NCBI RefSeq assembly: GCF_004379255.2
Contig: NC_056039.1
Coordinates: 8,048,501-8,112,500, forward strand
Reading direction: 5' to 3'
Length of the DNA: 64,000 nucleotides
From: Salvia splendens
Lineage: Eukaryota > Streptophyta > Magnoliopsida > Lamiales > Lamiaceae
The notes beneath the pieces are model-generated. The model saw only the letters and a program-made list of their open reading frames with translations, made no database searches and was not told the DNA's origin. The position numbers and the translations under genes are program-made. Shown here piece after piece: positions 1 to 64,000 of this stretch (position 1 is the stretch's first letter; each line of letters opens with the position of its first letter).

Positions 1-118
1 AACGGAGTGTACAAATTCTGTCACCGGGGGTCGATGTCAACGGAATGTACAAATTATGTCACCGGGGGGATGTACGGAGTGTACAAATTCTGTCGACGGG
101 GGTGTCCAAATTCTGATT
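1..118. repeat. Short tandem repeat at window edge
   Basis: Three imperfect copies of a roughly 36-bp unit built around GTACAAATTCTGTC followed by a run of G (near 1, 39 and 74). The array continues to the left edge, so its full length is unknown. No coding sense was found in it. Confidence 0.7.
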
Positions 119-240
119 TTTCGATGTCAAAATGTTGACATTAGAAAAATCTCTTATATTAACAATTGATTAATTGTATTAAGTGAGTATGATTAAAGTT
201 TGTATAGTTTGTATTTTAGAGAGTTTGTATTTTATCACAC

Positions 241-281
<41 letters not shown>

Positions 282-1289
282 AATTTGAAAATTTGTAAAG
301 ACTATAATCATCATTAATTAAATACTACTCCCCAATTACCCCAGTTACCACGGGGGGCGAACATGGGCGCGCCAACTAGTTGGCCCAGACACGGCTCTTG
401 GGCGCAGGCCGCAACGCCCTATTGCAGCGGCCGAGAGCCGCGACTCTGCCCAACTTTTTTTTTGAATTTTCTTATTTATTTCCTATAAATATACACATTC
501 CTATAATTTTTATTCAAATTAAATTAAAATATACCAACAATTGATAAAATAATTAGATTTGTGGCTATGGCTTGTCCACTATTAGGGTGGACAGGTTTTT
601 TTGTGGCTCTGGACAAGTTTTTGTGGCTCGGGCTTGGGCATGGTCTTCTTATTATGGACACCCTAAGTATATCGGTCATGCCCAACATTGTTTTCTTAAT
701 TGCGAGGGAGATACTAAAGAGTACTAATTGAATATTGGAATATATCTAGAAGCTAGTAATTCACACGTTCCTTTATAATTGAATCATTTTCTATTTTGGT
801 AAGTTCCCTCATAGTGTAGATAGTATATAAGTAATAATTTTCGCACTTTTACTTTACAATTTCTTACTTTATTCTCTTCACTTTATTTACTTTCTATTTT
901 ATTCTCTCCACTTTTTCTCTCTCTTACTTTTTTATTTTTCAACGAAACACACTAAACATCCATTTCTTAAATTATGGATCTGAAAAATTTCGCATCAACT
1001 GTGAGGAACATAGGATGCAACAAAAATTCTTGACTTTGGGATCACTGCAATGATATTATAGCAATCATAATACTTTTCACTATGCTAAAATTTAATGCTT
1101 ATACGTTTAAAAAAATATGCTCAATTTGTTATTTGTTTCCGTCCTAACAAGAGTGCTCATTCTCATTTAGGAATTATCCTTTAGATTTTTATTTAATCTT
1201 TTCACTTATTTACCACTGTATCTTTTATGCACTAACCTACATATTCCTACAAAATAAGGGTTTTGATTTTATATTCCATGTCCATATAA
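119..1289. other. Gene-free AT-rich stretch with TA microsatellite
   Basis: No gene is recognisable. It includes a pure TA dinucleotide tract at 244-278, a GC-rich island at about 345-455 that resembles the ends of the GC-rich Harbinger-type elements elsewhere in the window, and a GTGGACA...TATGGACAC pair at about 586-662 that may be the ends of a small MITE. None of these could be bounded by a target-site duplication. Confidence 0.4.
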
Positions 1290-2099
1290 AGCGATCACAC
1301 TATATAAAACATAGGTGTTGATATTGTTGTAGTACACCATGAATCTGAAGGGGTTGGTAGTAGAAGCGTGCATCAAATTGACCACATAATAATTCTAATC
1401 TATTTATCAGATTATTTAGACAAAATCTATTCGCATAATTCTTACATGTATAATGTTCATAACTTGAATTTAATCATGCTTTAGCGTAATTGAAACCTAA
1501 AACATGCTTACAACGGAATTAGCCAATTTACCTCGTTGATTCTCCAAAGAATCGAAGTTGGCTAGCGTCTTCTCCACGTGAAGATCTTGAGTACTAAACC
1601 ACGGATCTTCTGGCTGGTTCCCGGACTGTACGCTGATATCAGTGTGAGCTGATCTCACCAGAGTACTAGGACTTAAATAAAGAAGACAGAATTCCCTCAT
1701 AGAGGAGAGCTGGAAAAATCGTCCCTCTTGAAGAAAGAGAGGGGGAAGAAAATTATGATGACAATTAAGTCTATTTTCTGTCTCCTTTATTCTCCTATTT
1801 ATATTAAGTCACATATTGGGCCCAGTCAAGGATCTATGGAAGAATTTGGATATGACCTCCCCAATTAGTTTTTTACTAATTAAATTGAACCCACAATTTA
1901 ATATAAGCTTATATTGGAATATTACGAGCAGCCACTACAGAAGTAATATTGCACTGCCCCTCCAAATCCGAAATTACAAGTATTCCGGGTTTCAATTTGT
2001 TTGTCGTTCATTTCTTGTGCTTAAGATAGAAACATCCATTAATTAATTAATGTCTGCTATGAACTTAATTAATTAATATATTATTAACTCCAAGAGTGG
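1290..2099. other. Gene-free stretch, possible old repeat remnant
   Basis: No host gene was recognised. A 67-codon open frame on the minus strand (1497-1700) has no family resemblance I can name. The block around 1740-2095 has the look of retroelement flank DNA (repeated TTAATTAATTAA tracts), but no LTR pair, primer-binding site or polymerase coding sequence is visible, so this is only a suspicion. Confidence 0.25.
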
Positions 2100-2546
2100 A
2101 CGCCTGCCATTGCGTTGACGCCCCCGGAATTCCCGTTTAATACATTAAATGTTTTTTTTCGGTTCCTATATATACATCCCGTTAACTTCATTTCATTCGC
2201 ACCACTTGTATTAACAAGTTTCTCTCTCTCTAAATTTCTTTTATATATCCGTAATGGCCGGTAGTAGTAGTGGTAGTGGTGGTGGTAGTGGTAGTGGTGG
2301 CGATGGGCATTATGAACACATGATGCAGATGATACACGCACGTGTGCGGGAGGTGTTTCCGTATGACGTGGCAGTGCAGTGGGAAGTCCGTATGACGTGG
2401 CAAGAGGTGTTTTTGGGAATTCCGCACCACTGCTGATGCTCTTATGACGTGGCAATGCAGTGGGAAGTCCGTATGACGTGGCAAAAGGTGTTTTTGGGAA
2501 TTACGCGGAGAATTCCGCCGGGAATTCCGCGCCACTTTTGATGCTC
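2100..2546 (+). mobile_element. Deletion derivative of Harbinger family B
   Basis: This is a MITE-like relic of the transposase-bearing element at 55137-57067, in the opposite orientation. From about 2106 it matches that element's terminal region. It then carries the same leader (TTCATTCGCACCACTTG, then TCTCTCTCTC), the same start codon context, and about 33 codons of the transposase N-terminus: an ATG at 2254, a Gly/Ser-rich run and a HYEHMM..IHARVRE segment. After that it jumps to the distal terminal repeat. Its right end is GATGCTC followed by TTA, the usual 3-bp Harbinger target. The left terminus is unclear and probably truncated. The right terminal region is itself partly duplicated: GATGCTCTTA ends at both about 2441 and 2549. 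The short open frame cannot encode a working transposase. Confidence 0.75.
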
Positions 2547-2904
2547 TTAGTCTCTAATAAATGCGGCAAATAACGACCTAAGGCCATCCACAACGCTGTC
2601 TCTATACCGTCTCTTAACTACTATTTGAGCACTATTTGAGGGTCCCACTGTCCTTTTTTCCTCCATCCCTTAACTAAGGGACGGAACCTGCAACGCTCCG
2701 TCTCTTAACCGTCTCTATACCGTCCCTTAATTACTATTCATTCAATTTCATTTTTTATTTTTTTTCCCAACAAATTCAATTAAAAAACAAACTTCATTAA
2801 AAATAAAATAACATCACAACATAAAAAAACAACTTAAAATACTAAAAAAATAAAAATGACATAATTTAAAATACAATTTTATAGAGACAACCAAAAATGA
2901 GTTA

Positions 2905-3686
2905 GTCCCACATCGAAAGTGTAACATAAACATTCAAGGATGTCTCTATAAAAGAGAGAAACCAAGAATGAGTTTGTCCCACTTTCAACCAAGAATGAGT
3001 TTGTCCCACATCGAAAGTGGAACATAAAACATTCAAGGATGTCTCTATAAAAGAGAGACAACCAAGAATGAGTTTCTCTCACTTTCAACCAAGAATGAGT
3101 TTGTCCCACATCGAAAGTGGTACATAAAACATTCAAGGATATCTCTATAATAGAGAGACAACTAAGAATGAGTTTGTCCCACATCAAAAGTGGAACATAA
3201 AACATTCAAGGATGTCTTTATAAAAGAGAGACAACCAAGAATGAGTTTGTCCCACATCGAAAGTGGAACATAAAACATTCAATGATGTCTCTATAAAAGA
3301 GAGACAACCAAGAATGAGTTTGTCCCACATCGAAAGTGGAACATAAAACATTCAAGGATGTCTCTATAAAAGAGAGACAACCAAGAATGAGTTTGTCCCA
3401 CATCGAAAGTGGAACATAAAATATTCAAGGATGTCTTTATAAAAGAGAGACAACCAAGAATGAGTTTGTCCCACATCGAAAGTGGAACATAAAACATTCA
3501 AGGATGTCTCTATAAAAGAGAAACAACCAAGAATGAGTTTGTCCCACATTGAAAGTGGAACATAAAACATTCAAGGATGTCTCTATACAAGAGAGACAAC
3601 CAAGAATGAGTTTGTCCCACATCGAAAGTGGAACATAAAACATTCAAGGATGTCTCTATAAAAGAGAGGCAACCAAGAATGAGTTT
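2905..3686 (+). repeat. 73-bp tandem array with snRNA-type promoter motifs
   Basis: Ten copies of a unit begin with GTCCCACATCG (starts at 2905, 3003, 3103, 3176, 3249, 3322, 3395, 3468, 3541 and 3614). From 3103 on the spacing is exactly 73 bp; the first two intervals are 98 and 100 bp because a 25-27-bp part of the unit is repeated. Each unit contains GTCCCACATCG, then about 32 bp, then TATAAAAG (some TATAATAG or TATACAAG). RTCCCACATCG is the known plant upstream sequence element of snRNA genes, and a gap of about 33 bp to TATA is the spacing described for Pol II-type snRNA promoters. Most copies keep the core exactly (3176 and 3541 have one change each). No snRNA body follows. Whether the units act as promoters is inference. 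Confidence 0.8.
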
Positions 3687-3689
3687 CAT

Positions 3690-3732
3690 AAATTCGCAAG
3701 CCCATCAAATATATATGGGCTATCACGAATTT
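3690..3732. repeat. Small palindrome after the 73-bp array
   Basis: AAATTCG and AGCCCAT on the left pair with ATGGGCT and CGAATTT on the right around an AT loop. This imperfect hairpin of about 43 bp directly follows the last array unit. Confidence 0.6.
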
Positions 3733-4396
3733 CTTGTATTCATTTATTTGTAAAAATTATTTTTAAATATAAAAACAATTTTTATAAATAAAAAGTATTT
3801 TTTTAAAAAATTCGATTTTTATAAAAAAAATTGAATTATTGCGTTAGCGTGACGACGCCCACTCGCGGGCTAGCGAGTGGGCGTCACGCACGCATGGGGA
3901 CGAGCCAGTTGTCCCTGGCGCGTGGCGGGACATCTCGTCCCGTGTCTCGCCGAGACGGGCTACGAGACGGGCGCGGGCTAGGGACGGGATGTACGCTGCA
4001 ATGCGTCCCGCGGGGGACCCGTCTCTCCGAGACGAGACACGTGCCCGGCGCGGGACGCGTTGTGGATGGTCTAAAACAATTTGGCAATTCGAGACAAATA
4101 AAAGCGTACCAGAAAAAAAAGGTTTATATCCTGTTAGTGATGTGACTAATTTTCAATCACTAGTGCATCAATTTTCCATCAGTACTTTTTGACATATTCC
4201 TAAAATATGCCAAATCTATCATACTTTTCCTTCCTTTCATCTCTCTCATCTCTCTTGGATTATGGAGTAGCATTATATTCAATGGTAAGAGCGTCAATCC
4301 GCTCGAGGCCCAAAATTAATAAACTGATTCATCAAGCCCATTTCTGCGCGTAATTGAATCAGCAGAGAGAGCTGAAAAAACTAGAATTTGTTTTCG

Positions 4397-6395
4397 ATGG
4401 AGGTTCGAGACGACGGCGACGCTCAATCGCGCTATCATCAGGAGCAGCAATCGCAGCCCACACCCTCCTCCAAGCAACTCCAGTCTTCTCCCAATCATAT
4501 CGATACCAATTCCGTCACCCAAAGGTCCACTCTCGATTCCTTTTTTCTGAGTGTTCAAGTGCGTCTTTTCAATAATTTTCAATTTACGGGGAATTCTTTT
4601 GTAAGGGATTTTCGGGATTACTGCGTTTCTTTTTTGCCAAATTCTCAATAAAATGAATCGAGTCGCGTGCTATTTTATCATAGGAATGTGTTTTGCAGGT
4701 TGCAAAAGGAGCTCATGGCTCTAATGGTATGTCCATTTCATATCAAAATTCAAAAAGAGTATCACTTATTTCTTGATTTTCATCTGTGTATCACACACAC
4801 ACTGACACAAGTAGAAGTTTTGTTCCTGATAAGGAGAAAGGAATTCAAATTTGTCTGTAAAAGTGTTATGCTCTTATCATTTTAGAAGTTGAGAAAGAAT
4901 GCAAACAATTCAAACTTTACCATCTCATTGTTTAATGATCAGTAGCTGATTTCATCCCTCCTAGCTATTTTCTGCTAATCTTGCTATATCTTTATCGATG
5001 CCATAAATACTTGCTAGTTGGGTAATTAGTTGATGATTAGAAAGTGAAGAAAGAATAAAGTGGAAGAGATTAAAAGTGTTTTTTTTTGCTAAAAAATATG
5101 AAATGACTCAATTATAGTGGGACAGAGGGAGTATTATGATGTTGATTGGATCCTTTTCTTTTAACAAGTTGAAGATGCTAGAGAATTTTCTTTTCCTCAC
5201 TTTAGTTTCCTTTAGTATAAATTTGGTAAAATTTAGAATTAGATTTCATGTTTCAACAACAATGGCACTATCAGCTTCATAATGAAGATACAGATCATAC
5301 GTGTTTAATTTGAGTGAGTAACACTTAAAGAACATAGTATTATTTCATGAAGACTTAATTTATCTTTTGGGCTAAGCCAAACAACTAATACTACAGTTTA
5401 GTTCAATTTAAACTTCTGAATGAACCATAGCATGCATTAAATATCCTATTTGCTCCATTTATATTCATTATTCAGACAGTGGAGTTGATGTGTTACATGA
5501 GGTAAAAAAGTAATGGTGTTACATGAGGTAAGGCAGCGGAGTTGATGTGTTACACTCATTTCTTCGTTTGCAGCATCTCGTGGTAACCTTGGCTATTTTA
5601 GCTTGATGTTTAACAATCTGTAGTCCCAACCAGACATGCCTGTGCTCTGTTAAGTAGTATTTGGTCTTCAATTGCTATCTCTGTTTGTGAACTTATAAGT
5701 ATTATTACGTAACATAGATGACAGGTGGAGATTTGGGAGTATCTGCCTTCCCCGACGGGGATAGCATATTTGCATGGACTGGCACAATTGAAGGTGGTAA
5801 AGGAACTATGTATGATGGTCTGTCTTACAAACTTTCACTGCGCTTTCCAGTAGATTATCCTTTCAAGCCTCCTCAAGTCAAGTTTGAGACGACATGCTTC
5901 CATCCGAATGTTGATCAGTTTGGGAATATTTGTTTAGATATTCTTCAGGTAACCTTCTTGTTTGCTTATTGCATCAGTGTCAAAAATTACAGATTTATTT
6001 GCTTTATCCCAAATTTTCTGACTTGATTTCCTTGTTACAGGACAAGTGGTCTTCAGCATACGATTGCAGAACGATTCTCTTGTCTATACAGAGTCTACTA
6101 GGAGGTCATAATGGCGTTGCTTTCTTAATTTTCTGCTGGTTCTTTTGTGGATGTATAGTCTTATCTTATGCTCGCATTGTCATGTGCAGAACCGAACACT
6201 GAGAGCCCTCTCAATGCGTCTGCTGCTTTACTCTGGAAGAACCAGGAAGGTTTGTTGCAATTTGCATTTCATTCCTGAACTCGACTCTGTTGTGCATTGT
6301 ACTGAGAAATGCGGTTTGTACAATTTTCGTTTGCAGAGTACAGAAAAACAGTGCGCAAACATTACATGGCTACTGGAGATTCATTGGAAAACTGA
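4397..6395 (+). CDS. UBC20: Ubiquitin-conjugating enzyme E2, UBC19/20 (UBE2C) type
   Basis: Predicted 189-aa E2 from six exons: 4397-4524, 4699-4726, 5718-5948, 6041-6104, 6190-6249 and 6337-6395, all with GT-AG borders and consistent phase. A charged, Gln-rich N-terminal extension (about 42 residues) precedes the UBC fold. Visible motifs are PFKPP, HPN at residues 114-116, the catalytic Cys124 in GNICLDILQ, then DKWSSAY and SIQSLLGEPN. The N-terminal extension and the LMMTGG segment match the UBE2C class, the E2 that works with the anaphase-promoting complex to start ubiquitin chains on mitotic regulators; plant members are UBC19 and UBC20. Length is close to the usual 180 aa. Intron 2 is about 1 kb and carries a Stowaway-like GACAGAGGGAGTA end near 5133. 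No broken residue was seen. The ATG chosen is the first in frame with the extension. The 320 bp upstream shows no clear TATA box. Confidence 0.93.
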
Positions 6396-6613
6396 CTAAA
6401 ATTGCAGTAATAAACTTCATAAAGGAAGATCATAATCTATCACTCTGGAAATATTAGGCTTGGTGGACTGTTATTTCTTTCACAGAAATGTTTTTTTTAT
6501 CCTTTTATTAGTAGATCAGTGCTCATCAAATTGTAATCAAACCATGATTTTATTTGTGGCATCTGTTTAATGTATGCTTGTCAAATCAAGCAACTTTTGG
6601 CGGTTTAACTTTA

Positions 6614-7059
6614 GAGCATCCACATCCTTGCTCTTACGCAAGAGCACGAATGTGGGTCCGGACTCACCTTTATTCATTTTTAATTCTCTGCTCTTCCTGA
6701 AGAGCACAACACCCACATCTGGGGGTATTTAATGTAAAAAAATGGATGATGAATGTGAGTATTTATAGATGATTTAATGATAAAAAATGAAAAAAATGGC
6801 CATAGTTTTGGGATTTTTTTTTTCCGGATTATTTTCGATTTTATACGAATCTAAAAAATTTTAATGATAAAAAATGACGCTCAATCACGCAGGGGCGATT
6901 GGACATCACCGCCCAACCAGAAGCTGCCATGTCGCATGCTCGCTGGCAAGGACGGTGCTCTTCGGCAAGAGCACGTCTGTGCCGACGACAAGAGCACAGC
7001 GGCGAGCACGTCACTCGCCGTGCCGACGACACGGCTCCTGCTCTTAGCTGCGGATGTTC
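6614..7059. mobile_element. Deletion derivative of Harbinger family A
   Basis: The ends GAGCATCCACATCC and GCGGATGTTC form inverted repeats, preceded by TTA and followed by TAA. The left end (inverted pairs of GTGCTCTT/AAGAGCAC) and the right end (GCTCGCTGGCAAGGACG, GTGCCGACG, CAAGAGCACAGCGGCG) correspond to the two ends of the transposase element at 52790-55044, read on the other strand. The leader motif GTATTTATAGATGAT is kept, but the transposase is gone. It lies between the UBC20-like gene and the SYP71 gene. Confidence 0.7.
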
Positions 7060-7553
7060 TAATCTAGGGTTTCTTGCAGCTATTTACTCTTGAGAGTACT
7101 ACTATAAATGGAGGTAGTGTTTGTCCAAGTCATTCTCTGTTTTCATCTTTGTCACTATCAATAGCTATTTTTAGAGGTTGTTGAAGTGGAAACCAGATAT
7201 TACAGTCAAAATCTCAAATGAAGAGGAAGTTTAATTTGATTTGACGGATTAAACCTTGATAAGTATGATTACTAACATTTTATTCCCCAATAATCTTTAT
7301 TGTGTTCATTTGTATGATATTAATGTATATTTAGATTTAGTAGTATTAAAAATAAACATGAAAAGTAGAATGAACGCCGGTCATTGGCGTCAATAACGGT
7401 AAACCGCTGACCTCCTCCTGCACCACTAAACACAACTAAACAAAGGCAAGAATGGCGGGAAAGAGAAGGCTGACTCTCTCTATCTCTCTCTTCATTCCCC
7501 CCAACAAATCTAGTATCGCCCTCAATCATCAAAAACAAAAAAATTCAAACAAG
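7060..7553. other. SYP71 upstream region
   Basis: No separate gene is seen. The last 100 bp before the SYP71 start codon is rich in CT runs (CTCTCTCTATCTCTCTC), as in plant 5' leaders. An ATG at 7452 lies in frame with the SYP71 start and no stop separates them, so a 34-residue N-terminal extension is formally possible. Confidence 0.4.
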
Positions 7554-9394
7554 ATGAGCGTGTACGACATTCTGTTCAGGGTAGATTCCATCTGCAAGAA
7601 ATACGAAAAATACGATATTGAGAAGCAGCGCGATCAGAATGCCTTCTCCGACGACGCCTTCGCCCACCTCTACTCCACCTTCGACTCCCAAATCCACCTC
7701 GCTCTCAAGGTTTCCCCACCATCTTTTTTCGCCATAAAAAAATCTTCTTTTTCTTTCCAAATAAATTACTTATTGGGATCTGATTTTCGTCTCCAGAAAT
7801 CGAAGTTTGCTGCGTATGAGACGGACAGGGCGACCGTGGTGGCGTTGTATGCAGAGGTTCGGCGCATCAAGGCCAGGCTCATGGATGAAGTGCCTAAGTT
7901 GAGGAAACTTGCTCAAAGGAAGGTTGTTTTTTTTGTCTTAGCCTTTTTGTTCTGTTTCTTGTTGTAACATCTTATGTTTGTCATTATTAAAGTGTTGAAC
8001 AAACATACATGCTGTTTTTGGACAAAATCAACAGGACAAAGGAAAAAAAGAGATAAGAGAAATTGATTGGATCATAATGCATGACATGTTTGAATCTTCA
8101 TGAGTTCACTGTATACCTTGTAAGATAACAAGAAATAAATTATAGTACTACTATGTTAGCTCAAACAAAACAAGACTTCGCCTAGAACAAAAGAGCAAGA
8201 GATGAAGAGGGCAAAAGCCTATATCGACTTGAAAGATATTCGACAGCATTATGCAGCGATTCTACATGAATGCAGCATTAGTCGCTTACGTGTAAGCATT
8301 TTGCAACTGTTGATTCTCCACTTCTGTACAGGTGAAAGGTATGTCTAAGGAAGAACAAGAAGCTCGCATTGAGCTGGTTCTCACGATTCCTTACCGAATC
8401 CAAGCGATACACGATGGCAATAGAGGTGGTCCAGCCACAGAAATATTTGGTTCATCATCCAATAAGCACATCAAATTTGACTCTGGTGATTGCATTTGCT
8501 GTAGAATCTTCGTTCATAGAGCTCTCTTGTCATCTTCTTGTAACTTCCTCCTTTTTTTAATGTCAGATGGGAAAATGGATGATGGTTACTTTGAACAATC
8601 TGAGGAATCGAGCCAGTTTAGGCAGGAATATGAAATGAGGAAAAAAAAGCAGGCTTGTAGTCTCTCCACTCTTTCTTGTTATTACATAGGAAAATAAAGT
8701 CACACGATGCAATCTTCTTCACGTGGTTTGATTCGTTCTTGTAGGATCAAGGTCTTGAGGTGATATCAGAGGGGTTAGATACATTAAAGAATTTGGCAAA
8801 GGATATGAATGAGGTCTACTCGGAGCTACCACTTCTTTTCCATGTTCTGCAGTTCAAAGAGAAGACTAATACAAATATGATTCGTGTGTGCAGGAAATGG
8901 ATAGGCAGGTCCCCTTGATTGATGAGATTGACACGAAGGTTCGGTTATTATCTGTTTTTCTATGGACTAGACAGTAGAGTAATTCTCTAACATGATTTTT
9001 TTGTTCAGGTAGATAAGGCATCAAGTGATCTCAGGCATACTAATGTCAGGCTGAAGGAGACACTTACAAGGGTATAATCAATTCATCTCCTTACACCAAG
9101 TAACGTTTCGTGATCTTTTTGGAGTTTCAGTTTATCAGAAACATGAAATTTGTGGCAGGTGAGGTCGTCTAGGAACTTCTGCATCGATATAGTTTTGATT
9201 ATCATTCTTCTGGGAATCGCAGCCTATTTATACAAGTGAGTCAGTCTTATAGTCTAAGATAGATGCAAATTATATCATTTCAACACATGTTGTTGACTAC
9301 ATAGTGAAATTATTTGACATTAAATGGTATGATATGGGATCGTATCATAACAGTTTAGTGTTTCTTTGATGAATGCAGTGTGTTGACCTATTAA
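7554..9394 (+). CDS. SYP71: Qc-SNARE, syntaxin of plants 71 family
   Basis: Predicted 263-aa tail-anchored SNARE from nine exons: 7554-7709, 7797-7922, 8332-8485, 8567-8652, 8745-8813, 8894-8938, 9009-9071, 9159-9235 and 9379-9394. The N-terminus MSVYDILFRVDSICKKYEKY, the central KFDSDGKMDDGYF, the SNARE coil around EGLDTLKNLAKDMNEEMDRQ and the C-terminal membrane segment IDIVLIIILLGIAAYLY are hallmarks of plant SYP7 proteins, which are 260-270 aa long. SYP71 works in membrane fusion at the ER and plasma membrane/cell plate. The start was chosen because family members begin with M-x-V-x-D-I-L; an upstream in-frame ATG at 7452 would add 34 residues not known in the family. Intron 4 starts with GC (AAGCAG|GCTTGT at 8652/8653). 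The last intron splits the codon after YLY; reading through it would stop two codons later. Confidence 0.93.
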
Positions 9395-10045
9395 CCAAGG
9401 CATATGGTTCTTGAAGACCTGGAGTTTCCTCTATCACATGTATGTTTGGTAGTATGTCAATTGTTATAATCATAATAATTTATGCCTAATAAATCTTGTT
9501 GGCACATTCTGTTGGAATTAGCTCGATTGAGCTATTGATTCAGGACTACAATACAAATACTTATCCAAGAGTCCATAACTCAACAGGAGATAGTATGTGT
9601 TGAATAATTGTGGAGAAACCAATTCCAAACAATAGAGTATTGATCCCGACAATTGTCTTCACTTGACTAGTTTTGCTTTGTATGCTTCATAACTAATCGA
9701 TTTCACCATCAAGTAATTTCAAACTTTCCCTGTTCTTCATGATTTAATTGCAACAGATAATAAGCCTGTATACTAATGGAAGCATATCTATCTTGTATAA
9801 AGATTGAAGGCCAATGTTTTATGCAGATCAAGAGTTGATTTATGATTCAGAATGGGTTTCAGGGAAATTATAAAGATAGAAGAGAATAAAACAAGATCAC
9901 ATTATTTTCAATATTATTCAACATGAAACCAGACAACATGATACAAACACAAACTTCAGAATTTGGAAACTGCAAACACACAATCAACAACGGCACAAAA
10001 GGAGGCGTCTTATTAAATTGAGAGACGTGGAGACTATCATCCCAG
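9395..10045. other. Convergent intergenic region SYP71/NAC
   Basis: This 651-bp stretch lies between the stop codons of two convergent genes. It presumably holds both 3' UTRs; AATAAT-type signals appear near 9470-9490 and AAATTATAAAG near 9866. No further gene or mobile element was seen. Confidence 0.5.
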
Positions 10046-11064
10046 CTATATATATTGTTGTGTCAAGGGGCAATGTAGAAAGTTATGTTGTAATGGGTTC
10101 AGCATATCTTGGCCCTGCATGCTGATGCTGGGATTGGACGAATATCTAGACTTGCACACATTCTGGCCGTAAGTGGCAGCTACCAACGGCCCTCCAAAGG
10201 TGATGAGGTCCACATTTGGTTGATCAAGATCCATTGTTGGTGTAGTGGAAGCGGCGTTATGGTTGATTGGGTTGGGAGTAGTAGTTAGGGAGAGAGGATG
10301 AAGGCCGGCTAGTAGTGAAACTATGAGATTGTATTCATGTGATTTGAGATATTCTGAAAGCATGTCTGGAGCTGCAGAATCATGATTCATGGAGTTCTCT
10401 TTCTTTGACATGTTGCCTTTGTGACGAATGCGGCAGAGCACCCAGTCATCCAGCTAAGAGGAACAGGGATAGACTTAGCTGAACAACATGCATATTTATA
10501 ATTATATATATGGGTGTGTGATGAATTTGGTAACTTACTCTCATTGAGCCAGCAGTGGATCTGGAGGGATGGGAGGTGTCTGGGAGTCTGTACTCGGTCA
10601 TGACCCAGTCTGTCCTGAGGCCACGAGGTGGCTTTCCCTTGTAGAAAACAAGGCCTTTCTTGACTCCTATCTTCCGCCTCGATCCCAAGGAGCTCCAAAT
10701 AGGCTGATCCGTGCCAGTGGCCTTCCAGTATCCGGACGCGGCCGCCCTATTAGGCCTCCCACCCTTGGGATACTTTCTGTCCCGCGGGCTGAAGAAATAC
10801 AGCTCCTCCTCATCTCCAAACATACTATTTCCTGCACATCAACAAACATAATTATCCATAACAGATAGGATATTGAAAGAAACATGAAAACGCACGAGGC
10901 AGATCCCAGGGATCGAAGGTGTAGAGGTGGATATCGGTGATGACGTTTGGTGGGAGAGGGAGGGACTTCATTTTCCTTTGGAGGTAGAAGGAGATGAGCT
11001 CCTCATCAGAGGGGTGGAATCTGATCCCAGGAGGGTATTGGCAACGATTGCGAATATCCTCCAT
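10046..11064 (-). CDS. NAC-domain transcription factor
   Basis: Predicted 289-aa protein from three exons on the minus strand: 11064-10896, 10831-10539 and 10453-10046. The NAC domain fills about residues 8-160: [18 protein letters not shown] (subdomain A), [15 protein letters not shown] (B), [20 protein letters not shown] and [11 protein letters not shown] (C), [17 protein letters not shown] and DWVMTEYRL (D), and DDWVLCRI (E). The two introns sit at the usual NAC positions. The start is the MED methionine at 11064; an upstream open frame begins only with GTG. The C-terminal 130 residues are Ser/Asn/Pro-rich without a membrane segment, as in ordinary NAC activation regions. NAC proteins bind CACG-containing promoters as dimers; the biological role of this member cannot be told from sequence. 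Wording in subdomain A ([11 protein letters not shown] instead of GFRFHPTDEEL) marks a divergent subgroup. Confidence 0.92.
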
Positions 11065-14000
11065 GCAAAGTGAGAAGAACAGTGCCACTCCAGCTCCGCA
11101 TTATATTGCTGCGTTGCCTTCGATGATCACATATTGATGTCATGAGATTAAACTTTTACTCTAATCTCTTACCGCAATAAAACTCTCTTCTTTTTATTTT
11201 TATTTTTATCTTATGTGCGTATCATTTAGCTTGTTCATAGTAGTTATTTTTTTTGTTAAGATTGCTGTCCTTTGTTCTCTTCTCTCAAGAGCGAATCTAG
11301 GAAACACAATTAATTCTTTTTTCTTCTTTTTAAATTCTACTATTTCTCTCCATGCAGTTAATCATATTCAATAAAAAAATGTCAACCTATCATTTCTATC
11401 TACATATCAGATCTTATTAAATTAAAAATATTAGGAATATATGATTATTCAGATGGTGATTAATGAAGTTTTCCGGCCATACTTATGGGTAGCCGACCCC
11501 AACTAAAATCGTCCTTTGTTGTCGTTGTGTTCACCATCTTTAAGAGCCTCCTGCAAAGTTTAATGTCCTAAACTAGTAATTCGATTTGTATGTATGTTTT
11601 CATTTATTATAGAATTGCAAGGAATTTTATCAGTGTTAATTTCAGAGTTTTATTGGTCGATAAAGACGAGTTGTTGTGATAGGCTAGCTGTTGAATTTTT
11701 TGCATGATAAAAATCTAAAAAATTCGTGGGATACGACGTAAAATATTTGATAATCATAATAGTGATGAATGAGCTCAATGTTGGCTTTGTCTTCACAAAA
11801 TATATGATGAGAACTAAATATATACTCCAAGGTAGTTGAATCGTATTCCTTTTTTTATTGTCCTAAAATAGTTGAGTCATTTCTTTTTTTTTTTGAAAAA
11901 AAACTTAATCTTTTTGTCATACTTTACTCTCTCTTCATCCATCTTACTTTATTATTTACTCTCTCCGCTTTAAACTAACACATCAATTTCTTAAGTTATG
12001 TGCTCAAAAGAAATTCCCCATTACCTTGGGACGACATCAATTTCTTAAGTCATGTGCTCAAAAGAAATTCCCCATTACCTTGGGACGGAGGGAGTATGTG
12101 TGATGAAAAATATGATTAGAAGTTTGCATAGTTGTGTCCGAGCCCAAGTTAATCGAGATGTGATTAGAAATGTCGTATTGTGTGTGGTGTCAATGGAATG
12201 TAGTAAAATGGGGTTAAATGTTGCCGAATGGAATGGAAACGAATTAGGCTCTTTCCTAACTCTATCTTCATTCACTTTGCTGTCTGTATACATGTTTTAG
12301 AGCTCCTGGTTTATATTAATCATGTCATCCTTAACATAATGTAATTACTTTACTCTTTTTAGTATAATAGTAATTAAAATGTAATTGCATGGGAAATTGT
12401 GTGCTCAAGTACTTTTTTGTAACCTTACATGCTATGATACATACTTATATCATTATATTTGTTGTATCTATACTGAGGGTTATATCATATTTTGTGCCAC
12501 CAATCTTGTTTTCATCGAATGAAAATTGTCAATTACGATCCAAGAAAATATCATTGCTTTTTATTTAGTTCATTGGCTTAATAATTAACGTACGTGTCCT
12601 TTAATGAAGTGCTTATCCTATCACAACAAATTTGACCGATAAACCGGACTCCATCTCTAAACCATTTACCAAGAATAACAAAAAAATTCTTGAAACCTGC
12701 TCTCGTGCTACTACAAGACAAGATACTCTAAAAACTACACTAAATAATTTTCTGAATTACTTCACCGTTCTCCATTAAACGTCTCATATTTCTTTATTTG
12801 GATCCAATATTTCTTTAACTTATTCTACTCACAATTATTATACTCCCCCGCCCCATAAAATTATGGATTTTTTTACATTTTCGTTCGTTCTATAAAAATA
12901 ACCCTTTCTATTTTTTATTGCTTCTATCGTTCTAATAAGGTGGGCCTATAATGTATCAAATGTCCATATTTTCATGGGACGGATACTACTCCCTATGTCC
13001 TTTATAGTCGAGTTATTTTCTAGTATTTCGGGAAGTTTCTTTATTTTTGTGCCATTTTTATACATTAATTAACTCACTTTTTCTTCCCTACTTTATTCTC
13101 TCTCTTACTAATTTCTCTTTACTATATTAACTTTTCTACTTTATTCACTCAATTTTTTTCTTTCTCTTACTTTATCTACTTTTTACCTTCTCTAGCACAC
13201 TAAACATCCATTTCGTAAAAATAGGCTTATATTTTACTGATTTTTTCACCTACTCTTTTACAAAAGTAAATAATTTATAAAACCCACCAGGTCAATCAAA
13301 TATGAAACATCTATTGTAGATAGGAGGAAGTCCTATATATTACTCACGCAATCAAAATCTTGGGTAAATTGATTTTGTGACCTCCGAGTTTGAACCAATA
13401 ATTTTCAGGAATAATCATAGGGGTGATGATGGGACAAGTTTGGGTCGGGTATTTCTTTCCCACTTTCATACCCATTTTAGAAAATCTACTTGGACATGAT
13501 CCTAACCGGCAGGGTGGGCGAGGATTATTCCGTGGGGCTGAATCTGATCCAATTCACATCGCTAGTAGTACTGAATATCATTGTTAAACTAAATTAAATT
13601 GAAAATGGAGAATGATAGAGATGAATAAGAAATTAAATAACAAATTGACGATAAAAAAGTGAAGAAAATATTAAACATAAAATTTAAAATATTCCTTAAA
13701 ACTAAAAAGGACAAAACGGGGAAAAAAGATTGAAGTTAATGCAAAAGTAACTCAAATATAATTAAGTCTTTGTCTAGAGACCCTGAGTATATATATTTTA
13801 TGATCAGGTATCGAAAATATGTAAACTATATTTTATTAATTTATCCGGAGAAAGATTCTCTACCCTCTTACTTTATTGAGGAGAGATTATGTACCCGTAT
13901 CATATCCATCTTGAAGTCGTGAATCCACACAGATATGAAATTATGAATTCACATATCCTAATCAACATGGGTAAAATTTTCATCCCTACACTAATAATCG

Positions 14001-16034
14001 TACACTTCCCGAAATTACTACAAACATTCAAAATGTAATTAATCTTGCATAATTTATAGTGTATTATCTGATATATTATCCACTAGATCATGCAAAGTAT
14101 GTATGCATGAAAATATAAATTTATGAATCGACGTCGTCTTTAAATGTCAAATTCATTTTCTGCCCTCTCTGGACGTACTCAAACTTTTATCTTTTTGGAT
14201 CATGTTTAAGGTAATAATAAAAAAGAATTCAACTTTTATAGTAATTAATTCTCAATGCGATTTTAAAATATTTTGCCCAAGGATATTTTTTTTAAGATCA
14301 TGTTAAAACTGAAAAGCGAACTGGGCTTCTATGTGTCATGGGCGGGCCCAAAAAGGGCACAAAAAATCCAGTTGTCTTTTTTAGAAGGATTGTGAATTTC
14401 TTTTAGAATACTCCATATAATACAGTAATAAATACTCTGTATTTTGTAGGAAGAAATTTGTAGTAAGACCTCTCTTCACAATCCATCATTTTCATCTATA
14501 TATCCATTAATTTCTAATTAAGTATCTCATCCTTTTTCGTGTTTTTTTTAATTTAATTTCTCCCATGCCAGTCTTAATACTATGACGAAGCTGACCACTA
14601 TGATACTCTTTTCCCCACCCAATTAATTGGTGGTCTGAATCACCTAGCATAATACTACAAAAAGACCTAAAAGTCTTTAATAAAAAAAATTCAGTTGCAG
14701 AATATAAGTGAACATCGGTCAAATTGCTACCTTATTAAATTCGGAACATTTGTTTTGGGAATATTAAGCTTGTAAGAATGGGGAGTTTTTAGGGCAATAT
14801 TATATAGGGATGTGTGAGTGAAGGTAATTGTGTCAACATTCTCAAGAGAGGTAGGCAAGCTAGAATCAATGTCGTCCAAAATCGAATGATCCGAATGCTT
14901 ACAGCCAAAAGTGGTTGAGTACTAAAATATTTTACAATTTCATCTTCCCGTTCTTAATAAAATATAAGTATTCAACAATTGGCCCATAATTTCCCACATT
15001 ATGATGTGGAATAACCCAAACACAGGGTGACACGTGTTTACTTTTACATAAATCGTGTTACGAATTAGAATAAATTATCCCCTTTCGCCTCAATTGTGCA
15101 GAAGGTTTGGAATTTCACAAGAATTAAAAGAATATATTAGAAAATAATATTATATGCTTAATTTGATCCAGAAAGTAGAGCATATTTTTTGTGTAATATA
15201 AATTTTGGAAAAAAAAGAAGCTAATTAATAGTAATGAGTTAAAATTGATAGAAGTGGATTATAATTATATTACCAAACTCGTTACGAGTGTTGATTATAG
15301 TCTTTACTCTATTAAGAGTAACTGAGTAATGAGTTTAACAACTAAAATGTTTTAAGATTGCCTTGTGTCTTCATATTTAGTCTCAAACATCCTTATGCCA
15401 TTCACATAAGTCCTATGAATTCTCCCATCTTCATTTTTTTCTCTATTAAGTCAGTATTTTCATTTTTCAGCTCTAATACATGCAATAGTGCTTTAAATTT
15501 TTCCCTTAATATCCACCTATCCCTATTTTCACCACTATTTTCATTTTTAAAAAAATTTATGTTATCAAATAAAATAAAATAACAAAATAACATAAATTAA
15601 AGGCAAGGAACATCGAAGTTCCGTTGGAATTTTTTTGGAAAATCACCAGGATTAATTTTTTGCTTTCTTGGGAAAGATAAATTATAGTATGAGAGATGAA
15701 AAAAGCTATTGGAGTGAAGGGGTGATAAATGGGGTGAAAAATAGTGTATTCAAAGAATGAAAATAGTGTAAAAATAATATAAAAAAGAAAATTAAATGAA
15801 AATTGGCGGAATCGGCACACCCAATCCCAAGGACGGACGACTAGGCGGGTTTAATTTACCGTCCAAACTTGTGCAATAGCACCCATAAACCTGCCGATCG
15901 CTTAGGGCAGATTTTATGAGCTCTATTATGAGTGCCCTTATTACGATTGATTTAGGTATTAATAAATGCTAGTACATAATTAAATTTCTCTGAGTTTTTT
16001 AAAAACTCAACAACGCATTTAATTATTGTCCTAA
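11065..16034. other. Gene-free AT-rich region with MITE remnants
   Basis: No host gene was recognised. Apart from the Stowaway element at 11825-12094, there are decayed Stowaway-type pieces at about 12841-13335 (CTCCC..GTCC ends and ACTTTATTCTCTC leaders). A Gly/Pro-codon-like CGGGTATTT/GGGTGGGCG fragment at about 13420-13560 resembles the internal sequence of the hAT elements further on. A G-box-like GACACGTGTTTAC lies near 15030 with no gene close by. Short open frames here look random. Confidence 0.45.
11825..12094. mobile_element. Stowaway-type MITE with 54-bp tandem duplication
   Basis: Ends CTCC... and ...GGACGGAGGGAG are flanked by TA. A 54-bp segment starting CATCAATTTCTTAAGT and ending CCTTGGGACGA occurs twice in tandem (11981-12034 and 12035-12088), so the 3' terminal region is duplicated. 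The left end is degenerate. Confidence 0.55.
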
Positions 16035-17171
16035 GAGCATCCACATCCGTGCTCTTGCCAACGAGCACGGATGTGGGCCCGGACCCACTTTTACTCCCTG
16101 CTCTTAGGCAAGAGGACAACACCCACATCCGTGCTCTTCCGCAAGGACATGCTCAAGGGTCCCACCATTCTATTATTCAATTTAAATAAAAATATTTCCA
16201 CAATATTAAAATGCATTAAAATAACTGGAATAATATTACAAATTAGGGGTGAGCAAAAAAATCGAAAACCGAATATCCGAACCGAACCAAACCGAAATTT
16301 TGAAATTCGGTTCCGTTATTTCGGTTTTTCGGTTCAGTTTGGTTTTGAAAATACAAAAATTTTGGTTTTTCGGTTCGGTTCAGTTCGGGCGAAGAAAAAA
16401 ACCGAAAAACCGAATAACCGAATTATATATATATATTCTATTAATTTAATATATTATATTATATATAATATATAGTATATTCTTTTAATAAATTCTACTA
16501 CATTATATATAAATATTCTATTAGTATATATAAAATAAAATAAATTACACACACATATATATATTAATATTATATTTATTTTTTTGGGTTTTTCTGTTTT
16601 TTCGATTTTGTTCGGGTTTTTCGGTTTTTTAAGTTCGGTTTTTCGGTTTTTCGGGTTCGGTTCGGTTTGGATTTTGAGCTAAATTCGGTTTTTCGGTTTT
16701 GGTTCGGTTTTGACAAAAAACCGAACCGAAACCCGAATGCACACCCCTATTACAAATTACAAAAAAAATAAAAATTACATAATTAAAATCCTAAAAATTA
16801 AAAATTACATAATTAAATTCATAAGTGGCCGAATTTCGTCCAAATGGATGATGAATATGTGTATTTATAGATGATTTTGGGATTAAGTTTTTACTTAAAA
16901 TTTCAAAAAAAATTAAAAAAACGGTAATAAAACGGCTATATTTTTTGGAATCCGAAAATATTTTTTTTATTTTTTGTATTAATTTCAATTTTTAAAAAAA
17001 GAAAATGCCAACGGCCAATAGAAACGTGTCACGTCGCCCTGCTCGCTGGCACGGACGTGCTCTTAGCTAAGAGCAGCGTCGTGCCAGCGGCAAGAGCGCA
17101 GCGGCGGACAGGGGTGTCCTTGCCACTGGCACGAACGGACGGACGAACAAATCCCACCGCTGCGGATGCTC
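16035..17171. mobile_element. Harbinger family A derivative, interrupted by hAT
   Basis: GAGCATCC...GGATGCTC ends are flanked by a TAA duplication (16032-16034 and 17172-17174). Its two ends match the two ends of the transposase element at 52790-55044 on the other strand, including GTGCTCTTCCGCAAGGAC at the left, and GTGCCAGCGGCAAGAGCGC and GCTCGCTGGCACGGACG at the right. It keeps GATGATGAATATGTG and TATTTATAGATGATT from the transposase leader, but all coding sequence is deleted. A hAT-type element sits inside it (16244-16749). Without that insertion it is about 620 bp. Confidence 0.8.
16244..16749. mobile_element. hAT-type MITE with CGGTTTTTCGG repeats
   Basis: Starts TAGGGGTGAGCA and ends TGCACACCCCTA, flanked by an exact 8-bp duplication TTACAAAT (16236-16243 and 16750-16757), which is typical of hAT insertions. 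Both halves are filled with CCGAACCGAA and its complement CGGTTTTTCGGTT, so the two ends can pair. The centre is AT-rich. No protein is encoded. It is inserted in the Harbinger derivative 16035-17171 and is therefore younger than it. Confidence 0.85.
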
Positions 17172-17547
17172 TAATACTTAAAAGCACCCTGCCATATGTA
17201 ACATATTCGGTTTTAAAGCACGAATTAAAAAAAAGTATGGAATTAGCTTGATAAATAATCAGAAAAACAACTTTGAGTCAAATACTCTCAAACTCCATAA
17301 TTCTACAAGTTTAACCGCCATAGACAGATAGCTTAAAATAAATAATAAACATGAAACAAAACTAGGTACACCACTGAGGTAGAATCCGTCATCTTCGGCT
17401 TCGTTATGAGTTGAATGATTCAAAGTTTGCCGAAAGCTAGGGTCTAACCCCAAATCCGAGCTCAAGGTCCCTTTATATAGTTGAGAATAAGTTGGGCTTG
17501 AAATGACAAGAAATCTAGGTCATTCTGATGAGCGGAAACAATCCAGT

Positions 17548-18006
17548 CACTACAAAAAAAGAAAGCGTTGGATAGTGACGGCGGTTGCTAGCTCAACAAT
17601 TAGTGACGAAAAATGACTGAAAAGCATAAGTCGCTAAATAGTGACAGAATATTCCGTCACTAAAGCGAAGCAGTCGTCTATATTTTCAGTCATTTGGTGG
17701 GATTAATGGATATAGTGACTGACAAATCCGTCACTAATATTTTTTATTGACAAGTTTTTTAATGACGGATCCGCCAAACTTACTATGTCACTAAAATCTT
17801 GTCAATAAAAAATATTAGTGACGGATTTATCCGTCACTAAAGCTATTAATCCCACCAAATGACGGAAAATATAGATGGTTGCTTCGCTTTAGTGACGGAA
17901 TAATCTGTCACTAATTCGTGACTGGCGCTTTTTCCTTCACTAGTTGTTGAGCTAGCAGCCACCGTCACTACTTTCCGTCACTATCTAGCGATTTTTTTTT
18001 GTAGTG
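17548..18006. mobile_element. CACTA-type foldback MITE
   Basis: Begins CACTACAAAAAAAG and ends TTTTTTTTTGTAGTG, flanked by AGT on both sides (17545-17547, 18007-18009), the 3-bp duplication expected for the CACTA superfamily. Almost the whole 459 bp is one inverted repeat around a centre near 17775, with many TAGTGACGG/CCGTCACTA motifs along both arms. No coding sequence. A transcript through it would fold into a long hairpin. Confidence 0.85.
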
Positions 18007-18009
18007 AGT

Positions 18010-20068
18010 GGGTCGTTGGATTTTTGTACATCAAACATCTCCTAGCTCGTCGCTGGGTTGGCCTTCGTGCGTTATCAAGTAACGGGTCGTTGGGATGGAG
18101 AATTGCAAACCCACTAAATGTATCAACTTTATTCTCGGTCCACTTAACTTATTAAACACTAATTTCTTAAATCTTATATAAAAAATGCATTAATTAATTT
18201 AAGAAGAAGAGAGAGTATCAAGTTTTAACCAAACTTTTTTATTTTAAAAACCATCATTTTATGTGTACAAAGTTCGATTGCATCTATCATTATTACAACT
18301 TCACTAGAACAATCAATTTGGCGTAGAAGTACAATTGCATCTACACGTACAATGGTACAATGCAATGCATGCATTCAATATATCACATTAATTGAATTTA
18401 GTAGTCCCTATTTTAGTTTACTTCTGGTTGTTACAAACCCCTGCATTTTTTCCATTACGTTAAAATTGCCAGGATCAGCAAATTATTTGTTTAGTTTGAT
18501 TATATGTAAAACCTCTTATTTGTAAGAAATAAATGAAGATAAGCTATACTATGGAAAATAGTATAAAGTTTATGTCAGAGCCAAAATTTTGGTATTCCTA
18601 TAATTAAATTGTCTACAACATTAAATGACCCGAATGTTCAACTTCAGGAATTGCAAATTGACACTGTATATATAGGCTGTTGCGACGTAAAAAAGCATTC
18701 AATTTGATATATATAATCTTCAACTTTTTTATGACTTATGATAATAACTCATTAATGCGTTTCTATAATATACAACACCATACAAATATGTGTAAAGTGT
18801 CCTAATTAAATAGCTAGTAGTTAGTTCAAGTCCAAAATGATTACTTTTGTCAATTCGAATCACGAATGAACAAAAAGGAAAAAGAAGAAAATATCTTTTG
18901 AGAGATTGAGATCTCAAAGAAAGGAATAATAACATGAAAAAAATAATTTTTTTACCTATCTTTTTGAACAACAAGGGGCCCCATGAAAGCTTGGTTTGCT
19001 AAAAGGAAAGATTCGTTTTTGCCCTTGTGTTGTTGTGCAAGTTTTAGAGAGAGAGAGAGAGAGAGAGGGGAGAGAGAGAAAGAGAAAAGAGAGATGTATA
19101 GAATTTATAAGAATTTTTGGAGAAACGTGTGGGTCTCGACATTTCGAAGGCACCAGTCATCTATTGTTTTTCTTATCAACTCATTTCCTTTCCCTTTCTT
19201 TCCCTAAATTTTCTAAACATGCATTCCAATTTTTTATTATTTGCTCATCTTATCACACCCTATTTGATGCATTAATTGCGGTTGAAGCGTCAATTTTATT
19301 AGTCTGTCAATGTTTAGGGGTAAATTGCCAAGAAAGCCACATTCCGCTCTCTTCAAATAAATTCGTTTTACAAATGGATTGAGTTTTAATATGGTCAAAT
19401 GGGAAAAACTCAAACTATTTGTAGAATTTTAGTATAAATTGGTGAATTTATCCAAAATTCAAACGGACAACTGAACTATCAGGACAACAAAGGGAACCAA
19501 ACCCTAAATTTTGTATTGTTTTTTTAGACATCTGAAATTTTACCATAAATTCATATACGTTCGAATTTTTACTGCATACATGGTTCCTAACATCATATGT
19601 CTCGATTGAATGAAAATAGATAAATTACTTCGAACCATGCATTCCATTAATATACTCCACATGTTATGTTTTCATTTAATTATTTAACCTCTATTAAAAA
19701 TAGAACAAGTAAATATATATGTTATTCTTCTAAAAAGAAGGTATACTTACTGGATTAATACTAAATGTGACAATATGTATATGCATATATTTATTATTCT
19801 TTTCGTCCTATTAATAACGATTCAAATATATTTTTGGATTATCAACTGATAATGTTTCAAATCAAGAAATTACTTAAAAATTGTTTTAGGTTTTTGGCTT
19901 TTAAATAATTTAGGGAGAAAATGACAGTATATAGCGGGTCCCCACAACATCCACCTACTCTTCCACTGAAGCCAGTTGCCGTCAGTCGTCACGGGACGGC
20001 ACCGTATAATTGAATATATTATTAATATTAGTACTGTTCCCAAATAATAATATAAAAATTGAAAAATA
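18010..20068. other. Gene-free region
   Basis: No gene was recognised. A GA microsatellite lies at about 19050-19078; the open frames crossing it are low-complexity. The remainder is AT-rich and unremarkable. Confidence 0.5.
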
Positions 20069-20247
20069 CTCCCTCCGTCCCGGGCTACTCGCTCCTTTCC
20101 TTTTCGGCACGGAGATTAAGGAATGAGTGTATAGGAAAGTCAAAAATGACGGCTGTAGGTGAAAATTTTTACTAAAAATGGAAAGAGTGCAAGTAACTTG
20201 GGACGCCCAAAAAGGAAATAAGTGCGAGTAGCTTGGGACGGAGGGAG
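20069..20247. mobile_element. Stowaway MITE
   Basis: CTCCCTCCGTCCC at the left and GGGACGGAGGGAG at the right, both next to TA. The 179-bp element has TCGCTCCTTTCC / GGAAATAAGTGCGAG subterminal complementarity. Non-coding. Confidence 0.85.
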
Positions 20248-20494
20248 TATAAGTTTGGAATTTTATATAGCTGTTTGAAAAGATTTTTTAGGCTGAGAAT
20301 GATCCAGAAAACAATAATGGCATAATCATTTTCACCGAATCCATGGCTGTAAAGCTTTTTAACTTTAGTATTGCTAACCTTTTTGTGACTATCGAAGTTT
20401 GAATTCCACTTACTTTTACTGCCTCTACTTTTCCCACCCCCAATCCCAAAATTCCCAACCTTCCCTGGTGAATAGTTAGTACTCTATCTGCATT

Positions 20495-22241
20495 GGGTGA
20501 TGCTAAATGATCATAATATAACCAGTCATAAATTTAAAAGAGTAGTGTTAAATGACCACATTATGGCCAGCCATAAAAATAAAAAAATAATAAAAGGTAG
20601 TGTATGTAATGCCATTTCATTGAAATCAATACTTCTAAAAAGTATCAATTTTATTTGTACAATTGTACCATTAGTTATGAAATATAAATATGAAGAGACT
20701 AGAATTTATTCAATTGATCATTAGTTAACTCATGTTGCATGAAATTTATATAAATAAAAATTAATATTTATTAAGGTTACATGATAATTAATTTAATTAT
20801 TTCTTATATTTATAATACAAACGCATCGTGGTAATACTTTTATTTTTCATATTTACTTAAAATACTCTAAATGTTTGTATATTTACAAATAAGTAAAATT
20901 GAGCTTTGATCAATATACTTATTTATATTAATAATCATGGATTAATATTATAAATGATCACTAAACTACAGAGCATGTATCAAATTAGTTCCAAATAAAT
21001 TTATTTTATAACGAGTACAAAACTTTATTGATTCCAACTTGGTATAATAGGAAAACATTTTTAAAAGGAAAAAATTTTAATCTTAAATTAAAAAATAGTG
21101 TAGAAATAAATTATTGAAAACATAAAATTAAAAAAATGAATGAATCTAATAAAAGAAATACGTATAAAAGTGTAAAATTTGGATTAGAGAAATGAAATAA
21201 AAAAACCAACTAGAATTAAGTAAAAGGGTAATAGTGTAAAATTATTTGAGCATTAAATGACTTATTTGAAACATTAATAATCATACTATCTAAATTTACT
21301 AAAATGCCATTTTATGGCCAGCCATAATGTGGCTGCATAGCATTTTCCAACTTAAAATATTAATAAATATTTATGTGATTAATGCTAATTCAACAAAATC
21401 GATACACCTCAAAAAGAGTAAACATGTTGAGACTATTGTGCCATTTACTTGAAATATACAACTCCTAATATCTTTTATGCAAATATAAGTATAACCCATG
21501 TAGTTGAATATTTTTTTTATATTTTTAATTTATTATACTCCGTAGTTTGTAAATGCATATTAATCACAATAATTAACTATGGTTGACAACCGTCATTTAT
21601 ACCAATATAAATTCGACAATTCATTTCTTATAACATTTGCACCTCATGATACGCAAATTATTGGAGTCAGTATTTTCAGAAAATTATCATTCGCACAATT
21701 ACAAATTCATTAAATTTGCTTTATTATATATATCGAATTTAAGTAATTATAACATTGCAATAAAGAGAAAAAAGATAATTATGTAAACACAACTATATCA
21801 TAGTATATAAAAATAATTTAGTATGTTTATTTTTAAAATTATATTATAATGCACCCTACATATTTAGTATAATTGATAATTTTAAACTATAACATGATTA
21901 AATATTATAAACTATCTGATTGTGTTACAACTTAGTTATTATTGATTTCAATTTAATATGATCAATAGAAAAACATTTAGGGAAAGATAAAAACTTAATC
22001 TTAGACTAAAAATTGTTTAAAAATAGATTACTGAAAATAGAAAATTTAAAAATAAATAAATTAAAAAAGAAATGTAAATATCGGATTAAGGAAATGAAAT
22101 TGGAAAACAATTACAATTAAATAGAAAGGGTAATAGTGTAAAGGTATCGGAGCATTAAATGACTTATTTGAGCTATAACATCTAAATTTTACTAAAATGT
22201 CATTTTATGGCCAGCCATAATGTGGCCACCTAGCATTTCCC
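20495..22241. mobile_element. MULE-like element with 9-bp target duplication
   Basis: Left end GGGTGATGCTAAATG and right end CATTTCCC (complement GGGAAATGCTAGGTGG) begin imperfect inverted repeats that share TTATGGCTGGCCATAA-type motifs. The flanks are an exact 9-bp duplication, ATCTGCATT, at 20486-20494 and 22242-22250; 9 bp is typical of Mutator-like elements. The interior is very AT-rich and encodes nothing. A second copy of the inner terminal motif (CATTTTATGGCCAGCC, TAGCATTTTCC) at about 21301-21348 and an inward one at about 20544-20580 show that the element contains an internal copy or duplication of itself: about 21190-21350 repeats at about 22090-22240. A longer flank piece, TTCCCTGGTGAATAGTTA, also occurs on both sides (20461 and 22263). 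Confidence 0.75.
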
Positions 22242-22250
22242 ATCTGCATT

Positions 22251-23219
22251 CGATAGTGAACCTTCCCTGGTGAATAGTTATTACCTCTCTGCATTATGCA
22301 TTATAATGTTCTTCTGTAGTAGAGACATTTTAATGACACGAAATTTTTAAAATTGTGTTAAAAACTGATTTTAGTAAAAGGTATATAAAATAAAAAGATA
22401 GAGAAAGTAAAGTAAGAGAGAAGAAATATATTGTTTTTTTGTTGAAAAAATATGACTCAACTACAGACTATAGCCTATAGTAGGACAAGTGGACAACTCA
22501 GAAATGAATACGACTTACCGAGTAGTATGATGAATTAACTTACCCTAAAATGCACATTAAACTAGCTTGTGGATTAATAATCTTTCAATGTGCAAGAATA
22601 TACTAGCTATATGCTATGTATTGATTTGGATTTTGGAGTGTTTATCTTAGGTATATCTTAGTTTGATAACTTGGGGGTTATATTATATATTTGATCTTAT
22701 GGAGTATCAAAAAACTCCTCTTCCATTTTTTTTGTCCCTATAATATTGTTGATGCAACTCGTCAGTTTTTATATGCATAAGCACAAAATTACATCGATTT
22801 ATCACCATGTTATTTGAAAGTAAATATATAAACTACACCAATGACATCTAACGAGTTAACGTTGAAATTTCAGGGTTGAAAAATTAACATTGGATGTTAT
22901 TTATACAAAAGTTGATAGTTTAAGATTTAATTAATCCGAGACATTTTTGATAAAAATGGATATAGTTTAGAGTTTGGAGTGATTTTTCCCAATATGAACT
23001 GATTTATAAACTTTATTGGGGGTTTCCTAAGGTAAATGGTACTAGTATATTTATTTCTTTAGCTAAATTTAACCCTTTTAATCTTTCATACTTTATTTTA
23101 ATTATTTATATATTTTCACTATTATTTTATTAACTGTCCATTTTACTTGGTTACAATACACACCACTTTCTTAATAGTACTTCATTTGTTCCAATTTGAT
23201 GAGATTTAAAAATGAGGTG
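22251..23219. other. Gene-free stretch with MITE traces
   Basis: A degenerate Stowaway-like piece (GTAGTAGAGACATTTTAATGAC ending TAGTAGGACAAGTGG, about 22313-22492) resembles the element at 28417-28657. Nothing else was recognised. Confidence 0.35.
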
Positions 23220-23685
23220 TTAAGTATCCCTATTTGAGTGATGTAACATTCTATGCTCTACGTCATCGCTTAGTCTATTTAGGATATTCGAAATAAGATC
23301 ATCTTTCAAGGATTGGAACCAAATTCGGAGCTCGAGAAAGAAAGACTTATCTGGCAACTTAGATCATGAATTAAAAGTTGATGTCCGAATTTCATTAATA
23401 CCCCAACGGAGTCCTTTACCGATTACTTGGGCGACCTCAGGAATTGGACTGGAGGCTAAGGTATTTGTTTGCTTTCGTTTGAAGTGATTTTTTCCTTGTT
23501 CTTTGGGCTCTTCTCTTGCTTTGGTGTTGTTAGTTTTTATGTTTCTTTCTTTGTTAGGTTGTTTTTAAGTTAGTTGCTAGCTGTTTAGTTTGCTCTTTTT
23601 ATTTTAGGGTCTGTTGGGATAGGCTTTTGCCGTGGGACAGGAGTTGAGACTTTTTGATTATCTAAAAAAAATAAGTAAAATAGAG
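23220..23685 (+). mobile_element. 3' end fragment of a LINE
   Basis: A plus-strand frame around 23279-23385 reads DIRNKIIFQG..., then ERLIWQLRS, the usual last residues of plant LINE reverse-transcriptase proteins, broken by stop codons. It is followed by a T/G-rich 3' tail (TTCTTTGTTAGG, TTTAGTTTGCTC) and an A-rich end near 23666. The 5' part of the LINE is missing, as is usual after truncated reverse transcription. Confidence 0.55.
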
Positions 23686-24045
23686 ATATAATAAATTAGG
23701 AATAAGGTAGAAGGAAGAGAGACTGAAATAAAAGAGATTTATGAGTTTTGTGTGTTACTGAACTCCGTGACATCCCACTAAAATATACTCCATGTCACTT
23801 ACCTTGTGACAAAAAATATTATGTTTTCGGCGGAAAAGGTTAGATGTAGCTAGCTAGAATATTGACCTCTACATTGAAATACCAAATATTGGTTCTAAAT
23901 GCAGGTAAGAGATAAGAAAAAGTACCGTGATCTTATCAAAAGTATTTAATTTCTATAATAATATGATATATCATCTAGCTAAGTAGCAATTTATTTTAAT
24001 GATTATTATGTTATTCTGAAAACAGTTTACAGTTATGAAAAAGAG

Positions 24046-24531
24046 TGATGCTAAATGGTCATATTATGACCGGCCATAAAGAGTTAATTTAGTCCATTTA
24101 CATATATAGAAAAAATTAGAATTACTGATATAACCTTATATGCATGTGAATGAACTTGTGAGTTGATACTTATCTTTGAATTCCATTATGTAAAACACAT
24201 TAATATCACGAATTACTGTATACGTTGAGCAACAATCAAGAAATGACAGTAGTAATAAGTTGAGCAAAAACTACGAAAGAGCAGCAGTAACATGTTGAGC
24301 AACAAATAGTGAAAATGATATAAAAGTAAAATCAAGTAGTATTAAACCAAAAATTTGAAAAAAAAATCAGTTTTTTTTTTGCTATTTAATCAATTTATGG
24401 CTGGCCATAATATGGTCACGTAGCTTTATTCCTATACTAGACCTAGTTTACAAAATTTATTCTGGCCATAATATGGCCACGTATCTTTAAATTTGTACTC
24501 CTATACTAGACCTAGTTTACAAAATTTATTT
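24046..24531. mobile_element. Small MULE-like relative with tandem tail
   Basis: GTGATGCTAAATGGTC and ATTATGACCGGCCATAAA at the left pair with TTTATGGCTGGCCATAAT and ATGGTCACGTAGC at the right (to about 24425), the same terminal motifs as the element at 20495-22241. The right end with the downstream flank (CCTATACTAGACCTAG, then TTTACAAAATTTATT) is repeated in tandem about 70 bp further on (24431-24461 and 24501-24531). No clear target duplication was found. Confidence 0.55.
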
Positions 24532-25345
24532 TAAAGACAAAAAAAGATACTGAAAGGAGTGGTAGTGGCTTGTTTCGAAATACATTCAACAGAAACTATA
24601 TGTATTTATGGAGGTTGGTTTACTCCAAAATTAAAGTCCATTTTAAAAAGTGTAAATTTGAGCCCTCTTGATAATTGTATTCTTGCACTTGTCTCGAGTG
24701 CATTTCACCCAACATAGCACAATCTTCACAAACACACAAATTTATGATGTCCATCTTAACAAGGAACATCCATTTCAAAAATGCTATCGGGTGTCGTCTT
24801 CCTCAATTTGTTACAAATACCAAAGTACTAAATGTAACTTTTGCAACTTACAACATTTCTTGTTCACAATTATTATATAGGCATGTTACTCTCTTTTATT
24901 CCCACGAAACCTCAACATCGATCAAATTTCGCATGATTAGTTATGATATAGAAATTAGTTTGTACAACAACATTTCCATGATGTTTGCGTTTCGCTAGCC
25001 CAAAAAAATTGAAATGCCATAACAATCATTACCCATATTTTTATGTTTTTGCATTAATTGGCAAAATAAGAATTCGCACGAAATGCCCTAGTTTAATCAA
25101 AGTTATCATCAACAATAGTTGCATTGGTATTGCACAAATAATGATACATATATGCACAATACATTTAATACCTTCAATTCCATCTCTTACGCAAAAATAA
25201 AATAGATGGTTCTCATTTCCCATGGAATGTTTGCATCTGCGCAGTTTATTTATTACTCATAATATTGCAATTAATAAAAGTGAATTATTCTGGTAGACAG
25301 AGGCAAGCCCCTCAGACAGTCAATACGTACACAAATTACATAGTA
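24532..25345. other. Gene-free stretch
   Basis: AT-rich DNA without a recognised gene or element. Two overlapping open frames at 24668-25200 have no family resemblance and no protein-like composition bias. Confidence 0.4.
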
Positions 25346-25593
25346 CTCCCTCTGTCCCTGAGAGTCCCGTTTTTCCATTTTAGTCCGTTCGCGAATAGGA
25401 GTCTCGGTTCACTTTTACCATAAATGATAATAGGGTCCCGCCTTCCACTAACTCATTTCACTCACATTTTATTTAAAACTAATATATACAAGTGGGACCC
25501 CTATTCCACTAACTTTTTTCCACTCACTTTTCTTAACCTTTCTTAAAACTCGTGTCGCTCATAAATGAGACTCTTAATGGCGGACGGAGGGAG
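25346..25593. mobile_element. Stowaway MITE upstream of IDD gene
   Basis: CTCCCTCTGTCCC at the left and GGCGGACGGAGGGAG at the right, next to TA. Inside are GAGTCCCGTTTTTCCATTTT and its partner near the right end. It is clearly the same family as 54562-54813, which differs by a few substitutions. It ends about 370 bp before the IDD start codon. Confidence 0.85.
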
Positions 25594-25599
25594 TAATAT

Positions 25600-25965
25600 A
25601 CATGTGTGTATATATATATATAGAGAGAGAGAGGCAGAGTGGTCCAATCTGAGTGTATGGCTGACCGACTTTAGAAGAAGCAGCAGGGGCAGCCGTGTAA
25701 GATAAGGAGAGAGGTAGAGCTGCATTTCATGGCATATGGTATTTTCTGCTAACATTCAAACAAGCATGCAACTCTAGCTACTCTTTCCAAATCTCTGCTG
25801 CACTTAGCTACTCCTCTCTTTCTCTTTCTCTTTAATCTCCTTAAACAATTCAATTCATTTCATTTCTTCTCCCCTCGAACCTATTCATTTTCACCAATTC
25901 CCACACAGTCTTCTCTCTCTCTCTCTCTAGACTCGTATCAGCAGCAGCAGCAGCAGCAGCTCAAC
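25600..25965 (+). promoter_or_regulatory. IDD gene promoter end and leader
   Basis: A TATATATATATA tract at about 25608-25622, followed by GA repeats, is a possible TATA region. From about 25796 the sequence is pyrimidine-rich (CTCTTTCTCTTTCTC and CTCTCTCTCTCTCTAG). Just before the ATG there are seven CAG triplets (25940-25961). The leader is typical of plant transcription-factor genes. The TATA assignment is tentative. Confidence 0.45.
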
Positions 25966-27496
25966 ATGATGTCTGAAGATGGTCTGATGAGGGGCTACAT
26001 CGGCCAGGATCCCAACCCTAATATCAATTCAAACCCTAATCCCAATTCTTCATCCAAGCGCAAGAGGAATCTCCCAGGAACGCCAGGCAAGCTCGATCTC
26101 AAATTGAATCTGGATTTCCATTTCCCTGAAATCAAAACTAATGAAATTATGTGGTTTGAGTGCAGATCCAGATGCGGAAGTGATAGCGCTGTCTCCGAAA
26201 TCTCTGATGGCGACAAACAGATTCCTTTGCGAAATCTGCAACAAGGGTTTCCAGCGGGACCAGAATCTGCAGCTCCACCGACGCGGCCACAACCTCCCTT
26301 GGAAGCTCAAGCAGCGCACCAACAAGGAGGTCAAGAAGAAGGTCTACATCTGCCCGGAGAAGACCTGCGTCCACCACGAGGCGTCTCGCGCGCTCGGCGA
26401 CCTCACCGGAATCAAGAAGCACTTCAGCAGGAAGCACGGCGAGAAGAAATGGAAATGCGACAAATGCTCTAAGAAATACGCCGTTCAATCCGACTGGAAA
26501 GCCCACAGCAAGATCTGTGGGACTAGAGAGTATAAATGCGACTGCGGCACTCTCTTCTCCAGGTCAGTCTTATTATAGTACTTTTATTGGTTACACACAG
26601 TTGTTTCATAATTTGCAAATATTATTATACATACGAAATGCATGTTGGGGGGATTTATTATTGTGTGTGCGTATAGAAAGGATAGCTTCATCACGCACAG
26701 AGCCTTCTGCGACGCGCTAGCGGAAGAGAGCGCGAGATTCAGCAGCCCCGTCGCGTCTGCGAATCTGAGTTTTAGGAATGAGTTGTTGCATAGCTCGGGA
26801 AATCCCCAATTTTCGGCTGGGATGTTTAGGGCGGAATTGGGCGGCGGTGGTGTTGAAGGAGGAAATCAGCTGAGCTTTGATAATAATATGCAGAAACCAA
26901 GACTGCCGCTGTGGCTGGACAGCGCGACACCTCATCCCAACTCGAACAATTTCCTTGCTGCGACGAGCTTGCCGGAGCTGGTGCAGATGAATCATCAGTG
27001 GCAAGTACAAGGAGATCATAACCAAGTAGGATTTGGTAACAGCATGGCGTCATCATCATCTGCAATTCCGATTCCGAGAGTACTAAAAGAGGAGGAACAA
27101 AACAAAGGAAATTTGTCCCAAGCCATAAATTCACTTTATTACAACCAGAACCAGAACCAGAACGAAACAAACAATGCAGCTCATATGTCGATGTCAGCCA
27201 CCGCGTTGCTCCAGAAAGCAGCTCAGATGGGATCGACCAGAGCCACTGAATCCTCATTCTCCCCCTCCGCATTCGGCCTCATCAACAACGCCTCCTTCTC
27301 CGCCGCCAACTTCAACGACCAAAACCCTACCAATCTCGGCAAACCTGAGAATAATTTGAACGGGATGATGGCGTCGGAGAGCAGCCTAACTCGGGATTTT
27401 CTGGGAGTGGGCGGGAATGATCAGATTCAGAACAGGCAGTTTATGCCGGAAAACGAGCTGGCGAAGTTCGCAATGAGCCATTACAGCAGGAATTAA
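25966..27496 (+). CDS. INDETERMINATE DOMAIN (IDD) C2H2 zinc-finger transcription factor
   Basis: Predicted 445-aa nuclear protein from three exons: 25966-26086, 26166-26562 and 26677-27496. [11 protein letters not shown] nuclear-signal motif is followed by [14 protein letters not shown] and the ID domain of four fingers: ZF1 CEIC...HRRGH (residues 62-82), ZF2 from CPEKTC to HFSRKH, and the last two in CDKC...HSKIC and [20 protein letters not shown]. The long C-terminal part has the two family motifs [16 protein letters not shown] and [11 protein letters not shown] proteins bind DNA and partner with GRAS proteins in root patterning, gibberellin and sugar signalling; which paralogue this is cannot be decided here. 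Intron 1 (26087-26165, 79 bp) begins with GC rather than GT and no GT exists nearby as an alternative. If it is retained, translation continues through LDLKLNLDF and shifts frame, giving a 168-aa protein without zinc fingers. Confidence 0.94.
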
Positions 27497-28416
27497 TCAA
27501 AATTGAGGGGGGAGGAGAGGGGAAAAAGGTGGTTGGATTAGAATTTACAGCTGCAGGTGGAAGAGGTAGAAACAGAAGAGATCTTGTGAAGTGTCAGAGG
27601 GGGTGGGGATGGGAGGTACTGCATGTTGGAAGAGACGTGACAGAAGATGACATGGCAATCACAAGGCACAAATTCTTGATTCTAATGCACGTACAAAAAC
27701 TCCTTTTTTTTTCCTTTCTAGGGTTTGAGATATATGCATGTATATATTTATATGGACCACCAAATTACTGTGTGCCCTGTGATTCATTGGGTTCAGTGCA
27801 ATATATTCTGCATTTCTTCTATCTGATTAATAATTTCTTGCATTTTCTCTTTGTATCTAATCCTTGTAGCTCTTTCAATGTTACAGTGTTTTGTTTGACA
27901 TATTCTCATTTATAGCACAACTCTACTAAATTTAGAGTTTGACAGATTATAATTGCTATAATAGCTAGTATCTTGTACTATAGTAAAACTAAGCAACGAA
28001 TAATTATTTCTAACTATTGAATAGTGAAGATCTGCGGTGAATGTGTCTCTCTAGCTTGTTGGATTAATGCAGACATGGATTTGATCTCTAGAGGGGCTAT
28101 TTTTTTATTTAATTAATTTTCATTTGAATTCAGTTACTTTATACGTCGAATAAATTAGCTATTAACACACTTTTGTTCCATTTCATTTTGTTCTAATATC
28201 TTGAAAGGTTTTATTCAAGTCATTAATTATATATACTAATAATATTTCATAAACACCAGAGCTTAATTTGCTATTTTATTCATTTATTTGAAATTATAGA
28301 GAGAATTGACACATTGACTTTTGATTTTATGCCTGTAAAATAAATGGCATCAATAATACGGAGTACTAAATATTTGTGCGTATTAAAATTAAATTAAATA
28401 TATAAAAAACTAAAAT
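27497..28416. other. Downstream region of IDD gene
   Basis: Probably 3' UTR for the first few hundred bases; an open frame at 27529-27915 has no protein-family resemblance. The rest is AT-rich, without a recognised gene. Confidence 0.4.
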
Positions 28417-28657
28417 TCCCTCCGTCCCTCTATAGTAGAGGCATTTTTTTGGCACGAGATTTAAGAAAAGTTGTGTTAAGTGAGTTAAGTAATTAATAAT
28501 AAAGTAGGAAAGGAAAAATGTAGAGAGATGAATAGAGAATAAAGTAAAAGAGAGTAAGTAAGAGAGAAGAAATATTGTTGCTTTTTGCCAAAAATGGAAA
28601 TGACTCAGCTACAGTGGGACAACCCAAAAAGGAATACGTCTCAGCTACAGAGGGACG
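28417..28657. mobile_element. Stowaway-like MITE
   Basis: CCCTCCGTCCCTCTATAGTA at the left and GCTACAGAGGGACG at the right are imperfect inverted repeats. The interior carries GGCACGAGATTTAAG and AGAGAGAAGAAATATTG, shared with other Stowaway pieces in this window. No coding sequence. Confidence 0.65.
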
Positions 28658-30170
28658 TAGAGATCTACTAATGTGGTTTAAATGAGATTGATAGTATATC
28701 ATATGTGACTTACTAATTAATCCTTTTGGTTGTTACTTTTTTTTAAATTATCAACGACAATTTAATTACGAAGTATAATAATCGCATTTTTAGAATCACA
28801 TATTTTTTTTATATAGTTTCAGGATCAATAGCTATTTAAATCACGGAATTTGTTGAATAAAATTAAATTTTGTTATTTAATATTGTTTTTATAATCTTCT
28901 GGCATTAAATATAATTTGATCAAATTTCACTATTAATTAAATGATTATTCTCTATATTAATTTAATTTAAAATATCTAGCAGTAGGTCATAAAATATCTA
29001 CAACTTTAACACCTGACAGTTGAGGAGTGAAGTAATGAAGGGTCCAATTTCTTTTACTATAACGTGGATCTGGACCCTTATCTGAAACATGCGGCCCATA
29101 TTTCATCAATTCAAAAAGGAACCCATTTTTACTCACTCTAACCATTTATTAAAAACAGAGTAAATCCATATGCTGTCTCCGTTATATTCATTATCCAAAA
29201 AGAATAACTATAAATAAATGTAATTTTTTTTATCCTAGCTCTATGAATATATATATATAATTGACCCGTTAATGTACTGCCCCGAAATCAAAAGGATTAA
29301 AACCAAATAAATTCTTTGTGTTCTCCTGCAGTTTCCGGATGCATTTTTAAGACAATAGTTTCCAAGTAATCATTTTTCGTATCCGAGGTAGAAAATAAGG
29401 AATATCAAAGGACCTAATATTGCTCGAGGACGCTATAGCGACAAAATTGTTACTCCCTCCGTCCTAAATAGCGATAAAATTGTTACTCCCTCCGCCCTAA
29501 GTCCTAAGATAAGTGAGAAAATTCACTTTTGGTACATTTCAACCTAAGTGAGATGCTTCTTTTTTAAAAATAATTAACTCAATATACTTTCAAACTTTCT
29601 CCTCTTATCTCCCATATTACTGTATGACTGTATCCACTTATCTCTCTCATTTTATTCTATATTTTTTTCTCTTTCTTACTCTATTAACTAAACACTATTT
29701 ACCTATATTTCCGTGATAAAATAGAAATGTCTTACTATTTCTTAAATTTTATTGGGACATGTTTCATTGTATAAAAGGAGTAATCATTTTTAGTGAGTGG
29801 AAATAGTGAGTTAAAAGATTGCAATATATGAACAGAACCACTCTTTTAATTTAAAAAATATATAATGAGTCTGGACTCAGCCATAATCTTTTTAGGCCCA
29901 AGTAACCAGCCCAAACACAACTATGTAGTATTGACTACATGCTACAAATATCAATCCTCCCAACTTTTATCACCCTTAATAAACAAAAAAAGTATACATG
30001 CTACTTAAACGACAATCATAAGATCGACAAATATTGAAATATTTCGCACCAATCGTTACACGTCTTGAATAACATGAAAAAATCAACATACACACAACAA
30101 AACCATAAAAATAAAAGAAGATACAAATTGAATATAAAATGAAACAAAAATGATGTAGCAATTAATCTCC
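28658..30170. other. Gene-free stretch with MITE ends
   Basis: A duplicated GACAAAATTGTTACTCCCTCC-like piece of about 33 bp at 29430-29500 opens a decayed Stowaway-type element running to about 29780. The last 200 bp before 30170 is likely the 3' UTR of the FLA gene on the minus strand. Confidence 0.4.
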
Positions 30171-30911
30171 TCACAAATGATAAAGCATCGCCACCACAGC
30201 TACTCCAAGCCCAAGAACTCCATGCACACGACGACGATCACCCGCCTCCGACGCATCCGGGGAATCTCCCCCAGCCACGGGGCTATCCGCCGCCGCAGCC
30301 TTCTTCTTAGTAGCCTTGGGCGAAGTCGGGGCAGGCGTAGGAGACGGTGTGCCAAAGATGCTGAGAGGGAGAAGAACCTTATCCACTTGATACACTGCCA
30401 GCTGGTTATCAGTGTACATGGTGTTGGACACGGTGGCCTCGTTGACGCCGGTGGTGATGTTGACCTGGTTGCCGGAGGTGGTGACGTTGAGGGGGAAGGC
30501 TCCGTTGGCGCTGTCGCCGGCCTGGGTGCGGACGGGGTTGCTCACGGTTTGGAACTGCGTGGTGGTGAGGTAGGTTGGGAGGATGTGGAATTGGATGAGT
30601 GACACTTTTTGCTGGTCGGAGAGGGAATTGAGGGTGCCGGCTGGGAGGCTGGCGAAGGCGTTGTCGGTCGGGGCGAAGATGGTTAGCCCTTGGTTGGAGT
30701 TGTTGAGCTGTGTGTTGATTTGGTCTCCGATTTGGGTGATTTTGAAGAGGCGGATTAGGGTGGTGAACTGCCCGGCTTTTTCGAGGATTTTCGTCACGTT
30801 GGTTGGGCCGGCCGGGCCGGGAGCTGGGGCTTGGGCTAGGGTGGTGGTGGTGCATTGGCAAAGCAGGAGGATGGTGAGGAGGAGGGATGTGGAGACTAGG
30901 GTTTGGTCCAT
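30171..30911 (-). CDS. Fasciclin-like arabinogalactan protein, single FAS1 domain
   Basis: Single-exon 246-aa cell-surface protein. Residues 1-26 are a signal peptide (hydrophobic LLLTILLLCQC, then TLAQ). An AGP motif APAPGP precedes one fasciclin domain (about residues 38-180) with the H1 box LTIFAPTDNAF, the central FHILPTYLT and the H2 box YQVDKVLLP. Several NxT glycosylation sites are present. A second Pro/Ala/Ser region (PSPTPAPTSP) is followed by a hydrophobic tail, VLGLGVAVVAMLY, fitting a GPI anchor. This order is that of group A FLAs (the FLA11/FLA12 type), which act in cell walls, often of stems and fibres. A TATA-like CATAAAA lies about 75 bp upstream of the ATG on the minus strand. 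The antisense open frame at 30177-30602 is only a shadow of the GC-rich codons. Confidence 0.94.
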   Translation of the reverse strand: MDQTLVSTSLLLTILLLCQCTTTTLAQAPAPGPAGPTNVTKILEKAGQFTTLIRLFKITQIGDQINTQLNNSNQGLTIFAPTDNAFASLPAGTLNSLSDQQKVSLIQFHILPTYLTTTQFQTVSNPVRTQAGDSANGAFPLNVTTSGNQVNITTGVNEATVSNTMYTDNQLAVYQVDKVLLPLSIFGTPSPTPAPTSPKATKKKAAAADSPVAGGDSPDASEAGDRRRVHGVLGLGVAVVAMLYHL

Positions 30912-32681
30912 TTTCTTGAATTTAGATTTTGGGGGGTAGAGGAAATGGAGTGAGAAGATGGTTTGTTGGAGAGATGTGTAGGGGGATTTTATGGGAGGGA
31001 ATGGGAGATATAAACTCTCTTAGGTGTGGGTGGATTTTTTGTTGTGGTTGATTTTGGTTGATTAATTAGATTATTAATGCGTTAGGAGTAGGTGGAAGGT
31101 ACCAACAAGTGATTAGTGAATGGCCCTCCGACTGCAAATATTTTAATCATGCAAATTTTTGAACTTTGAAATGTTTTATACTACAAATCTTTACTTCTTG
31201 ATGTTTTGGAAGAGTTTCTCATTACTTCATTTTGAACTTTCATACTACTTCACATTAATTGGCTATTTGGGATGTGTTTTATAAATTTTTTAAACAGTAC
31301 GAGTTTTAATGTATAATAGTAATTGGTAAAGTTAGAGAGATAGAAAAAATAAAGTAATTCAAGTATAGTTAGTGGATAATCAGTCTCACCTCATTAGCGA
31401 GAAAAAAGTTTATAATTTTATGGGATGGATTAAAATAAATGTATTTTTAAAGGACGAATATAGTTAACGGGTATAATTCTTTAAATTTTAGTAGAATCGA
31501 AAGGATATGTTTAAAGGACAAATGTAGTTAACGAGTAATATATAAATAAATATTGCGGCATAATTCTTTAAATTTTAGTAGAATCAAAAGGATATATCTT
31601 TCTTCAATTGGCTTGAGTAGCTATAAATTAATCAGAACGAGAAGAATTAACAAAAATGAAAAGAAGTGGAGTAAGTTTTGCTTTGAAATGAAGGAAGAAG
31701 ATAACATTCTCTTAGAGGTGGGTATTCTTCAAATTATCATTGCTTAGCTTTTACTTGTATTTATATGAATTATGTTTATGTGCTCGCAAGTCGCAACATG
31801 CTTTAGATTCAAGTTTCTTTCGATTCATTATTGTGTTGGCAACATGACCACTCATGCATTTATTTTTTATGTATAGTATATGGGTGTTTAAATTGTTAAA
31901 TTGGTCTATGAATTAAATATACTAATGCTCCTTCCATATTCAAAAAATAGAAACATTTGAAACCGCATGAGTTTTAATGCACAATTGTTAAAGTAAGTGA
32001 AAAAAATTGGTAAAATAAGAGAGAGATAAAAAATGAGTAAAGTAAGAAAGAGGAAGAGAAAAAATATTAAAAATTGAGTTAATGAATTGTGGGGTCTATG
32101 TCCTAAAATATAAATATTCTAAAGTTTCTATTTTTAAGGAACGATAAAAAATGAAAATAGTTGCTATTTTTAAAAAAATTAAGGGAGTATGATGTAATGC
32201 GGATGAAAATTTTAATTTCTTAAAACACATGTATGATGAGTCAAAGTGGGTGGAGGGAGTACTATATATATTATGGTGCAATCTGCAATGCATTCTATAA
32301 ATATAAAATATTAACAAACGGATATAAGAGAACTTACATATTTTGTGTGTATTAGCTGTGCTTCAGGAGATGATGATCATGATATAAAAGAGATCATTTA
32401 TCTAATGAAATTTTATATATGAGTATGACGCTATAACATATAGTTAATCGGGACTACAGAACAATTTTCAGATCATTATTAGTAATAGTGGCATGGCATG
32501 AGATTATACAGTTAAATTTTTTATGATTACTATATCATAAATAACATATATGTACTTAAGTAATTATGTTAGCACGTGATCACAAAATGTTCCATCAAAA
32601 TGTTAAAGAGGAAGAGTAAAAGAATTATGGTACTACTATGATAATTTGAAAGATCAAATCATTACAATTTACAGATGATAA
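30912..32681. other. Gene-free stretch upstream of FLA
   Basis: Contains the FLA promoter (first few hundred bases). A decayed Stowaway-like piece lies at about 31928-32190 (CTCCTTCCATATTC...AAGGGAGTATG). A short repeated piece, TTCTTTAAATTTTAGTAGAA, occurs near 31469 and 31563. No gene was recognised. Confidence 0.4.
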
Positions 32682-33392
32682 TAGGGATGTCAATCGGGTC
32701 GGCCCATCGGGTTTCGGGCCGGCCCTACTCGGGTTGCGGGTCAATCGGGTGCGGGCTAATCGGGTTGTGAATTTTTTCGGGTTGTAAAAGTTCAACCCTA
32801 ACCCTAAAAGCTCGGGTTTCGGGCTAGCCCAGCGGGTTAATCGGGTTGCTACTGATAAGATTTACATGCAATCAATCCAATAAATAACGATGAAAATTAG
32901 TTATATTCATAAAATGTAAAATATTTAATTATGATACATTTGAGATATATGGTCAAACTCAATCATAAACATGATCAAATACTAATATTTGAGATATTTC
33001 AATAAATTTTAATGCATGTTGTAGAAATTTAAATATTTTTTAAGTGAATTTGAAGTTTTTAATTTATTTATCAATTATTATATTAATAAAAATTCAATAT
33101 ATAATTTGTATATTTAATATAAAATTGAAAGTTATTTTTTTAGTTATCTATATTATAAAATTAATCAATAAAATGTCGAATTATGAGTAAAAAATAGAAT
33201 AATAGAAATTTTATCGGGTTTTCGGGCCAGCCCATCGGGTTTTCGGGTCTAGCCCTAACGGGTCGCGGGTTAATCGGGTGCGGGCTAATCGGGTTTTAAT
33301 TTTATCGGGCTAGAAATTTCCAACCCTAACCCTATAAATTTGGCGGGCTATTCGGGTCAGCCCACGGGTTGCGGGCTACATTGACATCCCTA
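32682..33392 (+). mobile_element. hAT-type element, copy 1 of inverted pair
   Basis: TAGGGATGTCAAT at the left and ATTGACATCCCTA at the right are inverted termini, flanked by an exact 8-bp duplication GATGATAA (32674-32681, 33393-33400), the hAT signature. The outer 150 bp on each side is rich in CGGGTT, CGGGCTA and AACCCTAACCCTA motifs; the middle 400 bp is AT-rich. No protein is encoded. The same 711 bp occurs in reverse orientation at 33962-34672 and looks identical or nearly so by eye. Confidence 0.9.
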
Positions 33393-33400
33393 GATGATAA

Positions 33401-33961
33401 TAAGACATAATACTCGAAACATTTGCTTTTCAATTCCCGTTAATCATACAATTACTTTTCTCCCAATAATACTGTTAAAATAGCTTTAGAATAAATCCAA
33501 TTAGACCTATTTACAGTTGGCTGATAGTCAATTAAACTTTAGATATGATTGCTTGCCAAATTTAATTAAATATGATGGAAGTGACATATCAACAGAAAAG
33601 GTTCTTTCTATGTGAAAACATCTGGCAGTTGCCTCCTCCAAATTAATTTATTAGAATTCCATGCATTAATCTCTATATAGGTGAAGTTTGAAATTCATAA
33701 TAATTTAATGCAGCATGTATATAATTGAGTATGAAAATACCCATTATCACGTAACAAAAGTAAATAAAGACGTAAAAAATACTTACACTATTCTACTTTA
33801 CCACTTAACCACTCTATTTTACTCTTAGGAGTACTATTTAACAACTTAGAATACTTTCAAATTAATATGAATTAGCTGTTTATGCAATAATTCACGACTA
33901 GAATATGTAAATTATAAGCTTTTGCCCCCTATTCAAAATGATGAATATTTTTAGTTGTTTA
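33401..33961. other. Spacer between the inverted hAT copies
   Basis: AT-rich DNA without a recognised feature; it would form the loop if the flanking copies paired. Confidence 0.5.
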
Positions 33962-34672
33962 TAGGGATGTCAATGTAGCCCGCAACCCGTGGGCTGACCC
34001 GAATAGCCCGCCAAATTTATAGGGTTAGGGTTGGAAATTTCTAGCCCGATAAAATTAAAACCCGATTAGCCCGCACCCGATTAACCCGCGACCCGTTAGG
34101 GCTAGACCCGAAAACCCGATGGGCTGGCCCGAAAACCCGATAAAATTTCTATTATTCTATTTTTTACTCATAATTCGACATTTTATTGATTAATTTTATA
34201 ATATAGATAACTAAAAAAATAACTTTCAATTTTATATTAAATATACAAATTATATATTGAATTTTTATTAATATAATAATTGATAAATAAATTAAAAACT
34301 TCAAATTCACTTAAAAAATATTTAAATTTCTACAACATGCATTAAAATTTATTGAAATATCTCAAATATTAGTATTTGATCATGTTTATGATTGAGTTTG
34401 ACCATATATCTCAAATGTATCATAATTAAATATTTTACATTTTATGAATATAACTAATTTTCATCGTTATTTATTGGATTGATTGCATGTAAATCTTATC
34501 AGTAGCAACCCGATTAACCCGCTGGGCTAGCCCGAAACCCGAGCTTTTAGGGTTAGGGTTGAACTTTTACAACCCGAAAAAATTCACAACCCGATTAGCC
34601 CGCACCCGATTGACCCGCAACCCGAGTAGGGCCGGCCCGAAACCCGATGGGCCGACCCGATTGACATCCCTA
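33962..34672 (-). mobile_element. hAT-type element, copy 2 of inverted pair
   Basis: This is the reverse complement of 32682-33392 with the same length of 711 bp. It has its own 8-bp target duplication, GTTGTTTA (33954-33961, 34673-34680), so it arose by a separate insertion and not by inverted duplication of the locus. The sequence identity points to recent activity. Confidence 0.9.
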
Positions 34673-34680
34673 GTTGTTTA

Positions 34681-37423
34681 TTAGTAGTATCTGTTTACTA
34701 TAATTCACAATTACAAATATTCTGAGTTGTAAATTAATTAAAAAAAAAATTCAAATATAGACTTTAGTAATAGATTTCTTCTCATACCAGAAAAAAAATT
34801 GTGGATGCCCATTCCATAGTAGGCAACGTAATGGGCTACACTGAGATTCTTATTCAGTTGGGCCTTTTCTATACTTATACAGCCTTTTTGTCACCTTGTT
34901 CCCTATTTAAAAAAATTAATTATAAATCATTAAGTTTCTAATTTTTCATAATTATCTCATCTATCTTCTTTTTTTGGCAAAATACACGATAATATGATAA
35001 CCAGTTTTAATTATTATTTTCATATGTTGCCATCATGTTGTAAAAAGTCACTGTGGGTCACATTCCCCAAAAGACATGTAATTATAATGAGCAATTCGTG
35101 TTGGAAAGAATCATATTACTATAATCAAGGAGTTCATCAAGGATAACAAATCAACGGATTATTCGTATATCATGAGATTTGATTACATTTAATAAAGTCA
35201 CAAATCATTAAACGATTCGTCTACTCATTTAATAAATATTATAGGCTCATTTACGCAGCCCAACTAAAAAGGACCAATTAATTTTTTAAAACATAGGCAT
35301 AGATGTTGGGTTAGCAAGTCAATAACGTCATGAAGAATGAACAACTTCGGAAATAATAAAACTAACATGGTTGATATTGGTTGACTGACTCGTCTATCCT
35401 TGATAAAAATAATAATTAGGATATCGATTTTTATCGAGCCATTTTAAATCCTTGGACCAATTTTTATTCATATTCAATATGAGAATCCAATTTATAGGCA
35501 ATACATGCTAAAACGTACTAGTAAAAAATTGAACCAATTTCTGATTACAAACAAAAAAAGATCGTTTGCGTAACAATATGGGAAAATGTTTGTCATGATC
35601 GTTTTCGTTGAAACATATATAATTGTTATGTTCATAATTTTAATTGTTAAAATAGAAATAATTATTTTTTCATTTTGATATTTAAAATATACCTTAAAAA
35701 ATAATGGCTCCAACTACCATCGGGGTCCCCAAATAAATAAATAAAAGTATTTTAGCCTTTTTATATTGCAACAATTATTGAAAGTAAAGTTGTTGAGTGC
35801 ATTTATTTAGCAGTACCACTATATCTTTTTCAATTTTTATTCTCTATTTTATCCATTTAATAAATTTGGATGGAATAAGTGATTCAAATAAACGATATTT
35901 GGTGACTTCCCGAAAGGGATAGAGTTTAGGCAATCTAATTATGTGAATAGAAAAGAAATTAATATTGAAAATCATGCGTTTGATTCATTGTAGTTGTTGA
36001 AAAATTATTATATTAGCTATATAAAGTAATTTCTAAGTGATACTATAAATTACAATTTGTGTGTCTTTTCAATGAGCTAAACTGAGTATTTTATTTATTT
36101 ATTTTTAGATGGTGCGTCGCGACTATAATGAGAGTGTTTAGTTACATATGCTTTGTTTGATATTTGAAGAATAAGAAGTGCTCTATCTTACCGGTAAATT
36201 GACGTTTTTCCTCTTATAAATAAAATATTTTCAAACTTAAATTATTTATAACAAATTGGGTTTTATGTCAATTCCACAGTTATAATATATACTACAGTAT
36301 AAAATATACTCCATTATTATGGAAATAAAATTTATATACACATATATGAAGATAAGGGAGATGATTAATATTTAAAATTTGTATAAACAAACATCTATAT
36401 CCATTTATCTTTATTCTAGTTTAAGTTTCATAGACTAAGAGATATAGTTAGAAAAAATTAAATCAAAACAGTAATGCTAGAGGTCATCAAATTATGAATA
36501 GTGATTCAATGCCTTATTAATTGAAGGTTGTTGTCGAATCTTAAATCCTACTTATGATTTTATTACCCGTAACATTCATCAAGATAGCATAATAAATGAT
36601 AAATTGCTATATATGAGTATATTAGATTTTTTTTACAAATTACATAAAGAGAGATCAATAATTCATATTGATGCAATCATGAATATCAGAATGAATATGT
36701 ATACTCAATGACTCATGCATATATCTCAATCATATCATATTCAAAAGCTAAGCCCAAAAATTATTCACGTATTCTCATCAGCACGACATTTGGAGGCGAC
36801 ATTTTCTGTCCATTATTGCAATCGTGCCAATTTCAGTCGATTACTTATTTTATTGTACCACCAAAAATATTGGTCAATTTTCATAGAAAAGATTCTTCAA
36901 AGTATCAACTTATATAATCATTAATCAAATTAATTAATAGTAATCAATAAGTAACATTCAAGTAGTGAAGATCTCATATCTATATACTACTAAAAAAAAG
37001 ATATAATCTCTATATAATTAAGCAGAGAGGTGAACGTATAGGGATCAAATCCCATCACTTTCCTTTCTCAAAATAAAAATAAAAAACAAGAATATTTTTT
37101 TATAAGCCTAGAGGAGGTGATAATACATTCAGTAATCTCGATTGGTTGTCATTACTAATATCATGAGACTATTCATCTGAGATTAAGTTGTGGGATTATG
37201 TTAGTTGGAGGGAGAAAGCTATGACTAATTATCATGAGACTATTCATCTAGGATTAAGTTGTGGAGTCCAATCTTATGAACCAAACATGATACATATTTA
37301 ATTATGAGATTTAATCTTGCCAACCGAACATCCACGTGTAGTATAAATTAACATCTTATATAATAACTGGGATTATACCTCAATCATTGCAACAATTTTA
37401 TTGAAAATTCAATTGAAAAAAAT
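34681..37423. other. Gene-free AT-rich stretch
   Basis: No gene, RNA or bounded mobile element was recognised in 2.7 kb. A short repeated phrase, ATGAGACTATTCATCT, occurs at about 37164 and 37226. The open frames at 35492-35713 and 36708-36924 lack protein character. Confidence 0.4.
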
Positions 37424-38312
37424 CAATGTTTTAAAAATCGGACCGGACCGGCCGGTACGACCGGTCGGACCGCGAACCGGTAGGTAGTCCGGTCCGGTTC
37501 ACCCCTTTAAACCACCACTGCATTGAACCGCCGTGAACCGGCCAGTCGGACCGGTTGGACCGTGAATCGGAAACCGGTTTTCTATTTTTTTTTTTAAATT
37601 TTTTAAAATTGTTGTTGATAGAGGTTAAACTCATGACCTCTCTTCTAGTTAAAAAGGCCTCTACCACTCTACCACATGGGCTCATTGAACAATTTGAACA
37701 TTAAATATTTTTATACATTAACCATTAATTTTTATCTACAAAAACTAATAATTCATTTTAATTTTATTATTCTTTAATATAATTGTTAATTATAATATAT
37801 ATAATTATTATCCTTTATATTTTAATGTTGCTCTACTTACCACCTATATTATTATTAGTACCATATAAGATTCATTATTTACTATAAATAAATTTTTTAT
37901 ATTACATACTTAATTTATATACCCTAGCTATTGACATTAATGAATAATCTTATCTAAACTAATAATAAGTACTTAATTCGTATTTAATTATATATTATTT
38001 ATGAAATAAATTTTCTTAAATTAATATAAACATTATCTATTTTAATACATGAAATATTAAATTTTTTATCTAGACTAACTAATATTAAATATATATATCA
38101 TAATATATTTACTAAATTTTAATATTATTTATATTTATACATCACTAATTATCTATAAGGTTTAATGTTTTGTGATATATTATTAATTGTAAATCATTTA
38201 CTAAATGTAATATATTTTTTTATATATTTGCAACAGTAAAACGGTTCGACCGGTTGAACCGTGAACCAGTAACGTCGCCAGTTCACTTGCCGGTCCGGTT
38301 TTTAAAACATTG
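37424..38312. mobile_element. hAT-type element with CGGACCGG repeats
   Basis: CAATGTTTTAAAAA at the left and TTTTTAAAACATTG at the right are inverted termini, flanked by AAAAAAAT on both sides (37416-37423 and 38313-38320). The target duplication is 8 bp, but its low complexity makes it weaker evidence than in the other hAT copies. Subterminal CCGGTCGGACCG and CCGGTCCGGTT motifs pair across the ends. The interior is AT-rich and carries a tRNA-like block on the minus strand (37614-37684). No protein is encoded. Confidence 0.75.
37614..37684 (-). other. tRNA-like (SINE-type) block inside hAT element
   Basis: Read on the minus strand, GTGGTAGAGTGGTAGAGG resembles a Pol III A box (tRNA D-loop) and GGTCATGAGTTTAACCTC resembles the B box (T-arm). 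They are about 30 bp apart, as in tRNA-derived SINE heads. It is not a functional tRNA: the acceptor stem and anticodon arm do not fold cleanly. Confidence 0.4.
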
Positions 38313-38320
38313 AAAAAAAT

Positions 38321-39991
38321 ATATAGTACGTGTCTACCTCCTAGCTACTTGCAAATGATAGCAAGACATAGTTTGAGTTCAACCACATAAAAAAAGAGTG
38401 ATATGTGATATGTTTCTAAATTTAATTTGAAATATATTCCCAATCATTCAAATTATTGATAATAATTTCGGTATACCAAATTACACATTATAAATATAAA
38501 TTTTAAATAAACTCTGATTATAGCTCAAACCCCATTACCACTACAATTGTACCCACTAGGGTCTAAAGAATCAAGCCTAGTCGATAATAGATGGATTAAT
38601 TTCTTGGGATTAGGTGATGCCCATTTATTATTTTATAGTAGTACAACTTTTCACACGATTAGGTGATGCCCATGAGGTGTGATGTTTATTTGCCTTCATT
38701 TTTTTTTCGATTTCAGATAGAATGTAGTATATTTTGTTCTTTCGTTAATTCAGTTAATTTTTTGTTATATTATTGTTATTTTAAACAGTTTCGTACTGCA
38801 AGCTCGCCAGTTTTTAGGTTGAGCTTTTTATACAATATAAAAAGTTAAAAATAATACTATTGGATAACTGTTTTTTTACTTATGCAAACGCTTCATATAC
38901 ATAGCAAAAAAGAAGAAAACTTAGTTAATTGAATAAAATCATATGACTGCTAAGGTATTAAAAGGATTATAAGTGGGTAGTCCTAAAAATAGTGATTAGT
39001 GGGTTAAGTGCACTTAATCCCTATAACAATTCATTGGTATATAATTTAAGGTCAAATTTATAAAGGTAATCTCATCTCCAATTACAACCACGATAGATAT
39101 ATTAAAATCGAATTGTTGGTTACGTATTTATCATGTACTCCTTCCATCTATAAAAAATAGTCATATAAGTATTAACACAAATTTTAATGCAAATTTAATA
39201 AAATGGATAAAGTAGGAGATAGAAAGAGAAAATATAGACAACATAAAAGAGAAAGATAAAAAAAATGAGCAATAAATCAAAAATAACTTACAATTTTTTG
39301 ATAATTGATAAATTGGCTAAAAATGTAAAAAGTAAGACAATTTTTAGGGCGAGGTAAATGCTATGTAGTAGTGTTTCTAAATATTGTATACTAGTAATTA
39401 ATAACTCGTACTATATATAATGAACGAAGCTTTATAGAAGACTTTGAAATGGTGTAAAATGTGCCTGCGAAAGCGAAAAAGAAAATCATTATAAATGGAA
39501 ATTTTTTTTTTCAATAGAGTTTTATTTAGAGAATCGGGCGAATATCCTAATTTTAAATTCCAAACCACGTTTTGGGAATGTGCAATGCGTAGGTCACTCA
39601 ATGAATAATTCCTCAGTCCGTGAACTATATATACTACTACTTCTTTCCACAAATGAACTACTAAAATTAAATGAAATCATTAAATTAAGTAGTTTGGGAT
39701 CGAAGGTAAATGGTTTATTGGATAGACACACATTTACCGATTAATTCGTTGTCGGTCAAATATAATGAGTGGAGGAAATAAATTAGCCTATGAATTAAGA
39801 GAATTAAAATTTATAAAAATGATAGTATTATGAAATAAAAGCTTCAATAAAGTAGGGTTGGGTCACCAACCCTATTTGTCTTTGTAGATGAATAGTCTTC
39901 TGGTTTGAAATTAAGTCCGAGCACAATAGCACATGCGATTGGGGGGACTACACACATGTGACCACTTTTGATTTTGTGACACGTCTTAAAT
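38321..39991. other. Gene-free stretch
   Basis: AT-rich, with no recognised gene. A degenerate Stowaway-like start (CTCCTTCCATCTATAAAAAA) is near 39136. An open frame at 39398-39652 shows no family resemblance. Confidence 0.4.
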
Positions 39992-39994
39992 TTA

Positions 39995-41772
39995 GAGCAT
40001 CCACAACGGCGGCCGTCCTGGCGGACGTCCGCCATTAGGCAGCAGGGAGGTGGACGCGGACGTGCGTTGCAGACACCGGAGTTCCGCGGCATTCCGGGGA
40101 CGTCCGTCGTGACGTCTGTCATTGCGGTGACACAACAGACGTCGTGAATTTTCAATTTTTTTTTTAAAAAAACTCTATATATACGGCTCGTTGAACTTCA
40201 TTTCATTCACACCACTTGTTTTAACGAGTTTCTCTCTCTCTACTTTCATTTCTTTTGAAGATAAATGGAGCACTTCGATAGTGATTCCTCTGCCACGAGC
40301 GAGTCACAAACGCCGACTTTTCCCGTTAGAGTTGGGGGAAATGCCAGCGGAAGTGCACCGATGTCCGGGATGATGCCCCAACCCCAAATGGCGGGATGAT
40401 GCCCGGGTACTACAATATGTACCCCCCTTGGTGTGGGATGATGCCCCAAATGTCTGGGATGAGTGCCGCGATGACGGGGATGATGCCTCAAATGCCTGGG
40501 ATGAGTGTCGCGATGACGGGGATGATGCCCAAATGCCCGGGTTGAGTGTCGCGATGCCCGGGATGATGCAGGGCATGCATGCCGCTGCAGGGGGAGCAGG
40601 GAGGAAGCCGGCGGGAGAAAGAGGACCATCTGGAGCATATGGGAGTGCGTCGCGCTGGTGAAGGCCGCCTGGATCAGTGTAGTCGAGGATCCCTACGTCG
40701 GGGCTAACCAGCATATCGACAGAATGTGGTGGCGCATTAGCCGAAGCTACCTCCAATTCAAACCGCCAGGTGGGAAGCCTCACGATGGAGAGCAAGGTCG
40801 GACACAGTGGGAGCGGCTGAGGAGGCAGCTAAGTCGATTTGCCGACATCTACCAAAACAATCTCCGCACGGCAACCAGCGACATGTCCGCCGATGATGTG
40901 AAGCTTCTGTCTCACCAGCAGTACCCCGACAGTGAATTGGGTTTCGGGGAATTCAAATATTAGGAGGTCTATCTTGTGGTGCAGACTTCCGCCATGTTTA
41001 GTTAGGGTGTTGAAGTTGGCTGGCCGAAGCGGACGAAGATCAACGCCTCCGGGGAGTACAGCAGCAGTGCCGGTTCCCGCGAACTCCCTGACGCCGAGGC
41101 AGAGTTCCCGACCCCTCAATCCCGCTGCCGTCGCTCGGTTGGGCAAAAGTCCGCGATGCGGATGGCAAGGGGAAGCGCCTGCGGGTTCGGATCCGAGGTC
41201 CAATCGGCAGCTCCTTCCCAGATCGATCCCGAGCTCCCCTCACTCGCCCGCATACAGCAGCATGATTCACTTTTAATCACCATGGATAAGTGGCTTGCAG
41301 CGACTGACCCCTTATACAAGTTGATGCTGAAGGATGTCATCGACAGTATGCGGCGCGATTTGGGGATGCCACCCCTGCCCGATTGTGACGACGGGACTGG
41401 CGGCGGGGACGACGAGGAGTGAGACGGGGGCCTCATTTGTCGAAGCTTGAGGTTGTTTTTTTTAACTATGTATTTTTTTAATAATTATATATGTTTTTTG
41501 TTTTAAATAAAATGGTTGCATTTTCTCCGTATTCGTGTCAAAATTTTAATTCCGTAAATTGTTTAGTTCCGTAAATTGTTTAATTTGGTGAATTTGTGAA
41601 TTTTTATTATTGTGGGATGTCCGTCGGGATGTCCTTAGGATGTCCGCCATTGTGCAGTGGGATGTCCTTATGACGTGGCAGTGCAGTGTGATGTCCTTAT
41701 GACGTGGCATGAGGTGTTTTTGAGAAGTCCATCGGGATGTCCGCCGGGACATCCGTCCCATTGAGGATGCTC
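39995..41772 (+). mobile_element. Harbinger family B element carrying only ORF1
   Basis: GAGCATCCACAACGGCGG at the left and the complement of GAGCATCCTCAATGG at the right, flanked by TTA (39992-39994, 41773-41775). The leader (TATATATAC, then TTCATTCACACCACTTG, then TCTCTCTCTCTAC) matches the leader of the transposase element 55137-57067. The 3' region (AATTCCGTAAATTG, GGTGAATTTGTGA, GATGTCC and TGACGTGGCA repeats) matches that element's other end. Between them lies not a transposase but a decayed ORF1 (40265-41422). The element thus seems to be the ORF1 half of a split two-gene family. Confidence 0.8.
40265..41422 (+). pseudogene. Decayed Harbinger ORF1 (Myb/SANT-like accessory protein)
   Basis: The frame opens at an ATG (MEHFDSDSSATSESQTP) and meets a stop at 40397-40399 after a one-base loss. 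It then shows a Met/Gly/Pro-rich repeat of the GMMPQMPGMSVAM type, made by a roughly 60-bp tandem DNA repeat (40434-40560). The next block, in another frame, contains KAAWISVVEDPYVGANQ and RMWWRISRSY followed by WERLRRQLSRFADIYQNN. This looks like the Myb/trihelix-like ORF1 of PIF/Pong elements, often annotated as glutathione S-transferase T3-like or NAM-associated. The acidic C-terminus LKDVIDSMRRDLGMPPLP...GGGDDEE is in a third frame. At least three frame disruptions make it a pseudogene. In intact elements ORF1 helps the transposase bind and mobilise DNA; that role is inferred by family. Confidence 0.7.
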
Positions 41773-41775
41773 TTA

Positions 41776-42710
41776 GGACCCTCCAAGCTTTCTAACAATT
41801 TAAAAAATAGGCAACCAAAAACATTATCCGAAAATATATTTTCTAAAGTAGGAAATGCGTAAGAATTAATTAATCATAATGACCTAGTACGATGCCAGAA
41901 GTTCGATCGTAGGTACTACAATGGAATTAATTAGAAAAGAAAAAGAAGAAATGGTTCTATACACTTCTTTTATATCACTTCTTTTTATTATTATAGGAGT
42001 ATATCAATAAATAATAAAACTAATTTTTAATTAAATTCACTTATTTTTTTTATTGTTATAGGAGTATATCAATAAATAACAAAACTATTTTTTAATTAAA
42101 TTCACTTAAATTCAAAAATTTAAGGATATTATGTACTTCGTATATATACATATACATTTATCTTTTCTCTTCTAGTATTTTGTTTAAAACTACTACTATA
42201 TAAAATGTTTCAATTTTGTCTAATGAACAAATTGCTTTTAACTTCCTTTTAGATTGAAAATATTATAGCTTTGTCTGTATTATCGAGTGGATAATTCTGC
42301 CCACTCTTGTCTTATAGTAATATAACATGCACATTACTAGTAATATTAATTTATATTGCATACATGTTATCTGTATTTTAAATTTACTATATGAAATTCT
42401 TATCATTCGTTCATTTATAATTAATACAAATAAAATATATATCATTCATTTGTAAAGATAATTCAAGAAAGATTGTCATTTTAGCTAACCTATTATTCCC
42501 ACTCCACACTGTCCCAATAAATAAATCCTTAATTCTTCTTTTTATTTGTTTCAAAATATGTCTACTTTTATAATTTAAATTTTTTAATTTGCCTACTAAA
42601 ATAACGTTCTGTGATGTCGGTGGACGGTGAAGATAATATTGTAGCATGAGACAACGAATAAGAGTATAATTGTAGATACAGTACTTTTAAAAATCATTAA
42701 ACATTAACCC
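41776..42710. other. Gene-free stretch
   Basis: AT-rich. A tandem phrase (TTTTTATTATTATAGGAGTA, then TATCAATAAATAA) occurs twice, about 65 bp apart, near 41980 and 42045. No gene was recognised. Confidence 0.45.
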
Positions 42711-43020
42711 AAGGAGTGTGGTTGAGTGGCATTGGACTCGTCCATCCTTAATCAAATGGTTAGGGGATCGATCCGACTGACGCATTGGTTTCCGCGCCCG
42801 AACCGTGAAACTGCCGGTTAACCGGCGGTTCCGAACCGTCCCGAACCTGCGGTTCAGTGACGGTTCCGGTTCGAAAATTCTTGAACCTAAACCGGACCGC
42901 GGTTCGAATTGCGACGGTTCCAGTTCGAGGAAATTGCCACGGTTCTGGTTCGGAACCGGAACCGGCGGTTCCGGTTCGCCGGTTAACCGCCGGAACCGGA
43001 ACCAGTGGGCATCTCTAACA
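42711..43020. other. tRNA-like block next to CGGTTCCGG-rich hAT-like fragment
   Basis: GTGTGGTTGAGTGGC (A-box-like) and GGGGATCGATCCG (B-box-like) at about 42715-42775 give a tRNA-like head. Next to it is a GC-rich block (GAACCGTGAAACTGCCGG ... GGCATCTCTAAC) of inverted GGTTCCGGTTCG repeats to about 43020, like the subterminal parts of hAT elements in this window. No target duplication was found, so the class is tentative. Confidence 0.4.
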
Positions 43021-43400
43021 GGGCCTGGGTCCGTCCTCATATCAAAGAAAAAGTCCTTTAACCGTCCTTTGAAAGTCCTCAAAGAAAAAGTCACTGGGTC
43101 CGTCCTTAAAGGGGTATGGGTCCGTCCTCAAAGGGGTATGGAGCAACTTTAAATCCTTGGGCCGGTCATTGGGTCCGTCCTCAAAGGGGTATGGAGCAGC
43201 TTTAAATCCTTGGGTCTGGATCCGTCCTCATTTCAAAGAAAAAGTCACTGGCTCCGTCCTTAAAGGGTCAGGTCCGTCCTCAAAGGGGTCCTTAAAGGGC
43301 CGGGTCCGTCCTCAAAGGGGTATGAAGCAGCTTTAAATCCTTGGGCCAGCGGTCCTCAAAGAAAAAGTCATTAGCAGTCCTCAAAAAAAAAAGTCCCTCC
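43021..43400. repeat. Irregular minisatellite, GGGTCCGTCCTCAAAGG units
   Basis: Mixed tandem units of GGGTCCGTCCT(C/T)AAAGG, GGTATGGAGCAGCTTTAAA, TCCTTGGGCC and AAAGAAAAAGTCACTGG repeat in changing order. There are about nine GTCCGTCCT(C/T) cores. Non-coding. Confidence 0.65.
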
Positions 43401-44085
43401 CTCGGTGGATACCCTTTTGGTAATTACCAAAAAAAATATTAAACATTGGTAACCTGTGTTGCACTCATTCGATCTCGAGATAAAAATGGCAATTTCCTAA
43501 AATCGAATAAATAAATCCACTGTTATCAAATGACTTTCCTAATTATTAACCGTATGATTCTGTTGCAATTCCGAGAGCACGATTGTCGTGTCGTTCGAGT
43601 TTCGAGCTTATCATATCATTTTAATCATACGGCGCAGAAAATGGGAAAAAAAACAGATTTTTGAAATTAATTTATTTTCCCTTGTAAAAATATGATAAAA
43701 AAGTAATTGAAATTTGGTGTATATAAACAAAACAGCCACCGTCACACTTCTAATCTCATGCGCATTCGAGCAGCATTGCTGCAGAGGCTGAACCCAAAAC
43801 GACGACGAAAACGTCACGTGGCGCAGCAGTAGTTAGCGTGCCGTCGCCGGCGCACGTTAGCTATCTTCCGGAACTGTTTTTCAGTTAATTCTTCGTCTGT
43901 TTCTTTCTCTTAAGACAAAGGAAAGCTATATCACAAAGGGATAAGAATACAAGTGCCGAAAGTAACAAAACCCCAAATTAAAGAAAAAGAGCAGGATTTC
44001 CGATTTCCACCTTTAAATAGCAGCCAAAATCCGAAGGAAAGAAATTATAGGTGCTGTATTTGTACAAGGAAAACGAGAGCTAGCA
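43401..44085 (+). promoter_or_regulatory. BGAL8 upstream region with G-box
   Basis: No other gene was seen. CACGTGGC at 43815-43822 is a G-box/ABRE core, bound by bZIP and bHLH factors in plants. GTATATAAAC near 43720 and TTTAAATAG near 44011 are possible TATA boxes, with the second in better distance for a short leader. Regulation by ABA or light is inference from the motif only. Confidence 0.4.
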
Positions 44086-47000
44086 ATGGCGGTTTCGTTG
44101 TACGGCTTATTTTGTTTGCTGTTGCTGACGACGACGTCGTTCTGTTTTGCCGCCAACGTGACGTACGATCACCGCGCGCTGGTGATAGACGGAAAGCGGA
44201 GGGTTCTCGTCTCCGGCTCCATCCACTACCCGCGCAGCACTCCTGATGTTAGTACGGAGCTCGCATTTTTCACGCGCACACACAGTAGATACATTTTTAT
44301 GAATGGAAATGTGATGTTTTCCTTTTTTGTTGTGCTTGGGATCAGATGTGGCCGGACTTGATACAGAAATCCAAAGACGGAGGATTGGATGTGATAGAGA
44401 CTTACGTTTTCTGGAATTTGCATGAACCAGTTCGCGGCAAGGTGATTGCTCATTTTATTGTTTGTTAATCTATGTTTTCGAAAAATGCGATTATCTCTCT
44501 ATTTCTCGTTGTTGATTTGGTTTTGTGGTGCTTTTCTCTGGCATGATTATCCCTAACTTGGATGTATGATTTTGTTTAATGGAGAAAAAAGGGGAAAGTG
44601 GAGTAATGACGAAGAAAAGGCAAAGAATAAGTTTTTTCTGATTTTCCAGTTTCTTGATCGAAAAGTAGTGAACTTTTTGAAGTAAATTATTTAGTAATGT
44701 GGTTGAGTCCGCGTTTTCAATCATTGTTGTTGGGGCTATTGATTAAGATTTGTTTTGATAACTGAAAGTCAATTATGGAGAGTGTGAAAGAAAGAAAAAA
44801 TACTTAATAGAGAAAAGTGACGCTTACGGTTTGAAATTGAATTTTGCAGTATGATTTTGAAGGCAGAAATGATTTGGTGAAATTTGTGAAGTTGGTGAAG
44901 GAGGCTGGTCTGTTTGTTCATTTACGAATCGGTCCCTATGTCTGTGCTGAATGGAATTATGGGTAATTTAAGATTTTCCTCCATTTATCAAGAAAGAATA
45001 GCACTTTTATATCTTGGTTTTGTTAATGTATAAAAATATGGAGATGATTATGTGTGTCATGGTTGAAATGAGAACTGCTAATCTATTTTCGAACAGTGGA
45101 TTTCCTCTTTGGCTGCATTTTATACCTGGAATCAAGCTCCGGACAGATAATGAGCCTTTCAAGGTTGCTATTCTCGCATCGCTTTCTTTCATTTTGATTT
45201 GGCTGTAATTGTTGGTTGTTTCTTTGAACACTAGCATAACCTAAAATGCAATGGATTAATGGGATATTGCAGGCTGAAATGAAGAGATTCACAGCCAAGA
45301 TTGTGGACTTGATGAAACAAGAAAATCTGTATGCATCACAGGGAGGCCCCATAATTTTGTCTCAGGTTGAATGCTCTAAGAATCATGTTTTAGCATCTTT
45401 ATAGCTATAAGTGCTCAAGGATCTCGTGTATGTCCAACATTTCAGATAGAAAATGAGTATGGAAATATTGATTCTGCTTATGGTGGTGGTGCTAAACCGT
45501 ACATAACCTGGGCTGCAACAATGGCCACCTCACTGAATACAGGAGTGCCCTGGGTTATGTGCCAGCAAAAAGATGCTCCTAATCCTATTGTAAGTTCTGG
45601 TTTCATAATTCCACCTGTAATTAGAGCCAAGCTCGATGGCTACTTCAGCAGATGATAAATCCAATCTAATAAACTGCATTCCCTCCTGAATAATACAGAT
45701 TGACACTTGCAATGGGTTTTACTGTGACCAGTACACCCCAAATTCCAATAACAAGCCAAAAATGTGGACGGAAAACTGGAGCGGATGGTACAACTTTAGA
45801 TAATGCTTGATCATTGTTAAACTGCATTGTGGTTCTTTGTTTAGTATCTTTGGGGCTGTCTAACTTTTCCTGCATGTGTTGTTAATAAAACACCAGGTTC
45901 TCTTCATTCGGTGATCCTCTGCCATATAGACCTACGGAAGATGTTGCTTTTGCTGTTGCACGCTTTTACCAGCTCGGGGGAACCTTCCAGAACTATTACA
46001 TGGTATATATATAGCTGTCGTTTACATTGGATATATGCAAGAACTTGTCATATGAATTGTATTGCATTTTTCAGTACCACGGTGGGACTAACTTTGGTCG
46101 CTCGAGTGGTGGACCTTTCATTACCACAACCTATGATTATGATGCTCCAATTGATGAGTATGGTATGTCATTCCTTTGTCTAATATCTGTTTCTTCACTA
46201 CAACAAGTTTAGGTTGTGAAATTTGATGAGTTTCCAACAGCTATTAACAACAATGTCTAATATGATACGGACATCCAGAGAGTATATTTTTTCTTGTTTC
46301 AATGTAATATTTTCTGATATGGATTCATGAATGTGTATTGACTGCTCTGTTTAGGCCTTCTGAGGCAACCAAAATGGGGTCACTTGAAAGATGTACACAA
46401 GGCTATAAAACTTTGTGAAGAGGCAATGGTGGAAACTGATCCAAAAACCACATCTCTCGGTTCAAATTTGGAGGTATAACATCTTCTCCCTACAAGGTTC
46501 TACTCATTAAGAAGCATGTCTCTCTCTTTCGAATCATCATTACGCTACTCTTGGCTCCAACTTCTTGTTCTGGATCTTTCTTGCTGTTTTAACAAGGCAT
46601 ATTTTCAATAGCATTTTATTCACAAATTTCTATCTCTGAATTAAGATTATTGCAACTTCTCCTGAAAATGTAATTTTCTGTCTCAGGCTAGTGTATATAA
46701 AACAGAATCAGGAAAGTGTGCTGCTTTTCTTGCAAATGTTGGCACACAATCGGATGCCACGGTGAAGTTCAATGGAAATTCCTATAGTTTGCCTGCTTGG
46801 TCTGTCAGCATCTTACCTGACTGCAAGAATGTGGTCCTCAATACTGCAAAAGTATGCATTGCAAGCCTTAATATTGCATTTCTCCTTTCCAACCATGAAC
46901 CTTGGAGATTTGATACTTGAACTCCAAAGCAATTGAAATTTTATCCTTCAATGTTATAATATCTCTAATAAGTCACTAGCAGATTTCAGTCAGAAGCTAA

Positions 47001-48900
47001 TGGCACTTGACAAATAACAGATAAATTCAATGTCAACTGTTACGAAGTTCGTTCATCAGTCTTCAGAAGATGGTGCTACAGAAACAGATGCATTCTCAGG
47101 TTGGAGTTGGATCTACGAACCTGTAGGTATATCCAGTAATAATGCGTTCACAAAACCTGGGCTGCTGGAGCAAATAAACACAACTGCTGATCAAAGTGAC
47201 TATCTTTGGTATTCTCTGAGGTATGTATGGGAGCTTTTCAAAAAAAGACACACTGCTGTGTTTTAGACAAAGCTCTTAAATTCTTAACTTTTTTCGTGAT
47301 TGTTTCAGCATTGAAATGAAAGGGGACGAGCCTTTTCTTGAAGACGGGTCTCAGGCAGTCCTTCATGTGGATTCTCTAGGCCATGCACTTAATGTTTTTA
47401 TCAACGGGAAAGTTGCAGGTGAAGTGACTAAAAAATAAATGAACACTTCAACTTTTTTGCCCTTTGCTTCTGCTATTCCGTCTTAACTGCTTGGGGCTTG
47501 CTATATATTGTACAGGGGGTGGCAATGGGCGAAACAGTAACCCTAAAGTCTCATTAGATGTTCCCGTAAGCCTTGTTCCGGGTAAAAATAATATTGATCT
47601 CTTGAGTTCAACAGTGGGATTGCAGGTATATATGCACAGAGTTTATCAATAAATCTTACAAGAAGTTTTACCTAATGCAAAAAAAATTTTGATTCTAGAA
47701 CTATGGAGCATTCTTCGATTTGAAAGGTGCTGGAGTTACAGGGCCAGTCCAGTTAAAAGGCCTAAAAAATGGATCTACGGCTGATCTGTCCTCTCAGCAG
47801 TGGACATATCAGGTCAGTTTTTAACATTGAGTCAAAAGTAGCTAATATGTTTGTTGGTGATACGACATCCTATTTCATCGGTATTGATCTCATGTGTAAT
47901 GCAGATTGGTCTAAAAGGGGAAGGGCTAGGCCTTTCGACTGGAAGCTCCTCACTTTGGGTGTCACAGCCTGCCTTGCCCAAGAATCAACCACTGGTCTGG
48001 TACAAGGTACATTTTCACCATGATAACAACTATTCCAATGTGACTATGTTGAAGATATAATCTCAATAAAATTTACTGTGTGATCCAGACAACTTTTGAT
48101 GCCCCCTCCGGAAGCAGCCCGGTGGCATTGGACTTCACAGGACTTGGGAAGGGTGAGGCATGGGTAAATGGACAGAGCATTGGGCGTTATTGGCCTACTA
48201 ATATTGCCTCAAGCAATGGCTGCACCAACTCTTGCAATTACAGAGGATCTTACAGCTCTAACAAATGTCTGAAAAACTGTGGGAAGCCTACTCAGCTGCT
48301 GTAAGAGCTTCTTTTCTTTATAAAAAAACTTTTTAGTATCACTTTTCCAAGTAGTCATCATGTTTGGTGTTTCAGGTACCACGTGCCCCGTTCGTGGCTA
48401 AAGCCAAGTGGAAACTTGCTAGTGTTGTTCGAGCAGGCAGGGGGAGATCCTACAAAGCTATCTTTTGCAACTAGAGAGGTGCAAAGCATATGCTCTCGCG
48501 TCTCAGAGTCACACCCGATTCCTGTGGAGACGTGGACTGCAGACGAGGAAACGAGGAAAAGGACAGGGCCAACTCTGTCCCTGGGTTGCCCTCATCCACA
48601 TCAGGTCATATCTAAGATCAACTTCGCCAGCTTTGGTACTCCTCATGGATCGTGTGGGAGTTTCAGCCACGGCCGATGCAGCAGCGAAAGAGCTCTCTCC
48701 ATTATTGAAAAGGTCTTGCTGATTTATTTTGTCACAAACTATGCTGATATTTTCTAAGATGGTGTTTTGATTTGGTTATGTATATACCGCAGGCTTGCGT
48801 AGGATCAAGAAGCTGCAGCGTTGGAGTATCGGTTAATACGTTTGGCGATCCCTGTGCAGGAACTGCTAAAACCTTAGCTGTGGAAGCTTCTTGTGCATAG
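44086..48900 (+). CDS. BGAL8: Beta-galactosidase, GH35, BGAL8 type with C-terminal lectin domain
   Basis: Predicted 844-aa apoplastic enzyme in 19 exons, beginning 44086-44247, 44346-44441, 44850-44962, 45097-45163 and 45273-45365 and ending 48089-48300, 48376-48712 and 48793-48900; all borders are GT-AG and in phase. A signal peptide ([15 protein letters not shown]) is followed by NVTYDHRAL and the GH35 barrel. The acid/base Glu181 lies in SQIENEYG and the nucleophile Glu250 in [17 protein letters not shown] and [13 protein letters not shown] follow, then jelly-roll domains ([27 protein letters not shown]). The last 85 residues form a SUEL-type galactose-binding lectin domain with Cys-rich GSCGSF and [10 protein letters not shown] motifs. 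It removes terminal beta-galactose from cell-wall pectin side chains or AGPs. Wording and exon plan match Arabidopsis BGAL8 (about 850 aa). A decayed partial copy lies 3 kb downstream (51996-52786). Confidence 0.94.
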
Positions 48901-50007
48901 TCTGTTACAAAATATGAAGTTGTTCACACAATTATTGAAACAATAAATAAAAAAGGCAACCTTTTCTTAGTAGGAACTTGATCATAATTATTTATAATCA
49001 TCGATGTTTAGTGCATAAAATGCAAAGTGGTATATGCAGCTGTACGAGTTTTCTTGAAAGAACAGCCATAGTCACTTCACTTGAAGAATTACTTATGTTA
49101 TACTAGTATATTTATATAGAAAAATGATATGCTACATATTTTATGTGAGTTCCTTATGTGAGTACCACTCTCGTTACATTGTTCGTTTCGATTTATATAT
49201 TTAGTTTGATTCTAATGCATTAAAAATGTTATTTGAATTTTTAATTTCAAAAAATTCATAAAAATCAAAGCTCGATTTGCTTGTTTTCTCTATAAATTCA
49301 AATAAATTAATAAACTAAAAAATTAAGCTTTCATTTTTATTAATTTTGTGAAATTAAAAATTTCAATAACATTTTTTAATGTATTAGAATCAAACTAAAT
49401 ATATAAATCAAAACGAACAACGTTAAATATGCGTTAAACGGGAGTAGTGCTCACATAAGGTATGTAGCATATTATTTCTCTATTTTAATATATCTAAAAA
49501 TATCATGCTATATATGATTATAAAGAAAAAATAATTAATAATAATTCTACCGAAAATGTATTATAAATGTACTCAATTATTGTTCTACTAGACAATAATA
49601 CGGGAATAACCCAAAAATATTACACACAAATAACCTTATTTTTGTATAAATGGGTTTGAAATTTTGAATAATGGTACCTAATGTAAACCTGTGCTAAATC
49701 AGTTTTAAGAATTTGTAAATCATATTTTTAATTATTTCCAAACCGCGAAAACTCATCTACATTCTCCATTTCATTAACCTCTGCTAGACATTTCATCATA
49801 CAGTCTCCCTGCGAGCGCCGATCCGACTTTAATCACCAATTCAGCCACCTCCACCGCCGTCGTACCATCTTCTACGGCCCCCGGACTCCCCATTGCGGCC
49901 ACCACATGCGGGTATTTTCAACATCTTCTCACCTCAATTCATCATTAAACATTACCATTCTTCATCACCTTCCCATCAACTAACTGAAATTCACCCCAGT
50001 TCCTACA
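48901..50007. other. Intergenic region BGAL8-PPR with foldback element
   Basis: The first 80 bp contains AATAAATAAAAAAGG, a likely polyadenylation region of BGAL8. A foldback MITE occupies about 49115-49486. The 150 bp before the PPR start codon is C-rich leader-like sequence. Confidence 0.5.
49115..49486. mobile_element. Foldback MITE between BGAL8 and PPR
   Basis: The left arm (ATGATATGCTACATA, then TTTTATGTGAG) pairs with the right arm (CTCACATAAGG, then TATGTAGCATATTATTT). Pairing continues inward (AATGCATTAAAAATGTTATT against AATAACATTTTTTAATG, with TTTAGTTTGATTCTAAT against ATTAGAATCAAACTAAAT). Almost the entire 370 bp is an imperfect hairpin. The exact ends and target duplication are unclear, so the superfamily is not assigned. 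No coding sequence. Confidence 0.65.
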
Positions 50008-51282
50008 ATGTTCGCTCCACGCGGAAATAAATCTCAACTCATCCAACCCTATAAACGCTCTCTCTCTAGTATGTTCGGTCCAACCCAATCCAATAATCCC
50101 ACTCCTTCGTCAACCTCCTCCCACAGTCTCTCAAATTCAACATTCCTGTCTCAATTACGCGGTAAACCACCTAAAAACGCAGTCTTGTTCAGAAACCTGT
50201 CTGCTGCATCCCATTCTACGCGAATCTACAAAGGCCCAATATCAAGAACATTGAGGAGGAGAATCAAGAAAAGAGAGATAGCCGCGGCGAAACCCGTTCT
50301 AAACGAGTCTCTCTTCCAAGCAGCCAAATCCCAACTCCCACCGAGATTCACTCCTGAAGAGCTGCACGATGTCATAGCCTTACTGGAAGATCCTTTAGTT
50401 TGTTTCGAGCTTTTCAATTGGGCATCTCAGCAGCACAGATTCAGGCACAATGCGTTGACATATCACGTTACGATCAAGAAGCTCGGTGCAGCTAAAATGT
50501 ACGAGGAGATGGATTGTGTCGTCAATCAGGTGCTAGCCGTTTCTTCTATTGCTTCCGAGCCCCTTTACAATAGCATGATTTACTACTTCACCGAAGCTAG
50601 GAAACTGGTTAGGGCTGTCAATATATTCAAGCGGATGTGTGATTGTAGGAAATTGGATAGCATGCCAACTATAAGAACTTACAACATATTGTTTGCCGCG
50701 CTTCTGAGCCGTGGAAAGAATTCCTACATTAATCATATGTATATGGAGACTATAAGAAGTTTGTTCAAGCAAATGGTAGATGCTGGGATTGAGCCTGATA
50801 TCTTTTGTCTCAATTCTATGATCAAAGGATATGTGCTTTCACTTCATGTCAATGATGCACTTAGAATCTTTCACCAGATGGGCACGGCTTACGAATGCCA
50901 GCCCAACTCGTTTTCGTATGATTATTTGATTCACGGGCTGTGTGCGCAAGGCCGAACGCAGAATGCTAGAGAGATTTGTGATAGGATGAAGAAAAGTGGT
51001 TTTGTGCCTAGCAGTAAATCGTATAACTCCCTTGTGAACTCATTGGCTCTCGAGGGGGAGGTTGATGAAGCTGTGAAATTCTTGTGGGAGATGGCTGAGC
51101 ACCAGAGGTGGGCTGATGCCATCACTTATAGAACTGTCTCGACTGAAATATTACGACAGAGAGGGACTAGAGAAGCTTTGAGGTTCTTGGACCTGTTGCA
51201 AGAAAAGAAACTTGTAGATGGGCAGACGTACCAAAAGATTGTGTATGAACTCGAAGATAACTCTCGTTATGAAAATATATGA
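50008..51282 (+). CDS. Pentatricopeptide repeat (PPR) protein, P class
   Basis: Intronless 424-aa protein, as usual for PPR genes. The Ser/Arg-rich N-terminus (about residues 1-75, with SHSTRIYKG) fits an organelle transit peptide; mitochondria are more likely than plastids, by analogy. GPISRTLRRRIKKREIAAAK and LLEDPLVCFELFNWASQQHRF precede about seven degenerate 35-residue repeats, for example TYHVTIKKLG, LYNSMIYYFTEARKL, TYNILFAALLSRG, CLNSMIKGYVLSLHVNDAL, SYDYLIHGLCAQGRT and SYNSLVNSLALEGEVDEAV. No E or DYW tail is present. PPR proteins bind single-stranded organelle RNA and act in processing, splicing or translation; the target cannot be read here. The architecture resembles Arabidopsis At2g27800-type proteins, from memory. 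It lies between BGAL8 and the BGAL8 fragment. Confidence 0.9.
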   Translation: MFAPRGNKSQLIQPYKRSLSSMFGPTQSNNPTPSSTSSHSLSNSTFLSQLRGKPPKNAVLFRNLSAASHSTRIYKGPISRTLRRRIKKREIAAAKPVLNESLFQAAKSQLPPRFTPEELHDVIALLEDPLVCFELFNWASQQHRFRHNALTYHVTIKKLGAAKMYEEMDCVVNQVLAVSSIASEPLYNSMIYYFTEARKLVRAVNIFKRMCDCRKLDSMPTIRTYNILFAALLSRGKNSYINHMYMETIRSLFKQMVDAGIEPDIFCLNSMIKGYVLSLHVNDALRIFHQMGTAYECQPNSFSYDYLIHGLCAQGRTQNAREICDRMKKSGFVPSSKSYNSLVNSLALEGEVDEAVKFLWEMAEHQRWADAITYRTVSTEILRQRGTREALRFLDLLQEKKLVDGQTYQKIVYELEDNSRYENI

Positions 51283-51995
51283 TGTGTATTCAGGTAAATG
51301 GCTGGACCGGTTTTTTCTAATAACCGTTGTGTAGGTCCTCCCGTTCATATCGCACTGAAAGAAAGAGGATCAATAAGTTTAGTTATGCCAGTGCAGGTGT
51401 TCAAGTTTTGGTTTGTTCTGTATTTTTATTTGTAGTTCAAGATAAATATATCGTGTTTGCTTTTTTGGTCTGATACTCTTGAGAGTCTGACTACAACTTG
51501 CCTATTCTTCATCATCCATGTGTTCTTATCATTGACATAATGTCAAAGACCTATGTAAAAATGAATTGTGTTGCTAAGAGTTCATTTCTTAAGATTGGGA
51601 CCATTAGGACCAGTCTTTCTTCCTTGATGTGCTTTGTTGCGGTAACCGTGTAAGTTAGCTCTGATGATTCATGTGGCCGAAGCTAGTACAAATGAGGGCA
51701 AACGGCTGTGATTACAAAAAAATGACTGGAGAGCAAACGGCTGCTTAACTTTGTTATGTAAAAGGATAGAAAAAGAATTTAGCGTAAAACTCACAACAGA
51801 TACATTGTCAAAGAGATTACAAAAGACAATTTAGCTGTTACAAATGAGGGCCATCAGAAATTCGCAATAGCAGTTGAATGCTAAAAATTACTGTATTATA
51901 TGTCTTGTGATTACAAACAAAATGTAGAGAGCAAATGGCAGCTTAACTTTGTTTCTACAAAAATAGAAACAACAGATCCATCGTCTCGGCCATTT
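51283..51995. other. Downstream region of PPR gene
   Basis: Likely 3' UTR followed by gene-free DNA. A loosely repeated phrase (TGTGATTACAAA, GAGAGCAAA, then CGGCTGCTTAACTTTGTT) occurs near 51706 and 51906. No gene was recognised. Confidence 0.4.
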
Positions 51996-52786
51996 GATAT
52001 ATGCAAGAACTTGTCATATGAATTGTATTGCATTTTAACAGTACCATGGTGGGACTAACTTTGGTCGCTCGAATGGTGGACCTTTTATTACAACAACCTA
52101 TGATTATGATGCTCCAATTGATGAGTATGGTATGTCCTTCCTTCGACTAATATCTGTTTCTGCACCACAACAAGTTTAGGGTGTAAAATTTGATGAGTTT
52201 CCAATAGCTATTAACAACAATATCTAATATGATACGGACAGCCAGAGAGTATATTTTTTCTCTTGTTTCAATGTAATATTTTCTGATATGGATTCATGAA
52301 TGTGTATTGACTGCTCTGTTTAGGCCTTCTGATCCACTTGAAAGATGTACACAAGGCTATAAAACTTTGTGAAGAGGCAATGGTGGAAACTGATCCAAAA
52401 ACCACATCTCTCGGTTCAAATTTGGAGGTATAACATCTTCTCCCTACAAGGTTCTACTCATTAAGAAGCATGTCTCTCTCTTTCGAATCATCATTACGCT
52501 ACTCTTGGCCACAACTTATTGTTCTGGATCATCCTTGCTGTTTTAACAAGGCATATTTTCATTAGCATTTTATTAACAATTTTCTATCTCAGAATTAAGA
52601 TTAGTGCAACTTCGCCTGAAAATCTAATTGTCTGTCTAGGCAAATTGTGCTGCTTTTCTTGCAAATGTTGGCACACAATCGGAATTATTGAAGGAATTAA
52701 ATAAAAAAGGGCAGCCTTTTCTTAAGTAGGAACTTGATCTTCGATCTTGCAAATTTGGTGGTTCCCACAAACTTTATCCTCAATCT
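51996..52786 (+). pseudogene. Decayed partial copy of BGAL8 (exons 9-11 joined to 3' UTR)
   Basis: From 51996 the sequence follows BGAL8 from about 46030: end of intron 8, exon 9 ([10 protein letters not shown] region with substitutions), intron 9, exon 10 with a deletion of about 15 bp after CCTTCTGA, intron 10 and the start of exon 11 with a deletion of about 25 bp. After CACACAATCGG (about 52683) it jumps to the BGAL8 3' end (ATTATTGAA...AATAAAAAAGG, parent about 48932). CACACAAT occurs at both parent breakpoints (46743 and 48925). Homology resumes after the Harbinger insertion at about 55048 (TTAGTGCACAGAATGCGAAG against parent TTTAGTGCATAAAATGCAAAG near 49008) and fades by 55130. The signal peptide, catalytic glutamates and lectin domain are missing, so it is not functional. 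Confidence 0.85.
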
Positions 52787-53181
52787 TTAGAGCATCTGCA
52801 ATGGTGGACGGACGGCGTCCGTCCGTGCCAGCGGCACTGAAGACGTCGTCCGCCGCTGCGCTCTCGCCGCTGGCACGGCGTTGCTCGATGCATCGAGCAC
52901 ATCCGTGCCAGCGAGCAGGTGACGCGGCAGCGTGTGATTGACCAACGGCATTTCCGTTGGATTTTTTTTAAAATCGAAAATAATACAAAAAAAAAATTCC
53001 CAATCCCAAAAAATGCCCGCTTTTCCCGTTTTTCTGTATTTTTTTAATTTTTTTAAATTTTTTTCCCTCAAAATCATCTATAAATACACACATTCATCAT
53101 CCATTTTTTACATCAAATCATCTCTCATTCATATTTTTCATACAACTTATCTACACCTTCATCTCGCACTCAAAACCTCAA

Positions 53182-54467
53182 ATGGATTTCACCCATCTCA
53201 TTGCGGAAGCGGAGCGCGAAGAACAAGAATACTACGAACAACATCATGCCGCTTATGAAGCATATGTCGCAGCGAATACCCCCGCCCCTCCTGCTCAACC
53301 AACTAGATCAACTCGCCGCTACATCCATCGTGACCGGGAGGGAGCCCACGAAAGGCTCGTTGCCGACTATTTTACCGACCCGCCGCGGTTTCCGGCAGAT
53401 TACTTTAGGCGTCATTTTCGCATGTCAAAGCGCTTGTTTATGCGTATTGTCAACACATTGTCCGTCCGTGTTGAATTCTTCCAAACAGGTCCAGATGCAG
53501 TCGGTCGGCAAAGTATCTCGGCGTTGCAGAAGTGTACGTGTGCCATCCGACAACTCGCTACTGGGCAAACGGCCGACCTCTTCGACGAGTATTTGCATGT
53601 CGGTGAGTCTACTGGAATCCTTTGTCTGAAATTTTTTTGCGAGGGCGTTCGTACAACTTTCGGTGATGAATTCCTTCGGACACCCACCACCGATGATTGC
53701 CAACGGTTGCTTCGTCTCCACGAATCAGTCCATGGCTTTCCCGGAATACTTGGCAGCATTGACTGCATGCATTGGAGGTGGAAGAATTGCCCAACTGCTT
53801 GGAGGGGGCAACACTTAAGCGGCCACAAAGGCGGCGGCCCAACACTTATCCTTGAAGCGGTCGCCGACTACCGCCTATGGATTTGGCATGCATATTTCGG
53901 CGTTGTCGGATCCAACAACGACTTGAACGTGCTATATTCTTCACCCCTCTTCAATGATGTGTTGAATGGTGTAGCACCGGCGATCGACTTCACTGTCAAC
54001 GGAAATACATACCACATGGGTTACTATCTCGCCGATGGTATCTACCTAAGGTGGTCGACTTTCGTTAAGACGCTCAGCAACCCGCAAGACCCGAGACGGG
54101 TTCTTTTGCGCAGCGTCAAGAGTCCGCGCGGAAAGACGTTGAAAGAGTCTTTGGGGTCCTTCAAGCCCGATTCAACATTGTGAAAGCCCCGGCTCGGCTG
54201 TGGTACGTGAATAATATCGCCGATATCATGTACACGTGTATTATCTTACACAACATGATTATAGCCGATGAAGCACCGAGAGCGGCTAGCTTCTACGACG
54301 AGGATGAAGCCAGAAGCTCAAGCGCGAGGTCTCCCCCACGCCGAGGTGTGCATACGACGGTGGGTGAGAGGATCGAAACAAGGCACACAATGCGTGATAC
54401 CCAAACCCACGTTGATCTACAAGAAGACCTAATCAAACACATGTGGGCAAAATTCGGTAATGAGTAG
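53182..54467 (+). pseudogene. PIF/Harbinger transposase, one frameshift
   Basis: The frame starts MDFTHLIAEAEREEQEYYEQ and runs 333 codons. The N-terminal region (RRYIHRDREGAHERLVADYF, FRRHFRMSKRLFMRIV) and the DDE nuclease core (HGFPGILGSIDCMHWRWKNC, then TLILEAVADY, GSNNDLNVLYSSPLF and GYYLADGIYLRW) are those of HARBI1-like transposases. The first two catalytic Asp residues sit in GSIDCMHW and GSNNDLNV. A one-base loss in the T run at 54104-54107 shifts the frame. The catalytic Glu region and the tail (LWYVNNIADIMYTCIILHNMII, 54180-54467) are intact in the next frame. Apart from this lesion the coding sequence looks whole (about 427 codons), so inactivation seems recent. In intact PIF/Pong elements the transposase needs ORF1, which is absent here. 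Confidence 0.88.
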
Positions 54468-54561
54468 TGAGTTTTTTTAATTTTACGAATTTAATTATGT
54501 AATTTTTAATTTTTAGGAGTTTAATTATGAAAATTTTAATTTTTAGGATTTTAATTATGTA

Positions 54562-54813
54562 CTCCCTCTGTCCACGAATAGGAGTCTCGTTTTTCCATTT
54601 TAGTCCGTCCGTGAATAAAAGATCCGATTCACTTTTACCATAAATGGTAATAGGGTCCCACCTTCCACTAATTCATTTCACTCACATTTTATTTAAAATT
54701 AATATATACAAATGGGACCCCTATTCCATTAACTTTTTTCCACCCACCTTTCCTAACATTTCTTAAAACTCGTGCCACTAAGAAATGGGACTCCTAATGG
54801 CGGACGGAGGGAG
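54562..54813. mobile_element. Stowaway MITE nested in Harbinger element
   Basis: CTCCCTCTGTCCACG at the left and GGCGGACGGAGGGAG at the right, next to TA. It shares length and nearly all sequence with the copy at 25346-25593. The insertion lies between the transposase tail and the right end of the family A element. Confidence 0.88.
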
Positions 54814-55136
54814 TAATTTTTAATTTTTAATGTATTTTGTAATATTATTCCGGGTATGTGTAATGTATTTTAATTTTGTGGAAATATTTTTATTTAAATT
54901 GAATAATGGAATGATGAGACCCTTGTGCTCGTCCTTGCGGAAGAGCACAGCTGTGGGTGTTGTGCTCTTGCCTAAGAGCAAGCATAAAAGGTGGCGCCGG
55001 GCCCACAACCGTGCTGGTTGGCAAGAGCACGGTTGTGGGTGCTCTTATTAGTGCACAGAATGCGAAGTGATATATACAGCTGGCTATTAATATGGAGTAC
55101 TAAGTTTTGATAAAGGAGTAGCCATAGCCAATATTA

Positions 55137-57067
55137 GGGCATCCGCAGTGGCGCAGATGTCCTAGCGGACATCCCCGCGGACATCCCAAAAACACCTCCT
55201 ACCACGTCATACGGACTTTCCACTGCGGATGCCACGTCATACAGACATCCCACTGCACAGTGGCGGACATCCCCAAGGACATCCCAACGGACTTCCCACA
55301 TTAAAAAAAATCACAAATTCACCAATTTAACAATTTACGGAATTAAGCAATTTATGGAAGAAAAATTCGAAACGAATACGAAATAAAAAATTTATTAATT
55401 AAAAAAGAAAAGTACATTTCACCAAAATAAAAAAAATACATTTTAACAATTAAAAACTCCATCAACGACAACCCCTCCGCTGCCATACTTCTTCAATTAT
55501 ATCGTTCTGGAGTCGAACATGGGCTTATTTTTTGCGCATGTCAGCTAATGCACGGACTCGCTCGACATCGTCATGGGGTATCTCCATGCGTACATTGCCA
55601 GTGGCCACGCCGTGGCTTGGACCCGCAGCCGTAGCATCATCGTTGGCCCAATCGGTCAGCGCTGGGCCTTCATCTTCGACAATCATGTTGTGCATGATAA
55701 TACATGCGTACATGATGTCGGTGATGCTGTCAACATACCACAGCCGTGATGGACCTTTTACTGCCGCCCATCGAGACTGGAGCACACCAAATGCCCGCTC
55801 CACATCCTTGCGCGCTGCCTCCTGACGTTGCTCAAAGTATATCTTATTTTCATCCGTTGGGCATCTGATCGTCTTCACAAAAACGGGCCACATCGGGTAT
55901 ATCCCATCAGCCAAATAATAGCCCATACTGTGTTGGTTGCCGTTGGTGACGAAACTGACGGCCGGACCGACGCCCATGCACTGGTCGTTGAAGAGGGGTG
56001 ACGACTGGAGGACGTTGATGTCGTTGTTAGACCCGGCTACTCCAAAATAGGCATGTCAAATCCACAGCCAGTAGTCAGCTACTGCTTCAAGGATCATCGT
56101 GGGATTCTTGGCCTTGAAACCAGTAGTGTACATCCCTTTCCAGGCAGCGGGGCAGTTCTTCCATTCCCAGTGCATACAATCTATGCTGCCTAACATCCCC
56201 GGAAACCCGTGCTGATTCTCGTGCATATCCAGCAGAGCCTGACAATCTTTGGGGGTAGGATTCTGAATAAACCTATCCCCGAATATCTCCCTAACGCCCT
56301 GACAAAAATACTTCAGGCAGTCGCGGGCAGTCGGCCTAATTGCGGCAGTGCACTTCTGAATCGGCGTGTGGCCGGGTTTACCAGCCGCATCCTCCTGCAC
56401 CCTAAAATACCCATATCGACGCTCCAAAGCGCCCACGATACGCAGAAAGAGCGGACGATGCATCCTAAACCGTCGCCGGAATAGGTTCTCCCCAAACCGT
56501 GGCTCCGAAGCAAAGTAATCCTCGTACAACCGACTGTGGGCAGCGAGGTGATCCCGGGGCACTATAGTACGACGATGGATGGGTCGAGGCACCGCCGGCG
56601 CCGAGGCCGCTTGTTCCTCCCTCTCCGCGGCCTCCCGCACACGTGCGCGTATCATCCGCATCATGTGTTCATAATGCCCACCACCACCACTACCACTACC
56701 ACCACCACCACCACCACTACCACCACCACTACCACTATCACTACTACTACCAGACATTACGGAAATATAAAAGAAATTTAGAGAGAGAGAAACTTGTTAA
56801 AACAAGTGGTGCGAATGAAATGAAATGCAACTAGACGTATTTATAGAATTTTTTTCAAAAAAAAAATAATGCAAAAATCGGGAATTCCGCGCCGACGTCC
56901 ATGGGAGTCAACGCAATGGCGGACGTCGCGACGGACATCAGCCGAAAGGCGCGGACATGCGGTGTCCGTATCGGACGTCCATATCAGCTGAACAGTTGCA
57001 CAATGGCGTACGTCCCGCGAAGACGTCGGTCTGACATCCGCGCCGAAGTCCGCCATTGCGAATTCTC
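55137..57067 (-). mobile_element. Harbinger family B element with transposase
   Basis: GGGCATCCGCAGTGGCG at the left and the complement of GAGAATTCGCAATGGCGG at the right, flanked by TTA (55134-55136, 57068-57070). Repeats of GACATCC and TGACGTGGCA-type sequence fill the left end; GACGTCC and GCCATTGCG fill the right. The gene runs leftwards from 56757. Its leader and 3' region match the ORF1-only element at 39995-41772 and the relic at 2100-2546. It inserted just beyond the last recognisable part of the BGAL8 fragment. Confidence 0.85.
55525..56757 (-). pseudogene. PIF/Harbinger transposase with one stop and a small deletion
   Basis: Starts with a Ser/Gly-rich run (SGSSSDSGSGGG) then HYEHMMRMIRARVREAAEREEQ. 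The transposase body shows FRRRFRMHRPLFLRIV, HGFPGMLGSIDCMHWEWKNC and MILEAVADYWLWI, followed by an in-frame TGA at 56058-56056 where relatives have Trp (WIWHAYFG). The same frame continues without further stops through GYYLADGIYPMW, RKDVERAFGVLQSRW (catalytic Glu) and LWYVDSITDIMYACIIMHNMI to 55525. About 22 residues are missing, in frame, between AAIRP and TARDCLKYF, where family A has the DLFDEYLHVGES segment. The copy is therefore disabled by two lesions. Confidence 0.88.
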
Positions 57068-57070
57068 TTA

Positions 57071-58599
57071 GCCACTGTGCTTGGCTTTCTCCCTCCAACA
57101 GAATTTAACACGGAATATAATACTACATGAAAGATAAGAAAAAGAAGATTACATGCATATGCTACTAAAAGAGACTGATCTCATCTTAAAACAAACAATC
57201 TTTTGTCTAACTTACCTAGTTCTCCTCTTTTTTTTTACTTGTTGTCTTAGTAAAGATTACGCCATTGACTAACTTCGATTTGATAATATATGAGGAGTAA
57301 AGATGATGCAAGAAGACTTCCTTTATGGAGACACAAACAAGCACCTGAAGCATTGGGGAAAGTAGAAACATGATCCAAACGCATCGGCAAGTTGCACATA
57401 TTCAACCATAAAAATATGTGTCAACTGTGAAGAAGGAGAAACGTTTGATCGGCAATTCTTCCGTCCTCACAACCGATATGCATGCTGTAACGCTCCTACT
57501 CTGAGTTCTTGTATGGGGGAGCGGAGGAGTTGCCGCCGACAGAGGTAGGGAAGGGGGCAGCCCTAATTTTGACCTGCTCAAGATGGCGGGGTCTTAGAAT
57601 TGAAGACATTCAATTGATGGGATGCTTATCTCTAATTAGTAGATTCAGTTGGTGTTGGATTTTGCATGACTTTGCAACTTTGGATCCTTAAGAATTGAGT
57701 GTTTGAAAGTTGAATCAACAAATTTACCGGATTCTAGCATGGAATAAATATATAATGAACGAGGTCGTTTTTTTATACTATTTCATGTTAGACTCTGGTA
57801 AATTGATGCACTTTCCAGACTAATGATTTTATGTGAGAATTTGGCTCGTTGATTCAATTTTTTAGTATCGATTCAAATTAATGATTTTATGTAAAATTCG
57901 AGAATTCTTTAGAGAAAATTGTAATACTCTGTTTTAACCAGTGAATAGGGTATAGTACTTTCAAGATGTGTTTAACAAATTGTATTGGTATAGATTAATA
58001 AATTCTATTGGTATAGGTGTTATTATGGTGTATATATTTAAACTCAATTTCTAAATCAAATTAACGGTTTCAGCTTTCAAAGTAAAAAAATTGAGAATCT
58101 AATAATAGTTATAATCTATATTCATCTACATATCTCGGGAAAAAAAATTGATTCACAGTTAAGCACTTAAATACTAAATTCTAGAGAAACAAAGTAAGAG
58201 ATGTACACAAATCAATCTACTACTCTTTTATAGACTATTACTATGCAGATCAAAGTTAGTTTCTCCAAGACAATTTATCACATACACCCCAAAAGATATA
58301 GCTTCATATTGTTATGATGATCCTACAAATACATGACTCAAAGAGTTAGAAATGTCTCCTAGCTACTAAAATCAATTAATTTTACACTATAGAGACAGTA
58401 TATCGAAATGTTCCCTACTAAAATTAATTAATTTTACACTAGAGACATATATCGAAATGTCTCGTTTGATAACATAATGTAAGTTTTCTACCATATTCGA
58501 AGTAAATAGAGACAACTAGAGTTCCCCTATATATAATCATCACCGACATGTTTAAATTACAAATAAATGTCTCATAAATAAGATTATGGAAACAATATT
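57071..58599. other. Gene-free stretch
   Basis: No gene was recognised; a 60-codon frame at 57509-57691 has no known relatives. A 52-bp tandem duplication (CTACTAAAAT, then CAATTAATTTTACACTA) lies at 58363-58414 and 58415-58463. Confidence 0.45.
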
Positions 58600-58800
58600 A
58601 GTTTTAACCACCGAGTCATAGCATAGCTACACAGCTGGCAACGCGGAGTTGTGGTGATCTTGAGGTCACGGGTTCAACTCGCCCCCCCGTTGGGAGACTT
58701 TCGGTTTTAATCCGCAAACCTGGTCAAACAAGATTAGTCGAATTCTGTAAAGACGAATTTGGTACACCTGTGGTCAAACCAATAGTTTCCTGCTAGCTCT
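58600..58800 (+). mobile_element. SINE-like tRNA-derived sequence
   Basis: CTGGCAACGCGGAGTTGTGG (A-box region) and CACGGGTTCAACTCG (B box, close to GGTTCGANTCC) are spaced as in tRNA-derived SINEs. An unrelated body (TTTCGGTTTTAATCC, then AAACAAGATTAGTCG, to about 58790) follows. No poly(A) tail or target duplication could be fixed, so the ends are approximate. Confidence 0.5.
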
Positions 58801-60003
58801 ATTTATCCTAGTACTTAAAAGACAGACATATTTGTCCCCCATAATCAAAGACATATATTCTCCAGAAATAATCTCCAAACTAAATACAGCCTGTTGTGAC
58901 ACAAGTAAATGCATCCTAGGAAGTGTACATATACTATATGGACATACAGGCATGAGCCAAAACGATCCTATTTTATCACTTTGTTAATTTTGAGTGATGC
59001 TAAACCGCTATATGCCTCTAAAAAAATGAAATATAATTATTTTTATATATTGCAATTTTGTAAAATAAAATTCAAAATTTTAGATTTTAAATTTGAGAAT
59101 ACTGTATTCAATATGGCATTTAAAAAATCGAAACCTTAATTATTAGTATTAGTGCACATTAAAATAATTTAGTTCTAATTTGGTTTTAAATCGACACATT
59201 TTTTATCCCAAATTTTGAATATTTCGAACGCGTTCAGTTTGGTTTTTAATGAGATTATAGACAAGTTGGTTTGATTGGAGTAAAATTTAAAACTATAATT
59301 GCATGCACACCCCAATTTCTCATATAATACCGACATTAATTACTTAAGATACTATACTAGGAGTACTACTTTTACCCTATAAAAGCAATCGAAAGTAAAA
59401 GAATTTTATTTATTCACAATGGACATGGTCAAACACACATGACACATTTTGTTTTGACATGCAAAAACTTGACGTAGAGATGCATCAATCCAAAAGTAAA
59501 TGCTGCTATCTCAGATCTCCTCTCCTCTGCACATTTTTTTAAGTGCTTCATAACTTAATAAGCGCCACCGACGTAAAGCTTGTACACTTAATATACGATC
59601 TTTTTTTTTATTTTTTGTCTAATCAAAATGTATTTTCATGTGATCAGACAATCTTATTTAATGAATGAGACAATCAAAATTTAATGAGAACTTCGAAATA
59701 GTAGCGTTGGCTGAAATTGATCTTACGAATGGATTGTTACATTATGAAGCAAATACAAAGTTACGTAAGAAACCCAACCAAGACTTTTATGCAATAACAT
59801 GTGTGTTTTATGAATATTGAAAGTAAATTAATCAAAGCCAACCAGGAAACCACTGTATTTCTCGAATAGAATAGTATCAACTAAATATCATCATTACTTA
59901 AGTTAAGCCGAAACCCACGCTCATTTATCTCCAACCTATAAATCCTTCCATTGATCATTTGGCTAAACACAATTAAATCTCTTAATTACTACTACTTGAA
60001 AAA
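58801..60003. other. Gene-free stretch and Root_cap gene promoter
   Basis: No gene was recognised before the Root_cap start. CTATAAATC at 59936-59944 is a good TATA box 61 bp before that start codon. Confidence 0.5.
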
Positions 60004-61237
60004 ATGGAGGCGAGGAAGCTTTACTTTCCGGTGGCTCTCCTCCTCCTCCTCTTCATCTTCATCTCCATCTCAGCTGCCGCGGCCCAAGGCAACAGCGGCA
60101 ACAATGCCACCAAGCAGAAGAAACCTCCTAACGACGCGGCCACAACCAACTACGAAATGCTTGAGCCGCTGCCCAAGACCAACCAGGAACGCGCCTTCTG
60201 TCACGCAAGAGGCAAATGCCACTACAAGACCCTCACCTGCCCGCCCGAGTGCCCCCAGCGGAAGCCCAAGAAGAATAAGAAGAACAAAGGCTGCTTCGTC
60301 GACTGCAGCAGCAAGTGTGAGATCACCTGCAAATGTACGTCTCATTTAGAACCCCTTTTTGTCCCACATCGACAAATTAGTAGTAATCCTGACTCCTCTG
60401 TAAATGAGTGGATAATGAGCAGGGGTAATCCCGTCATTTATAGAGGAGTCAGGACTCCCTAATAATTGAAATTTATATTATAAAATATTTTTTATTATTT
60501 TATCAGGGAGGAGGCCTAAGTGCAACGGCTTCGGTTCGCTGTGCTACGACCCGCGCTTCGTTGGTGGGGACGGAGTGATGTTCTACTTCCACGGTTCCAA
60601 GGGCAGCGACTTCGCCATTTTCTCAGACCACAACCTCCACATCAACGCCCACCTCATCGGCGCCAGGCCGGCAGGGCGGACCCGCGACTACACGTGGGTG
60701 CAGGCCCTCGCTGTCATGTTCGATGCCCACACCCTCATGATCGCGGCCAAGAAGGTCGCCCACTGGGACGACCGGACTGACGCGCTGGCCGTCAAGTGGG
60801 ATGGCCAATCTGTGGCCGTCCCCACAGAGGGGGATGCGGAGTGGAGGACCAGCAGTGGGAGCGGGAGAGAGGTGGTGGTTGAGAGGACTGACGATGTCAA
60901 CACGGTGAGAGTGACGGTGGCGGGGCTGGTGGAGATCGACGTTAGGGTTACCCCCATCGGCGAGGAGGAAAATAGGGTTCATAACTACCAGCTGCCTAGC
61001 GACGATGCGTTCGCGCATCTTGAGACACAGTTTAGGTTTGCAAATTTGTCTGATCGTGTCGATGGCATCCTTGGAATTACGTACCGGCCTGGGTATGTCA
61101 GCCCGGCCAAGAAGGGGGTGCTGATGCCGCTGGTCGGAGGCGAGGATAAGTACTACGTGTCGTCATTGTACTCGCCATCCTGCAAGCTCTGTATTTTCTC
61201 CAGACCTTCTTCATCACCACTTATTGAAGTAGCATGA
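60004..61237 (+). CDS. Root_cap-domain secreted protein
   Basis: Predicted 353-aa protein from two exons: 60004-60334 and 60507-61237. An N-terminal signal peptide (FPVALLLLLFIFISISAAAAQG) is followed by a Cys-rich, Lys-rich region (FCHARGKCHYKTLTCPPECP, KGCFVDCSSKCEITCKW). The C-terminal 240 residues form the Root_cap domain (PF06830 type): GSLCYDPRFVGGDGVMFYFHG, FAIFSDHNLHINAHLIG, WVQALAVMFDAHTL and LGITYRPGYVSPAKKGV. Relatives are abundant in root caps, anthers or seeds and are sometimes labelled late-embryogenesis-abundant; the molecular function is not known. The second exon is very GC-rich next to its surroundings, which produces long antisense frames that are not genes. The intron is 172 bp and carries a hairpin with an snRNA-type promoter motif (60361-60454). 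Confidence 0.9.
60361..60454 (+). repeat. Intronic hairpin with GTCCCACATCG motif
   Basis: GTCCCACATCG (60361-60371) is the plant snRNA upstream-element consensus. It is followed by a 21-bp inverted repeat, 60387-60407 against 60434-60454, with one mismatch and a 26-bp loop. The arms contain GACTCCTC and GTAAATGA or ATAAATGA. The block lies inside the only intron of the Root_cap gene. Confidence 0.7.
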
Positions 61238-61835
61238 TTGCTTGTTGCATATAAATAAATTGTGTGAATTTTTGTATTTGTTTGGATAACAAGCTGTGTT
61301 TGCTTGGTTGATTGTTGTGCTTGTTTCTGAGTTTGATGTACAATAATTGTTGCATAAATAGCAACATATTTCTTATTTATGTGTGTATATACATGGCCCA
61401 GAGTGCTATTTATTTACATGGGAATAATAAAGTTATTTGATTGAGAATTTAAGTGTGCTATTTATTTACATGGGAATAATAAAGTTATTTGATTGAGAAT
61501 TTGAGTTGAACATGTACAATAGAACAGAAGATCAGATTAGATCTCATAAGTTCCAACTCCCATAAAACCATAAACAAAAGTAAAATCCATATAATAGATT
61601 TCCAGAAAGGGTCAAATTCCGCATAGATGTTTGTGGAGCTTCTTGGTGTGAAAAATAGTAAAGATTGCTATTTGAGAGCGCATTGAACTACTTGGGCTAA
61701 ATAATCCTTAAGCCGATCAATGTAAACTACTAAAACAATTTACAAAGAGATATATTTTGTGGCGGTGAGCCCCGGCCCGGTCTATCTTTGACAAATTTGA
61801 CAAGGAACCACGCACCTTTTTCCTTTTTGTCCTTG
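61238..61835. other. Convergent intergenic region Root_cap/PDX2
   Basis: Holds the 3' UTRs of the two convergent genes. A 52-bp unit (GTGCTATTTATTTACATGGG, then AATAATAAAGTTATTTG) is duplicated in tandem at 61403-61454 and 61455-61506, with only one or two differences. Confidence 0.65.
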
Positions 61836-63682
61836 TTAGTAATGGATGATCGGGAGCTCATACTTTGGTGGATCGGGGAGGCTTAGATTGTCGGAGGACA
61901 ATGCCGTGCTACTTGATGCTTCTTGGCTGTCTTCATCCAGCATCTTCAAGAAATAGCTGTGCCTGCAATGTGAAATTGTACGGTCAAGCAACTGAATAGT
62001 TAAATACAGAAAAACACAAAGCACAAAACAGACCATCTGGTATCTGCAGTTAACTCTGGATGAAAAGCAGTCGCTAGCAACGTTCCCTGCTTTACAGCAA
62101 CGATGACCTTTTCAGCTACAGCTGCTTCCTGGGGTATCACATAGTAATTGATGTTAAAATGAGAAGCTATGCATCAAAAGAAACTTGTTAGAAACAAATT
62201 GCGCTAGATTATTTATTTTATAAAATGCAGAGGCCAACTGAAGAAATAAGAAGAGGACCAACGATTTTCACATACTTAAATCTCATTGAAAACACTATTG
62301 TTTGAAGTCAAATCCAATGGTTAGGTAGCAACCAAACACTTTCTCGCAATCATAAACATATTACGTTCTACAGAATTACCAGAGTGTGAAGAGGATGGTT
62401 GATTTCATAATACTGATCTTTGCACATATATTATATAGCTATATAGAAAAATGTTTAAAGTTCTATACCACCCCCATCACATTCCCTCAAGGAGGGGAAA
62501 ACAATAGAAAGAGTAAATCTGATCAGCATTAAATTGGTCAATATGAAGCCTGCAAAAATGGTGTAATGTCCAAAAAAGACGTAAATATAGACACCTTGGT
62601 GTGCATCGTGCTAACCACCGGTAAAGTAAAGGTACCTACGGCTAAGATTAAAACTCGTAACAGATATTTTGCAGGACAAGGGAAAGATCGTACAGGATAA
62701 ACAAGCATAAAAGATTCAAGTGAGAGCACAAGTGGATTGACCTCTAAACTTTCAGAAGCAGCATCACGTTTAGCAGGTCTATCAGATGGAAGAAGAACTT
62801 CTGCCAATACTTGCACCTCTGGACCTACTTCAAGGATCCCTGGAGCACGAATAAACACACCTCTGAAGCTTGGAGGACCTCCTTCTTTGGCCACAATCTC
62901 AGGAACCGAGAGCTCTGCCTCAAAGCTTTGTATCTAAAAAGTTTCTTGCAGATTATAAAATGATGATTCACTGTTGTCAAAGTGCTGGAAATGTAAGGAT
63001 CAATGAGCACTTGAGACAAATTCTATCTGTAATATCCATTCTTTTGTTTTGCATAGTCTGTTTCAGAGAATCAGAATAGAAACAAACCGTCTTCAATAGG
63101 CTTATGAGTAGTAAAGTTCAAAGAATTAGAAAACGTATTTCCTCTAATTTTGACCAGATAACATTACAAACTTTGTGGTTACTAATCTTATAAAATAATT
63201 TTATCCAACTACTTTAGACATTGTCTAAATAACATCTAACAAGAACAAAAACAAATATCCTACTAATATGTAAGAAACTTAAATGTTTTAATGGACATTA
63301 GCAAAGGACGAACAGAACTGAAGAAAATGCAACTCATATTGTACCTGACTGCCAAAGAAGTTTCGATGAACTGTACAGTTAAGGCCACCAATAAGTTCCT
63401 GTCCACCAGTTTTTTGCCCTGTAATATATATGACATATATTTCAAAACCAACTTGTAAAAGACATTATTTTGAAGTATGGATACAAAATATGGAATCGAG
63501 ATTTAGAAGATTGGACACATGGATCTCAAGAGATGGGTGCAAATTTTTGCAGAAATAAAAGGTGACATAATGATATTAATTGTTAATCACGTACCGACTG
63601 CTTTGTCAGCCAAAAAGATAAGGCCAGCACAGGTTCCCCAAACCGGATTCCCCATTTTCACAAATTCCCTTAGTGCAGGAAA
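61836..63682 (-). CDS. PDX2: Pyridoxal 5'-phosphate synthase glutaminase subunit PDX2, 3' part
   Basis: The last five exons are on the minus strand: 63682-63595, 63418-63345, 62933-62742, 62128-62034 and 61962-61836. They encode about 191 C-terminal residues; the N-terminal 60-65 residues lie beyond the right edge. It is a class I glutamine amidotransferase that makes ammonia for the PDX1 synthase in vitamin B6 production, in the cytosol. The catalytic Cys lies in [13 protein letters not shown] and the His-Glu pair in FHPELT. Family blocks are [40 protein letters not shown] and [20 protein letters not shown]. All splice sites are GT-AG and in phase. The C-terminal tail (Ser-rich, ending LPIIHY) is as in plant PDX2. 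No upstream exon was found between 63683 and 64000. The gene looks intact within the window. Confidence 0.93.
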
Positions 63683-64000
63683 CTGCAGTAAGAACCAAAT
63701 TAGCACAAAGATATGGAGTACCATACAACCTGCATAACACAACACTGAACATCCAGAACTAAAAAAACAGTTGGATTACAGCAAAGTTCTGGAAACCAGA
63801 AAGAAAGGCATATATTAGCAGTTCAAATACAAAGTTTCTGTATTGTTACACTTATAGACTTGATGCAGCCTTAAAATATCGTTTTCATTGTTCATGTTTG
63901 AATAAACTTCGTGAGACATATCATCTCTACTCAAGAAAAAAGAGACAAACGTCTATTTCAAACATGAGGTTCGGACTAGAAGATGTAGCAAAACCATTAA

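What the first reader, a model, noticed from the sequence alone, without database searches (positions are those of the whole stretch)
39995..57067. Split (two-component) Harbinger family: ORF1-only and transposase-only elements with the same ends
Seen: the element at 39995-41772 carries only an ORF1-like gene; the one at 55137-57067 carries only a transposase. Both share the leader (TTCATTCRCACCACTTG then TCTCTCTCTC), a 3' region with AATTCCGTAAATTG and TGACGTGGCA, and TTA targets. The relic at 2100-2546 shares both. Known: PIF/Pong-type elements normally carry both genes in one unit. Inference: here the two genes live on separate elements under copies of one promoter, so mobilisation would need both in trans.
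Basis: partly seen in the sequence, partly recalled or inferred. Interest (0 to 1): 0.75.

Follow-up and report, generated by a model that had tools for sequence, protein, structure and literature searches.

The report
Two-gene transposon split across separate elements
In this sage genome the two genes that this kind of jumping gene normally carries together sit on separate mobile elements with related ends, so the elements probably depend on each other to move.

Summary
Window 39995-41772 is an ORF1-only element, 55137-57067 a transposase-only element; both have 3-bp target duplications and share a leader and a 3' region. Both copies are dead.

One ORF1 motif occurs at 320 places. A query spanning both genes scored 40 places; the only one with both is a transposase element nested in an ORF1 element. 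Of 400 listed ORF1 and 180 listed transposase places, two pairs lie within 10 kb, both nested. A third nested case escaped those lists. All three use the homologous TTA. One ORF1 locus (L024) is unresolved.

The split is wider than one family: four ORF1 and four transposase families show it, some from single loci. One transposase-only family is recent: 28 copies at 99-100% protein identity; the six read have matched duplications and no ORF1.

Limits: only the best few dozen to 150 of thousands of candidates were scored; A and B ends are about 75% alike; trans-mobilisation is inferred; a rare or lost two-gene parent is not excluded.

The parts
39995..41772 (+). ORF1-only element (family A), TSD TTA/TTA
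40014..40256 (+). 5' region and leader shared with element B (73% over 261 aligned columns); leader CATTTCATTCACACCACTTG at 40199
40265..41422 (+). ORF1 remnant (Myb/SANT-like by weak scores), frame broken, about 270 bp shorter than sibling copies
41437..41770 (+). 3' region shared with element B (78% over 340 aligned columns)
41697..41709 (+). TTATGACGTGGCA; in sibling elements L031, L043 and (as TTATGACATGG) L049 a transposase-only element is inserted at the homologous TTA
55137..57067 (-). transposase-only element (family B), TSD TTA/TTA on + strand
55525..56757 (-). transposase gene (PF04827/PF13359), stop at 56056-56058 and a 57-nt in-frame deletion
56769..57025 (-). 5' region and leader of B, homologous to A 40014-40256
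55139..55471 (-). 3' region of B, homologous to A 41437-41770
2096..2546 (+). relic: transposase-type 5' part (leader at 2189, ATG at 2254 with transposase N-terminal codons) joined to a duplicated 3' end
52790..55044 (+). second transposase-only family (T2w), TSD TTA/TTA, transposase from 53182, 67% DNA identity to B's transposase, different leader

Best explanation
These are Pong-type PIF/Harbinger transposons whose two genes live on separate elements. One class carries only ORF1 (the presumed DNA-binding partner), the other only the DDE transposase. In A and B each gene sits flush between a leader and a 3' terminal region that recur in the other class. Shown: both classes include complete, independently inserted units with their own ends and 3-bp duplications; several sequence families of each class have this architecture; one transposase-only family moved very recently; no two-gene unit was found except by nesting. 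Inferred: ORF1 and transposase proteins are made from different loci, meet in trans, recognise related ends, and so mobilise both classes and the MITEs derived from them.
For: Independent mobility. Matched 3-bp TSDs in 6 of 8 transposase-only (L009-L016) and 11 of 21 ORF1-only copies. Transposase-only elements sit inside ORF1-only elements with TTA on both sides in L031, L043 and L049. Recent activity. TPase P0019 has 28 copies at 99-100% protein identity among 95 places listed. Six copies read, on five loci: bare units of 1886-1972 bp (one split by another), each with a matched TSD and no room for or sign of ORF1. No cis pair. Spanning query: 1 of 40 places has both genes, and it is nested. 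Places listed: 250 ORF1 (100 of family A, 150 of O3) against 180 TPase (85 B, 95 P19-type) give 2 pairs under 10 kb, 1.1 expected by chance, both nested; 150 O4 ORF1 places give 0. Breadth. ORF1-only units in families A, O2 (one locus, L032), O3 (L044 = L046, L045) and O4 (L051-L054). Transposase-only units in B, T2w (one), T3 (one, L038) and P19. Between ORF1-only families A and O2, dN/dS is 0.445. Shared ends. A/B as above. O3 and B copy L010 share the first 31 bases. P19's 3' end matches 3 of 4 O4 loci (78%, 78%, 73% over 99-110 bp).
Against: Searches were capped: 40 scored of 5569, 9008, 8540 and 9463 first-look DNA candidates, and 150, 95 and 150 of 13418, 19274 and 13916 for proteins. 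The list comparison missed L043, whose transposase is on no list although its ORF1 is, so it is insensitive; I lowered confidence from 0.72 to 0.70 for this. L024: the family-A ORF1 element has a truncated 5' side abutted by about 180 bp of reversed transposase C-terminus, and a diverged transposase lies about 1 kb upstream on the same strand; its 5' end is undefined. Ends of A and B differ by about 25%. O3 ends are no closer to B overall (71%/77%); only the outermost bases agree. Within family A, substitutions look near neutral (dN/dS 0.75 private, 0.63 and 0.90 shared; transversions 1.33 and 1.25), as for passive copies. No recently multiplied ORF1 partner of P19 was found; the searches meant for it did not complete. 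A-B ends are closer than A-O2 or B-O2 ends, which fits end homogenisation or a split younger than the A/O2 divergence. L037 is a chimera with an ORF1-type 3' region followed by leader and transposase.
Confidence: 0.7

Rival explanations
1. Ordinary non-autonomous derivatives: a two-gene parent with its own leader and 3' UTR for each gene (now rare, unlisted or lost) gave ORF1-only and transposase-only copies by recombination between the repeated leaders or repeated 3' UTRs.
For: In A and B each gene is flush between the same leader and 3' region, as recombination between repeats would leave. L037 has the order 5' end, leader, ORF1-type 3' region, leader, transposase, 3' end with no internal TIR. 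L024 joins a transposase piece to an ORF1 element's truncated 5' side. A and B ends are nearer each other than to O2. Rice Ping and Pong encode both proteins (PMC2836001, passages seen).
Against: No such parent among the 40 best places for a spanning query, nor among 400 x 180 listed places (insensitive). The same architecture in four ORF1 and four transposase families would need the loss to recur. The youngest family seen is transposase-only.
Confidence: 0.2
2. The transposase-only elements are self-sufficient: this transposase does not need ORF1, and the ORF1-only elements are parasites or relics.
For: P19 amplified with no ORF1 in the six copies read. Low-copy Medicago family MtPH-E also lacks orf1 (PMC2213677, passages seen). 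Near-neutral change within ORF1 family A.
Against: P19's transposase (444 aa) carries the same three precomputed Pfam domains as most other listed plant homologues, so no extra domain is evident. ORF1 and TPase are both required for Ping/Pong and for Harbinger3_DR (PMC2836001, passages seen). ORF1 copies are numerous (320 motif places) and conserved between families.
Confidence: 0.1
3. ORF1 comes from canonical two-gene Pong-like elements elsewhere in the genome, so the transposase-only elements are half-dependent but no paired split system exists.
For: Cross-mobilisation occurs between Ping and Pong at 62% and 77% protein identity (PMC2836001, passages seen). The PF04827 families of the genome were not surveyed as a whole.
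Against: No canonical two-gene element was recognised in the loci read. ORF1-only and transposase-only elements share ends with each other.
Confidence: 0.15

Closest known systems
Pong/Ping (rice) and Pong-like elements of the PIF/Harbinger superfamily
   Same: PF04827/PF13359 DDE transposase, ORF1 with weak Myb/SANT-like scores, short TIRs, 3-bp TTA/TAA duplications, associated MITE-like derivatives
   Different: [quoted passage not shown] here each gene is on its own element
MtPH-E of Medicago truncatula (PMC2213677, passages seen)
   Same: transposase-containing PIF/Harbinger elements with no orf1 in any member
   Different: 3 elements in all, 2 with transposase, no ORF1-only partner in the passages seen; here high copy number, several families and an ORF1-only class with shared ends
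mPing-type MITEs and other deletion derivatives
   Same: moved by proteins supplied in trans
   Different: MITEs are non-coding; here each class carries one of the two genes
Spy elements of invertebrates (PMC9179366, passage seen)
   Same: most have a single transposase gene
   Different: Spy transposase is said to have DDE and HTH motifs; no separate ORF1 class is mentioned in the passage

Membership tests
PIF/Harbinger superfamily (Pong-like) | DDE transposase of the Plant_tran/DDE_Tnp_4 family | tested here: met
   PF04827 188.9 and 86.3 bits (cut-off 22), PF13359 36.9 bits (cut-off 24.8); named homologues include HARBI1 and ALP1-like proteins
PIF/Harbinger superfamily (Pong-like) | 3-bp TWA target site duplication | tested here: met
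   matched in 6 of 8 and 11 of 21 copies, all TAA or TTA; matched in 6 of 6 P19 copies, 5 TWA and 1 TGA
PIF/Harbinger superfamily (Pong-like) | short terminal inverted repeats | tested here: met
   GAGCATCCACAACGG / CCATTGTGGATGCTC and GAGCATCCGCAATGG / CCACTGCGGATGCCC
PIF/Harbinger superfamily (Pong-like) | ORF1 with Myb/SANT-like domain | tested here: inconclusive
   PF13837 18.2 bits, below its cut-off of 27, E 0.0033, for the O2 protein; predicted helices at residues 72-149; weak match to the Zeste DNA-binding domain, E 1.4, probability 0.82; an O4 homologue, P0136, bears PF14303
PIF/Harbinger superfamily (Pong-like) | both genes in one element | tested here: not met
   nested cases only; L024 unresolved; searches capped
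PIF/Harbinger superfamily (Pong-like) | both proteins needed for transposition | not testable with these tools
   needs an assay
non-autonomous deletion derivative of a two-gene element | a full-length two-gene parent with the same ends | tested here: inconclusive
   not found in the places scored or read, but these are a capped part of the genome's copies

The most novel reading that the evidence does not exclude
Salvia holds a genuinely multipartite DNA transposon, comparable to a multipartite virus. ORF1 and transposase genes are propagated on separate elements with co-evolving ends, across several families and up to recent activity. Two-gene units re-form only when a transposase element inserts at a recurrent TTA site in the 3' end of an ORF1 element.
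Probability: 0.45. Interest if true: 0.75.

Novelty: new variant of a known kind. Interest (0 to 1): 0.62.

Why it matters
PIF/Harbinger elements are treated as two-gene units. If the genes can persist for long on separate elements, autonomy becomes a property of a community of elements rather than of one element. That would change how autonomous copies are annotated, how MITE bursts are explained, and how host silencing of one partner would stop the other. The recent transposase-only family offers a testable case.

Tried and rejected
L031 was first taken for a two-gene unit (note). Reading the junctions showed the inner transposase element's own ends and a TTA on both sides, so it is a nested insertion. 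L043 and L049 turned out the same way. L037 was taken for a possible ancestor remnant; it is a single chimera, and its TSD is not matched. L024 stays unresolved. Of four ORF1 copies with short 3' alignments, L039, L040 and L042 hold no transposase-like stretch in the roughly 2.4 kb fetched, and L041 has one (204 bp) about 1.8 kb beyond the element's end. L017's 5' part is split by about 1.9 kb of unrelated sequence without a transposase-like stretch. Selection within family A gave no clear constraint. The Foldseek search of the ORF1 model gave no match at E <= 0.001. Between-family transposase synonymous sites are saturated, and ended in an error after the two comparisons that I cite. A transposase motif count, a TIR pattern search for the ORF1 partner of P19, and a whole-element search with P19 did not complete. 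Literature: searches list no paper on split PIF/Harbinger elements by title and start of abstract, and one search lists none at all; the library lacks most subscription papers (Zhang 2004, PMC1470744, not held).
Full report
WHERE IT IS. The window is G000:C8:8048501-8112500 of an 806-Mb assembly with 1162 contigs. The host is therefore inferred to be Salvia splendens.

THE OBSERVATION. Elements A (39995-41772) and B (55137-57067) are exact, each between TTA repeats. They share 5' and 3' regions but no coding sequence. B codes for a Pong-type transposase. A codes for an ORF1. Its relative O2 (63% protein identity) has ten homologues in the protein search, three of them Salvia hispanica proteins named glutathione S-transferase T3-like. 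Myb/SANT scores of seven ORF1 proteins are all below Pfam's cut-offs. The O2 model is poor overall (pLDDT 60.8) with a better helical core at residues 72-149; one weak Foldseek match is the Zeste DNA-binding domain. Both window copies are dead. A second transposase-only family lies at 52790-55044.

GENE CONTENT OF THE FAMILIES. A DNA search with A scored 40 of 5569 candidates, and one with B scored 40 of 9008. A 30-base ORF1 motif with up to 3 mismatches occurs at 320 places in the genome, and the reversed control at 0. Twenty-one family-A loci were read (the window copy and L017-L036). One, L031, holds a transposase gene inside. In L018 and L027 a transposase lies outside the element's ends. 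L024 is unresolved: its 5' side is truncated and abutted by a reversed piece of transposase C-terminus, and a diverged transposase lies about 1 kb upstream on the same strand. In L031 the transposase element begins with its own GAGCATC end after a TTA and is followed by TTA and the missing rest of the ORF1 element. L043 shows the same at the homologous TTA with the insert reversed. L049 shows it in an ORF1 element of family O3 with a P19-type transposase element. None of 15 transposase loci (L009-L016, L037, L038, L047, L048, L055-L057) gave an ORF1-like stretch with six ORF1 proteins at E <= 1e-5; a short ORF1 deletion derivative beside B copy L016, seen by DNA, is outside the transposase element.

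SEARCH FOR A TWO-GENE COPY. A 2734-base query running from ORF1 into transposase (from L031) was scored at 40 of 9463 candidates. Apart from L031, the listed matches cover leader, transposase and 3' region but not family-A ORF1 coding sequence; the one further ORF1-side match, at C8:16297469 (70%), belongs to the separate ORF1 deletion derivative. Listed places were then compared: 100 (family A motif) plus 150 (O3) ORF1 places against 85 (B) plus 95 (P19-type) transposase places gave 2 pairs within 10 kb, with 1.1 expected by chance. Both, L031 and L049, are nested insertions. Another 150 ORF1 places (O4) gave 0 pairs. This comparison is insensitive: the L043 pair was missed because its transposase is on no list, and the window's own A and B are 14 kb apart. 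L037 is one chimera in which a 5' end and an ORF1-type 3' region without coding sequence precede leader and transposase, with no inner TIR.

BREADTH. ORF1-only units: O2 in L032, with ends and TTA on both sides; O3 in L044 and L046, which share flanking sequence and so are counted once, 1986 bp with TTA/TTA, and L045 with decayed ends; O4 in L051-L054, where 1.5-kb flanks show no transposase except a B-like fragment beside L052 and, by its leader and start codons, the beginning of another transposase beside L054. The 5' ends of the O4 units are not fixed, so they are the weakest of the four. Transposase-only units: B (eight loci), T2w in the window, T3 in L038 with TAA/TAA, and P19 (below). 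A further transposase next to L027 was seen only in part.

RECENT ACTIVITY. TPase P0019 has 95 listed places of 19274 candidates; 28 are 99-100% identical over the full 444 aa. Six elements on five loci were read: L047 and L048 differ by 2 bases in 1972; L055 and L056 are 1886 and 1960 bp; L057 holds one copy inserted into another. All six have a matched 3-bp duplication (TAA, TTA, TAA, TAA, TTA, TGA), and none has room for or sign of ORF1. The other 22 copies were not read.

ENDS AND AGE. Mean end identity (5'/3') is 0.87/0.90 within ORF1-only A, 0.89/0.93 within B, 0.75/0.77 between them, and 0.66-0.71 to O2. In that count L017, L025, L027, L028, L034 and L016 dropped out for lack of a recognisable leader, and L017 and L030 were left out of the 3' set. 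O3 and B copy L010 share their first 31 bases, but O3-B identity over the whole end is 0.71/0.77, no better than A-B. P19's 3' end matches O4 loci L052 and L054 at 78% over 99 bp and L053 at 73% over 110 bp; L051 gave no such match. Between ORF1-only families A and O2, dN/dS is 0.445 over 325 codons. Within A, changes look near neutral. So the gene has been constrained over long times, while copies inside a burst decay freely.

HOW IT PROBABLY WORKS. In Ping, Pong and Harbinger3_DR both proteins are required; for Harbinger3 the ORF1 protein bound the ends and the transposase (PMC2836001, passages seen). By that precedent the two proteins made from separate elements meet in the nucleus and act on any element with fitting ends. 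Steps shown here: separate complete units, TSDs, recent spread of a transposase-only unit, shared end sequences. Steps inferred: expression, need for ORF1, trans action.

AGAINST. The lists are capped; no recent ORF1 partner of P19 was found; A and B ends differ by a quarter; the flush gene boundaries, L037 and L024 leave room for a two-gene parent. These keep my confidence at 0.70 (0.72 before I saw that the list comparison had missed L043).

KNOWN OR NEW. Coding PIF/Harbinger elements are described as carrying two genes (PMC2836001, passage seen). Medicago's low-copy MtPH-E lacks orf1 (PMC2213677, passages seen). I found no description of an ORF1-only/transposase-only pair in the listings, which cover only openly licensed papers.

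Noticed in passing
window 41697 (also 41668, 2442); L031 4105-4110; L043 about 250 and 2200; L049 (minus orientation) about 2815: The TTA of TTATGACRTGG in the 3' end of these elements took three transposase-element insertions, in two orientations and in two ORF1 families: an insertion hot spot or docking site.
   Followed up: partly
L047, L048, L055-L057; one search list: A very recent burst of an intact 444-aa ALP1-like transposase element (28 copies at 99-100%), including one copy inserted in another.
   Followed up: partly
window about 56334 (-): Element B's transposase lacks 57 nt (19 aa) in frame that sibling copies carry.
   Followed up: partly
L037 about 2010-4136: Chimeric element: 5' end and ORF1-type 3' region without coding sequence, then leader and transposase, no inner TIR.
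   Followed up: partly
L024 950-2430: Reversed transposase C-terminal piece abutting the truncated 5' side of an ORF1 element, with a diverged transposase about 1 kb upstream.
   Followed up: partly
L054 (minus orientation) 1-430: Start of another transposase gene with nearly the same leader (CACCACTTGTTTTAACGAGT) but different outer ends (GGCCATTCGTAATGG), suggesting that leaders and ends are shuffled between families.
   Followed up: no
L038 336-1009: ORF1-element deletion derivative keeping only about 200 bp of the ORF1 C-terminus between its ends.
   Followed up: no
window about 54562-54814: A small repeat with inverted ends (CTCCCTCTGTCC...GGACGGAGGGAG) nested in the 3' part of the second transposase element.
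   Followed up: no
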